Below are positions 1 to 64,000 of a DNA stretch of 64,000 nucleotides, piece after piece. Where the stretch lies: assembly GCA_021234535.1 (NCBI GenBank), contig CM037841.1:10312825-10376824 (forward strand), given 5' to 3'. The position numbers and the translations under genes were made by a program. The stretch comes from Stichopus chloronotus. Taxonomy: Eukaryota; Echinodermata; Holothuroidea; Aspidochirotida; Stichopodidae. Numbering within the stretch: the stretch's first letter is position 1; the number at the start of each line of letters is the position of its first letter. The notes under the pieces were generated by a model. The model was not told where the DNA came from. It searched no databases and worked only from the letters and a program-made list of their open reading frames with translations.

Positions 1-3000
1 TTCTACCTGAAGGGACAGAAAAAACAAGCAATCATACCTTTGAGAAGATATGACGTTACATGAATGCTCAGCACGTTACATTTACAGCAATAATTAATCA
101 TGATTTGGGTAATTCTTGCATGATTTTGAATTTTTCTAAGCACAGGATGATTGAGTGCTGCACACAGAACCTGCATAACAGCATCCTCTTTTTGCATTTG
201 TTGGGCCTTAAAAATTTGTCCGGGTCTGCATTTCACCAAACAACAAAATTTCTTAGACATGAAAGTGCCTCATTTGAAAAGAGAAAAACATCTCAGGCTT
301 TGTTAGCACATTTAAAGCAGTAACAGGACATTCCAAACTTGTTATAAAAACTCACACTTCTGTTGATTTGGAGATCTGATGCAAATTTTAATTTTTGAAC
401 ATGTTGTGGATGTCACTTTACAGTTATTTGTAACTTCAATGGAAACAAAATGAGCAGATATTAAATTTAAATTGGATGTTGCTACTTCATAACTTCCCAT
501 AAAGTATAAAAACTAATACCAGGGTTCCTGCATTTTTTGTTTTTTAATTTCGTGACTTTTCCATAACTTCCACAGGACCAAAATAAAGAATTTCCATAAC
601 TTTCTTTACAACAAAATGTTTTCAACTTCAACAGCGAAAGCAAAAACACTTACCAGTGAAAATACATTTCAATATACATGTAAGAAAGGAACAATGTCAC
701 GCTTTATGAAAGTTTTTAAGACTTTTACAAGATTTCACAAAATTTCCCTGAATTTAAAAAACTTTTTCAGGCCTTGAAATTTTCCTCCAAAGTTTCATAT
801 TTACAGGTTTTCCGTTACTGCGGGAACCCTGCTATATTACTCAGAGGTTGAATTTCAGGTGAAATTACTTCTTAGCTGCAAATGAATTTATCTACCTGGG
901 AAAGAATTCAAAACTTCAACAGCATGACACACATGGCTCAGCACTCTATTCTTCCCTCTCCCGCCTCATAAAATGACACACACAAATAAATAATAAAAGT
1001 CAGTTAATTGACCTTTTGAAAAATGAATATTTATTGCCAAATGAGTGAAAATTTTACTTCTACTTACAGGACGGAATTGACTTGTATAAATCTCCGCATT
1101 GAGGTAGCGGCACAGGTCTTCTATGTTGCTTAGTGTGGCACTCATGCCGATGACCTGTGACAATTCCAGATACTTTAGTTTAGATAAAGTTGATTCCAGA
1201 GAGGCACCTCTTCTGCTCCCATCTCCAAGCATATGAAGCTGCTCAAAGTGTGAAACAGAGAAAGGAAAGTGCAATGAACTTTTGCTATTGACAGAGAAAA
1301 AGAAGTTAAACATCGATTATCATTGAATTACAGTACAAACACTCAAACATTATTCAAAAACTGACACCACATTGTTCGTTGTCAAAGTTCAAGCCATACT
1401 TGCAACCTACCTTTTGGAAATATGCATGGTGCTAACCACTGTAGCTCCAAATGTTTCTCAGCGAACCATATATAAGGGTTTTATTGCCTCAAACAGGGCT
1501 TACAGTGTAGCACCATCGAAAAGGATAAAATGGAATTTTAAATTTCTCATCGTCATTTGCTTCATTTCTCATTCCATTAAAGTATATCCCATCTGTTTGT
1601 GCAGCTGAATTAAAAATGACTTTCAATTCCAATGCTTTCTAATAAAGGTGGTTGCAAAGGAAAAAGTGTCGTCACAATCGGGAGGAATTCTACTCCCTTA
1701 GCACCTGCACAGGGTCCAAAATTTGGACCTGGGAACCGGCAGCACACAGGCGGTCCGGTACCCAAACATGTAACTTTCAGCTACAAATTTGTCATAGTGC
1801 AACAATTTACTTTGTGGTGTTAGTATATATTACCATGCACCTTAGTGTACCAGCATGATGACATTGAAGTCTTCTTTGTGATGCATGCAATACATGCTAA
1901 ATTTTGTCACACATCAAATGTAAATTAGTGAATTTTCGGATCCCACAAACAGATTTCGATCTCCAGGGAACTGGGTCGTGACACCGTCAGACGGGTACCC
2001 TATGCAAACACTTCTATTCTTGGTTGCTTTTGTGGAATAAATAATTCACAATATGATCAGTAGCCTATGATCAGCCATTTCATCATATTACATTTTCATA
2101 GGATCAGATACTCAATGTGTTGTTGAATGGTCTTCTGTTTAAGTACATTGATTATCATTTGACTGGCATATTTTGTTGGATGTAGTGGCATTGTCACTTG
2201 GAATGGGAGATATTTACCATCCCTCCACACTCCTTCACTTTTCTGAGGATAAAATAACTTTTGTTTAACCAGTAAAATACAGTCAATGCATCACACCTTT
2301 ACTAACAAAGACAAATACTAGTTCCTGACATTTGTTATGTTCTGACACCACAAAGAAAATATTGTCTATTTTTGGCCAGATATATGCCTTAACATTCCCA
2401 AAAATTCACGAGTTACTGCAACAACCCACAGTTCCAACACCATGAAATGAAAAATCCCTCTCCTTCCAAAAAACTTCTTTCATTCTGGCTACATCACTGG
2501 TTGGATGGGTCTTAAGGGGTTTGAGCGATGCCAAACCAATTTGTGGATTCCTTGAAATATTTAGCAAAATTTCTTCATCTGAAATTCTTCAATGAAAGAA
2601 ATGTCTCTCGTGGATTAATTGTTTTGTGTAATTACCCTGACGGATTGCAATTTCCACTGTGGCAACTGGTAATGACAATGAAATGCAAGGAGCTACTGTA
2701 CCACACTTGACATAGCCACCAGCTATATAGCACAGCATTGACTTTTCACCAAAAATTATAACATGCAGCAAAATTATGGCAGAGTTTTGCAACTAAGGAA
2801 TGAGCATCCTTCCATTTAATTACACATACAGTATGTGTATTTACAGACCCACATACCTGTACCTCAGGAGGTAGGTCAGGATGCATCAAAGGTAGGACAC
2901 AGAATAAATTTCCCCTCCTCATCTCCCAAATTATAACAAAGTAAATTTATTCCTTTGCCACTTTCATCTATCTATTTTAATATTCAACACCGCATGATAT

Positions 3001-6000
3001 AACTGATGTAAAATTCTTCATAACGTCTGACCTCATCTACTACTACGAGGCCTATCGAGTCGACTCTCTTGTCTGTGATTAGGCTGTTCACAAGGCTGTG
3101 TGCTTTCTCAATTGTGCAAATGAACAAGGTGTTTTTCTTTCGGCGCTTCCGTGGGGGTATTGCACCTTTCGTTCCAGCATACTCTTCCACAAGAAACCCT
3201 AGTTCCAGAGCCAGTACAGAGAGTGCAGACACCTATTATGTGGAATGCAAAGTCAAAAAACTGAAAAAATATTGTAAGAACTTTCCAAAGGAAAGAGAAA
3301 GGAGACTAAGCAAAAAATGTCATAACCTTGACTTCATATACCTAAAAGCTGCTCCGTAGGGCATAATGCCTCAAGAAATTGCTACTGTACCCATTGGTCT
3401 TCTGCAGGGATTCTTTAACAAGGCAAGGTACTTCCATTTAAAATCCAACATTTTTGTTGGTTTGTGTGGGCAAGGGATGTAAGGACAATGAATGCATAAG
3501 GGTGGATCAATGCATGTAAAATTATAACAAGAATTTCTGTTAGCTTAATGAACTGAATTAGCTATACTTAAAGGTTATTAACAGATGCCACTGAATACAT
3601 ACCAGGCATCCAGCATTTTGTGGGAAAATACTTGCAACTCTTGAAAAAATTTCACTCAACGAATGTATTGTAGAAAGGTAGAAGCATCACAACTGCACAT
3701 CTTCATTCAGATATCAGGGGCATCTGTAATAAGTGAGCTAGTCTGAAAATACTTGAACTCAAAGATTTAAGATTTTCAATTCTTGTAGTTGAAGTACCTT
3801 TTCCTGGACAATAGAGACATAAGGCAGTATCAAGATGGCATCCTTTTTGTGGCAGAGCAACTGCTGGAATATGAGGATCTCCGCTACTAAAGTTTTACCA
3901 CCGCTGGTAGGGAGAGAGTATATCAAGTTCGTGCCAGACTTGACTGATGGAAGTGTCAAACACATGTGCTGCCAATCTGAGGAAACAGCATTGAAATGGT
4001 TAATTAAACAGCAGGCATTATCTCCAGCAAGTAAAATCATGCCACTCTAACACCAATAATACTTAACATGATAGTGTTGAAAGTTAAGACTGAAAATGCA
4101 CAGAAAACAGATCACTGACAAAGAATTTATAAAAGCAGTTCTGTGAAAGCATAAAAAGAACCTTCCACAATGGTGTGATAAAAAAAAACAGTAGTGATGA
4201 AATAATTATGGCTGACATCATGTGGTATTACAATTATTATGAGCAGCACTCCTGAACTAAAAGATTACAATATTTCCGACTTTTTTTTTTTTTTTTGTAG
4301 GGTTTTGGTGTGTTTTGACAAAGGAAGATATAGTGGGTATGATTGTCCTGTCCAAAAGTGAACAAGTCGTATTGCTACACATGTTGGAGTACAGTGCCAT
4401 CTAGGACAAATGTAATACCACCACCATGCCTGGGTAAGGTTGGCGATCCTTTGCAACTTGGGCACGGCTATTACCATGTTAGTGTATGAATAAAGAACAA
4501 TGGCGGTACCAAGTACCGGTAGTACATGAATAGAGAAAAATGGCTGCAGCCGGTAGTTTAACAACGAGTGTATCTGGCCCACATCATTAAACTAATGCAC
4601 AACTAAAAATGAGGCAACGTCACTATGACTGCATGGATTGACTACCTTGCACGATACTTACTGCAAATTACTTATTGCTGATTTCTCATGAATTTAATGA
4701 TTGACTGTCATTGACTCTGACTGAAATGCTTTGCCTTGCTTACCATAAAGCTTTGATATACCCCTATGCAACAGCAGCAGTTCTTCCACCTTGCTTGGGA
4801 GACCATAAAATGGTCCAATATCTTTGTCTGCTTCTTGAGCTGCCTGAATTTGGACCACTTCTTTCAAGGCATCATTGACCCTGTTTCTACGGGTATCCTT
4901 GCAGGAACGCTGAGCCACTGGTGTAGATTCCTTAGCATTCTTGTGCAGTTTTTCCTTCAGTCTACTTCCCAGGGATAGATTTAGTCCATTTGAAGTGACT
5001 AACGTACCAGTTTCAATTTGCTTATTTCTTCCACTTGCTGATGATTTTGAGGTGATTAACCTGTTCTCATTTCCTCCATCGGTATGTGACTTCGCATTCT
5101 CCGAGAAGGGCGCCGTATGTCTGGTGGCAACGTCTATGTTGCGAAACCAATTTTCTGAGTCGCCGGCCTGGGTGATGTGGGAGTGATTTGTTTGCTGGTT
5201 TGAACCTTCCTTATGAAGGCCATCATAAGAAGTTTGTTGATCATATTGGGTACTGGTGGCAACCGGAACAAAGACAGAATGCTTTGGAGTATTCTTATCT
5301 GACTGACTTTGCCACATTTCATCATTGTCATAATTACTACATGTCACCTGACTGGACATGCTGCTGCTGTCCATTCCAAATAATTCAGGAGAACCAGCCA
5401 TGAAAATGGCATTAACTTTCTTGCCATGGTGACAGTTGTCAAATTTCTCGCTTCCATTGTCTCCTGCAAAAGCGACAGTACGTTTTTCTAAGCCGTCGGC
5501 TTCGTAGACCTTGTTTTGGCTTTGAGCTACGAGTCTGTCGATGTCTAGACTATTGTAAATGGTGTCGTCATCCCAATCGGCAGGCTTTGGTATGTTGAAT
5601 GAATCTCTCTGAGGGGAGAGACAACATGAGAGACAAGCACAGTAAAGCTTATAGTACAACAGTAAATTTTGTTTTGCAAATAAAGAAGTGGTGCACAGGT
5701 CTGTAGATAATGACATACACACATTAAAGCATCTCTCAGTGAGTGCGGTGCCATGAAAGTAGTTGACATGAGAGAATGGCAGAAGCAAAAGAATTGCAAG
5801 CAATTGTGTCAGGAGTTGAGGACCTGGCATTCGGGAGACACTGAATGCTGGGGTCACCCAATGATTGAAAGAAAAATAAGCTGAAAAAATTTGAAAAATA
5901 CAAGTTTAGATACATTTACTGTACCTTGGTACAAATGCTATCTGGTTGCTTATCATCTCCAGCTACTGCTGAATCTTGTCTTTGTCGTTTGCCATAAAGG

Positions 6001-6065
6001 TCCACTGCAGCTTTGTGGCTTTTCCGCTTCTGACACGAAAGAGCTCGTCGAGCAACGTGACTCAT
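1..6065 (-). CDS. HELQ: HELQ (Hel308-type DNA helicase), N-terminal half, partial at the left window edge
   Basis: Superfamily 2 3'-to-5' DNA helicase; the family acts in the nucleus in replication-fork and crosslink repair. The exons I read on the minus strand are 6065-5925, 5608-4744, 3976-3798, 3232-3032, 1238-1068 and 6-1 (continuing off the window). All junctions are GT/AG and the phases join (0, 1, 0, 0, 0). This gives about 521 codons from a start at 6065 ([10 protein letters not shown]). Exons 1-2 are the poorly conserved, polar N-terminal region and end with the family motif [20 protein letters not shown]. Exon 3 has [10 protein letters not shown] and helicase motif I (LPTSGGKT). Exon 4 has VEEYAGTKG and [12 protein letters not shown], and ends in motif II VVVDE. 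Exon 5 continues [15 protein letters not shown] and carries motif III GMSAT and the end of TSQFRP. The last six bases give VE, as expected next. The second helicase half and the C-terminal domains are outside the window. The POLQ helicase domain is related, but the VEEYAG/SQFRP signatures favour HELQ. Confidence 0.9.
7..1067 (-). other. HELQ intron 5 (contains a MITE)
   Basis: The intron is bounded by a GTAAGT donor next to 1068 and an acceptor reading CCCTTCAG next to position 6, both on the minus strand. It holds the inverted-repeat element at 520-831. I saw no other coding sequence; the open frames at 3-260 and 60-323 do not match HELQ or any family I recognise. Confidence 0.75.
520..831. 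mobile_element. Short MITE-like DNA element with CAGGGTTCC termini
   Basis: The left end reads CAGGGTTCCTGCA and the right end is its near-perfect reverse complement, TGCGGGAACCCTG. The 312 bp interior is AT-rich and has repeated CATAACTT/AACTTTC words but no coding capacity. CAG-type termini suggest a non-autonomous hAT-like element. I could not find a clean 8-bp target duplication in the flanks, so the superfamily call is tentative. Confidence 0.55.
1239..3031 (-). other. HELQ intron 4
   Basis: This gene-free stretch lies between the VVVDE exon and the LHMLGDG exon. It is AT-rich with no recognisable element except short palindromic words around 1715-1760. The open frames here have no family match. 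Confidence 0.6.
3977..4743 (-). other. HELQ intron 2
   Basis: The donor GTAAGC follows the KLY-G codon split and the acceptor TTTCCTCAG precedes the ATTGGCAGC exon. A poly-T run lies at about 4281-4296. No coding sequence was recognised inside. Confidence 0.7.
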
Positions 6066-8687
6066 TTATGAGCCTCTCTGTCTCTTTCTCTTCAAAAACT
6101 AGGAAATGTGTCAAGGACAAAAAAAGAAACATCAAAGTAAAAACATGTACATACAGAGAGAACAGGGAAAACACAAAATTTAGGTATCTCCACCTGAGGA
6201 GTCAAACTTTTGAATTCACTTAATGAAAGCATTAAAGAATGTAAAGCCCTTTCTCAATTTAAGACAATGTACTAAGGAGAAGTTATTGTCATTTCACTGT
6301 TGTCAAGATTAATGCCAGTCTCTTGTCATTTGATTATGGAGAGAGATAAATAGACTACTCTATTTTTTCTGTTTCTCATTTGCTTTACTTTCTTGAACTT
6401 TTTTTCTGATTTCTTTTACTTTTTTTTCTCAATACCTTTTTGTTCTGGTGTCTGACTCTGCATCCATGGATTTGCATTTTATTTTTACCTAATTCCTTTT
6501 AATTAACTTGTAACTTATTTATGGTGGGGAAAACAATGTGTTAAATTTCAGTTTCCTCCTGTTTCATCATAGCTTGCATACGTTAAAGACTTATTGAGAA
6601 TATGTTGTATGTAAACATTTATAACTTGAAGATTGTCTTAATATGTATTATGTGTGTCTACTTTTGTTTGATGGAAATAACTGCGTCATTGCCATTGTCA
6701 TAAAAATAACTTTGAAGTCTTCCATAAAGAATAGAGTAACAAATTCTGATTAACCAGAATGTATCTCAGGGTGATACACTGTTGAAACTAACACCCTCCA
6801 TACAGCAGTTGACTGTGCAGGCACTTTGTACACATTTCACATGAGTTTCATTAACAGATATGTGACATGAAAATGACGATTTTGAGTGTTGGGTGCATTA
6901 ATCATTTAATATGTTAAAAGTTGTCAACAAATTCCATCAAAATCCAGTAAAGATTGACAATTTTACAGGCAAATTAGTGTCCCACAGCTGCATCATGAAT
7001 AAACATTGGTTCAGTACATGCTAATTTGTGACACCAAGAGATGGACTCCCTATGAAATGTCTTATGTTAATCGTTCTTTTATTCAACCTTTATTTCAAGA
7101 AATTTGAAATGCCCAGAGGGTTTTGGAAGTATGTATTTTCATCTTCAACAATATTGCTTGATATGACTTACCAATGTGAAACTCGGTAATTAAGAGGCAA
7201 TATGTATGTAAGCTTACACAACAGTCCAACCAATTTTCACTCAGAGTTTTATTTTGCAACTTCTAAATGAAGCCAAATCTTTTCTAGATGCATGTCACAC
7301 AACCTTTAAAATTGAGTTACAAATTCAAGAACTTATACAGTACCAGTTCTGCAGTTCATGAGCTTTCACAGACAAACAAAATCTGAGCAACTTCACTCAC
7401 ACTTTTTGTAAAGTGACCCAAAAAGGCAAGATAACCTAGCTGATGCAAATGAAGAGCTGTTGGTTGTGAAATGTGACAAGTTTATAGATGTGATGTTTGA
7501 ATGAGCTCCCGTTGCTTACATTTCACAGTATGGGAAAGGTACAGTACGTAAGTTTGCATGTTTTTTTCTGAAGTACTGGGATAGCAATATTGCCATCTTT
7601 GATGGAGGGTTTGGCCATTGCCAAAGCTGAAAATTTGATCCAACTGTCCTAATGAGCCCTACCTTCCTGAAAATGACAACTCAATTGGAACGTTGCTTGC
7701 AAAACAAGGGGGTAGTGGGTGGATGTTGGGAAGGTAATGGACAGAGCGTAGCAGGTTAATAGCCACCCACGCTGACTGCTGACGTCACTCTTGAAAACTA
7801 CAAAATGGTTTTGGTCCAGATACCTTGCAAATGACAAATTCTGTCCAAGAGTAATTTTATGAATACATTTGAGCTCAAGCATGCATAAAGAGAGCTATTA
7901 CTGTATTGTTTCAAAAGAAGTGGTTAAGAAGGTTAAATAAGGTTTGGGGATTCCGTGACCAGAAGTGGCATCAACAAGAATTGGTGTAGGATTTCTTTTA
8001 TCATGTCATTGTTGTAGATGTCTAATTATTCTTGATCACCTGTTTGTTTTTTTTTTTTCATTTTTTTTTTCAATCACATGGTAAGTCTAAAGCATAACCC
8101 ATTATGCTATGTGAGAGCATTCAGTCGTTGGGTTTACAAAATGATGAAATACATACAATCCAACACAGTGATATTCATGCACAATAACTGACAATTACAA
8201 GACAAAAGAAAAAAAATACTGACCCTAACCCCATATCATGATACATAACCTGATCCCCTAATCCTCCCATATCCCATGCAACCAGTATGAAAAGTAGAGA
8301 CTTAGTCCGCAAGTAAGTGCTACTTCATGCCTATCATTCTCTAACGTTAAATTGTGTGTGAATGGTCACAGATTCTCCATTCGAGCCAAGGTTTGTATTG
8401 TCAGCCTAAGGATGTAAAAGTGGGTCAAGTTGCGTGTACAGTATCATTAGACTTGTCCGATCTTGTAGATAGGGCCTGGTCTTAAGCTAGTATAGAGCTA
8501 TGTAGGGTTCAAATTTAGAATCCTTGACCACACACACACACGTCACACCGCAATATGCTTGAATGAGCACTGGTTGCACTGCAGCAATAGCGTACACATA
8601 CTATAGGGTCAGGGTATATATTACGGGCTAGGGGATCGGGGATGTATTGTGTAATAAATACATCTTTGAACACCCTTCAGTCGAATT

Positions 8688-8775
8688 CTCTGTCATAGCA
8701 AAGTGGGTAAGGGATAGGCCCCTCAAGCGACTGTTGCTCTACCTGCGTAGGTTTGAATCCTCTTGTAACCGCTTT
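8688..8775 (+). repeat. Degenerate tRNA-like segment (possible tRNA-derived SINE head)
   Basis: TAGCAAAGTGGGTAAGG resembles a pol III A box and GGTTTGAATCC, about 50 bp downstream, resembles a B box. Spacing and order fit a tRNA-type internal promoter. I could not fold a clean cloverleaf or read an acceptor stem, so a SINE relic is more likely than a working tRNA gene. Confidence 0.35.
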
Positions 8776-11700
8776 CCTTTCCTAGGTACAATTGCTGTTA
8801 CTCCTCTCCACAGGTTGTCACTGGATGTCTACAACTTTGTCAGTTAAGATGTCAAAAAAAAAACCCTCTCAGAGAAAAATACAAACAAAACTTTAAAAAA
8901 GTACACACAGCCCTATTAGTCACTATTTTTGTTGTCTGATAGTGGTACCCTTGTTGTGGTCACAGATTCTAAATTCATACCCTACCTGGGGATGTCTGTG
9001 TCTGCAAGTGTAACTAGCCATTTAGGGTTCAATAAATTTGGCTTATGTGAAAGTTGTTCAAAGTTGTTTGAAGAAACCAAGCAATGAAGCACATATCAAT
9101 TATCACATAGACCGAACATTATGAAAGCTACAGCAGCACCTGGTAAAAGAAACATGACGTTGCCCAGCTGAAGGTCAAACACCAAGGAGGCCTGCCATTT
9201 CAACCCATTTGTGTTACTAGTACTACTACTACTAATACTAGTAATTAGTATTACTATTAGTGTTACTGAAAGTTCAAGTTGTTACTACATCCTAAGTTAA
9301 AACAACAGTAACGACTAACACTAACTTAGTAACACTCACTGAGTCAGTGAGAACGAGTAACGTTACTGTTGTTGTTCATGTCAACGTTGTCATTCGGTCT
9401 CATCATTGATACTGGATAGGGAATTCTTGGTCTTACAGTACGTTACCTCCACAGAAGACGCATGTTTCTCATAAAATTTGTGATTGCTTTAAGTATTTTC
9501 CACGTTGTTAAATCGGAACACAGAACTTTCGAAGAATTTTCAGTCGTAAAAATCATAACTTTTGAATCAACTTTTCAAAGTTCAAACTCGCCGCATTTTG
9601 TTTTTGCTGACCATTATACAATGTCAGCGTCTAGCTAACTCTTCAATTAGATCAGCTGTTTCCAACATTCTTCAGTGCGCCCTCTTTTGGTCGAATGGTC
9701 ATTGGGGAAATCCCCTTCCCTCAGAATTCAGACCCACGTTGTAAGATGGCTGTAAAAGGGCAAGCTATTGCAGTATTTCATTTTAGTAAATCAACATCAT
9801 GTTAAATTTGTCGCAAAGCTTTTCTGTTGTACGGTATTCTCTATCATCACTTCATAACATATCGACTGCCCTAATTGTAGAAATAACTATATTGATGAGA
9901 GAGGAATAATTAGGTGGAATTTCAAACTAGTCCTTGGGTGATCATGTTCCGTAACCGCAAGAAGTGTGGGGGGGGGGGGAGTCAATTTACTGAAAAATGT
10001 AAGTGACATTTATTTGTAGAGGGTGGAGTGAGGTGCAAATCATAAACATGTGAAAGTAGGAACGTCATTTATGGTGATCTGATAGGTAATAATGATCGGC
10101 CCAAAATTTCAGGTAATACACTGTTCCTTGCAAGACCTATAGCTCCCACAATCATCAAGTTTTTCAAGTTCTTATTGTTAATATCTGTTAGAGTGGGAAA
10201 ATAATTCAATTAAACGGATATACCATTGTTCTTGACCTAAAGTGTGAAAATACATTCATCATATACACTAACTTATTTCTGATATTTCTTGATGACGGTA
10301 GAAATAAAATGTATTGATGATAAGATAAATGTTGCCAAAACGTTAATTAAGGTCATATAACCAAGTAATGACTTGTTAACATCAGGTTTCATTTTATCTA
10401 TGGATACTTATTGTGAAGTGATTGCAATGATAACTAGTTAGCTTCTTTTATACATCCTGGTCGTATATATATCTATATATATATATATCTCAACGTTTGG
10501 AACTAGTCCCTTTGAGTTATCCAAACGCCCACTGGATGCAATACTCGGAGGCTTTAATATTTCTTATCTTGTTCTGTGTTTTTTTTCCGTTTCTGTAATT
10601 TGTTTTTGTTTCTGCGATTTTTTTTTTTTTTCACTTGAGCGATTTCCATTTACAATTATGATATAGTACAGGCAGTTTTTGAAGACCTGCTAACTTGCGT
10701 CGTAATGATGACTTTCGTTTTCACAGTCTGATCCCAATTAAAAACCTTGTTTTCTTTATGGATATCATTCGATTATGTCTGATATGCTTCCGTCTTAAAA
10801 GAACTACGACAATATTTATCAATCGAGTTCCAAAGTAGTGGATACTGACTGCATGGATTTGCATGCGTCCATTTGGAGGCGAGTCGTCCGAACCACTTCA
10901 ACCCCCAAAAAAGTCCCAGGCATAAAAAAATATCTCAGAAACGAAGAAAAAAAGAATGTTGATTCGAATAGTCTTCCGTACTTTTTACAGATTCGCAATA
11001 TAATAGCAGGGAGGTGCAATGTGCCGCACAGACAATTTTAAAATTCATATGAAAACTTATCAGTATAACATCAAGGTAATTTCAGCTCTACAGCGTTTCC
11101 TTAGAATCATGGCCACACGAAAGGCTTCCCATGGCTGGCCCCAGTACAAACTGCGGCAGACATGGGCCTCAATCGGGGGGGGGGGGGGAGGGGTGGACGA
11201 GGGGGCACGTCGCCCACATTTGGATAGGTTAAAGCTCGAAATTTTTGGGTAGGGTAGGCTCCCCTTAGATAGTCCTTCCAGCAGTCCGTGAAAAGGCTTT
11301 TGCCCTCAGACTAGGTCCTCACCCCTGCTATTTCTAAAATCCCTGCATATAGGTACTTCATGTGATATCGGTGACTTCTACGCAAAATTTGCCCCCAATC
11401 ATTAGACTTGGTGGCGGTATGGTAATTTCTTTCTACATTTTATTCATGTTCATCTTCTGCCTAACCGACGAAAGTCTTTTTTTTTTCCAAATTTTGAGGG
11501 TTTTAAACCTCTCTCTCGCGTTTCGCTGGAAACTCCAATATATGTGTTACCATTTGTCATAGTGCTAACTCATTGAAGAGCTCCGCTTAGATAGTAATCC
11601 CGCTCAGTAAGTAGTAACAAACAAATTCAGGTAAAAGTCTCTCCCCCCACAAATAAAAAAAAAGATCAGGATTCCGTACGCCTATGTGCCCAGTCCCAGA

Positions 11701-11830
11701 TATTTGCAAAGTACTCAAAGAAAATGAAAGAGGATGCGTAATTCATTGTGATTCTTGCATCACCTCAACCCCCATCTGATATGTAAGCCCTATTACCGTA
11801 CCATATTAGATTGATATTTTTACAAGAATT

Positions 11831-11972
11831 GAGGAATTGTAGACATGATATCCCTTTTTCAAGGCTGGGGAAATGCCGTTTTCGGTCATCTGGGAAGTTG
11901 GAAAAAGCCCAGAATTTTCTTATGCGCTCCGTGCAAACCGATGGTGGCGCTCCGCTTAGATAATCCTGCCAC
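11831..11972 (+). repeat. Dispersed repeat, copy 1
   Basis: The segment runs from AATTGTAGACATGA through TTTCAAGGCTGGG to GATGGTGGCGCTCCGCTTAG. A diverged homologue lies at 13150-13312, and part of it recurs at 13360-13480. No coding frame is conserved between copies, so this is interspersed non-coding repeat DNA of unknown class. Confidence 0.6.
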
Positions 11973-12247
11973 ACATGCCCTCAGGATTGCCTCTGTCCTC
12001 TGTTGAAACTCCTGGACAGGCACACTCGTAGACTCGTAGACTTTTGACATTATGTGCCTTCGATTACTATACCTGGCGCCCACTAGGGTACCCGGGGGGG
12101 GGGGTCATTGGACCATGGCCCCCCTCACATTCCCCATTTTTTTACATACTGCATATCTTACTGAAAATACCAGAAATAAGCGGGAATTTACATGATTAGT
12201 ATCAATATAGGCCTACTATATGTATATAGGTAAACTTGAGGGAATAC

Positions 12248-12915
12248 AGGCCCGTAGCCAGGGGGGTCGGGGCGTTCGAACGACCCATCCCAAGTTGAGG
12301 TAGGTCCACTTTTTCCAACCATGTGTTTGAAGGGTCAGCTATGAAATATTTTTTTATCTTGACATATCGTTCACTTTTAGCAGGAAGATAAAACCTCTCT
12401 CTAAAAATGTATACAGGCCCAAACTGACCACAATATATCTTCACTAGATACATATACTGTGCGGGGTGATGAGGTAATAAGCTAACAAATGCGCATTCAT
12501 GGTTATGTCATTGTGGCTGTGGATATCATTGAACTAGATACAATAAAAAGCCCGGGACACACTGCCACGACAAGCTGCGACACGACGGCGACCACCCACC
12601 TCGTCTGCTGTAATCGTGGCGGTGTGATCGGTTCCACGACTAGAGTTCAGTTGTGTCGTAAGCCGTCGCCGGGCCCGATTAAATATGTTCAATTGTAGTC
12701 GGGTGCAGTCGGTGCATTTTAAGCCCTGTTCAAACCGCCACGACTACCAAAGTGTCTACTCAGGCGTGTAGCCAAGGAGGGGCGATGGAGGCGATCGCCC
12801 GACCCCCCTGGCCATATTGTGGTATTTTTTTTTTTTTAGGACTTCGCCAGAAATACCCACGAGCATAGGCATAGCCAGGGAAAGTAGGGCGAACAGGGCG
12901 ACCCTGCTTGATGTC
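12248..12915. repeat. GC-rich GTAGCCA-type interspersed repeat fragments
   Basis: GTAGCCAGGGGGGTCGGGG (about 12253), GTAGCCAAGGAGGGGCGATGG (about 12770) and a CATAGCCAGGG block (about 12868) are related. Each is followed by a palindromic GCG-rich segment such as GCGTTCGAACG or GGCGATCGCC. They look like ends of interspersed repeats, but I cannot assign a class. Confidence 0.4.
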
Positions 12916-13149
12916 ATTTTCGCTTTTTTTTCCCCCGCGATATCGCTAAATAGTAATTCCCTCAATTTATGCGGCAGGCCTACCAAGGCAGGGGTGGAAT
13001 GCAGGGTTGGGAGCATGTATGTCTGCATGTTAAACACCCAGGAACTGCAGTTTTCATCTATCTGAGTGGTTTGTAGAGCCAAACGTTTCTTTGAATGCTC
13101 ATCTCGGCACTGCTTCATTTTTCACAGACTAATTATTTTCTCAGTAATT

Positions 13150-13312
13150 GAGAAATTGTAGACATGAGATCTGTATTTCAAGGCTGGGTTCATGCAGCTG
13201 AAAAAACTTGGGAAGGGCTATTTCCGGCCATCTGGGGGGTTTGTAAAACCCAAAATTTTCTTGTACGCTCCGCGCCAACTGATGGTGGCGCTCCTCTTAG
13301 ATAGTCTTCACG
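13150..13312 (+). repeat. Dispersed repeat, copy 2
   Basis: This is homologous to 11831-11972: both share AAATTGTAGACATGA, TTTCAAGGCTGGG, the CATCTGGG block and GATGGTGGCGCTCC. A third partial copy at 13360-13480 repeats TTTCTTGTACGCTCCGCGCC and GTGGCGCT. Confidence 0.6.
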
Positions 13313-15070
13313 AGTTTGCACCCCCTCCCCTTGGGAAGGTCTTTTAAGGTCTTCTTAAATGCTCCAGATTGCAGGAGATCTGCAGAATTTCACAATTTTC
13401 CCGGGAAAGCATCCCCCCTAGCAAAAACTTTCTTGTACGCTCCGCGCCAACCGATCGTGGCGCTACGCTCGGATCTTTCAATTGCAGTAATTCCGCCTGA
13501 GGCTACGGTCTCCCCCTCCACAAATTCCTGGTACGCCACTGCTGGCGCCCCTGTCAATCAAATTTATTGTTTGTCTCAAAATATGCAATATCTTACCAGT
13601 TTTGCCCTTTCGAAGTTACAAAAATCCTTCCATTGCTCACAATTCTGCAAATACCTCAGAGTTTCCTGGGTTTTCACCTGGTCACGTTAATGGACGTTAC
13701 CCCCAGGGAAAACTATTGGACCAGTTCAATACACCTAAAACCATAAAAAAAGTGCAGTGTATAGACCCTTGTCGGGCACGTTAAATCAGCTATTCAAACC
13801 TGTCAGTTAGTCAAACATGTCCTTCCCACATTTCCCACAAGATCAGTAGACTACAGGGAGCTGTTGCCTGTATACGCCTGGCTTAGTGCTCCCTGGACTA
13901 AGCTGTCAACTCTCATGCGCCTCGTGGCTCCCAGGTAATTTGGTATGTAAGACAAAGCCATTTGGTGTGACATGAACCGTGGAGCTCCCGCCAGGGACCG
14001 CTCTGAACTCGATCTAAAAATAGCACCACGGAAGTTCCTCTCGGTTCCGATTGGACGCGCACATGCACACGCAATACACATATTATAACACTAGATCATC
14101 TCACCCTGGTGGTACCGTACTTGGTCAGTTTACACAGGAACATATCAATCTCGAAGATAAAGTGGTCAATTGATGAAGGAAGCAAAAGGTAGGTAACTTA
14201 CAGGTGGATAATCATACTTCTAATACGGAGAACTAGTTATGCATTCTCTCAAAAGATGTGTATTTTAAATATGCGTGGGTTAAGTGACTAACCTACAGTA
14301 GTCTGGGCCGTTACTTAGGGAGCCTAACTTTAGCATGGCCGAATGTAGAATGAGTTCGTCAAACCTAACAAGGCTAGTCCTCGAACAGGGCGAAATGCTC
14401 CGTTACATTGCCTAAGCTTCACAAGTGAAGTGAAATGTAATGGCCGAACCCCAGTAGCCCAACTACTCAATCCTACTTTCGTTTCGTTTATTTTCGTTCA
14501 TACATACATATATACATACAGGCATATTAAGAAGAAAGATGCAGTCGTAGCAGTGGAATGAACAGGACGCTAGAAAAAACATATGTTTATCGCAGCTAGC
14601 GACCTTAAAGGAAACAGAAAACACAGAAAAAAGCACAAAAACAAGAAGATGAAGGGAAAAAAGAAAAAAAGGCTCCAGTCAAAAAAGCATACAGTTCAAA
14701 GCACGTAATTGCCAATGAGATGAGATTTCATTTTACATTAGCTGAAGGAGTGTAGTGAAATACTTTTTAACATCACTGTACATGATATAGGCCTACTGTA
14801 CGCTGACCAAGTACTGTCACTTTTTAGGCCAAGGCCCTGACGTAACTTTCAATAAAGTTCAATCATCAATATGAACATTTTGTGTGGTCGTGTGTGATTT
14901 TGTGTCATGTGTGTGTTCATGTGTGTTCAGGCAATATTGTGACATAGCTGATTGGGAGGAATGGTTAAATATTGGTAGCATATACAGGAAAATAGTGGAA
15001 CTGCCAATTTGAGAGGGGGCTACAGCGCTAATCATAGGTTAAATCTTTAAGAAATAAATAAGTCCAAAAT

Positions 15071-16234
15071 GCAATGGGAGGGTCTCACTTTGCCCCTTCC
15101 TCACGGTCAAACTCTGATGCCGATGGCCCCCATACTCCACAGGCGTCAAGAACAAACACAATTTTAAATCCCCAGAGAGTAACAGGGTTATATCCTCATC
15201 CGTCTAGGAACTGGGGGCTCAAAATGGGGGTCAACTTTGCCAATTTCATTCCCATTGACTTTGTACGTAAATCACTTATCAAAAATAAACTAAGTCCAAA
15301 ATGCAGTGGGAGGGTCTCACTTTGCCCCTTCTTCACGGTCAAACTCTGATGCCGATGGCCCCCAAACTCCACAGGCGTCAAGAACAAACACAATTTTAAA
15401 TCCCCAGAGAGTAACAGGGTTATATCCTTCTCCGTCTAGGAACTGGGGGCTCAAAATGGGGGTCAACTTTGCTAATTTCATTCCCATTGACTTTGTACGT
15501 AAATCACTTATCAAAAATAAACTAAGTCCAAAATGCAATGGGAGGGTCTCACTTTGCCCCTTCCTCACGGTCAAACTCTGATGCCGATGGCCCCCATACT
15601 CCACAGGCGTCAAGAACAAACACAATTTTAAATCCCCAGAGAGTAACAGGGTTATATCCTTCTCCGTCTAGGAACTGGGGGCTCAAAATGGGGGTCAACT
15701 TTGCTAATTTCATTCCCATTGACTTTGTACGTAAATCACTTATCAAAAATAAACTAAGTCCAAAATGCAATGGGAGGGTCTCACTTTGCCAACTCCCCAC
15801 GGTCAAACTCTGATGCCGATGGCCCCCAAACTCCACAGGCGTCAAGAACAAACACAATTTTAAATCCCCAGAGAGTAACAGGGTTATATCCTTCTCCGTC
15901 TAGGAACTGGGGGCTCAAAATGGGGGTCAACTTTGCCAATTTCATTCCCACTGACTTTGTCCGAAAGTCCGAAATGCAATTGGTGGTGCTTTACTTAGCC
16001 GATTCTTTAAATACTTCACAGTGTAAAAAGAAAAACACTTGTACAAAAATAATATTGATATTTCTAGTGCTGAGTGACTTTTTTTTTGTTTACTTTTGTA
16101 GTTTCATTATTTGATTCTTATCAGTATATGGTAGAATGAGCATTTAAACTTGGTGTTTTATTGTTCTTTAAATAACAGATAATACATAGACAATACAGTG
16201 AGCATGGACGTGCCATTACAGGCTTAACATATAG
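15071..16234 (+). repeat. Left terminal inverted repeat with four 232-bp tandem units
   Basis: Units begin at about 15071, 15303, 15535 and 15767 with GCAATGGGAGGGTCTCACTT. They repeat every 232 bp with only a few changes per unit. A unique-sequence segment (about 15970-16234) follows, ending CAGGCTTAACATATAG. The whole arm recurs inverted at 21870-23034. The 91-residue open frames within each unit on both strands are by-products of the repeat, not genes. Confidence 0.93.
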
Positions 16235-16261
16235 AAGACTGATTGAAATACTGCACGGGAG

Positions 16262-17056
16262 TAATCTTAAGTATATCAGACAAATAGGACGAGAGGTTGG
16301 GATAAGGGGGGTTGTCAAAATGACTTAAATAGACATTATTAAGAAAATTCGAGACACGTTGGTTAAGGACAGCACAAAATTTGACAAACTGTTTTCAAAA
16401 TTACAAGGTTCCACTGGCGGTTGGGCTTCGATGGTTAGTCCACATGGCATAGTCTATGCAGCAAAGTTTTTGCTCAGAGCTGAAAGCCGTAGGGACATTG
16501 TTGACTTACTTCAGTCAATGAAATGTATGCTGAATGTCGTTATTGTGGACATGGCAAACATGGTAGCTGCACATGGGAATAAACGGTTTCCGGAGATGTT
16601 CATCCAAACAATGGAATGCTTGCTGAACCATCTGCAAGGACAATGAGTTTGGTTAAAAATGGTAACTTTTTAAAGAAATTACCGTGGCTGGAAGAACAAC
16701 AGTCGGTGCAGATTGAAGATGGCACTTGGCATCCTGTGACAGGTTCAAAGGAACATTATTGTCTGTTTGACCGTTTACATGAGGGAAATATCAAAGGGGA
16801 ATTTGAAATGTTACGAAGGGTACAGTTTGTGCCTCAGTTATTTGGCAAAGTAAACACTCAGGCACAGGAACAATTACATAGTGAGATTAATAAAAACAAC
16901 TATTTCTTGAATCACATGACCCCTGTGAAATACTTATTTTTATTCAGAAGTATATTAGATTTGAGAAATAGGGATAAGAATAGAATTCAGATGCAAATGT
17001 TATCAAAGAACATGGGCACTCCACTTCAATTTAACAATTTGGGTAAGGTACTGTAG
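16262..17056 (+). pseudogene. C-terminal part of a KDZ/Zisupton-like transposase, frameshifted
   Basis: An upstream segment (about 16240-16325) reads like a SAP-type helix pair ending GREVGIRGVVKM before a TAA. The next frame, from about 16332, contains FDKLFSKLQGSTGGW, HGIVYAAKFLLRAESRRD and VVIVDMANMVAAHGN, up to about 16590. There it shifts frame and continues GDVHPNNGMLAEPSARTM, then HYCLFDRLHEGNI and QEQLHSEINKNNYFLNHMTP. The conserved D in IVDMA and the E of the QEQL helix are plausible members of the RNase H-fold catalytic set (inference). The N-terminal zinc-binding part and upstream catalytic residue are absent. At least two disruptions (stop near 16325, shift near 16590) make it a remnant unless small introns are present. 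Confidence 0.6.
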
Positions 17057-17082
17057 GACTCCAATGTGGAAATCCGCCGCCA

Positions 17083-17355
17083 GTGGAAGAGGGCGGTACT
17101 TCTTCAAAGCAACATGACGTGGGGGAATATCTAGGCAAAGGCCCACAACAATTAGATCAAACAATACAATCAGAACAGACAAAGAAATCAGAGGAAACAA
17201 AACAACATGATAAAATCGACAGAACAAGAAAACGAGGAAATGAGCCTAATTTACAAAAGCCTACCAAAAAAAGCAAAGCAAACCAAAGAAAAGAAAACCT
17301 GTCATGTGGCTACCACACCTCAGTCTCACCAAAAATGAAAGATCAATTTTACTAG
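17083..17355 (+). CDS. Polar lysine/glutamine-rich linker segment of the transposon
   Basis: A third frame downstream of the transposase part encodes a charged, low-complexity stretch with repeated K, E, Q and T and a basic TRKRGNEPN/KKSKANQRKE region that looks like a nuclear localisation signal. It lies between the transposase and the Ulp1 domain and may be a linker joined to one of them by splicing or before a frameshift. No domain was recognised. Confidence 0.3.
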   Translation: MEEGGTSSKQHDVGEYLGKGPQQLDQTIQSEQTKKSEETKQHDKIDRTRKRGNEPNLQKPTKKSKANQRKENLSCGYHTSVSPKMKDQFY

Positions 17356-18047
17356 AAAGGAAATGGTTAAATGATATTATTATAAATGCTGGACAGACTA
17401 TTTTGAAAGACTCATCTGTCGTCAGTGGACTTCAAGATACACTTTTAATGCAGTCTACTGGTTTTGTTCCAGAAGCTATCGAATTTGTTCAGGTGGTCAA
17501 TATGACCAACTCTCATTGGGTAGTCTTAAGTAATAAAGGTAGGTCAGGCCCAAATGTATCTCTATATGATAGTTTTATCCGCATCAAACAATCTTACCCA
17601 CTTGAGATTGTGAAAGCCGCTGCATGTTTATTGCAGACAAAAGAGTCTGAAATATTCATTCATGTTATGGACGTAACACAGCAAAAAGATGGCTCTTCTT
17701 GTGGTGTTTTTGCCCTTGCTTTTGCGGCTACCCTTTGTGCCGGTCAAGATCCAACAAAAATGCACTATGATGAGGATGCATTGTGGCAAGGTCTAATTAT
17801 TAATCTAATTGCACTAGAAATGCTACCGTTTGGCATTAGATCCTCTGACCGAAGAGTAAAATTTCCTCCCCGTAAAAGAATTTTGACAGAAGAGATATTT
17901 TGCACATGCAGGAGACCAGATGACGGTGAAAAATGGCCCAGTGCACTGTTTGTAAGGAATGGTTTCACGAGCTCTGTGTGGGGCGGATACCACGAGGTGA
18001 ATTTTACTGCTTCTTTTGTCGAAGGAGACTCAGTAAACAGAAAGTAA
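17304..18047 (+). CDS. Ulp1-like (C48) cysteine protease domain of the transposon
   Basis: SUMO-protease-fold domain. The segment WLNDIIINAGQTIL is the usual entry helix of the fold. Catalytic residues by position from the first Met are His71 (NSHWVVL), Asp89 (LYDS), the oxyanion Gln126/127 (VTQQKDG) and Cys133 (SSCGVFALA). In the order and spacing expected for C48 peptidases, all are present, so the domain could be active. Downstream it runs into IFCTCRRPDD, the first half of a PHD finger, after which the reading frame is lost. C48 domains are known cargo of Zisupton and some CACTA/MULE elements; whether it matures the transposase or removes SUMO from host proteins is not known. Confidence 0.8.
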   Translation: MWLPHLSLTKNERSILLERKWLNDIIINAGQTILKDSSVVSGLQDTLLMQSTGFVPEAIEFVQVVNMTNSHWVVLSNKGRSGPNVSLYDSFIRIKQSYPLEIVKAAACLLQTKESEIFIHVMDVTQQKDGSSCGVFALAFAATLCAGQDPTKMHYDEDALWQGLIINLIALEMLPFGIRSSDRRVKFPPRKRILTEEIFCTCRRPDDGEKWPSALFVRNGFTSSVWGGYHEVNFTASFVEGDSVNRK

Positions 18048-18241
18048 AGAAAAGTAGAGAGAGAATGGACAGTATTCAGTCAGTTAATGATCTCATAGAA
18101 TTAAAGAATAGGTACGGAGTCCACAAGTGGCACATACCAGCTGTAGAACTGTACAATTTTGTAAATAAAATTGCATTCGACAACACCTTTCCCGATGCAA
18201 GCAGCAAGTTAGCAGTTTTAGAAAAGCTACCTGAACACTGA
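17895..18241 (+). CDS. PHD finger segment of the transposon (split by a frameshift)
   Basis: The zinc ligands run across two frames. FCTCRRPDDGEK is in the Ulp1 frame and continues in the next frame as CTVCKEWFHELCVG and FYCFFCRR. Together they give the C4HC3 order of a PHD finger of the type that reads histone H3 tails. The frame changes at a run of five A near 17928 (GAAAAATGG), which could be decay, sequencing error or slippage. The finger is followed by about 65 residues (DSIQSVNDLIELKNRYGVHK, then a helix-rich part ending LEKLPEH) with no domain I recognise, then a stop at 18239-18241. Confidence 0.65.
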
Positions 18242-18554
18242 TTTACCCACTGATATTCGTGGAGTTACACTTTCAACTCCAGGCACAGAGAGTTTTGACT
18301 TATTATATGTTTATGGGTCTGTCCATCGGACCATGATAGCTTTGTACGAAACATTAGTACATGAGATGGCGCATGCCAAGGAAAGTACGAGTGGTGGACA
18401 TAGAGGTGGTCACAGCACATATTACAGGGCCGTGGGGAGGAACGTAGCGAAGGTGCTAAATGCTAATTCTCGTCTGATTCCAATCAGAGAGATTGTTGGT
18501 GTAAAGTTAGATGTCAAAATTCTTAATGCAAGAATGAAACCTCACTTTTCGTAA
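18234..18554 (+). CDS. SprT-like zinc metallopeptidase domain of the transposon
   Basis: The open frame can be extended upstream of its first Met (18333) to about 18234, giving NTDLPTDIRGVTLSTPG and LLYVYGSVHRTM, which follows on from the PHD frame by a one-base shift. The zinc-binding helix is ETLVHEMAHAKE (HEMAH at 18360-18374), followed by a GGHRGGHSTYY segment that supplies a plausible third histidine. HExxH followed by GH is the arrangement of SprT/Spartan-like proteases, which in hosts cleave DNA-protein crosslinks. The domain ends in a short tail, RMKPHFS. Carriage by a transposon is unusual in my knowledge. Only the core of the fold is present, so assignment rests on this motif. Confidence 0.55.
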   Translation, partial: NTDLPTDIRGVTLSTPGTESFDLLYVYGSVHRTMIALYETLVHEMAHAKESTSGGHRGGHSTYYRAVGRNVAKVLNANSRLIPIREIVGVKLDVKILNARMKPHFS

Positions 18555-21500
18555 AACATAGGTTGCACTGTACTCGGTGGTGTCTGCAGCGTAAGTTGGA
18601 GACTTTGAACGACGTACGTTTTCAGTAAACCTTGTTGTTCGTGCTGGCGTGTGTCTGTCTGTATGTGTGGGTGCGTGATGGTGTTTGTAACACTTAAATT
18701 GTCAACACGATATATAAAGATATGTTATTTCGATTAACACGATACAAAGATAGTGACAACGGAAGTATTTTTTACATATTACATGTTACTATATCGTATC
18801 AAGTAGAAAATTGTATTGTTTCGGTGGATGTCAAGTGTCACTGGGGCAACAATGGTCGACAACGGAAAACATGGTAACACGTTGTCTCAAGATGGGAATC
18901 ATGTAAACTGCTAGGCCTAAGCGTGTTAAAGAGTATGTGAAGTAAAGGAACCGTGGTGATTTTGATGTGGCTCAAAGTTCGTCTTATGTCACCAGAGGTC
19001 GAACACTTGATTCATATCTTACGATAAGACGGGCCTGTGGTCAAACTGTAGACTTCAAAAGTTATATTGTTTGAGTGTGATAACACTTATGCAGAATCTG
19101 AGGGCAACTGGAATCGAACGTAATGGGCCGTCATTAAACTTTGAAGTACTCATTGCTTAATTGAAGTGAATTAAACTAAGGACGCAATGTATCTTTACGC
19201 CTTTGCGTACAAAATAATTGTTGCTGCCAATATGTGAAACGTGCTGCGTCTTGAGGTAAACGCAGATTTGTTTTTAGTTTACAATTGCGTTTGAACATAA
19301 AGGGGAAATCAGGGTTTATTTTCACAATTCATTTCCCTACAATTCCCCACCGGTATCGTACAATGAGTTATAACTAACAAATATGATCAAGATTATCTAA
19401 AAAAATGTGGGCAATTTCGAAAAACGAGTCAAATTCCCAAAAAAAAAAAAAAAAATCGACGAAGAACTCTGAAAGTTGGTAACATCCATATTCATCGAAT
19501 CAAATATGAATATTTAATACCAGCGCCTTTTCAAGGTATGAGGAGGTGTGACTGAACAGTTTCATACGTAGCCAACATGTGCTGTATGTATAATCAACTA
19601 TCACTTACAGTGAGTAATGCACGAACAGCATGGGAACCGTAAGCATTCGGTTATGTTTATTCATATAACCTCATCTCGATTTCACGCTGTGATTGGTCAT
19701 CGTATAGAGGAGGCTGTCTTGTCTTGTGCATGAATGTTTATTTTTTGTACCCGACATATATTACGATTTTTCATTTAACTGTAATTATCGCATTAATTAT
19801 CGTTTCTTCTACCTTCAAACACCTCCCCAACGTCTCTATATTTCGGTGAACAATCAGTTAAGAAAGAAAAATCAACTAAAGGTGAATTTTATCAGTCAAA
19901 CCCTGATTTGCCTTAAATAAGGCATTTATGATGTGCGCTGTCAACTTGCAGAATTCGAGACACTCGAACACTTGGAATTTTGGTTATTAGTCCAGACAAC
20001 TGGAATTGAACTTTGCATGTCATTTATTACCTCGTGTGTTCAAAATTTAAACTAAGAAGCACTCGTTCAGATTGAGATGTAATGTCACTTGTCAGACCTT
20101 GGAACGCATCGTAGCCAATTAATTTTGTGTTGATTGTTTATTATTACTATTTTTGTTTCTAATATGATGTGAGTCTTGAAATATCTCAGAAATATCACAT
20201 TTAAAGGGATTGGCTGTTGAGGAAATTGATGTATAAAAATTAGGAGTATTTTCTCTTTGTATTGGTAAAAGCCATCTCTCAATAGCATGTGTGGTCAGCA
20301 AGTTATAAATTTTTAAGGGATTTTTTTCTTGCAAAATGGTACATTGCACTATGGGGAATGTGTTATGTCACCCGGGCGCTACCACAGCAATATACTTTGT
20401 ATTTTGAAAAATTATTCTTTTCACTTAAAAACCCACTCAAGTGTGGTACCCTGGTAGACACGGTATCTCAAGAAGGGTAGATTGATTGAACTTTGAAATT
20501 GGTATGTTGGTTGCCCTTTGGTTTGTATAAATATTTGAAAGGGATCACAGAGTCCTTTGACTTTCTGGTTGATTCCTTGGCTGAGGCAGGCAAGGAATCT
20601 ATACGGTCATGATGGCGGGATGTGTGCGCATGTTACGCGTTGGTTTGTATTAAACAAGGTATCTCAAAAATGGATACATAAATGAACTTCAAAGGTAACG
20701 TGTAGGTAGTAAATTGTAAGTAGATAATCCTTAAGGTTTTCGCTTGGGGTCAAAGGTCATTTGAGGTTAACGTATGCGAAAGTATGAAAATCCATTAATG
20801 AGATATCTCATCAAGTGAATGTCACTAGAGCTTCAAACTGTTAACATTGGTAAGTCTTAATGAGTAGATGGTCCCTGTCATGTGTATGGCGGTCAAAGGT
20901 CAAATGGGGTCAATAAAGGGCATAGTGTGAAAACTCTTGTAATCGCAATATCTAAATAAAGGAAAGTTACTGGAACTTAAAACTTGATGTGCGTGTTGTC
21001 CATTGTAGGTAAATGATCCATAGTCCTTTCCGCTTTTTTTTTTTTTCAAAAACGTGATTAGAGGTTAGAGAGTAAAAACCTATTCAGAAACATCTCAATA
21101 ACTGAACATTGCTGTATCTTCAAACTATTAGCAAGTGATACATTTTCTTTGTGTCGGTCAAAGCTTATGTGAGGTCAGTAGAGATCATTGTTTGTAACCT
21201 TCAGCATATGTTATCTGACGAGGAAGGTGTTTGAACTTCAAAACTAGCACGTTTCGTCCTTTTATTTTTATCCCTTTTGGAAATGAATCACAAAGTCATC
21301 ATACTCTTTGGTTATTTTAATTATCTAGTTAAAGCTAATGTGTCACTTTCGACCTTGCGAGGTATACATGCATGTAGAGAAAATCGATACTCTCAAACCC
21401 CCCACTCTTGTGGATTCCTTACCGTGCATGGTACAGTACATACAGGAAGGTGTTAAGAACACCTCCCTGGTAGGCCTACATACATCGTAATTTTGACTCT

Positions 21501-21869
21501 TATTTTACACTTGCTTTGTTTAAATTCATTGATGTATTCATTACTTACAGCAAGTACAATTCTCACTGCGCTGTAATGAAAATTCACATTTTATGACTTA
21601 ACTTTATCTCAATTACTGTATCTCCATTTGAACTGGGGGTAAATTTACTGCATCATTTTCGACTTTGTAGTACAAAACACTGCAGTTCAAAGAACTTGAA
21701 TAATCTCTTACCGTCCACCGTTGCAGATTTCTTTATATTGTCTGCTGCATTAAATCTTTATTTGCCTATTATTAGTCTGCTTTGGTTAATGTAAGTAATG
21801 GATTCATTACTTAATAAATGCATGTATATAGGTTAAAAGAAAATTTTTCTTTGACTATAAGTGACTCCG
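18555..21869. other. Non-coding 3' half of the transposon core
   Basis: AT-rich with no frame longer than about 76 codons and no recognised domain. A poly-A run lies at 19440-19455. An AGGTCA-rich minisatellite repeat occupies about 20567-21330 and looks like a later insertion. Confidence 0.6.
20567..21330 (-). mobile_element. HINE/pearl-like minisatellite repeat, copy D (nested in the DNA transposon)
   Basis: It begins with TTGATTCCTTGGCTGAGGCAGGCAAGGAATC, a stem-loop like the end of the copy at 37212-38399 in reverse. Diverged units follow with GTCAAAGGTCATTTGAGGTTA, GGTCAAAGGTCAAATGGGGT and ATATCTCA/AACTTCAAA words. The far end is unclear. It lies inside the core of the KDZ-like transposon, so it is probably the younger insertion. 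Confidence 0.5.
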
Positions 21870-23034
21870 CTATATGTTAAGCCTGTAATGGCACGTTCAT
21901 GCTCACTGTATTGTCTATGTATTATCTGTTATTTAAAGAACAACAAAACATCAAGTTTCAACGCTCATTCTACCATATGTTGATAAGAATCAAATAATGA
22001 AACTACAAAAGTAAACAAAAAAAAAAGTCACTCAGCACTAGAAATATCAATATTATTTTTGTACAAGTGTTTTTCTTTTTACACTGTGAAGTATTTAAAG
22101 AATCGGCAAAGTAAAGCACCACCAATTGCATTTCGGACTTTCGGACAAAGTCAATGGGAATGAAATTGGCAAAGTTGACCCCCATTTTGAGCCCCCAGTT
22201 CCTAGACGGAGAAGGATATAACTCTGTTACTCTCTGGGGATTTAAAATTGTGTTTGTTCTTGACGCCTGTGGAGTTTGGGGGCCATCGGCATCAGAGTTT
22301 TGCCATTTGGAGGGGGTAAAGTGAGACCCTCCCATTGCATTTTGGACTTAGTTTATTTTTGATAAGTGACTTATGTACAAAATCAATGGGAATGAAATTG
22401 GCAAAGTTGACCCCCATTTTGAGCCCCCAGTTCCTAGAAGGAGAAGGATATAACCCTGTTACTCTCTGGGGATTTAAAATGGTGTTTGTTCTTGACGCCT
22501 GTGGAGTTTGGGGGCCATCGGCATCAGAGTTTTGCCATGGAGAGGGGGCAAAGTGAGACCCTCCCATTGCATTTTGGACTTAGTTTATTTTTGATAAGTG
22601 ATTTACATACAAAGTCAATGGGAATGAAATTAGCAAAGTTGACCCCCATTTTGAGCCCCCAGTTCCTAGAAGGAGAAGGATATAACCCTGTTACTCTCTG
22701 GGGATTTAAAATGGTGTTTGTTCTTGACGCCTGTGGAGTTTGGGGGCCATCGGCATCAGAGTTTTGCCATGGAGAGGGGGCAAAGTGAGACCCTCCCATT
22801 GCATTTTGGACTTAGTTTATTTTTGATAAGTGATTTACGTACAAAGTCAGTGGGAATGAAATTGGCAAAGTTGACCCCCATTTTGAGCCCCCAGTTCTTA
22901 GACGGAGAAGGATATAACCCTGTTACTCTCTGGGGATTTAAAATTGTGTTTGTTCTTGACGCCTGTGGAGTTTGGGGGCCATCTGCATCAGAGTTTTGCC
23001 ATGTGGAGTTGGCAAAGTGAGACCCTCCCATTGC
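21870..23034 (-). repeat. Right terminal inverted repeat with four 232-bp tandem units
   Basis: The mirror image of the left arm. The inner end reads CTATATGTTAAGCCTG and four 232-bp units run out to CCCTCCCATTGC at 23034. The unit contents vary slightly in the segment after CACTTTGCC (CATGGAGAGGGGG, CATTTGGAGGGGG, CATGTGGAGTTGG), matching the kind of variation on the left. Confidence 0.93.
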
Positions 23035-23522
23035 ACAACAAATTATCTTATATGATTTGAACTCAGTGTGGATTTGAATACCTTATTGAAGGATTTAGCC
23101 CATGTCAGCGCTATAGCCTCTTTTGGCCAAGTTTAATCTTGTATCTGTTCTTAAATACTTGTAAGAATTGCTGGGTGGAGACTGTAATTTGAAACATGAT
23201 CCCTAACTTAAATCACTCAAATCACTTTAACAATCATAGATGAAAGTCTCCTGACATATCTTTAGCAATGTCAACGTCAAAAATGAACATTTTTGGGACA
23301 AGCTCTGTGAAAGGAGAGTGTAACGGAATGCACAGTCTTGCTTAAGGTCTAGGCACAGTACTACTAGGAAAGGTCTATTTTGAATTTCTAAGACTCAGTA
23401 GTAGATTGTCATACCCCTGTTATCTTTGACAGTGAGGGCCTATAATCAGATGTGACTAATTATTATCGTGTGCATGTCTGCATACTTTCCAGCAATGTAT
23501 GTATACCATGCAGGCTTTACGT

Positions 23523-24260
23523 TCATGATTCCTTGCCGAAGGCAGGCAAGGAACCTATGCGATGGTGGTTTTGGTTCGATGTGTGTGCATGTATGTGTGT
23601 GCATGTGTGTGTGTGCATGTGTGTGTGCAACCACAATCTCGTTAGCACTCTAGTTTTTGAAGGGAAGGTACAAGGTGGGTGACAGTTGGTGTATAAAGAT
23701 CTTGGCTGGGATTGTGTTTGGTGTGGGTCAAAGGTCACATGAGGTCTCTAGCAGCCAGTGTATAGACAAAGTATGTTTCTAGTATCTCAGGAACTACATG
23801 TTGCATGAACTTCAAACTTGGAGGGTATACACTCCCTTTTGATTTAATAACATTGTGATGATTTTTGGAGGTCAAAGTTCATATGGGGTCATCAGAGGCC
23901 ATAATGTGAAAAGCTTGAGTATGTTTATCAACACTCTAACTTTTGAAAGAACAGTGCAAGACCGATCAAAGTTGGTATGTGGAGGTGACATATAAAAGTC
24001 TCTGCTGGGATTGTTTTTTGGTGCAGGTGAAAGGTCATCTGAGGTCACCAGTAGGCAGAGTGTAGACAACCAATCTCTTCAAACTTCAAACTTGGAGGGT
24101 GTGTACTTCCTTCTGAAGTAAAAAAGATTGGAGGATTGGAGGTTTTTTTTAAGGTAAATGGTCATATGGGGACATCAGAGGTCATACAGTACAGTGAAAA
24201 GCTTGTGAATGCACTACTTTCAAAGGGGAAGCAACCATGCACTTTATAAGTGGGATTACG
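23523..24260 (-). mobile_element. HINE/pearl-like minisatellite repeat, copy C
   Basis: It starts with GATTCCTTGCCGAAGGCAGGCAAGGAAC (stem-loop) followed by a TG-rich microsatellite (about 23577-23632). Diverged units containing GGGTCAAAGGTCACATGAGG, GTCAAAGTTCATATGGGGTC and AAAGGTCATCTGAGGTCACC follow. A possible far end, GGCAACGAATCACTAAGCCTCTTGGCTTTTTGGTT, lies at about 25211-25245, separated by about 1 kb of unrelated sequence. Confidence 0.55.
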
Positions 24261-26857
24261 GTGCAGTGCATAACCTTTTTGGGGTTTGGTTCCGGTCTAG
24301 ATCAAAAGTTATTTGCGTCTCTAGGAGGTGCAAAATGTTAGCTAGGCTCTTAGCAGGTACTTGTAGTCTTCTTTACTACTAGTGGATATACAAGTATTTG
24401 GTGTAACCAACTGGCAAAGACCAGCAATAATTGAAGTGTTTTGTAAAATTCCATTAGTATTGTTGGTCTAGTAAATTTGAATTCTGTGACTTTTAATGCA
24501 ATGCACAACAGAGAGCAGTACATACTCTTGTCATCCTCTTCTTATAAATCAATTACTATTTACTGAGCTATTTTGAAAGTTACAAGTACAAAATTCCCAA
24601 AAGACAAACAATTAGTTTTTGATTGTGCTTTACTTAAATAGAATAACTCACATACAGAGGGAATTTTACTAGCTGATAAGTGACCATTGACCTCTGAAGT
24701 CACTCAGACAGCTACTATCAATCCCAGAGAGATCTTTATCCAACAATTGACACTGTGGAATATGTCGCACATTTAGAGAGAAGTGATTTTTCATGTCAGT
24801 TTGGATTACCTATAAGAGGTTTTTTTTTTTTGAGATGTGATCAGATAGCAGTTACATTTTTCTTCAACCAGGGAATGAGTCAGTGCGACCCTGTAATGGA
24901 CTTACTGCAGAGATATAACCTTAAGTGTTGTAAATCATTTGCTGGCTGCAGAATTCTTGGCAATCATTCACAAACCTGGAAGGGAATTTTAATTTTAAAC
25001 TTTTACCCTAGAACTAGAAAAAAATGCTAATATTTTAGCACCTGTCTTACTTCATTCACCACATTCAAGTAGTTGTTATGATTCAGTTTTGCCACGTCAC
25101 ATGGTATACATTACCTACATCCAGAAAAGACGAGTACTCGAACCTCGATTGGGGTCTCACAGCTAATTCCTCTGGCTCACAGTATCTTAGTGGGGTATTT
25201 GGACATTCACGTATATTATAGGCAACGAATCACTAAGCCTCTTGGCTTTTTGGTTCAAGACAAGATGTCGCTGTTCTTGAAGGTATTTCCCCTAAATTGG
25301 GCTACATTGGGTGACTGTTTCTTCTTCAAAATGCTGTACATCCTGAATAGTACAATAACATACGATATGATGTAATTCCAAAGATGACATGTTATGGTAC
25401 CGTAGCTGAAGAATGCCTGTCTTGACTTACTCAGTAACACTATCTGCAGATCAGAGCTTGACACATTTGATGAATAAAATTTATCAGTTAAGAAAATAAT
25501 GATAAGTGAATATTCAACATATTCACTGCAGGTAGATAGAGGACTACAAGAAAGAGATGGAGCATTGATGAGTTCCCCAATGCGGAGTAACGTGGTCTAA
25601 TTAAGTGCATTCCCTGCATGGTTTTCAACATCTTTGCACTTTAACACTGAAACACAAACACACAAGCAGAATTCAAAGGCACACTACTAAAATAAAGCTC
25701 CTTTGTATAAAAGGAAATCCTCAGTGATGAAAATAAAAGCTGAATATCTTTTTTTTTTCTTTTCACTGCAGACTCTTCACATCCTACTCTAATATATTGT
25801 TTAAATGATACGTTTTGGTATGCACAGATTTCCCTTTCATGCAATTTACCACTTTGAAAAGTAAATTCGTTTTACAAACTATGTGTTTCTATTGAGATAT
25901 GATTTGGACCAACAACAAAAGAAAAATATCTAATTTTTTTATGACATATCAATCTACTTTCTTCTCCAATTTCAAATCACTTACAGAGTGTGACACAAAA
26001 AGGAAAACTTACTATCTCTTGCTCTTTCATTGCACAATAGTGCACTGTACTCTTTACCTTAAATGATATACAGCGCTTTGCTTGTGACGAAGCAACAAGG
26101 TCATTTATACAAATTCTTTGGCTTCCATGTGTTGTGGTTTTTAGGTTGTGTTCAAACACCTGCCTTTAACCGTAAGTGCAATTAATGGACGAATAGCTGC
26201 CCAAGGTAGTTTTGCCTTGAAATTGGCATATAAGTTGATTTTGTGTATGATGCACTTACAGTACTTAGAAAATGCATGGCACTGTAAGTGGGTACAGTAG
26301 AACCAGTATTATGGAGGATTTAAGGGAGCTTGTTAGTATTGATTGTACCATACATGTGCAAGTGAAATGTATTAAAAAGCGTAAAGCCTTGTTTGCAAAG
26401 TGCTTTATAAACAGGAAAGAATGTGACCACAATCATTGCTTTCAAAGTGCCATCGCTTCATGAAATTGCTCATTGAAACAAGCAAGTTGACATTTAACTA
26501 ACATATTCCACATTAAAACAGTAGCATGCATGATATGTAGGCGAAGTGCGGTCTTTCAGTCAAATATTCCTTTCCTTGGACCGATCCATCTCTTTCCAAT
26601 TCATTTCAAGGCATTTTGATTTAAGATCTCTCTAGGTTTGGTGCACCCTCTTTCTTAACCAATTCTACAGGTCCACATGTCAAGCTAAATGTTTTTACAG
26701 CCTCTCTGTATTGTTTTTATCTACAAAGTTTAAATTTATATATATAATTTATAATATATATATGAAGTAGGAAATTTCATTTTTGCTCTTAATTTGACAG
26801 GTATTAATGACATGGTGCATACAGTATTGAACATTCTGCTCATTTTCCTCTTTTCAG
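24261..26857. other. Gene-free stretch upstream of the TRIM-NHL exon
   Basis: AT-rich with no recognisable coding sequence. A TA-rich tract lies at 26735-26765. The stretch probably holds the 5' intron of the TRIM-NHL gene, because a splice acceptor (CCTCTTTTCAG) ends at 26857. The non-coding first exon was not located. Confidence 0.5.
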
Positions 26858-28966
26858 ATGGCTGATACAGATGGACCCATTGGTAATCTTGCGTCAGTGC
26901 AAGAGGAACTGGAGGGCATGGTAGAGTGTCCAGTTCACTTTGGCATCTTGGTGCAGCCAAAGAGTCTCCCATGTGGCCATGTCATCTGCTTGGATTGCAT
27001 CAGGCGGTGGGTGGAAGCCAGGAGTGGCGTTCTCGTCTGTCCCGAATGCAACAATGAACAGATTTTACCCAACGAAGGTGTGGAGGGCCTTCCAAACAGT
27101 TACAGATTGATGAGACTCTGTGAGTTCCTGGGGAACCTGAACATTGCCGCAAGCGCTCTTGAATCAGGGGACCAAGGGGCTGCAGCGGTCCCCCCAGTGA
27201 TGCGGTGCGAGGTGCACATAGACCTGCCGTTGGACAGAATCTGCAGGGAATGTAAGCAGCCAGTGTGTCTGGAGTGCATGAGGACACAGCATGCTGGTCA
27301 TGTCTGTCTGGATGGAAGCATGTTCTTGAAACACATGGACCGTCCATTGAAGAAACTCCAGGACCAGGCAAAAATGAAACAGAAGGAGGCAGAAAGATGT
27401 CGTGCAGAGTTAATCAAGCTGAAAGAACAGATGAAATCCAACCATCAGGCCGCAAATGCTGCTATCGACCAGTTCATCGTGAGATTGATCGATAAAGCAA
27501 GCCAAGCTGGTAATTACCTCAAGCAGCAGACAGATGCAATGTATCATGGGAAGGAACGATTGCTTGATAGCCAGGAGAGTCTTTTGACAGGTATGATTCA
27601 TGAGATCGTAGGAGCCATACAGTCTGTGCATGAGCAGCCCAACCATGTAGAACAGAACCTAGCCAGCCTGCCACCATTGGTCGACGATGCCTCCACACGA
27701 CTCAAAGCTGTTCAGCAGATGACGGTTCAGTCAGCACCACTCGTGAGCAGTGACATCTTGGTTGAGTTAGATGAATCTATCTTTGAGTGGTTCAATCCCA
27801 GAGGGAAAAAGAGAATAGGGCAAGTATGCACCCCAGAGGTAGCCTGTCCATCAGAGTGCGAAATCAACATAGTTTCCAAAAAACCTTCCCTCCCCTTTGA
27901 AGAAGTTGTTGTGGTGCTGATCTTGAAGGACGGCCATGGGGCACTGGTCAAGGTTCACGACATAACTTTCATATCAGCAGAGGTGGTTAAGCCCAATGGC
28001 AACAAAGTTCAGCAGGTCTTCAAGAATTGTGGTGGTGGGAAATTTGTTACCAGCTTTACACCACAAGCTATTGGCAAATACCTCCTTAGTGTGAAGGCCT
28101 ATAACGAGAAGGTCAAGAATTCTCCCCTGAAGGTTCTAGTGAGTCCAAGGGGTACCCAGACAGTAGCCTTGAAAGGACATCCGCCTTTTGAAGGATTACA
28201 TGATGTTCTCAAGGTGGGGGAAAATTTCCTCGCTATCGATACCCGCAAAATTGAAATGGTGGACAAAGAGGGCAGAATGGTAAACAAATTTGTAATCAAT
28301 GACAAAGTTTTTCAGCCTTATGCAGTAGCCTTTCACAACCAGGCTTACTATGTTACTGCACTAAAGGGTAAGAAGGTGGTCAAATTTAGTCGAACAGGCT
28401 TGCCAGTCCTGGAAATAGGGAACGAGATCCTAGATGCACCAACTGGCATCGCGGTGGACAGCGACGGCTCCATCTACGTTGCCGACGACAAGAAGAACTG
28501 CATATTCAAATTCAGAAGCGACGGCCAATTACTTCATCTCCTCAGTGGACCTGGCAGTGACAGGGACCAGCTGAGCCATCCTTGGTACATGAAACTCAAC
28601 ACCCATGGACACTTGGTGGTTGCTGATAATGGAAACAGACGGATTCAGGTGTTTGATCCGCAATCTGGGAACCACTTGAAGTCCATCTACGTGGAGCACA
28701 AAGGAAAACCTTTAGCCTGTCGAGGTCTGGATGTGGACATGAATGACAACATCTATGTTACAGCTAGGGCCCCTGCCAAAGGTGAAGTTTTTGAATGTGT
28801 GAATGTCTACAGCCCCGATGGAGACTTACTTGGGTCTTTTGCAGAGAGTCCCCCAAAGAAGGGTCTGCATTTTGCCAGAGGAATCAGAGTAGTAGGTGGA
28901 GAAAGGAAATGCACAGCTCTGGTGGTTGACGGAAACAACAACTGCATAAAATTCTATGTAGTCTAA
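26858..28966 (+). CDS. TRIM-NHL E3 ubiquitin ligase (RING, B-box2, coiled coil, filamin, NHL)
   Basis: Complete 702-residue frame in a single coding exon; the start codon follows directly on a splice acceptor (CCTCTTTTCAG). Domains in order: RING at 24-64 (C39, H41, C44, C47, C61, C64), B-box2 at 117-148 (CEVH, CREC, CLEC, H145, H148), a coiled coil at about 155-270 rich in K, E and Q, a filamin/Ig-like domain at about 328-430 (ending GKYLLSVKAYNEKVKNSPLKV), and NHL beta-propeller blades from about 440 to the end (APTGIAVDSDGSIYVADD, GHLVVADNGNRRIQVFD, DNNCIKFYVV-type ends). This is the TRIM2/TRIM3/TRIM71 layout. The family ubiquitinates proteins or represses mRNAs through the NHL domain. One oddity is that the second RING ligand is His27 (CPVH) instead of Cys. 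The subfamily cannot be fixed by eye, so no symbol is given. Confidence 0.9.
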   Translation: MADTDGPIGNLASVQEELEGMVECPVHFGILVQPKSLPCGHVICLDCIRRWVEARSGVLVCPECNNEQILPNEGVEGLPNSYRLMRLCEFLGNLNIAASALESGDQGAAAVPPVMRCEVHIDLPLDRICRECKQPVCLECMRTQHAGHVCLDGSMFLKHMDRPLKKLQDQAKMKQKEAERCRAELIKLKEQMKSNHQAANAAIDQFIVRLIDKASQAGNYLKQQTDAMYHGKERLLDSQESLLTGMIHEIVGAIQSVHEQPNHVEQNLASLPPLVDDASTRLKAVQQMTVQSAPLVSSDILVELDESIFEWFNPRGKKRIGQVCTPEVACPSECEINIVSKKPSLPFEEVVVVLILKDGHGALVKVHDITFISAEVVKPNGNKVQQVFKNCGGGKFVTSFTPQAIGKYLLSVKAYNEKVKNSPLKVLVSPRGTQTVALKGHPPFEGLHDVLKVGENFLAIDTRKIEMVDKEGRMVNKFVINDKVFQPYAVAFHNQAYYVTALKGKKVVKFSRTGLPVLEIGNEILDAPTGIAVDSDGSIYVADDKKNCIFKFRSDGQLLHLLSGPGSDRDQLSHPWYMKLNTHGHLVVADNGNRRIQVFDPQSGNHLKSIYVEHKGKPLACRGLDVDMNDNIYVTARAPAKGEVFECVNVYSPDGDLLGSFAESPPKKGLHFARGIRVVGGERKCTALVVDGNNNCIKFYVV

Positions 28967-31900
28967 ATGATGGAAAATTCTGTTGAGTCAGTACTTAAAG
29001 CTATCAAAATTTGGGTGAATGTGCACATATGTAAAGTCTTACTTCAGAAAAAAATTTCTTCTCGGATTAACTGAAAGAGTAATATTTTACTACAGTAAGA
29101 ATAAAGAAACTGTTATTGTACGGTATATGTCAGACATGTAGTGCTGTAGTATCATGTACTCATACTCATACTTGTGTACACTTTTCAGTTCTCATACTCG
29201 CACTCATGGCTCTGTACTCGTGCGCACACTAGGCAACTTTTACAAGCAGTAACTCTTACTCGAGGTTTTGTACTCTTACCTGTACTCAATGGCTTTGCAC
29301 TTGTACTCGTACTTGAGGCCAATTCATATACTCAAGACTTTGAAATCATACTCAGGGTTTACCACTCCTACATTTGCTATGTGTATGCTATTTTATAAGA
29401 CCCGTACTCCTTCTTGTACTCAGGGCCTTGTACTAGAGTGTTTTTAATCACACTACAAGTCTGATATATACAGTACAGAAAAATTTACTCATGTAAGATT
29501 TGGCCTAATTCCTCTTTTATTTGTTGATTGAAATTTGTAGTAACCTAGCAGCATTAGCCATTAAACACCGATGAAAAAACAAGTCTCGGTGAATGTTTAA
29601 CATGAATTCCTGTTTCCTTGGCTTTGTATACAGGCAGGTTCAAGTTATACATACTTGTAGTGGTGACTATATTATTTGATTCACGTCTTGTCCACTTCAG
29701 GTTGCTCTGTATGGCTAATGGGCTGCTGAGCTGGGCAGGTCCTCCACCCCTTCCAGCCTTTGGGATAGTGGCTAAATACTGGGGGGTTACACTCTGATAC
29801 GTTGTATTGGGATATTAAATGGCGGTGCCGGGAGCAGGTTTGGGTTTGTATTTGATTCTTGGTTCACCCCTGCCTCGTTACTTTCTGAACACTTTTCGAA
29901 AAGAGTAGGCAAAATTTGCCGGTGTTCATCCATGATCAACATGCTATTAATACTTTCTGATCCTCAAATACTAAACTAATTATCACTTTACTGTATGAAG
30001 TCATCACTTTACTGTATGCACTGTGGTAGTGTGGCAAACAATTTTCCAGTTCCTGATTATGGAATACCAAAACAGATGTTTTTGTGCCGCATAATTACTT
30101 GTTTGCACATTGGATTTAAGTCAAATTTATGTACATTTTGGCATTCCATACGTGATATTTTTTTAACTGGGGATGACAGTGTGATGGGTGAGATCTTCTG
30201 CCGAGTCACATATGATATCTAGTACTTGTTAGTCCTGAAAAAGTTCAGTGACAAAATTCTGCAAATGTCACAACATTTCCATATCCATTTTCTTTCATGA
30301 GTTATGATTTGAAAGATTGTGTGAAAGCTAAGTTAGTGGCTACAGTAAACACAAACTAAAACTAATAGAAGGAAAACAAATCTTTCTCTTTTGTAAAAGT
30401 AACCAAGTTGACTCTGAAAATTTTTTCTCTCTCTTTTTACACTTTTTTATGGCTAAAAACTGAATGTTTGCTGATGATCTTCAAACATCCTTATGTCAAA
30501 ATCATCCAATTTGCTGCCTTAAAGGTTTGACATTTTTACTGAATGTATACCTCTTCTACTTGGTAACCGGATGGAGATGACAAGCAGTTTGCTTGAAACT
30601 TTGGTTTAGATTTTTTGAGTTTGGTTTTGACGTACTTTACTTTTGCTGTACATTTGGAACATCATATTTCACCTTTACAATAAGTTCATGTTTTTCTTGT
30701 TATAGTTTAATATTTTCTGCAGGAAAACAAATTTCATATTCTTCCTGATGCACACACGTACCTGGTGCTTTTATGATCGAGACTCTCTGAAGACTCTGGT
30801 GCATATCATTTTAACAAATTGACCTGTGACAGAGATCATGGTTTTATTTAGTTTTGAGTTTTCAGATTAATGAAAAAGGTAAAGTACAACAAAGGTTGTG
30901 AACAAAGTTCTTAAAATTGCTTTTAGTAAGATCTAAGAACAAGTAAGGGTAATATCACAAGGAACCCTTTGCACTGATTTCAAGGGGAGTATGGCAGAAC
31001 TTAGAACTTACACATTTTCGTTGAACAGTCTGCTCCTCCAAGCCGATGTGCACAAATAAGAGCATCCTAGCACACTCAAATTTTCTTGAATTTGATGTTT
31101 TACTAGTCAAGTGAGTGAAAAAAAAAGAAAAAATGTAGTGTTTAGAAAACAAGGATGATTGAAATAATTATTTTGTACATCCATTTTCATCCTCCTTCAA
31201 AAAATGAAGTTTGCAATTGAAGATTAAAATAATTCCTGAAATGGATTACTACTCTCTGTCAGTCCATTTAAGGACAGGTGATTGTATTGTCCTTCAGGAT
31301 TGCATACAGCAAGAACCTACAGTAAGTTTTATAGTGTCTTATAAGGAGGGACGTTAAGCTTATAAATCTAGGTTATAGCACATTAGTACAATTGATTCAC
31401 AATTGTGCAATGTTGTGCGTTAATCCCAGTTGTAGTTTATAATCCTCCAATGACTATTGTAAATGGTAGATTAGTGATCAGCAAACAGCCAGTGATAACA
31501 TTATTTATTCTTACAATATCTTGCAGTTACTCCTTTGCCTGAAATACCAATGGACTTTAATCTGTCAAATTTTTCCCGCCCATTGGTTCCTACAGTACTT
31601 TTCTATGGCATGGATGTAGCTGAGGTGTTGTTGTTCCATTACTTTAGTCAATTTTATTTCAAGTCTCATTTTTGATTCAGGGTTATCAAATGACAAACAG
31701 TGTCAGTAAACTTGTTTTTCCCAATAGTTTGTTTGTAATGAATTTGCCTCTTCATCATAGCGACTGCACTTCAATTTATTAATAGTCTACAGATTTATGT
31801 TTTGGTATGTACAGTAACACCGTTCTTGTAAAGTATATCATTGACTTTTGTGAGTTCATCTTTTAAGTACAGACTATGTTAGCTTTTTATTCAGCCTTTT

Positions 31901-34900
31901 CAAGTTTTTTTGTCAACATGGTACTGTCATACATAGACCCAACATAAATCAGCTCAATACTCCATACTCTCATTTACCATGTCACAACAGCTTTAAAGAG
32001 AAAAGGGGCTTATGCAATGCAACAACTTGACATACAAAGAAAATAGCTTAAAAGATTGATAAACCATCCAGATTCATTGATAAACTTCGGCAAAAGCTTC
32101 ATCTCCTCAAACCATTATGCATAAGATTAGTTACAGAAGATTCATCATTGACTTTTTGAAAGTTTCAGTGAAAAAATAATCCAAGTTGAACTACTGATTG
32201 AATTTCTCTCTGTGAGAAACATATTTCTTGCAAAGAAGGCCACAGCCTTCCTTGTTTTGAATAATCTATCTTTCTCTGTTCACAAAATATTGGTTTTAAG
32301 AGAATGGTATGGTATTCCTTCTGTAAAATAAATGCCTCATTTCCCTCTATTGGTTGGTAGTATAGTTTACTACCCGATAGATGTTTTTGGTCTAGTGGTA
32401 TTGGTATAGTTGAACATGGGATGAAACCTTTAACTCTAAGGTGATGCAGGAATTTGTATGTAGTTTCTTATTAGCTGCAATTTCCTAGATGTAAAATCTT
32501 ATGTAAGTGAAAAGATTGTGTCTAACCACTGATAACATCCAACTCTGAAAAAGTTATACATATTTGCTGAAATAATCAGATATTTTAGTAGCAGAGTGCA
32601 TGTTGTCTACCAATTGTAATAAAAGGTTTATGTGAAAAGTAACAACATTAAAGTTAGTAACAACAACTCTTTAAAAGCAGCTGAATACTGGATCTGAAAT
32701 GGTTGATAAATTAAGGGTATTTGATAAAACTTTCCATCTTCTTTAGAAAATTTTAAATTTCATTATTGAAATATTCATCTGTGACAGAGTAGTTAGATTT
32801 GACTTGATTGGACTCGGAATTGCAGCTGACTTAATATTTACCTGTAAACCTAGCACACAGCTTAGCTTTTGAAGACTTTGTTCATCCTTTTGTACATAGT
32901 ATGTATGGAGTAGTTGATCCATGAAAGCTATGTATACCTGTATAGTCGCTTTACAAAAGTTTTCACCCCTTTAATGGTGCTTATTTGGTCTTAACCATGT
33001 TCAGGCATTCAGTTTGTTTGATCACATCATGTTTTTAACATATGAATACATTTTGATACGTTACATGTACCAAAATGAACACATATTTGTGAAGTGTCAA
33101 GTAAACAAATGGTTTTTGTGGCTCTCCTTCAGATTTTGTGATCCTCTTTAGATCCTTGCCGTTTGTTTCAGAGAGTAAACACTGCATAAATTTATCTTAT
33201 TTGTGTTTCTGATGTTGCTCCACTGTAACAATATTAAAATAAGAACTACGCTGTCCTGAAGAGTCATCTTTGATCCCTCGCTGGACTTTGAAAAAGCCAT
33301 CATACGAATCTGTATTAATAGTTCATTTCAAGGTGCAAGGTGCAACGTGTGGTGTGAACTCAGACAGCTTATGTGCATTTATTATTGGTATGGTACGGTA
33401 TCTTTTGCGTGTACTGTGATGCATTTACCATTTTTTTTTCAAATTTAAGCTGGTATCTGACAAAAATATGACTTTTGAATAATTAAATTATAGTGTGCAA
33501 ATAGAGTGGACCCAAATTTAAAGAGAGAGGAAACCCTGCCAGGGAGTTTCAATGTCTTTATCTACATTCAATGTTGACGTTGTTTTAGGACCGCTAGTCT
33601 GTACTCGAATTAAAGAATGTAACACACAAACATTTTATCTGGACACAAAGAACTCATGATGACTGGTTTTGTTCAAGCGATGAAAGTAGGGGGTGGGAGG
33701 GGGGCGGGCTGGTCAAGTACGGTGAAACGTATATAGTTGTGAGGATCGCGGGGTGGGGTTTTAAGGGAGGATTTCCGTCACGTAGAGAAACTTATGGTAA
33801 TTGAGATGTTAAATGATGCAATGTGGTGCTAAATGGTGCTAGACTCCTTGCTAATTCAAAATGCTTTGCCAATCTGCTGCGAACTTTTTTGGCTGATTTT
33901 GGGTTTTTTCAGGGAGCGGTCACTGATTTAGTGGGTGGTAATATTTACTCAAAGGTGGGTCATCCCCTTACACCCTCCCTGTAGAGAACATTTGGAAGAG
34001 TGATCACCAGAGCCAAACTAAACATTATTTTGCACAAATGTTTGTAAGCTTGTCTTCAAAACTCATCAGCAAACAGGGAATGAGACTCTTTGTAATCTGC
34101 CCTGTGTCTTTCTTGGGTTTCTGCTTCCAATGATTTCTTCAATAAAAGTTGCAATATTACTTGTGGTAAGAATCCAGAATGCCTTCAATTGTTTCCAAAA
34201 AAAATTAAAAAGTATCAAATGTGCAAAGTAACCAAGCTTTTAGATACTAGGAAAAATTTCCAGTTTAGGCCAATACACTAGTTTTCCCACACTTTTAAGT
34301 CAGAGGGCAAAATATGGCTTCTGTTTCTGTAAACCAATGATCAATAAATTCCCGATCACCAAATTATGGAAAAAGCAATCCTCTTACGACCAAAGCTTTC
34401 TGACTTATACACAGTGTATTTTGTAATTACAATTGCACAATATCTGTAACCTGTATTCTGTTACCTAGCTTTATCCTTGCATGCAATAAAAACATCTTGA
34501 ATACTACATATGATAGTTGTGTTTTCCTTTATTTTTTATATCCTGAGTTGCTACAAAGAAATAAATTTGGTGGTATTAAATGTACCAAAGTGACTTGACG
34601 TACTTGACACCCCTGACAGAAAAGTGAAAAACAATATAACGAAATATTTAAGCACTAACAAAAAAAAAAACAAAACATCCTTGACATGTGCCTATCAACA
34701 TAGTCACTACTGTTTACAGATGGAAGAGTGCTGAGCACTACAATGAAATGAACTTAATTAGCCACACAAATCATAACTCTGTCCTGGAGAGGGGTGTAAG
34801 GTGGAGCTTGGAATAAGTTCGGTTTGCCAATGAAATGTTTGCTTTTTCTGATGTAGTATGTATTTAGATCTTTTGCCATACCCCCTTAGTTCTGCAGGGG

Positions 34901-36930
34901 AGTGTTCCATGACTGCCATTCAAAGTCTGTATTCTTTCATCCAAAACTATAAAGAATCATCAAAAATTCTCTCAGTCTCACTATTGGAGGCAACAAAAAC
35001 TAGCAATTCAATGAAGTTATGACAGTAAAACTATATAGAAACTCAGTAAACTAAACAGAAACTTCACTGCAGGGTGACAATTTACACAGAGAAGAAGACA
35101 AGGCTTTTCTCCGACATTCCTTGAACTCGAAAGTTTCACTTTGCATTTTGCTTTAAACAAAGCCTTTGGTTGCAGGATTTGAGTCATCACTACACTGATA
35201 TTTTAAAACCCAACCAATGCATTGTGTACATGGAATGATAAAGATGGGCATTTGACTGACCAATGTCAAAGATTCTGGTGGTTTCAGGATTGAGAGTCTT
35301 CCGATCTGTAATAGACATAGCCTCCCTGTGTTTTTCTCACCTTGGGGCCCATTTTGGGGTCACTATACTTCGATTTTTCATCAGTGGTTTAGCAAAAAAC
35401 AGGTTAAATGTACTAAAGGTCTGAATGTTAATTAACACTATCCTAAAACTTCCCGTTCAATGAAACTCCACTGAAATGAACACGTATTGTTGTCAATTCT
35501 ACACTCCTAACCAGTCGCTGAAGGAAGCGAAGGTCTCTTCAAGGTTCATGCTGTGAAACTCCTGTTGCTCCTACTGCTCCTTGTGTAAGTCCAAGGGAAG
35601 TATAGTAGAAGATCATGACTTGGCTGCTATCAGCAATAAAACCATAATATTTTTTTTTGTGTTAACAATCAACCTTTACTAGAGTGAGAAAAAAAACAGA
35701 GCAGGATGTAACTGATGAACGTCTGAAGAGATTGTTCCAACTCTTTGCATATGCATGAATATCTTGATTAGGCTGACAAAATAACCCATCGAGCAGGAAA
35801 AACAAAGTACACATTAACAAGGGGTCCTGGGAAACCATGAACTGTTTGCACCACATGTCTACACAACATATGAGCAAAGTAAGGGAGAGAGTGTCTTGAA
35901 AACACAGTTCTCTCAGTGTGGACAAATCAAAGCATGTTCAACCAGCATTCCTCTAACAAAAGCACTGATCAGCCTTGGCAACTAGAAGATGGAAGCAGCA
36001 ACACTCTATCCTTGGGTATATGAACAGTATTAGAATTTATGTATTGACCTCATATGAAGTCACTTTATAGGGTAAACAAATGATGCACACTTAACACATA
36101 GCATAGACTTCTACACAATGGCAGATCAGACTTGCATGCGCATCTAGAAAACATGTGTCTACTTCAAAAACACAAGTGTCTTGTAAACACACACCTCAAG
36201 AACCTAGACCTCGAAAACACAGAACTAAAAACTAGAGACCTTAAAAAAAAAAACCCTTTGAATTTATTCACACTGGAAGGTCTCTGTTTTGAGGCACTTG
36301 TCAGGAGAAACAGTGCAGGTAAAATCCTGTTTGATGTCATTGCAGCATAAATTAAGAATTGATTATTAATAATTAAGAAACATCATTTGTGGTAGGATCG
36401 CACACATTCCACATTGAGGAAGTTTCTCCTAGAGGTACTTCATATGCAATGATCGCTAAACTGGTAGATAAGTCAACATGGAAATAACATGAAACCTGGG
36501 AAAACACTTGCTGAGGGACAGCTTGAACAGGTTTTGAATGTTTACATTTTATCATCAAGTAAACTGGAGACTTATATAAAGGTCTGTTTTTTTTTTCAAG
36601 TTGGTGCAATTACATGATGCTTCTTTCTCTTTCATGTTACATTACACAACATTAAAGCAATGCAGGGGACTTTAGACAACTGAGATGTGCTGCAGCATCT
36701 TTTATCCTCAGTTTGTAGGAGGAAATTACTCACAAATACAGATTCCTTTCTTGGGAAATGTCCCCACATTGTACTGTTTAAGCAGCATCAGATTCCACAT
36801 TTCCAGGCATCAGTCTTGCTTACACAAACAGCAGTAAACTCACGCTGTTATGGTGACGTACACAGTACATCACACATGTCACAATCATCTTGACGAAATG
36901 TCTGTTCCTTGAAAAAGATAGAAGGAAATT
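28967..36930. other. Long gene-free tract between the TRIM-NHL and RPP30 stop codons
   Basis: Two genes converge here. A polyadenylation signal AATAAA lies at 29100-29105, shortly after the TRIM-NHL stop. Another at 34485-34490 is followed by a GT-rich segment and could end a long 3' UTR (inference). On the minus strand an AATAAA at 36263-36268 could end RPP30. A degenerate TACTC-rich tract lies at 29158-29425. Otherwise I see AT-rich sequence with no exon, RNA gene or repeat boundary I can support. Confidence 0.5.
29158..29425 (+). repeat. Degenerate TACTC-rich minisatellite
   Basis: ACTCATACTCATACTTGTGTAC, CTCATACTCGCACTC, TGTACTCGTG, CTTGTACTCGTACTTG and related words recur. The pentanucleotide TACTC/TACTT appears many times with interruptions. 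It lies just after the first polyadenylation signal of the TRIM-NHL gene. Confidence 0.6.
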
Positions 36931-39900
36931 TCATTTTGACTTCGGTTTCTTTGACTTTTCCTTTTTGGCATCCTCATCTGCATGTTGTCTTTTTCTTTTG
37001 TCTATTGCTGGTGGTCTGCTGCCATCTATCTTCCATCTGTCCTTCTCTTCGATGTCACTTACATGGTTCAGGGTCATGGAAGACTTAACCGTCAATCTTC
37101 GGGTTGCTGTTGAAGAGAAGAAAAACTAAATTTGTGATTGTTTCTAGTGAAACTGAAATCATTTTTACAGAAACCACAATGACCATGAATGAGGGTAATA
37201 ACAAGCAGTGACCAGAAAGCCAAAAGGCTTTGTGATTCCGTGCTACATGGTTATATTATAACAAACATGAATTATCCACATGACAAGTATAAGATCAACT
37301 GCAGTTATTTTTCTTGATACACCACAAGCCTTTAACCCAAAATGATGACCTGAAATGATTTGACGTCCACCAAAAGCAATAGGGATCACCTACCCAGTAT
37401 GGCCAACCCACACATCAAGTATGACATCAGTCAACATTACCCTTCTGGAGTTAATGTGTTAGCAAGGTTTGACCTCGGGTGACCTCAAACGACCTTTGAC
37501 CTCCACCACAAACAAAAGAATTCTTCTACTTAGTATATACAATCTACACATCAAGTAAGACATCAGTCAGGGTTAGACTCCTGGAGATATTGTGTTTACA
37601 CATTTTTACAGTTCGACCTCTGGTGACCTCAAATGACCCTTGACCTCAATCAAAACAATAGATCTTCTGCTCATTATTACCAACCCACACACCAAGTATT
37701 ACATCAAACATGGTTTACTCTTCTGGAGATATTGTGTTGTCAAGTTTTTAAAGTTTGACCTCTGGTGACCTCAAATGACCTTTGCCCCTCACTAAAGATG
37801 ATAGGGATCATCTAATTAGTATGACCAAGCAACACACTAAGTATGACATCAGTCACAGTTACCCTCTTGGAGATAATATGTTTACAAGGTTTTTCACACT
37901 TTGATCTTTGGTGACCTCACATTACCTTTGACCTCCACCAAAATCAAAAGAAGTATTCTACTGACCATATACAATCCACACACTAAGTATGACATCAGTC
38001 ACAGTTAATCTTCTGGAGATACTGTGTTTACAAGGTTTTCACAGTTTGACCTCTGGTGATCTCAAATGACCTTTGACCTCGACCAAAAACAATAGGGATC
38101 ATCTACTCAATATGACCAACCCACACACCAAGTATGACATCAGTCACAGTTACCATTCTTGAGATATCATATTCACAAGGTTTTCACATTTTGCCCTCTG
38201 GTGACCTCAAATGACCTTTGACCTCCACCAAAAACAACAGGCATCTTCTATTTTCTATGAGCAACCCACACAGCACGTATGAGATCAGTCATGGTTACCC
38301 TTCTTGAGATATAGTGTTTACAAGAAGCTTCACACACACACACGCACACCCACACGACATCAGGACTGCATAGATTCCTTTTGCCTGCGGCAAGGAATCA
38401 AAAATGGGGACGGTGCCTGATAGGAAAGGGTGGTGGGGGAGTAATCATTTTCCAATTGCAGTTTTAAACATCCAGGAAAATAACAATTCAAAATGAAATA
38501 AAGTCATTGTTACAACAATGAACAGGACTAAACAACATCATTTGGCATTGACTAGAAGGTATACCTCTTTTAAAGAAAATTCTCTGCCAAATCATGAGGA
38601 AATATTGTAAAATCAGATAATCTTCATAGGTTGCTTAACTCATATCATTTAAAAGCAAATCACGTAAACTGCACCTGCTTTCATTAAAAGCGCTCTGGGC
38701 GTTGATGTGAGGGAAGATTTAGCTTGACCTTCATTCATGCCAAACAGAACAGCTCTGTATTAAGTGACATGTTAAGAGACTCAATATATGAACAAAACAT
38801 GGAAATGTGAAAAACTTATTGGTTACAAGCAGAGAGATAGAGTATATCTTATTTATGCAACTGCATAATAGACAACAAGTTTTAACATGTGTGTAAAATT
38901 AAGTTGATGCCTAAAATTACACAACATAAATAGATTCTGACATGCACATAGGAGAGAAATAGTGTCTTTGGTTTTAATAAGTTTCATGAAAATACAGAGA
39001 TAACAAGGACTGCTCTACAAATGTTGAGGTTGACTTTTTTAAGAGGACTATGACAGAATTTGCTCTATTACATGTCATAAATTATAAACCTCTCCAAGTA
39101 AAAATATTTGAAATTTAAACTTTCTGGGAACAACCCTACTTTTCACTTATGGGGCTTAAGGCAAAGCCTAGTGAGAACTGGGGGATACTTCCATACCAAC
39201 TGGTGCCCTTTAATAGTTTTAATTATTTGGTAGGTTTGTCTATGATTGGCAACTCTGCCCATTCCTGGGTTCTCTAATCTATCAAGTTCACACCAAGAGA
39301 TGTAAGCCCACTCCCCAAACACCTTTTGACTTCAAATCACTTTGGACAGCATTGTTTCAATGAAGGGGTGGAATGAAAGAAATCCGCACACATCTCCATT
39401 CTTTCCATTCGTAACTTAATATTTATTGAGAATTTAGCTATACCCATTAACCTCAGACTAATATATAAAACCTGATACCAATTGAGAACAAGACAGAATG
39501 TTTTATAACAAATAGGAAAATCGAAGGATACAGGTTGGCGACATCATATGGACCTCTCACGTCTGTAGGCTGTAAGATAAACACCAGAAGATTAAGGTTA
39601 GAGTAATCAGAAATATTTTCACACATTACACCCCACCAAAAGAAACAATTAGGGTATGAAAACTACAACTGAAATGATATGCAAAGAAGTTAATCAGTTG
39701 AAAATGCTAAATGTATTATAGTGTAATCTTTAAACAGTAAAAACAAATCAGATTGCTAAGGAGGAATTTCAACAATAAGTTTTGATTCTTGCAGCCACAA
39801 AATTGTAGCAAATTGTAGGTGGCCATCATTTACTCAAAACTTTATCTCATATATCCATAAGAAGGTACTTTCACTCAAATGTCAGTCACAGAAGATGTAA

Positions 39901-42900
39901 ATAAATTAAGGATCATATAGCTCTGTGCTAAATTGCTAATAATGAGAAACGTAGGATAGTCCTACAGTATACCTCTTCTTATGTGAAGATTCTAATAACT
40001 TACTAATGTATCTTTGCAGAAGGAGAGAAACATAACAAGTTACACAGAACTACATTGTAACTAAAATGCAGCCACTTTAATACAAAATTGTGCAAATTTC
40101 TGTATTAAACCACATGCATTTCTTAATGTCTGCCAACAAATGCAATGTTTAATACTATGACCACCAAATTACAATATATTTCAAAAGGAGATTGCAAAGG
40201 ATGAAGCTATACCTATTCTTACTTGCACCTCTAAAATTTGTTTGTACAAACCTGCATACATGCTGTATGGTAACTGAATATGAATTGGTACAAAACTGAA
40301 ATGTAAGTATTCTACATAAAATACTTTCTGTTATAACTTTGGGGGAATACATACCTGACTTACATTAATCGTATTTATCTCCTTCAGAAAAGAGCAATAA
40401 GGCTTATTACAAACTCAAACTACTGTGCTACTACTAACAGGCTTTTCTTTAATAAAAAAGCGTTAAATATTTTTGATGTTTATAGGTATCAGGTTTTGAT
40501 TTTTATGTACAAGTATGTTAATGATAACTTGCCCACAGTTTTTGACAATGACTTCAATTTAAATCGGGATTACCACCACTACCACACTAGGAAGTCTGAT
40601 AATTTTCAAGTAAGTAGATTTTGCACCCACGCTTTTCATCATTCTCTTTATGTCATGGGCCCAAAGTTCTGGAACAATCTTGATAATGTCATTAAGAATT
40701 CAAAATCCCTACGTATATTTTGTAAAACCTTAAAAGGAACATATTTTACACAGGTACATTGGTTAAACTACTACTACTTTCACCTTCTTTATGTTATGTT
40801 TTATGTATTGTTTTTATATGTCTATCTATACTTTCATGTTTGGTTTATATGTTTAAGGGGGGGAGGCTGTTTGTAAACACATTCTGCATCCCCAGCCCTC
40901 CTGTGCTCCCTTGTCTTGTTAATTGTCAACGTTGTACATTTTATTGTGGAAAAAAAAATTGAACTTGAACTTACCAATTCTGCACCACTTGATATTATCG
41001 TATTCTGTCCTTGCTTTCTCTCAATTAAATCTGTTGCATTTTGGAAAATGTGCCTCCTGCATGTTGCGTCTCGAATTGCTGGACCATAGGTGAGTTCAAA
41101 GTATTTCCCTGACCTCAGGGCCTATTAGAGTGAAGAGATTTATCAACCAGAAAGCCAAAAGGCTTTGTGATTCCTTGCCACATGGTTATATCATAACAAA
41201 GTTGAATTATCCACATGGCAAGTATAAGATCAACGGCAGTTATTTTTCTTGATACACCACAAGCCTTTAACTCAAAATGATCTTTATTTTGGGTAACCTG
41301 ACATGACCGTGACATTTGACATCCACTAAAAGCAAAAGGGATCACCTACCCAGTATGGCCAACCCACACATCAAGTACAGTATGATATCAGTCAACATTA
41401 CCCTTCTGGAAAGTCACTACCACATTTCCAACACTGGGCTTTGTTTGTACCATTTCTTTTTGGCGCTGTCTCAGTTTTTCAGTAGTTTACTTTGTACTGT
41501 TTCCACTTTTGGTCCTTCAATTTCTGTAGCATTTTGATCCGAGATCATAAAAGCTCTCCCTAAGTCAAATATCTCAGTTAAGTTGCGGTTCGGTTCCTTC
41601 AACACTCTTCGCCGCAATCGTGATGAACTGCAACTTTGAATTATCTGTGATTTGATTTCTTTATCTATATCCATAAACTGACAATAATTTGCTAATTGCC
41701 TCAGTCTGGGGGTAAACACATCCAACGTTTCGCCTTCCCCTTGCTTCGCTTGACGAAACTTGAAAATCTCGTATTCAGTATTTTTTATAACTTGAAAATA
41801 CTCTGTCAGCTGGGTTTTTGCTGTGTCATAATCTGTAGAGTCTCCAGTTTCATTAAGTGTTTGAAATATTTCAGCTACGCTTTCCCCTCCAAAATGAAGT
41901 AACATTGCCCTTTTACGAGCTTCATCCTTGATATCAAATGCAATGAAGAAGTTTTCCAATCGAAGTAGCCATTTCTCCCACCGCATGCCAATACTTGCAT
42001 GATCCGAATTATCTCCGAGACTGAACTCAGGAAAATGTGGATAGGACATTTTAATTGTCAGGATTTAATCAATTTTCTTCTAGTATTAAGGTCTTCCTTG
42101 AAGGTTTTCAGAGTCCTTAATAAAAGGATCCCATCTTCATCGCCACTGTAAGATTTTGAGAAAACACACTGAAGACTCAGCAATGCATCTTGCTACTTGT
42201 ATTTCTGATGATATATACAGTAACTGCAGATTATTCTCATAGTAAATATTTATGGAATGCCTTAATATACACAGGAGACAGTCAGTGGTAGACTGGGCAG
42301 GAGTCAGCTTTGTTCTATCAAAGAGATAAATGAAGCGCAGGTGACAGCTATCTGACCCCATGACCTCCCAGTTACTGAGACAACCTATGGAGGCCTCTGA
42401 GGGAGTGTTTGAAAAGTAAAAAGTTATTCTCTACTTACAAATGCAGTATATTGAAAATACTATTTCAAACATGACATGGTCCTGAGTGGCTACCTTAGGC
42501 TGAAAAAGCTTAAATAAGTTTGCAATGACAACAATCCCTATTGAGTTAACTGTGTGGAAGGAATCAACAAATGCCAATAGTAATTTGGTACAATCTAGCC
42601 CCATATAGATTTGTACGGTAGTTTATAATAACCACAATAATGGTGTTTAGTGACTTTAGAATTCCAAAGAATTCGGTTGACCTCTGATAGAGTCCTTTCA
42701 GATATAACGTTTGGTTTATGAGTTGTAGCCATGCCGACTCTAGATAATACACCAAGGAAAATAAATGAGGTAAACACATTCATTTTCCTCTTCTCCTGAG
42801 TATATTTTAAATTTTCGGTCTTTCCTGGACCATCATCAGAATACAACTAAAAATCTGCAAAGGTTACAACACAGACCCCACTGCAGCAGTAAATGGAGAA

Positions 42901-45900
42901 CACAATGTAATGAAGCCATGAGGGAAGGATTAGACACAGACGACCGCAGAACAACAGGCCTGAGAAACCAATAAAAGTAGAATTACAGCTGAGTATTATG
43001 TCTAACAAGTCTTCCTGTTGACCATTCTTCTTTTCTATTTAACCTGGGATTGAGATCACCTATACAAACCCCCTCAGCCACCTGTCGCCGCATAGGGTCA
43101 CCAATGTGTGAATTGAGGATACTGACATCTACATCAAAAACCTCCCCATTGTGGCATTCAACACTGTGATTATAGAGAACTGAAGTTTCCTTATCCCTGC
43201 TGTTAAAATGTTCATTGAACCTTTCCCCCAGACTCCTAGATGTTTCCCCTACATATTTAAAATCTCCTTCACAAATCCGACACTGTATACAATAGACCAC
43301 TTCCCTTTTCTTGCAGATCCCTTTCTTAAAAGTACACAATTTACAGCCCGAATCCTTGCAGACTGCACCAGCAAATAGGTTAGACTTGCTCAATGTGTCT
43401 ACAAGTCTAGTGCCAGCCCTCTCAAGTACGTTGACCTTCAAGCCAGTTTCCTTTATAATACTCTTACACTTTTTCTGTAATTCACTATTGGGGGTAGCTT
43501 CTACAAACAACACAGCTTCAGTCTGTGTTTTCTCGTTTCTGAACCAATTGTACTTTCTGCTGACCTTTTCCTGTTCCCGTGTATCACGTTCCCATGATTT
43601 AGGTCTAAACATGGGAATAATCCCATCTCTGTCATTGCTAACAATTTTACCAAACCGTTTCTTAGCTCTGCTATACACTTCGAAACGATCAAATTTTGTG
43701 TACCCACTGTTTTGCATTTTGTTCATGAAAAATTGTACAGCAGTTACTCTCTCTTGGTCAGGTAAGCTGAGGGAGACATTTCTCATCACCCTAACGAGGT
43801 CATTTACCAATATGTTTATTTTGGTTCTGAGATTAAGTGTGCCGTCTTTGTGTATTACTTGTTTACTGCTCATTGGCTTACAGTAATGAGTGTGCTGGAT
43901 AACTGAGTAGTTATTATTCCCGTCAATCTCATTCTTGGGCCAAACCTTCAAATCCAATACTGGCATCCTGCCATCACTATGAAGGCTGGGACAGTCGTAG
44001 GTAACCAGAATACTGTGGTGAATGGTATTAGCAAGGTCTCTCAGCCTAACCATGACCTTCTCATCTGTGTCATCTGCACACCCACCCCTCTTTTCAATTA
44101 CACAGCAAATGTTGTCAACATACCTAGAGTACATCAGACATGTGATGTTTTCCATGGTAAGTATCCTCTTCAGCTCACGGTCCCACCATATCATAAAAAC
44201 TTGTGCTATGTCTCCTGCTAAGGTAACACCTATAGCACCCCCCTCTTTCTGCTTGTACAATCGGTCATTAAACTGACACATGTGATTTTGCAGGACCCAT
44301 TTCATGGAATAATTCAAGGCATAGATTGTCATTTTTCTCAGGTGTGTTTTGTTCGGCAATATCTCTGCTTTTCTCCATGCATTCCACCTTCTTTGAGGGT
44401 TGTCATTTTTCTCAGGTGTGTTTTGTTCGGCAATATCTCTGCTTTTCTCCATGCATTCCACCTTCTTTGAGGGTTGTGGCTGGAGGCAACCCCAGTCATC
44501 GTTGGTTTCTTCTCTCTAGTGGAGGATCTGGTTGGGCAGTATCTCTTGAGGTCATCGGGCAATTGTTCGCCTGTCTCCATCTCAATGAGTCTCAAGCAGA
44601 GGCCAAGCTCCTGGGGGTCTATTCCTTCAAACTGGATGTCACTTGTTTGTAGGAGTTCACAACATCTGTCAACTGCAAAGCTAACATTGATGGAGGGGTA
44701 CAAGGCCTTGACATCCATGCTGCCAATAAAGGCCTCTTTCTTCTTCTCATTAACCCTCTGTATTCTAGACAGGAGGTCTTCAGTGCTGTCACAAGCCTCA
44801 GGGGCAGATGATATCAGTGGATGGATACATTGTGACAGAAGGTACGAGAGATTCCTGTTGCAAGACGTGATGGCGCCACAAACAGGTCTTAGTGGAGGGC
44901 CACCACAGCCAGCCTTGTCGGGTTTGTGGTCTTTCCTGAGGCCGTACAGAGGAGGAACATCGTTGTTACCAGTGATCAAATTGTTTCTTACTCTGTTGTT
45001 AGCATTCCAAATATGGCTCCAGATACTGGTTAAGGCATTGGTCTTTTTCTCGATATCTCTATACTCTTCAATGTCGCTAGCTTCCATACCCTGTAGATGT
45101 TCCTGCATAGCTACAACATAGTTCTCTCTAGTGTCCACGGAGAGCTTGCCAGATTTATCCGTGGGATATATGACGATGTCGCCTTTCTTGGCTCTTTCTT
45201 TTAGGCTTCTCAAGCCTTTTCTGGTCTCTTTGCTGATGTTTTCTTGTCCTTTGTTATTGTACATAGCCAATTCTTCTTTTATTCTCTGTTTGGCATAAGT
45301 CATACGCGCTTCGGTTTCTGGATTGTGTAGAGGTGGACGATAGACCCATTTGTTGCATGGTAAACTGGTTGGTCTGGTAGAGGAAAGGTCCAGAGATCTA
45401 GTTGTAGGGTCATAAAACTGACCGGTGTCAATACCGTTGCTCTTGTTCACATCAGACCCTTCATCATCGTCATTCGTTTCATTCCTGATGTTGTTGTTAC
45501 TTGTCTCCTGTCTGTGATTCTCCCATCTAAGCTTCTCAAATGTTTTTTCCAGCTCGATGATCTGGTCAATTTTGTTGATTTTTTTGTAGACTGGGAATTT
45601 TGGGTGCATATCTCAGACTTTCACTTCATCCTCTGTCACGGTCACGTTGCCGTACGCCTGTGGCGGTGTAAGGAGAAAGCTGTTGTCTAGATTATGATCA
45701 TAGGACGTAATGCCATCCTGTTCGTTTGGTGCATATTCTCTTGTGGATGCTGTACCTTTCTTCCTTAACCAACTTAGCCTCCTTCTGTAATGAGTGTCAA
45801 ATTTGCCTTTACAGAACCGAAGCTCCCTAGAGATGATGCGATCATATTCCTCCTTGAACTCTATTTTGATCCATTTTTTTGACTTGGTATGCCAGTGGTG

Positions 45901-48900
45901 TATTTTATTGTCTAGTTCTGTTCTCCGTTTGAATAAGGTAGACCTCTCATTCACCATGACCATTTGTTCCACGTTAACTCTCTGGTCCTTCCTCAATTTC
46001 AGTTTATGGATGCTGTAGTGTATACGTGGTGTGCTGATCCCTTCTTGCAGTAGCTGTTTTGTGAAGTAGAGTTGTGTGTCTAACTTCACTCTGTTGATTT
46101 GTAGTCGTATTGTTCTTTTGAGGTCAGCTTTAGCATGGCTATGGCAACCGACACTGACTTTAGAATTCCAAAGAATTCGGTTGACCTCTGATAGAGTCCT
46201 TTCAGATATAACGTTTGGTTTATGAGTTGTAGCCATGCCGACTCTAGATAATACACCAAGGAAAATAAATGAGGTAAACACATTCATTTTCCTCTTCTCC
46301 TGAGTATATTTTAAATTTTCGGTCTTTCCTGGACCATCATCAGAATAGCCACAACCCTCAAAGAAGGTGGAATGCATGGAGAAAAGCAGAGATATTGCCG
46401 AACAAAACACACCTGAGAAAAATGACAATCTATGCCTTGAATTATTCCATGAAATGGGTCCTGCAAAATCACATGTGTCAGTTTAATGACCGATTGTACA
46501 AGCAGAAAGAGGGGGGTGCTATAGGTGTTACCTTAGCAGGAGACATAGCACAAGTTTTTATGATATGGTGGGACCGTGAGCTGAAGAGGATACTTACCAT
46601 GGAAAACATCACATGTCTGATGTACTCTAGGTATGTTGACGACATTTGCTGTGTAATTGAAAAGAGGGGTGGGTGTGCAGATGACACAGATGAGAAGGTC
46701 ATGGTTAGGCTGAGAGACCTTGCTAATACCATTCACCACAGTATTCTGGTTACCTACAACTGTCCCAGCCTTCATAGTGATGGCAGGATGCCAGTATTGG
46801 ATTTGAAGGTTTGGCCCAAGAATGAGATTGACGGGAATAATAACTACTCAGTTATCCAGCACACTCATTACTGTAAGCCAATGAGCAGTAAACAAGTAAT
46901 ACACAAAGACGGCGCACTTAATCTCAGAACCAAAATAAACATATTGGTAAATGACCTCGTTAGGGTGATGAGAAATGTCTCCCTCAGCTTACCTGACCAA
47001 GAGAGAGTAACTGCTGTACAATTTTTCATGAACAAAATGCAAAACAGTGGGTACACAAAATTTGATCGTTTCGAAGTGTATAGCAGAGCTAAGAAACGGT
47101 TTGGTAAAATTGTTAGCAATGACAGAGATGGGATTATTCCCATGTTTAGACCTAAATCATGGGAACGTGATACACGGGAACAGGAAAAGGTCAGCAGAAA
47201 GTACAATTGGTTCAGAAACGAGAAAACACAGACTGAAGCTGTGTTGTTTGTAGAAGCTACCCCCAATAGTGAATTACAGAAAAAGTGTAAGAGTATTATA
47301 AAGGAAACTGGCTTGAAGGTCAACGTACTTGAGAGGGCTGGCACTAGACTTGTAGACACATTGCGCAAGTCTAACCCATTTGCTGGTGCAGTCTGCAAGG
47401 ATTTGGGCTGTAAATTGTGTACTTTTAAGAAAGGGATCTGCAAGAAAAGGGAAGTGGTCTATTGTATACAGTGTCGGATTTGTGAAGGAGATTTTAAATA
47501 TGTAGGGGAAACATCTAGGAGTCTGGGGGAAAGGTTCAATGAACATTTTAACAGCAGGGATAAGGAAACTTCAGTTCTCTATATTCACAGTGTTGAATGC
47601 CACAATGGGGAGGTTTTTGATGTAGATGTCAGTATCCTCAATTCACACATTGGTGACCCTATGCGGCGACAGGTGGCTGAGGGGGTTTGTATAGGTGATC
47701 TCAATCCCAGGTTAAATAGAAAAGAAGAATGGTCAACAGGAAGACTTGTTAGACATAATACTCAGCTGTAATTCTACTTTTATTGGTTTCTCAGGCCTGT
47801 TGTTCTGCGGTCGTCTGTGTCTAATCCTTCCCTCATTGCTTCATTACATTGTGTTCTCCATTTACTGCTGCAGTGGGGTCTGTGTTGTAACCTTTGCAGG
47901 TTTTTAGTTGTATTCTGATGATGGTCCAGGAAAGACCGAAAATTTAAAATATACTCAGGAGAAGAGGAAAATGAATGTGTTTACCTCATTTATTTTCCTT
48001 GGTGTATTATCTAGAGTCGGCATGGCTACAACTCATAAACCAAACGTTATAATGGTGTTTAGGCTATTATGATTGTTTTATAGTGAAAAATTATCCCTTC
48101 CTCTCTATTGATAAGCAGTAAATTTCACAGGGTCATGAACCTGTTAATAACAGACAACCTTATCAAGTTTAAAACAAATCTGACCCACGGATAAGGAACT
48201 ATGGCAGTTTTAAATTTTTTTTTGTTTTACCCCATAACCTCATTAATATGCAAGATTTGGACACCAAAAACAATAGGGATCATCTACTCAATATGGGCAA
48301 CCATCATGCCAAAAATGAAATTACTCAGAGTTACGCTTCTTGAGATAGAGTGTTTACGAGCAACCGTCACACACACACGCACACGCACATACACACGCAC
48401 ATACACACACACACACGACATCAGGACTGCATAGATTCCCCTGCATACGGCAAGGAATCAAAAATCAGTATTAGAGAATTGTTGATTGTGTCAACTAATG
48501 AGAAATTGCCTATGACAGTGTGTATTTCAGCTACCTTGAAAGTCCATACACAACTGTAGCTATGAACACGTATCCTTTGGGGAATTGTCTGCCCTGATTC
48601 ATATGTTGAAAATCAACAGCCAAAAGCTAATAGTGTTCTCTTTAGAAGGTACCAAAGGCTACAAACTAAGATAGCCTTTCTAAGATGTAAAAATTGGAGC
48701 ACTAAATAGCCTTTTTACAGTGGTCAATAATGCCCTTCATTTTTTTTTAATCATTGGTATGCTTGCAGGGCAGAAAACTGTGCAAATCACGTAACCACCT
48801 TACCTACTGTAATTACAAAATTGCTGTGCTGCAGATTAATAATGGGATAGATTCTTAAAAAGAACATCTTTGAAAAACCACTGCTCTAAAAGGAACGCAC

Positions 48901-51900
48901 AAAATGGGCGACCTTATCCTGGTGGAAATTTATCCATTGGTATATGAAAGAACCAAAAGTGAAGCATCTAATAGTTACATGAAGCTGCAATATTTTATGA
49001 TGACAAACTCACGATAACAAATTAAAAACCAAAAATATCAACCTCCAGCAAAGACACATCTGGTCTTGAAAGACCTAAGATATTGAAGACAAATCAGCAT
49101 GTGAAGGCAATCTTCTGCAATATCTACGAAAGTGGGAAGCAAAGTTTTTGCAGTTTTGAATATTATTATGCTTGATCTTGTGACCTTGCTAATATTCATG
49201 AAATCTCTACCAACATAGCTTAAGTTCCTCTATTTACTATTTGTTCATACTTCATAAGAATCCTCAAATCCTATTGGCCCATTAAAGTCTAGTGACCATT
49301 TATTATCTTCTGAACCTCCAACTTCATTATCAGAGTGTTTTTTAAAAACATTTTACCAACAATTGAAGGGGCTCTTAAATGATAGAGAAAACTTTCCCAC
49401 TGCAACATTTGAAACTACCCATGCTGATACCTTGTTCATAGAGTAACCCAAGAAACTGCAAGTTGGAGAAAGACTTCTCTTGTCAAGAGAGATTTCCAGT
49501 TGTCTTGAGGTTACCCAAAGGCCATGTAACAGTGGCAAATTATTGAAGGAAGTGCTTGCTTTACTTTGAATCAAAGCCCTCATTTAACCTTTAAGTTTAA
49601 TACTACGAAATTTTTATTATTACATAGTTATTAAACAGTTACTATTATTATTAAATAGTTATTATTATTATGTCCGCATGCCCATGCTAAAGTCCACGCA
49701 AAGAAAGCAAAAGTCTTGTTTATGGAAGAGAATTTTGTTTATACCAATCCAGATACTTACCGTTTGTACATAATGGTGCTTCAAATGGAAACCTAACCAA
49801 TTGGTTAGGTCAAAGGTTATCAGATCAACATTAAGGTCACTACAAGCTGTCTGGAATGATTTCTCTGTGGTAGGTTGAACAGCTAGGATATCGTACGACT
49901 TGATCTTTTCATTACGCTGTGGTGAAATTTATAATATATTCATAGAAGTTAAGCAAAATGAAATTCAATGAAAAATGGAGAGAAATCAGTGCCAAGAATG
50001 TGAGAAGAAACTTGATGATTTTACTTAAATATAAATGGCATGGAAGGAATAGAGGACACAAGTTACATGCAGTGCTACTGTACCTAATATACATCATAGC
50101 ACAGAATGAACATATAATGCCTTTGAGACTCCATGCTGGATAACTTTTGCAGCCAAGTTGCAAAATAAAAATACTTTAAGCAACTGAGACTTATTTCAGT
50201 ACATGATCTCTGAGTGTTTCACATTTTCTCAAATAATGTTGTGGTATTTACATTTCATTTCAAGAAAGTATACCTTTGGCAAATGATAAAGAAGTTTATC
50301 TTGGAAAACATTGTAAACCTTCACTGGTGTAACATTTTATCCAATCAAATTTTTGGAGAATACACACTGTGAAATAATAAAAACAGAACACTTCCAACAA
50401 CTATTTGAGTAAAGATATTTCAGATCATGGTGGCCCCTAATTCCAGGAGAGTGAATGTTAACACTTGAATTGAATTTCAAGGCAATGACAACCTTTTAAA
50501 AGGAAACTTTGACGAACGATAATATGTGCAGAATTATTACAACTCACCAAGAAGAAGTTATTGGTTTTGTCTGTCAGAATAATTGTGATGCGACTCAATT
50601 GCTGAAACTGAAAAAAAAGTTCAAACATTAACAACACAATCGAAATTATAGTTTCAGCAATTTCAGACACAACAACATTCTAATTATATTACTGTCACAC
50701 CACATGTGTCTCCAATATCTTGTAATGGCAGGTACCAGTTAGCAGTTGCATGCAGGGTTGTAGATGTGGTAGGCAAAATCAAGCAGCCCTGCCCTGGACT
50801 AGCACAGTAATTCCAGAACAATAGTTGCAATCAGTTTACATCTCACTGCCCAGCACTATCTTCACAAAATGTAGTAAATGTGGGAGAAACAGCCCTTAGA
50901 GTTGCCATTTGAAGATTAACAGTGCTTACAACCCATAGAGCACTCTTGCAGAGACTGCTTACTGGATTTCCTCAAGGATGTTGGCCCTAAGTCCCACAAG
51001 GGGACCTGTTGCAAGCTTCTGGACCCCACCAGAAGTGAATGGTTCGCTTGCGTGGAGCTCAGCACTACAATCATAATCGTTGCCCAATTTCTGCCCAAAA
51101 GTACACTAAGTTTCCAAATAGTTTCCAAACATGATGATTTATATAATCACAACTCTAGATACAACAGTCTTGTCCAGTCACATTAATTGTGCAGTAACAA
51201 CTTCTGGCATACTCTACCACGCAAAAATTAAAGGTCTTGTTTTTATTTATAAGATATTTCTCCTAATGGTTTGTAACATCCTCCTAAAGTAGTCTTAAAA
51301 TAACTTCATGATTGAATCCCTTTGGTAATGACATGTAAAAGGCAGTAACTCGTCACCCCTCACAGTTCCAAATCTCCAAACCACTTACATGAAGCCAGCT
51401 CCCATGGCCTGTCTAAAACTCCTCAACACATGCAGTGAGAACACCTGGCCCTTGTGCATGCTGTGTAATGTGAGCTACTACAATTGGAAATTTTGTTTAC
51501 CACAGGCAAAAAAATGTAGCTTGGGTGATGAGTGACATGTCTTTAAGCTAAAAACAACTTCTAGCAAAAAGTTTCATAATATAAACCCAAGGATCAACTC
51601 ACACTTTGTTCTTCTTTTGAGCTTAATTGAAGGTCAATGGGTGGTGGTGCAGCTGTAGGCTAAGAACAGAAAGATCTTAATTCAAGTGATGAAGTTCAAG
51701 ATCGACTGAGCCTTTGCAATTATTTTTTTCTCTTTCTTTTATTAAAGTGATTGCATGCAGGCCAAAAGGGAAAGCATTGAAATTTCATCTCCAAAAATTT
51801 GGTAAGGCTTTTTTAAATTGTGCCATTGAGACAATCTGGGAAAATAACTAGGTTTCAGATGGTTCATTCTCCCATATGATTTCAAATTCTTCTAACATAA

Positions 51901-54900
51901 CGACTACACCTGCAGAATATGATAATGTAGTGTTTGACAGTTTTCATTCAAATCAACCGTGTGCTTCTTTGAACAAGCCAATGGGAAGTATACTAGTGCT
52001 GAATATTCAGTTAGTCAAAACAAATCAGGATCACTGACATCGCAATGTTGTGTTCAGTTTGTAGGTTGTTTGTATATACAGTGCATCCTTTCACCAAATA
52101 CTACAATTCCCGAGATCAACCAAGGACCGACGATTTGAGTAGTATGTTTTGATACACCAGTGAAACCTGAACTGTTGCATATTCATTATGTAGGCACTTA
52201 CAGTAAGAACTGCTATTTTTCAAATATGATTCCTGTTTTTTACTGTGTTTATGCCAATCCCATTTCTTTTCAAAGCAGATACTGTTATTTTCCTTCATTG
52301 AAAGACGTAGTACGTCCATAACAACCTCGCGTGTACATTTAAAAATAAAGAAAAAATTACGATCAAACATAATCTTCTTTCTGGTTTTCAGTGCACTTGC
52401 AATCACTTTAAATATACTGGGAGGTGTGGTACTGTACTTCATAGAATTATGATTGGACGGACCTGCCAATCTGTCTCACCAAAAAACAGGGAGATTAACA
52501 TTTTTCAGAGCAAAAAAATAAGGAGATTACTAAGAAAAAATAAAGAGATTGGTAATTTTTGACAGAAAACAGTGACATGGAGAGAATCATCACAAACATG
52601 CACAGTGCAAGATGCCCTTGTAGGCCTATTTCCACGTACATTGCAGCTAAATTAGTAATAATCTACAATATGACAGTTGAAAATTTTGTAAACATCTGAT
52701 TTTCAATGCACTATACCTTTATTTATGGCCAATTAGCTACAGTACAATAGGCCTACACTACAATAAGCCTTGTGCTGACTGTTTTGACTATTTTCAGAAT
52801 GTCACAAATGGACTAAAGAAATCCAGAGATTTTAGCATGAAACCGGGAGGGAAGGAGATGTGGACAAAAACCGGGAGTCGCCCGGTAAAACCAGGAGAAT
52901 TGACAGGTCTGGAGTACAGGTCTACAATACTACATATTCCCATTGTTGTCTTTCACAATGAGAACAATTGAACTGTACTGTAGTCTAGTTTATTGACTTC
53001 AGAATGTATGAAGTAAAAATATATCTAAAAAATAGCCAAGCTCAAAATTACCACATCTATGATAATATAATTTCCCAGAATTATATTTGCAATGCATTTA
53101 CATTTATTTACACATTGCTTACCTCTTCACCTTCATTTACCACGGTAGAAACAGCAACAACCTCATACCCAACTGTAACAGGAACAAAAACAACTGTAAT
53201 TTTCTATTCCTCACTGTTTCAGCTATAGAGTGTGTGAGTCAATTGGGCTAATGTATGTCCAACAGTCAAAATACTGCTGCTATGTTTCATTGAACACTAC
53301 TGTATATTTCATTCTAATGTTGCAGAACAGTAAGTAACAATAGCCCAAAACAGATCCACATAATTGTCACTCTTTTTAGCTTTCAGTAAGCTACACTAGC
53401 TGCCTATTCAGCTGTGCCATGATATAGTCAGGAGAGTGTTTAAAATGACAACCATTCTTTTTTTTTTTTCAAAATCTCCAAAAAACACTACTCTGTCTGC
53501 TACCCCAAATTTGTGTATGGGCTGCTGTAGAGAAGTTGAAATGGTCTGACACACCACTACTTACGAATGAGTTGAAACAATCTTACATTGCCAAATATTT
53601 TCCTTCCTCTCATTTCTTTTTTTCAAATAGTTTATCCCTTTGACACTGTACGTGTAGCGAATTGTTGAAATGTTAACAACCATAATGTAAAGAAAATACC
53701 TAAAATATCCACAGGGCTAAGAATTAACTTTGATGTTAAAGTCATTTACAAATGTTGGTAAGGAACATTTGGGTAAATTCATCTATACACATTCAAATCA
53801 ATCAAGAATTTTAAATGTTTCTTGAAAAGAATCTCAACTGCTATACTCATCACCTCAAGCTACACTGTTGGCTGTAGGGATGAGTTAAATTCTCAACTGG
53901 TTCTGCTCTTCAGTTGACAGTAAATTTTAAAGAAGCAAAGTAGCTCATATAGTTACACAGGATACACATGGGCCTAGTGTTTTGATTACACATGAGGAGC
54001 AAATTTAGTTTTGCTGTGGAAGGGGATAGGCCTAGAAGGCTAGATTAAGAAAGTGCTGGGTTGGGACTGGGAGAATTGGAACTGTCGATGCGGGGTGATG
54101 AGTGACTGCCTTCAGCCTAAACAAATGTTTTTGGATTCTGGCCTAATTGCTCCTGGGTGTGTTATTGACTTGGTTGGCCATTGTATGAGACCTCTGGCCA
54201 TCCTACGCCCTTTAAGCCATTACGTTACATTACATTATTACACATGTATAGTACATACACCAAACTTCGCGCACTGCCAAACTTCGCACTTCCCTAAAAA
54301 TAAGCCCTAAAATTCGATGACCTAAGTAGCTGGACAAATTTTTTACTACAATGCCTTGATATGACTGAAAAGCAGTGGCAGCGCCAGGATGTCAGACTTG
54401 GGGGGGGGCAAACTGAGGGCAGAGGAAAATGTTGGGGGGCAAAGATTTTCGAGCGCAGTGCGAAACCGAGCGCGAAGCGCGAGGCCTTGCGGGTGGAGTC
54501 CAGGGGCCCGCCTTAGGGCCCCTGGTGGGGTCCAGGGGAAAAGCCCCGGTGGGGGTCCAGGGGACGAAGCCCCCTGAAGCTCTGAGGTTTTAGCATATCT
54601 CTGGGTGGAAAATTAAGCCCAAAGAGAGGTATATTATTTATTTTTTATATTATTTATTTTTTCGGTTGACCGTACTCCAAGGTTGCCAACTTTTTTCTTT
54701 GGGAGTACCATTTCACATTTACGCGGTACCACCGAGTACACACACATACACACACACACATAGGCTATACATACACTTCCATTCAATTCCTATATTTAGG
54801 AAAACGACATTCCTATATTTAGGAAAACAACCACCTACCCGCCCTTCCCTTATGCTGGACGGTAAACATTCCAGAGAAAATTGGTCTGACAAGGCTGGCC

Positions 54901-55882
54901 TACTGTTGTACTGTTGAAGCGGCTACGGGCTTGATATGAATACTGGCAGCCTGTTTAACATAAATTAGGCATTAATCAATCATGGTTCCGCAGAAGCTGT
55001 TCTTATTCAGTCCAATGCCAATACATAGTTTTGTGATTAATTTTGGATGAGTGCAAGATCTGATTGGGAAGGGTGAGAGCAACTGAGGGGCACTGGGGGG
55101 GGGCAAGGAAACAATCTGGAGGGGCAAATGCCCCCTCATGCCCCCCCCCCCCATAGCGCCGCCTCTGCTGAAAAGAAAGCTGAGAAACTGTTTATTTAAT
55201 CGCCCTTGCCTTGTTAGTCAACTTTACGGTACTGCATTTACATAGTTGATGTAGGCTAGGCCTAGAGCAACCTATTCACAGTTTCCGCAACATGTTGCAA
55301 ATTTTCAAATCATGATTTTGAGTCGTAAGTGGAAGTTTACCTGACCATTTTTGTTGCTAGCTTGTTCACAGGTTTTTGCTGTAGGTTTTGGCACAGGATT
55401 TGTTTCAATGGACATTTTCATGTAATGATTGTCATGCTAACGTTAGTAAGATGCGCGAAGTTTGGCAGGTTTACATTGTGCCATTAACTCAAGTAAAGGG
55501 TGCTTAAAATAACAGATTTCGAGGTACAATCCATGGCATATTGGATCGACTTACTAGTAAAATTGAATTTTAGACTTGCGAAAACAAGATATGTGATTTG
55601 TATGGATTTTGAATTTACAACAGCTAGTAGTAGCAGTTACTAAGTAAGTATTACATACGAATAAGACTCGTTAAACTGCTACCTACACTACGGTCTCCCT
55701 TTGACTTCCACACTAAGACTGAGGCTTACGATATTAATGAGCCATAATTTGGTTAAAAATCGGTGTTGCTGAAAACAGAGTTAAATTATTTCACACTCAC
55801 GCTGATGGGCAATTCTTAATGTGTGCTTCTGCGCTACAGGGTCCTTCACTCTCATAATGTTTAAGTCGTGAAACTTGACCAT
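36931..55882 (-). CDS. RPP30: RPP30, ribonuclease P/MRP protein subunit p30
   Basis: Nuclear protein of RNase P (tRNA 5' processing) and RNase MRP (rRNA processing); the fold is a PHP-like TIM barrel. Coding exons on the minus strand are 55882-55801, 53172-53123, 51659-51603, 50607-50548, 49916-49761, 41121-40975, 39569-39532, 38754-38675 and 37106-36931. All have GT/AG borders and matching phases, giving 281 residues (the human protein has 268). Landmarks are MVKFHDLNI (start), LGYEVVAVSTVVNE, LSRITIILTDK, YDILAVQPTTEKSFQTACSDLNVDLI, ALRSGKYFELTYGPAIRDAT, NTIISSGAEL, VRGPYDVANL and AVLFGMNEGQAKSSL. The C-terminal exon is a lysine-rich tail (DKRKRQHADED, KKEKSKKPKSK), probably a nuclear localisation signal. 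Introns 1 and 4 are heavily invaded by mobile elements, yet the frame is intact. Confidence 0.93.
37212..38399 (+). mobile_element. HINE/pearl-like minisatellite repeat, copy A (most complete)
   Basis: The left end starts CCAGAAAGCCAAAAGGCTTTGTG, with a short hairpin (AAAGCC, AAAA loop, GGCTTT). The body has six units of about 145 bp; the motif TGACCTCAAATGACCTTTGACCT recurs near 37490, 37634, 37776, 37922, 38067 and 38212. A short CA microsatellite (38333-38358) follows. The right end is a stem-loop, GATTCCTT ... AAGGAATC (38373-38399). Terminal hairpins, central tandem repeats and an adjacent microsatellite match the layout of helentron-related HINE or bivalve pearl elements. That class call is inference. 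No coding capacity. It lies within the RPP30 intron between 37106 and 38675. Confidence 0.6.
40360..40974 (+). mobile_element. 5'-truncated L2/CR1-like LINE, reverse transcriptase C-terminal end
   Basis: The frame starting near 40369 reads LLQKRAIRLITNSNYC, YQVLIFMYKYVNDN, HYHTRKSDNF and GPKFWNNLDNVIKNSKSLRIF. This is the typical thumb and C-terminal part of a non-LTR retrotransposon ORF2. It is followed by a 3' UTR with an A-run and a TTGAACTTGAAC tail at about 40959-40970. The upstream part of the element is missing. It sits antisense in an RPP30 intron, and its tail touches the splice donor of the exon at 40975-41121. Confidence 0.8.
41138..41408 (+). mobile_element. HINE/pearl-like repeat, copy B, left fragment
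   Basis: CCAGAAAGCCAAAAGGCTTTGTG through CACATGGTTATATCATAAC to GTCAACATTACCCTTCTGG parallels the first 230 bp of copy A closely. It stops abruptly at about 41408 where retrotransposon gag sequence begins. The matching right fragment is probably at 48255-48459. Confidence 0.7.
41409..42049 (-). pseudogene. Ty3/gypsy-type retrotransposon gag fragment
   Basis: A 192-codon frame starts at 42049 (MSYPHFPEFSLGD) with the gag capsid signatures RWEKWLLRLENFFIAFDI, ARKRAMLLHFGGESV and FRQAKQGEGETLDVFTPRLRQLA. After the stop at 41471, a different frame gives a zinc-knuckle start, CWKCGSDFP, at about 41410-41440, so gag is frameshifted and cut. No protease, reverse transcriptase or integrase follows. 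The gene encoded a retrotransposon capsid in its intact form. Confidence 0.75.
42050..42383 (-). repeat. Leader and possible 5' LTR of the gypsy-type element
   Basis: Read on the minus strand, TGGCGATGAAGATGGGATCC follows a segment ending in ACA at about 42147. This is the usual primer-binding and leader context for this retrotransposon group. The LTR would extend to about 42383, where the strand again offers a TGT end. I have no second LTR to compare, so the outer border is a guess. Confidence 0.35.
42651..42845 (-). repeat. Pseudo-LTR, downstream copy
   Basis: Nearly identical to 46152-46346. On the minus strand it includes ATTCTGATGATGGTCCAGGA, the A-rich AAAGACCGAAAATTT part and the start ATGAATGTGTTTACC of the element's reading frame, then breaks off at the left target duplication. 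Confidence 0.85.
42983..46289 (-). pseudogene. Penelope-like polyprotein (reverse transcriptase and GIY-YIG endonuclease), minus copy, disrupted
   Basis: Starts at 46289 (MNVFTSFIFLGVLSRVG) inside the pseudo-LTR. The N-terminal part runs to an in-frame TGA at 45613-45615 and resumes at once with MHPKFPVYKK. Reverse transcriptase motifs follow: GLRKDHKPDKAG and LRPVCGAI, then SMDVKALYPSINVSF (motif A). A 67-bp tandem duplication (about 44337-44470) breaks the frame. The C-terminal frame (to 42983) has GGAIGVTLAGDIAQ and motif C as YVDN, with the second catalytic Asp replaced. It ends with a Cys-rich segment and a GIY-YIG endonuclease (VVYCIQC, FKYVGETSRSLGERFNEHF). One stop, one frameshift and one active-site change make it inactive as read. 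Confidence 0.85.
44335..44470 (-). repeat. 67-bp tandem duplication inside the Penelope-like element
   Basis: The segment TTGTCATTTTTCTCAGGTGT through CATTCCACCTTCTTTGAGGG occurs twice in a row. Because 67 is not a multiple of three, it shifts the reading frame between reverse transcriptase motifs. The same sequence also forms the start of the inverted plus copy at 46347. Confidence 0.9.
46152..46346 (-). repeat. Pseudo-LTR, upstream copy (holds the start codon)
   Basis: Repeats the sequence of 42651-42845 and passes without a break into the coding sequence downstream on the minus strand (SVGCHSHAKADLKR). At its other end it meets the inverted plus copy at about 46347. Confidence 0.85.
46347..47771 (+). 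pseudogene. Penelope-like polyprotein, inverted 5'-truncated plus copy
   Basis: An open frame (46395-47771, about 458 residues) covers the C-terminal reverse transcriptase part and the GIY-YIG endonuclease. It is nearly identical to the minus copy but with motif C intact (YSRYVDDICC). It lacks the N-terminal part and motif A, so it cannot make a complete enzyme. The endonuclease retains CIQC, YVGETSRS and the downstream HNGE segment. It begins with GCCACAACCCTCAAAGAAGG, the same sequence that starts the 67-bp duplication. Confidence 0.88.
47904..48048 (+). repeat. Pseudo-LTR, truncated inverted copy
   Basis: GTATTCTGATGATGGTCCAG through ATGAATGTGTTTACC to ACCAAACGTTAT matches the reverse complement of the other two pseudo-LTRs. 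It stops where the right target duplication begins. Confidence 0.85.
48255..48459 (+). mobile_element. HINE/pearl-like repeat, copy B, right fragment
   Basis: Begins within a repeat unit (CACCAAAAACAATAGGGATC) and continues through CTTCTTGAGATAGAGTGTTTAC to a CA/CG microsatellite (48367-48416). It ends in CATCAGGACTGCATAGATTC and the stem-loop GATTCC ... GGAATC (48434-48459), as in copy A. It is probably the other half of 41138-41408, parted by the gag and Penelope insertions. Confidence 0.6.
48460..49760 (-). other. Remainder of RPP30 intron 4
   Basis: AT-rich, with a short TTATTA-rich tract at 49614-49670. No coding sequence or element ends were recognised. Confidence 0.55.
54373..55167. 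mobile_element. hAT-type MITE with 8-bp target duplication
   Basis: The left end CAGTGGCAGCGCC and the right end GGCGCCGCCTCTG-like (GCGCCGCCTCTG) are imperfect inverted repeats next to G-runs and C-runs. Flanks carry an exact 8-bp duplication, CTGAAAAG (54365-54372 and 55168-55175), the size expected for hAT elements. The interior has a GAGCGCGAAGCGCGAGGCC segment and repeated GTCCAGGGG words, and no transposase. It lies in RPP30 intron 1. Confidence 0.8.
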
Positions 55883-58800
55883 TGTGTACCTTTCAAGTTA
55901 CATTTGCCACATGCGGTACTGTCGTCTGGTGTCACAGTCTGGTGAATCCAAAGAACTACCTAAGTTCTTTGGGTGAATCGAAAACATGCACTGAGCTCAG
56001 TTATCGTGTGCTGTGTCCATATGCAAGCCAGTGCAGCTCTGTGCAGGGTGATGATCATGCAGTAGTAGGGGAATTTCCCTCGCACAATAGGACATCAAAA
56101 CTGTTTATAGTGACTGCCTACTTGCTATTACCTGTGTTGACTGTTTTGTATTATAGTCCTAGATACACGATTGCGACAAGAAAGACGCAAGTGTTGAGAG
56201 GTAATAAACTTCCAGTCGGAGTATTACTTGAATTACGTCAGCTTCGTCACTGAATGACATATTCTGGGAATTTTAGATCTGCAAAGAAGGAGGAAATTAA
56301 TAATACCGAAAGGCAGTAACACTCAACAGTCGAATGCGAGCTGGAGAAGATTCCGATATACAGTACACAGTAAGTAGTATATTTAAGTAGCATTGTTGCA
56401 CCTAGAATGACGCACCTAAGGATTTGATCCATGGTTTCGAAGTTGGTAAAAATTCAAACGTTTATTTACACGGGATTTTAGTACAAGCAGTACCTCACAA
56501 ATGTAACTATATGAAAGATTTTCTGTGCTGTCCCTTTATCAAGTAGATTTATGTCTAGCAAGTGGATCATCATTTTGGAGACATGGTGGTATTTTGAGGT
56601 GTATTCTGGGTGTTTTGTTAAAGTGACATTTCAAAGGAGGATACAAAGCCAGCCTTTAGACAAGTGTGGTAAAACCTTATCAAAGAACCTGACGGGTTAT
56701 AGGCTTCATCAGCGACATACTATGTTTAAGGAATTACGTCATTCTGCTTTCAATTAAAATAGGTTGGGTTGTCTGAAGTAGAAGAGTTTCAGCAATATAT
56801 CTAGGGATGCACCATTATAGGGAAGGCACGTCATTCTAGGTGTATCTGTCATTCTAGGTCATGTTTTTATGTTTTCACTTTACTCTCTTGTTTTCTTTTG
56901 TTATGTCAAAAAGGACCTCATCTAAGATTAGTTGAATCACACTTGGCACTTTTTAAGTTGAAATAATTGGGGAAGTGAATAAATAAAATGAACTGATTTG
57001 TCAAAAAATATTGAATGTTAACTTCTTAAGTGGGTAATGAAGTTAAATATACTGTAACTTTCAACTGGCCCACACCCCACAGCTGTTATCTGAAAAAAAA
57101 AATGCTCTTCCAAATCCAGTGTCTACATTTTGTTTCCAATGAAAATTGTAACCTGTGCAATTACGGTATTGGTGTTCATATGTGGGTGTGTTGGTGATGT
57201 CTTGCTTGTGAAAACAGTTAGCTCAAGAGTGGGGACTTGGACATGATGTCATACTTGGTGTACATGTACCATATTTGAGAACAAGGATGGTATTGATTTG
57301 GTGGAGGTCAAGGTGATCTCAGCTCAAAAGAGGTCAAAGTATGCCTTGTAACCACAATATTTCAAGAAGACAAGCTCAATGTTCAATCACAGTGGTTGCA
57401 ATATCCCCGGTGTTTTTGGAGGTAATTTGAGAGGTCAGCAGAGGTCAAGCCGTAAAAACCTTGTACACACAAAATCTCAAGAATAAAACTTACAAGTACT
57501 GATCTCATATGTAGTGGTAATGGATCAGTTTTGGACCCCATTAAGTGCAAGACCCCTATTGCTCTTTGGTGGCAGTGAAAGGTCGTTGTAAGGTTAGCAT
57601 GCGTCACACTGTGAAAACTTTGCAAACACAGTACTGTATGTTGAGAAAGTAAGCTTGGAGTGATCTCATAAATGATATATGCATTGATAAACCACATGGG
57701 GTAGAAGACACTTGGTGTGTTTGGTGAAAATCAACTTTCCTTTATGATCATGTAGAGGTCAACACATTTACGTGAAGAATGCAAGCTTTTTCTGATCTCA
57801 TGTGCTTTTCTGATGTACCATATTGATTATTTTCCTATATTGCTCTTGTTTCAGATCAATGATTACATTAGCAGAGGGCAGTCTGTAAAAGTTTGTGAAC
57901 ACAATCTCTTAGACTTGAATGCAATCAGTGATCTGATATAAAGTGCAGTATGTTGGTTAACCACAATCAGTACAAGAACCCTATTGGTTTTGGTTGAGTT
58001 GTACTGTATATGATGTCTACGTTAGCAGAGGTAAAACTCTGGCAACCTTGTAAATACAGCTATATCTCAAGAATGGAGCTTGGACATGGAAACGTGGATG
58101 TTCTACGTACATGTCTTATTTTGTATGTTAGAAGATCATCAGGTGTTTTTCTGTCTTGAAAATCATGAATCTGTCATACATTGGCTCATTATGTAATTAT
58201 ACAGCACTGAGATGAGGAATTTTGCATAGAAAACAAACCTAAACATTGATTCTTGAACATTACTTTGCAGAGCATGAACAGACCTGATATTTGCTGCAGT
58301 ACAGTATGCATAATGTGAATGTATTGATTATCATAGCCCAAATTCTGTTGCTTCAGGAATAATTTATTTTGTATCTCATTGCAACTGGTTTCATGAACAG
58401 GCCAATTTCCTATACATGTACATACAAAATGTGCACCAAATATTTGTAAGCATAATCATCCATTTTCCCCAAATTTTTTCCAAAGCCCTAAAAAATAAAA
58501 ATAAAAAAAATAAAAATAAAAACTGCTTGACAAATTGTAAACGCTACATTACTCACAATGCTTATGTATTTAATTGCTACGAGCAAGTCGGCCACTGTAC
58601 TGTAGGTAGCAGCTAGTACAGCTTTTAAACAAGACAGGACTTTTGGTTTATTAATTTTAGTGACTAAAGTATGAGTTTATGCTAGCATTAGCAACAAAAT
58701 TAAAATAATTAGCTTTCAAGTCTGTACACTGAAATTTTCCGTTTAGTAAAGATGGGAGGCATATATTTTCAAGCCAGATCAATGTAGACATAGGATTTCC

Positions 58801-59273
58801 TGAGAATATATCATTAGCATTGGAGAGTGCTGGAGACTGAGAAACTTCAGATATCAGTCTCACTAAAGAGCAGATGTCTAAGTGTTGTAACAGTTCCAAT
58901 GACACAAACAAAACTTCTATTTTCCTGCTGGGAAGGGGGTGGGAGGAACCAGGAATAGCAGAGCATGAAATATGTGTGTGTTTCTTTTTTTTTTAGTTGG
59001 TTATCCTCATCTCTTTAGCAGTGCAACAAATCTTTATGGAGAAATTCTGCATATTAGGATCCTTTGTGAAACATTTCTGTCACAAAGTTTCCTAAAATTT
59101 AAAATTTTGACAAGTGTCTAATTGAGCAAGTTGACTTGATAGTCCACTAATAGTGCACCTAGCAATGCATTGTGAAATTTTAGCAACTAATCTAGTTCAG
59201 TAACAGTGCACCTAGCGATGCATTTTGAATTGTTGGCCGACTAATCTGTGCTCCATGAAATCTTTCTCAACAG
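55883..59273. other. Intergenic stretch between RPP30 and SIRT5 (head to head)
   Basis: Both promoters are expected here but I saw no clear core motif. An AGGTCA-rich minisatellite lies at about 57170-58110. A splice acceptor (TTTCTCAACAG) at 59263-59273 opens the first recognised SIRT5 exon, so a non-coding exon may lie upstream. No other coding sequence was recognised. Confidence 0.5.
57170..58110 (-). repeat. HINE/pearl-like minisatellite repeat, copy E (diverged)
   Basis: Diverged units with GGTGGAGGTCAAGGTGATCT, GAGGTCAGCAGAGGTCAAGC, GTGAAAGGTCGTTGTAAGG and CTCAAGAATGGAGCTTGGAC recur at about 150-bp spacing. The orientation is opposite to copy A. Terminal hairpins were not found. Confidence 0.45.
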
Positions 59274-59284
59274 ACAGTCAGTGC

Positions 59285-62200
59285 ATGGCAGTTGCGATTG
59301 GAAGAAATCTGTTTCGCACCTTCAACTCACCTGCATTTCAGAAAGGGCTTCTTCGTTCAAGGAGACTGAAATTGCCTAAAATGGATGAACCTAGATGGAA
59401 TTCAGACATGGCTGCATTCAGGGAAGAAGTCGCCAAAGCTAAACACATAGTAGTGTTGACAGGCGCAGGTGTCAGTGCCGAGAGTGGTGTGCCAACATTC
59501 AGGGGTGCCGGTGGATTGTGGAGAACTTACAGCGTTACGGTATTGCACAGTATGCACATGCATGCTGATCTCCACTGGATGCATGTTGTGAAGTGTATAA
59601 CATTATTCAGCTTTATGAAGTGTATTCTATTTAAAAAAAACTTGAAAGAAAATTGGCATTCAAGAAGACTTGGCAAAGAAAAACTAGTGCAAACTGGATT
59701 AAGCATAAAGTTTGACTGGCAATATGATCTGTAGAAATTAGCTTTGAAAATTTTTAATATTGATCCCAGTGAAGGTATCAATACCTTGTGGTGAGATCCT
59801 TGAATAGAAGTAGTAAAGACACAGACAAACATTTTCTGGCCCGAGTTGAAAAAAATCCTTTGGTGAGAATTAGTATTCTTTTATTGGTGCTGTGTACTAC
59901 TGTACATTCAGTTCAATATAACCATGATTTCAAACAGTACATCTGTAACTTGTATTTTGTATCTTGATTTCATTGACTATTGAATGTTTGCTTAATTCTG
60001 CTAAATTTACCCTAAATATCTATTATTTTGCATTCATTTTCAGGATTTGGCAACTCCTGAAGCATTCGCCAGGAATCCTTCATTAGTGTGGGAGCTTTAC
60101 GAGTACAGACGCAGAGTCATGATTACAAAGGAACCAAACAAAGCCCATTTGGTAATACACTTATTTTATTTAAATTGATTGTCTCAGTTTTTGCTCATTA
60201 CTTTACTGTTGTTTTATGTTAAAATATTCAAAAAAAGTTTTTAAGAAACCATGAAGGTATATCAGGAATGAGGAAAGTTAAGGTTGCCTTGTAATGCCAT
60301 CAATGTCAGCCCAGTTCAGTTCAGAGTAATAATGATAATAATAGATTGGATTTTTATCGTGCCATTCCAGCCACACGAGGGCAGCTGCTCATGGTGCTTC
60401 ACATAAGACAGTAAAGAAGGTGCGGAAGTTCTAGGCTTTGAGACAAGATCTCAGGACAGGAAGGTAGAATTGATCAGAAGAGCAAAGTGTGCATGCAGGA
60501 TGGTAACAGGGCCTTTTGGCTCTTCTGAAGTTTCCTAATTAGAGAATCTGGTAGACCGAACAGAATGGAATTGAGATTGAGTCTAGTTTTGAGCTGGTAA
60601 AAGCATGAACAAGGGTTTCAAAAGTCCTCTGGTCCAGATATTGCCTTATCTGACTAACATTTCTTAAACTGTATTTTTCAGACTGACAGTTTTTTCCACA
60701 TGTTTAGTAGAATTAAGATGACGATCAAAAAAGTCACCAACGTTACGAACCATGCAAGATGCATATATAGACTCGTTCCCAACAGAAAGTGGGGATAAGT
60801 CGGAGAATCACACGTGAGCCTCTGCAGGAGTATTGAATTATCTACTGTATCAAACGCAGAAGATAAATCCAAAAGAACTAGGAGAACATAGTGATTCTTA
60901 TCAAGTTCCATTTCAATAACATTGTGGGCAAAATTAAGTACTGTCTCTGCACTGTGTCCATGTTTGTATGCAGACTGGTAAGCTGTCTCCAGTAGATCCT
61001 CATGAGTAAGATGATTCAATTGGTGCAAGAAAACAACTTTTTCCAGGATTTTGGAGGTTGGAGCTAGGAGGATAATTTTTTAAACAGTTTCTATCAAGTT
61101 TGGAATTTTTGAGGATTGGCATAACATTTGCAGTTTTGAATGAGGGAGGGACTGTGCCAGTGACCAAAAGATAGGTTGATTAAATTAGTAGATCTAAATA
61201 ACATTGGACAAACCAAGTAGGAAGTGGGTCTAGCAGACAGGACTTTGAATGTGACTCTGAAATAATTTTCCTGAGAAGATCCTCAGAGGCAGGAGTTAAA
61301 GACTTCATGACCTGTCCAGACGAAGAAGTAATTCTGCAATTCCACTCACAATGTGACTCCTTCCTGCCTCATGGATTTTTCTACGGACAATGTTACTATG
61401 TTCTTTGAGACTCTCTTTGTGGATGGTTAAACCAGTCGTCCACCAGCAGTGCACACATTGTCTTCTCGTCCTTTTGCGAGTAGAATATCAGTATGAAACC
61501 AAGGCTCATTTTTACTTTGTTTTAAAATCTTTGTTTTGATTGGTGCATACTTATTTTATCGAATCCTTAATCGATGACCAGACAGAAACATAGTCATAGA
61601 GTGACCTAGACTTTGACTAGTTTAGAGAACAGATGTCACTATGGAGAAGGTCAGATATGAAGTTGTCCACGATAATGTCTTGAGTTATCTGCACAGTGAT
61701 AACAGAGTTCTTGGATGCAAGTTTTTTCCTGTCATGAATTTTTAGAGTATTAAAAGATGGTCATATATAAGAGGACGGTGGACAGAGATATCCTTCACAA
61801 CAGATTCAGAGCGACAAGAGATAACCAGGTCGAGAGTATGTCCAAGTCTATGGGTCAGTTGGTATACATGCTGGTACAGGTCCAAAGAAGAGAGTAGAGA
61901 GAGAAACTGGATGGAGTCAGCAGAAAGATTCAGGCGAATATTTAAGTTACCAGTAACAATAAGCCGGCTCTCAGGAGAAGTGTTCAAGTAATGCAATGTA
62001 GATGCTTAATGTCATGGGGAATAAGGCATTTGTTTTACGGAAAACAGTCCTATTTTCAAAACAATGGGTTGTGGACATAGAATAATAGATCATTAAAAAA
62101 AAGGAAGGTCAGTGATTCTCATTTCAAGAAATAAGTTTTTCACAGAGAGAAATTCAGTTATTTGGTGCTCAAGAATAATTTGTTCACCCAAACTTTTCAA

Positions 62201-63120
62201 AATTCAAATGATGCATCTTCCGTTACTTATCACATACATAATGTTTTGAGGAGATGAAGCCGTCTGATAAGATCTTTTATTGGAATGCCATATGGTGGTG
62301 TTTCTCAATGCCCTGTTTCCCTCTAAATGCTTGTTAGAGCATTTATTTGGTGAACTGCAATTTGAGTATGAAAACTATTACTCATTCTCCACATTCATGT
62401 TTAAGCTACAGAATACTGTCTGCACAAGTTTGCTTCACAGTATACACAATGCATGCCCCCCTCCCTTTCCAACAACAACAACTAAACAACAATTAAAAAT
62501 CAACAATGTTCACATGATCTGCAACTTTATTATCTTTAAAAATGAGGGAGTAATGATACCATCCTGACCTCATGAGTTCACATCTGGCTGCATGGAACAA
62601 AGTCAAATTAGGCAGCTAAGGATGTCATTTTGTTACTTTAGCAATTGACTGGCAGTATTAAACTGTTCACTAGTACATCTTTAATTAACACAGGCATATA
62701 GTTTCAATTCAGACTTAATCAACTCATCAGTTCTATGATTTTGACTCATCTAAGATGTAATTTGTCATAAAGTTTAGTTTTAACTAATTAGAGCCTTTTC
62801 ATAATTTAGAAAATTAAAATGGTGTATTTATTAATATCAGAGCCAATTAATAGTGGTTTCATCACCATACACCATTCCCTTCTTAATTTCTGATTGGAAG
62901 TGATATTTCATAACACTTTTCTGTTTGTTTAACTTCTGACTTCTACTGAATACTATGTTCCCGAGTATCCTTCTTCACCAAGAAAACTGAAATTTATTTC
63001 AGGCCATCGCTGAATGTGAAAAGAGACTCAACAAACAAGGCAGAGAAGTTACAGTCATCACTCAGAACATTGATGAGCTTCACAAGCGGGCTGGATCTGA
63101 AAATATCCTTGAACTACATG
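59285..63120 (+). CDS. SIRT5: SIRT5, NAD-dependent lysine deacylase, N-terminal part (continues past the window)
   Basis: Mitochondrial class III sirtuin that removes succinyl, malonyl and glutaryl groups from lysine. Exons are 59274-59539 (start at 59285), 60044-60151 and 63003-63120. Donors and acceptors are GT/AG and the phases join; the last exon ends in phase 1. The start [21 protein letters not shown] opens a basic, amphipathic presequence as expected for import. NAD-binding motifs are [20 protein letters not shown] and [21 protein letters not shown] keeps the Tyr and Arg (Y102 and R105 in the human enzyme) that select acidic acyl groups, so deacylase rather than deacetylase activity is expected. 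ILELHG holds the catalytic His. The zinc-binding and C-terminal parts lie beyond the right edge. An in-frame Met at 59225 lies upstream of the acceptor and is less likely to be used. Confidence 0.9.
60326..61996 (-). mobile_element. Degenerate non-LTR retrotransposon (LINE), antisense in SIRT5 intron 2
   Basis: On the minus strand, 61996-61742 encodes the end of an APE-type endonuclease ([28 protein letters not shown]). Then 61028-60678 encodes the start of the reverse transcriptase ([29 protein letters not shown] = motif A). Between them the frame is broken. The rest of the reverse transcriptase is missing; a 3' end with a TTATTA-type tail may lie at 60326-60345. It is an inactive fragment. 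Confidence 0.75.
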
Positions 63121-63153
63121 GTTTGTCTAAATTGCCTCTTTCAGTCTTGACTT

Positions 63154-63192
63154 TGTGTGTGTATGTGTGGGTGTGTATGTGTGTGTGTCTGT
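63154..63192 (+). repeat. TG microsatellite in SIRT5 intron 3
   Basis: An interrupted TG repeat (TGTGTGTGTATGTGTGGGTGTG type). The remaining intron to the window end (63121-64000) holds no recognised exon. Confidence 0.7.
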
Positions 63193-64000
63193 GTGCTTGA
63201 CATGAACACTTGCACAGTTTAAGATCAAGATTACTTTACATAAAAGCATACCGTATCTGTATCTGTTCTTTGTGGTATGGTGTGAGTGCACTACTTTTCT
63301 TTGTGGAGGTAAGTACAAACAATTTTTCAACATTAGGGGTGGTGTGACACTGCATCTAATGAAATGTCTGATGTTATAGTCAACTTGCTGAACTGACCTT
63401 GGTAAGGCAGCAGGACGGGATGGGGAGTATAAGTCAGCTCTGGATCTTGGAGTTATCAAAGTTTGCTTGCGATAAATTGTGTAAGTGGTAGGAGAGGGGT
63501 AAGAGAACAGAAAAATATTTGCAAGATGTTTGGTGCCTTAAATCGGTTTAAGTGGATTCAGTCCTGGATTAAGGTTTCAGTGGTATAGTCACACAAGGAG
63601 CAGGTTTACCCAGGGGGTGGGGATGAGGGGGAAGTATGATGGGAGTAAATGCTCTCTAGTCAGAACCTTTGCATATTGGAGTTTCCCCATATTCAGGTGA
63701 AGTACAGTAGCATGAAAGATACATAGATTTCGTGTTCAAGTACATCTTGCATTCACCTTTCTGTTTGAAGAAATGGGTAAAAAATTTCAACAGATTGCTT
63801 ATTATTACAGTAGCTTTTAAGTGATGTTTCTTTCCAAGCTTTTATGTTGTCATCATTAAGATCATTGAGATTCTTTGCATTGGATGATACATTTTAAAAG
63901 AAATTACACCAATCCTGAGACATGACTTTGTAGACAGGATTCTGCTGAAATGTCACAGTTTGTGATGGGATTTTCCCCTGGATCTCTTTAGGAGCTTCCC

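What the first reader, a model, noticed from the sequence alone, without database searches (positions are those of the whole stretch)
16262..18554. DNA transposon carrying transposase, Ulp1 protease, PHD finger and SprT-like metallopeptidase
The core between the long inverted repeats encodes two different protease types plus a histone-reading finger. The cysteine protease keeps its His, Asp, Gln and Cys residues. The metallopeptidase keeps HEMAH and a later GGH. In hosts, Ulp1 enzymes strip SUMO and SprT/Spartan proteases cut DNA-protein crosslinks. Covalent protein-DNA repair is controlled by SUMO, so an element with both could remove or process its own transposase from DNA ends, or act on host chromatin. 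A Ulp1 domain is known in Zisupton-type elements; I do not know of a described SprT-like partner.
Basis: partly seen in the sequence, partly recalled or inferred. Interest (0 to 1): 0.82.

Follow-up and report, generated by a model that had tools for sequence, protein, structure and literature searches.

The report
Transposase fused to two different proteases
A family of jumping genes in a sea-cucumber-like animal encodes, in one long protein, the cutting enzyme for its own DNA plus a SUMO-removing protease, a histone-reading finger and a Spartan-like protease, the kind cells use to clear proteins stuck to DNA.

Summary
Window 15010-23125 is a decayed DNA transposon with an imperfect 7-bp target duplication (6/7; exact in a sister copy). 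Broken frames at 16235-18554 encode a transposase C-half, a Ulp1/C48 protease with its catalytic residues, a PHD finger and a SprT-like metallopeptidase with HEMAH plus a third histidine. This copy is dead: the N-terminal half is gone and the left arm is an inverted copy of the 3' end. The same genome holds an uninterrupted 1,984-codon frame with zinc fingers, CxC4, transposase, Ulp1, PHD and SprT in one protein, and four more uninterrupted Ulp1-PHD-SprT frames, one a near-duplicate. Two other public proteins, P0001 and P0002, have the same order. Ten aligned SprT domains all match Pfam SprT-like, most below its curated cut-off, and keep the zinc motifs; their profile's best solved-structure hit is human Spartan. 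Between families the domain looks selected. Ulp1+PHD on a transposase is known (Ginger1); the SprT partner is the new part. Function is inferred: deSUMOylation plus DNA-activated proteolysis at transposon DNA.

The parts
15003..15009 (.). left copy of the 7-bp target site duplication (GCCAATT)
   Evidence: 6 of 7 match to right copy
15010..16234 (.). left arm: terminus TGAGAGGGGGCTACAGCGC, about four 232-bp tandem units, then an inverted copy of the element's 3' non-coding end
15052..15960 (.). 232-bp tandem repeat, 3.9 copies
16235..17056 (+). C-terminal half of a CxC4-type transposase in two frames; second Asp and Glu motifs present, first Asp (in the lost N-terminal half) absent
17057..17303 (+). 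basic, low-complexity linker in a shifted frame
   Evidence: translation
17304..17900 (+). Ulp1/C48-type cysteine protease, catalytic His, Asp, Gln, Cys kept
   Evidence: 26.7 bits, cut-off 20.7
17901..18019 (+). PHD finger, crossed by a frameshift
   Evidence: 27.1 bits, cut-off 24, frames joined for the search
18065..18554 (+). SprT-like metallopeptidase domain, crossed by a frameshift near 18230
   Evidence: 24.5 bits, cut-off 25.6
18360..18374 (+). HEMAH zinc-binding and catalytic motif
18411..18413 (+). third zinc histidine (GGHSTYY), 13 residues after the second
18555..21869 (.). 3' non-coding part of the element
   Evidence: no long frame on either strand
21870..23125 (.). right arm with 3.8 copies of the 232-bp unit, ending in a diverged terminus (CAAAAGAGGCTATAGCGCT on the minus strand)
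23126..23132 (.). right copy of the 7-bp target site duplication (GCCAAGT)

Best explanation
Shown: the window holds a dead copy of a DNA transposon family in which at least one other copy in the same genome encodes one uninterrupted protein of 1,984 codons, ordered zinc-finger-like motifs - acidic repeats - SWIM-like CxC..CxH motif - CxC4 - DDE-type transposase - Ulp1 - PHD - SprT-like metallopeptidase. Inferred: the C-terminal half is a chromatin-clearing module delivered by the transposase to its own DNA. The PHD finger docks on histone H3 tails. Ulp1 strips SUMO from silencing or repair proteins gathered at the element. The SprT domain, switched on by the branched or single-stranded DNA that excision and insertion create, cuts proteins that stay bound there (host repressors, histones, or the spent transposase complex), so that host repair can finish. 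About 0.97 for the architecture, 0.45 for the mechanism.
For: An uninterrupted 1,984-codon frame with all parts lies at C15:16240240-16246191. Five of 80 genome matches span Ulp1, PHD and SprT without a stop (read). The same order is in P0001 (Apostichopus japonicus) and P0002 (1,492 aa). HEMxHA and the third His are invariant in the 10 SprT domains aligned, and 10 of 10 match PF10263 at E up to 0.1. The profile's top PDB hits are Spartan 6mdx and 6mdw, E 4.4e-4 and 4.8e-4. pN 0.25-0.35 against pS 0.69-0.92 between the families of the C15 frame, L051/L040/L041, L034 and L044. Ulp1 Cys is kept in 10 of 11 SprT-carrying sequences. A 7-bp target duplication is seen in the three copies for which both ends were found (7/7, 6/7, 6/7). 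SPRTN is described as a DNA-dependent protease, and Wss1 as clearing chromatin-bound sumoylated proteins (abstracts).
Against: No activity is shown. DDE transposases are not known to need crosslink repair (recalled). The AlphaFold model of the C-terminal part is too poor to use (mean pLDDT 41.8), so the fold rests on sequence. The SprT score passes Pfam's cut-off in P0002 only and lies below it in the window, P0001 and the two own-genome frames scanned. Ulp1 has lost its Cys in P0001, P0005 and P0010. One uninterrupted copy, L051, has lost a PHD cysteine and small pieces of Ulp1. Only 1 of 11 transposase relatives found carries SprT.
Confidence: 0.45

Rival explanations
1. Polyprotein self-processing: the two proteases cut the long product into a free transposase and free effector parts, as viral and Polinton proteases do (recalled), and act on nothing of the host.
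For: The product is one very long chain with both proteases at one end. Wss1 cleaves itself when activated (abstract).
Against: Two unrelated proteases and a PHD finger are more than processing needs. Relatives replace the cassette with OTU (P0007) or keep Ulp1 without its Cys (P0005, P0010) and still have the transposase. Cleavage-site motifs were not searched for.
Confidence: 0.15
2. Anti-silencing device: the main task is to undo SUMO-dependent transcriptional silencing of the element (PHD-targeted deSUMOylation), and SprT removes DNA-bound silencing proteins or DNA methyltransferase from its promoter rather than serving transposition itself.
For: Ulp1, OTU and PHD recur on transposases of another superfamily, Ginger1 (passages). 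GCNA/ACRC, a SprT protein, has been linked to crosslinked topoisomerase 2 and DNA methyltransferase 1 (passages). Histidine spacing 13 matches GCNA.
Against: No data on SUMO or methylation in this host. It overlaps the best explanation and cannot be told apart by sequence.
Confidence: 0.28
3. Passenger domains: a host SprT gene was caught by chance, and the domain is carried without function.
For: Capture of host domains is common (recalled); only one of the 11 relatives has it.
Against: Metal and catalytic residues are invariant in the 10 domains aligned, down to 18% identity, and between families synonymous change is near saturation while protein change is not. In contrast window against L044, both decaying, gives dN/dS 0.96.
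Confidence: 0.07

Closest known systems
CxC4 / KDZ-associated transposases
   Same: 37-42% identical transposase over 83-100% of the query in 10 of the 11 proteins (the eleventh, P0012 of Apostichopus, 72% over 38%); CxC4 above cut-off in 6 of 9 scanned. P0004's source names it 'HMG domain-containing protein' (name cut off in the listing); the link to HMGXB3 is recalled.
   Different: Of the 11, only P0002 carries SprT. P0007 has OTU; P0005 and P0010 have Ulp1-like plus PHD. Pfam's KDZ transposase domain PF18758 matched none of the 9 scanned.
Ginger1 DNA transposons (Bao et al. 2010, PMC2836005; passages read)
   Same: C-terminal Ulp1, in one family Ulp1 plus PHD (Ginger1-9_HM), in others OTU.
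   Different: Transposase related to Gypsy integrase; no metallopeptidase is mentioned in the passages read.
Spartan (SPRTN), human 6mdx/6mdw
   Same: HExxH and third His; best solved-structure hit of the SprT profile.
   Different: His2-His3 spacing is 15 in Spartan (read from the alignment), 13 in 9 of 10 transposon domains and 17 in P0002. No Spartan C-terminal tail was looked for.
ACRC/GCNA
   Same: SprT-like domain with histidine spacing 13 (H596 to H609 in human, passage in PMC13092972); acidic repeats, as in the N-terminal part of the intact frame.
   Different: Not fused to a transposase. The shared spacing is a lead only; host GCNA could not be fetched.
Kyakuja, Dileera, Zisupton (PMC12730594; passages read)
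   Same: Kyakuja makes 7-bp target duplications, as seen here.
   Different: Zisupton makes 8 bp, as does the Dileera element Zisupton-1_PGr. The accessory gene there is a TET/JBP dioxygenase; the words peptidase, protease, PHD and SprT do not occur in that main text.

Membership tests
SprT-like (PF10263) | profile match at curated cut-off | tested here: inconclusive
   P0002 26.9 bits passes 25.6. Window 24.5, P0001 22.6, C2 copy 19.2, intact C15 frame 18.4 within the whole protein or 22.6 alone: below cut-off, E 2.5e-5 to 2e-3. 10 of 10 aligned domains match at E up to 0.1, best 3.2e-7.
SprT-like (PF10263) | HExxH plus a third zinc histidine downstream | tested here: met
   invariant in the 10 aligned; the decayed L037, not aligned there, reads HETVH
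SprT-like (PF10263) | minigluzincin-like fold | tested here: inconclusive
   AlphaFold model of P0001 with 7 rows, mean pLDDT 41.8, unusable
SprT-like (PF10263) | DNA-activated proteolysis | not testable with these tools
   needs protein
Ulp1 / peptidase C48 (PF02902) | profile match and His-Asp-Gln-Cys | tested here: met
   window 26.7 bits above 20.7. P0001, P0002, P0010 and the two own-genome frames score 12.9 to 17.9, below cut-off. His and Asp kept in 13 of 13, Gln in 12 of 13, Cys in 10 of 13.
PHD finger (PF00628) | Cys4-His-Cys3 profile match | tested here: met
   window joined frames 27.1, P0001 26.4, P0005 33.5 bits above 24. P0002 17.3 and the C2 copy 19.8 below; the intact C15 frame gave no row at E 0.1, though its ligands are visible; L051 lacks one Cys.
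KDZ transposons | KDZ transposase domain PF18758 | tested here: not met
   no row at E up to 0.1 for 9 relatives and 2 own-genome frames, nor at E up to 10 for the window transposase; that the held Pfam copy includes PF18758 is assumed
KDZ transposons | associated CxC cysteine cluster | tested here: met
   CxC4 (PF18717) above cut-off in 6 of 9 relatives and in both own-genome frames
Zisupton | 8-bp target site duplication | tested here: not met
   7 bp in the three copies with both ends found
Kyakuja | 7-bp target duplication and 5'-CA..TG-3' ends | tested here: inconclusive
   7 bp met. One end starts CA; the other reads TGAGA inward, so the plus strand ends in TCA, not TG.
DDE transposase | Asp, Asp, Glu on an RNase H-like fold | tested here: inconclusive
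   conserved D..D..E candidates in the alignment, chosen by eye. AlphaFold mean pLDDT 58.3 and no significant PDB match.
Ginger1 | Gypsy-type integrase core with GPY/F motif | not tested
   known only from the paper; no comparison of cores was run

The most novel reading that the evidence does not exclude
A eukaryotic transposon has built its own DNA-bound-protein repair enzyme: SUMO removal and Spartan-type proteolysis, tethered to the transposase and to histone tails, dismantle protein roadblocks at excision and insertion sites. The element would thus carry a private version of the host's SUMO- and SPRTN/GCNA-dependent crosslink-clearing pathway, possibly taken from GCNA.
Probability: 0.3. 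Interest if true: 0.88.

Novelty: new variant of a known kind. Interest (0 to 1): 0.7.

Why it matters
Ulp1, OTU and PHD cassettes are known on transposases, and their role is still a guess. A conserved Spartan-like protease beside them points to one shared task: clearing modified proteins from DNA during or after transposition. Several families in this genome keep both active sites, and an intact frame exists, so the question can be tested with separate domains. It would also offer a natural fusion that links SUMO removal to SprT proteolysis in one chain.

Tried and rejected
Chance HExxH: rejected, since the motif, third His and frame recur in at least five diverged families. Separate neighbouring genes: rejected by single uninterrupted frames. 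The apparent frame IIHRQYSEHGRAITGLTYR before 16235 is arm sequence, not coding; it was part of the queries, before I knew. The first protein search scored none of 2,745 candidates at E 0.001; only proteins of 0.55 to 1.75 times the query's length are considered. Viral-contig scans matched 1, 4 and 3 stretches, none a relative; alignment scans of viral and genome contigs did not run for lack of a conserved stretch. Both AlphaFold jobs were weak; a PDB fold search of the better one gave nothing significant. Comparison with the host's own SPRTN and GCNA could not be made: the genome search was busy, and answered only. Tree of nine C-terminal parts: long branches, one of six inner branches well supported, not used as evidence.

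Rows dropped: the ten SprT domains are a choice. Left out were the C2 copy and L041 (near-duplicates of rows used) and the decayed L035, L036 and L037. L051 and L040 in the set are 98% alike and L044 and the window are of one family, so the ten are about eight independent lineages.

Literature: ten searches. No listed title or abstract start describes a SprT domain in a transposon. The lists show part of the matches: 20 of 1,464, 20 of 215, 20 of 23, 5 of 5, none found, 10 of 611, 4 of 4, 8 of 32, 15 of 268 and 25 of 36. The founding KDZ paper (Iyer et al. 2014, recalled) is not held, so I cannot exclude that it or Repbase mentions such a fusion. The link of CxC4 to HMGXB3 and the absence of covalent DDE intermediates are recalled.
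Full report
What is in the window. The finding lies in a transposon copy of 8,116 bp, window 15010-23125, flanked by GCCAATT and GCCAAGT, a 7-bp target duplication with one mismatch. A sister copy on contig C17 (9,056 bp) has an exact 7-bp duplication, TCAGAGT, and a third copy (L033) matches at 6 of 7. These are the three copies for which I found both ends. The boundary was set from the conserved termini together with the C17 copy, then applied to the other two. The chance of 6 or more of 7 is about 0.0013 per pair on uniform bases. Each arm holds about four 232-bp tandem units.

The coding core. On the plus strand, broken frames encode a transposase C-half (from 16235), a Ulp1-type protease, a PHD finger and a SprT-like domain ending at 18554. 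Pfam gives C48 26.7 bits (cut-off 20.7) and SprT-like 24.5 bits, E 2.5e-5 (cut-off 25.6), and PHD 27.1 bits (cut-off 24) once the frameshift is bridged for the search; unbridged it is 16.7.

This copy is dead and rearranged. In 4 of 8 copies compared (L033, L036, L037, L038) the match to the window core starts exactly at 16235. Upstream of that point the window has an inverted copy of the element's 3' end, while those copies continue into the N-terminal half of the protein. The first catalytic Asp lies in the lost half.

The window is G000:C13:10312825-10376824 of an unnamed 719-Mb genome; a DNA search gave 36 matches and a protein search with P0001 gave 80, both lower bounds. At C15:16240240-16246191 one uninterrupted frame of 1,984 codons holds zinc-finger-like motifs, about twelve 40-residue acidic repeats, a CxC..CxH (SWIM-like) motif at 882, CxC4, the transposase with D (motif 1098-1107), D (1305-1313) and E (1411-1419), Ulp1 from 1571, PHD at 1767, HEMAH at 1921 and the third His at 1938. 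A C2 copy, which lacks the N-terminal part, shares 8,964 bp at 99.3%, so activity may be recent; the two also share upstream sequence, so a larger duplication is possible. Five of the 80 places span the three C-terminal domains without a stop: C2, C15 (two), C1 and C22. All five were read; one of them, L051, has lost a PHD cysteine and small pieces of Ulp1.

Relatives elsewhere. P0001 from Apostichopus japonicus (a sea cucumber) has Ulp1 (Cys replaced by Arg), PHD and SprT in one 361-aa protein, 59% identical over 96% of the PHD-SprT query, and was the only hit among 83 candidates. P0002 (1,492 aa, no organism given) has CxC4, transposase, C48, PHD and SprT-like, the last above cut-off. Of the 11 transposase relatives, P0002 alone has SprT; P0005 and P0010 have Ulp1-like without Cys plus PHD (P0010 may be incomplete); P0007 has OTU; P0004 ends inside a Ulp1-like part. 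P0003, P0006, P0008 and P0009 show no such domain by Pfam; P0011 and P0012 were judged by the precomputed domains only. Several of these are truncated. The cassette behind the transposase thus looks exchangeable. That the host is a sea cucumber is inferred from these matches.

Is it really SprT-like? Ten domains were aligned (choice explained in Tried and rejected): H99, E100, M101, H103, A104 and H116 are invariant, besides F77 and P139. All 10 match PF10263 at E up to 0.1, best 3.2e-7, though those whose scores were shown lie below the curated cut-off except P0002. The profile's two best hits among solved structures are human Spartan (E 4.4e-4 and 4.8e-4); the next is at 0.35. A single-sequence search with the window's domain found nothing. 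The second and third histidines are 13 apart in 9 of 10 and 17 apart in P0002. Human and zebrafish ACRC/GCNA also have 13 (passage in PMC13092972), Spartan 15. The AlphaFold model of P0001 is unusable (mean pLDDT 41.8), so the fold is not independently shown.

Selection. In the SprT part, comparisons between the families of the C15 frame, L051/L040/L041, L034 and L044 give pN 0.25-0.35 against pS 0.69-0.92; synonymous change is near or at saturation, so the ratio is not exact. Pairs of these with the more distant L049 and L050 give pN 0.48-0.53 and pS 0.70-0.90. Pairs of the window with the other families give pN 0.34-0.55 and pS 0.65-0.82. Close pairs within one family (L051, L040, L041) give dN/dS 0.35-0.44 on few changes. 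The window against its nearest copy L044 gives 0.96, as expected of decay (all). Ulp1 keeps His and Asp in 13 of 13, Gln in 12 of 13 and Cys in 10 of 13: 10 of 11 with SprT, none of the two without.

How it may work. Shown: all modules in one chain, both active sites conserved in most copies read. Inferred: the transposase brings the module to the element; PHD holds it on chromatin; Ulp1 removes SUMO; SprT, a type of protease that in SPRTN and Wss1 is activated by DNA (abstracts), cuts proteins bound at the DNA. Because DDE transposases are not known to attach covalently to DNA (recalled), the target is more likely a tightly bound complex, a host repressor or a trapped host protein than a covalent transposase. 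Self-processing and anti-silencing are live rivals. Bao et al. suggested that Ulp1 and OTU on Ginger1 may activate repair factors during or after transposition (passage); the SprT partner fits that idea.

Novelty. Ulp1 plus PHD on a transposase is known from Ginger1-9_HM. I found no report of a SprT domain on a transposase in ten searches (named in Tried and rejected), but I saw only parts of some lists and the library lacks the founding KDZ paper. I rate it a new variant of a known kind.

Noticed in passing
window 42983-47771: Two closely similar long frames with a weak GIY-YIG match (20.3-20.5 bits, cut-off 22.6), in opposite orientation, with further frames between: by eye a rearranged Penelope-like retroelement (label recalled, no reverse-transcriptase match was obtained for these frames).
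   Followed up: partly
window 26831-28966: Uninterrupted 711-codon frame with RING, B-box, filamin and NHL repeats: a single-exon TRIM-NHL-type gene.
   Followed up: partly
window 59216-59734: Start of a Sir2-family gene (29.1 bits above cut-off 24).
   Followed up: partly
window 41471-42064: Gag-like frame with a near-cut-off PNMA match (24.0 vs 25 bits).
   Followed up: no
G000 C15 and C2 copies (L045-L048): The 234-bp tandem array at the 3' end has about 15 copies in the C15 copy against four in the window; the C15 and C2 copies also share sequence far upstream of the frame (98% over 1,280 bp), so the unit copied may be larger than the transposon.
   Followed up: partly
P0007: A CxC4-type transposase relative carries an OTU protease (30.7 bits, cut-off 23.3) in the place of Ulp1-PHD-SprT.
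   Followed up: no
window element, L036: The two kinds of terminus (CA-type, TGAGA-type) are swapped relative to the coding strand in the window and at the 5' side of L036 but not in the C17 copy: the core may flip by recombination between the inverted repeats.
   Followed up: partly
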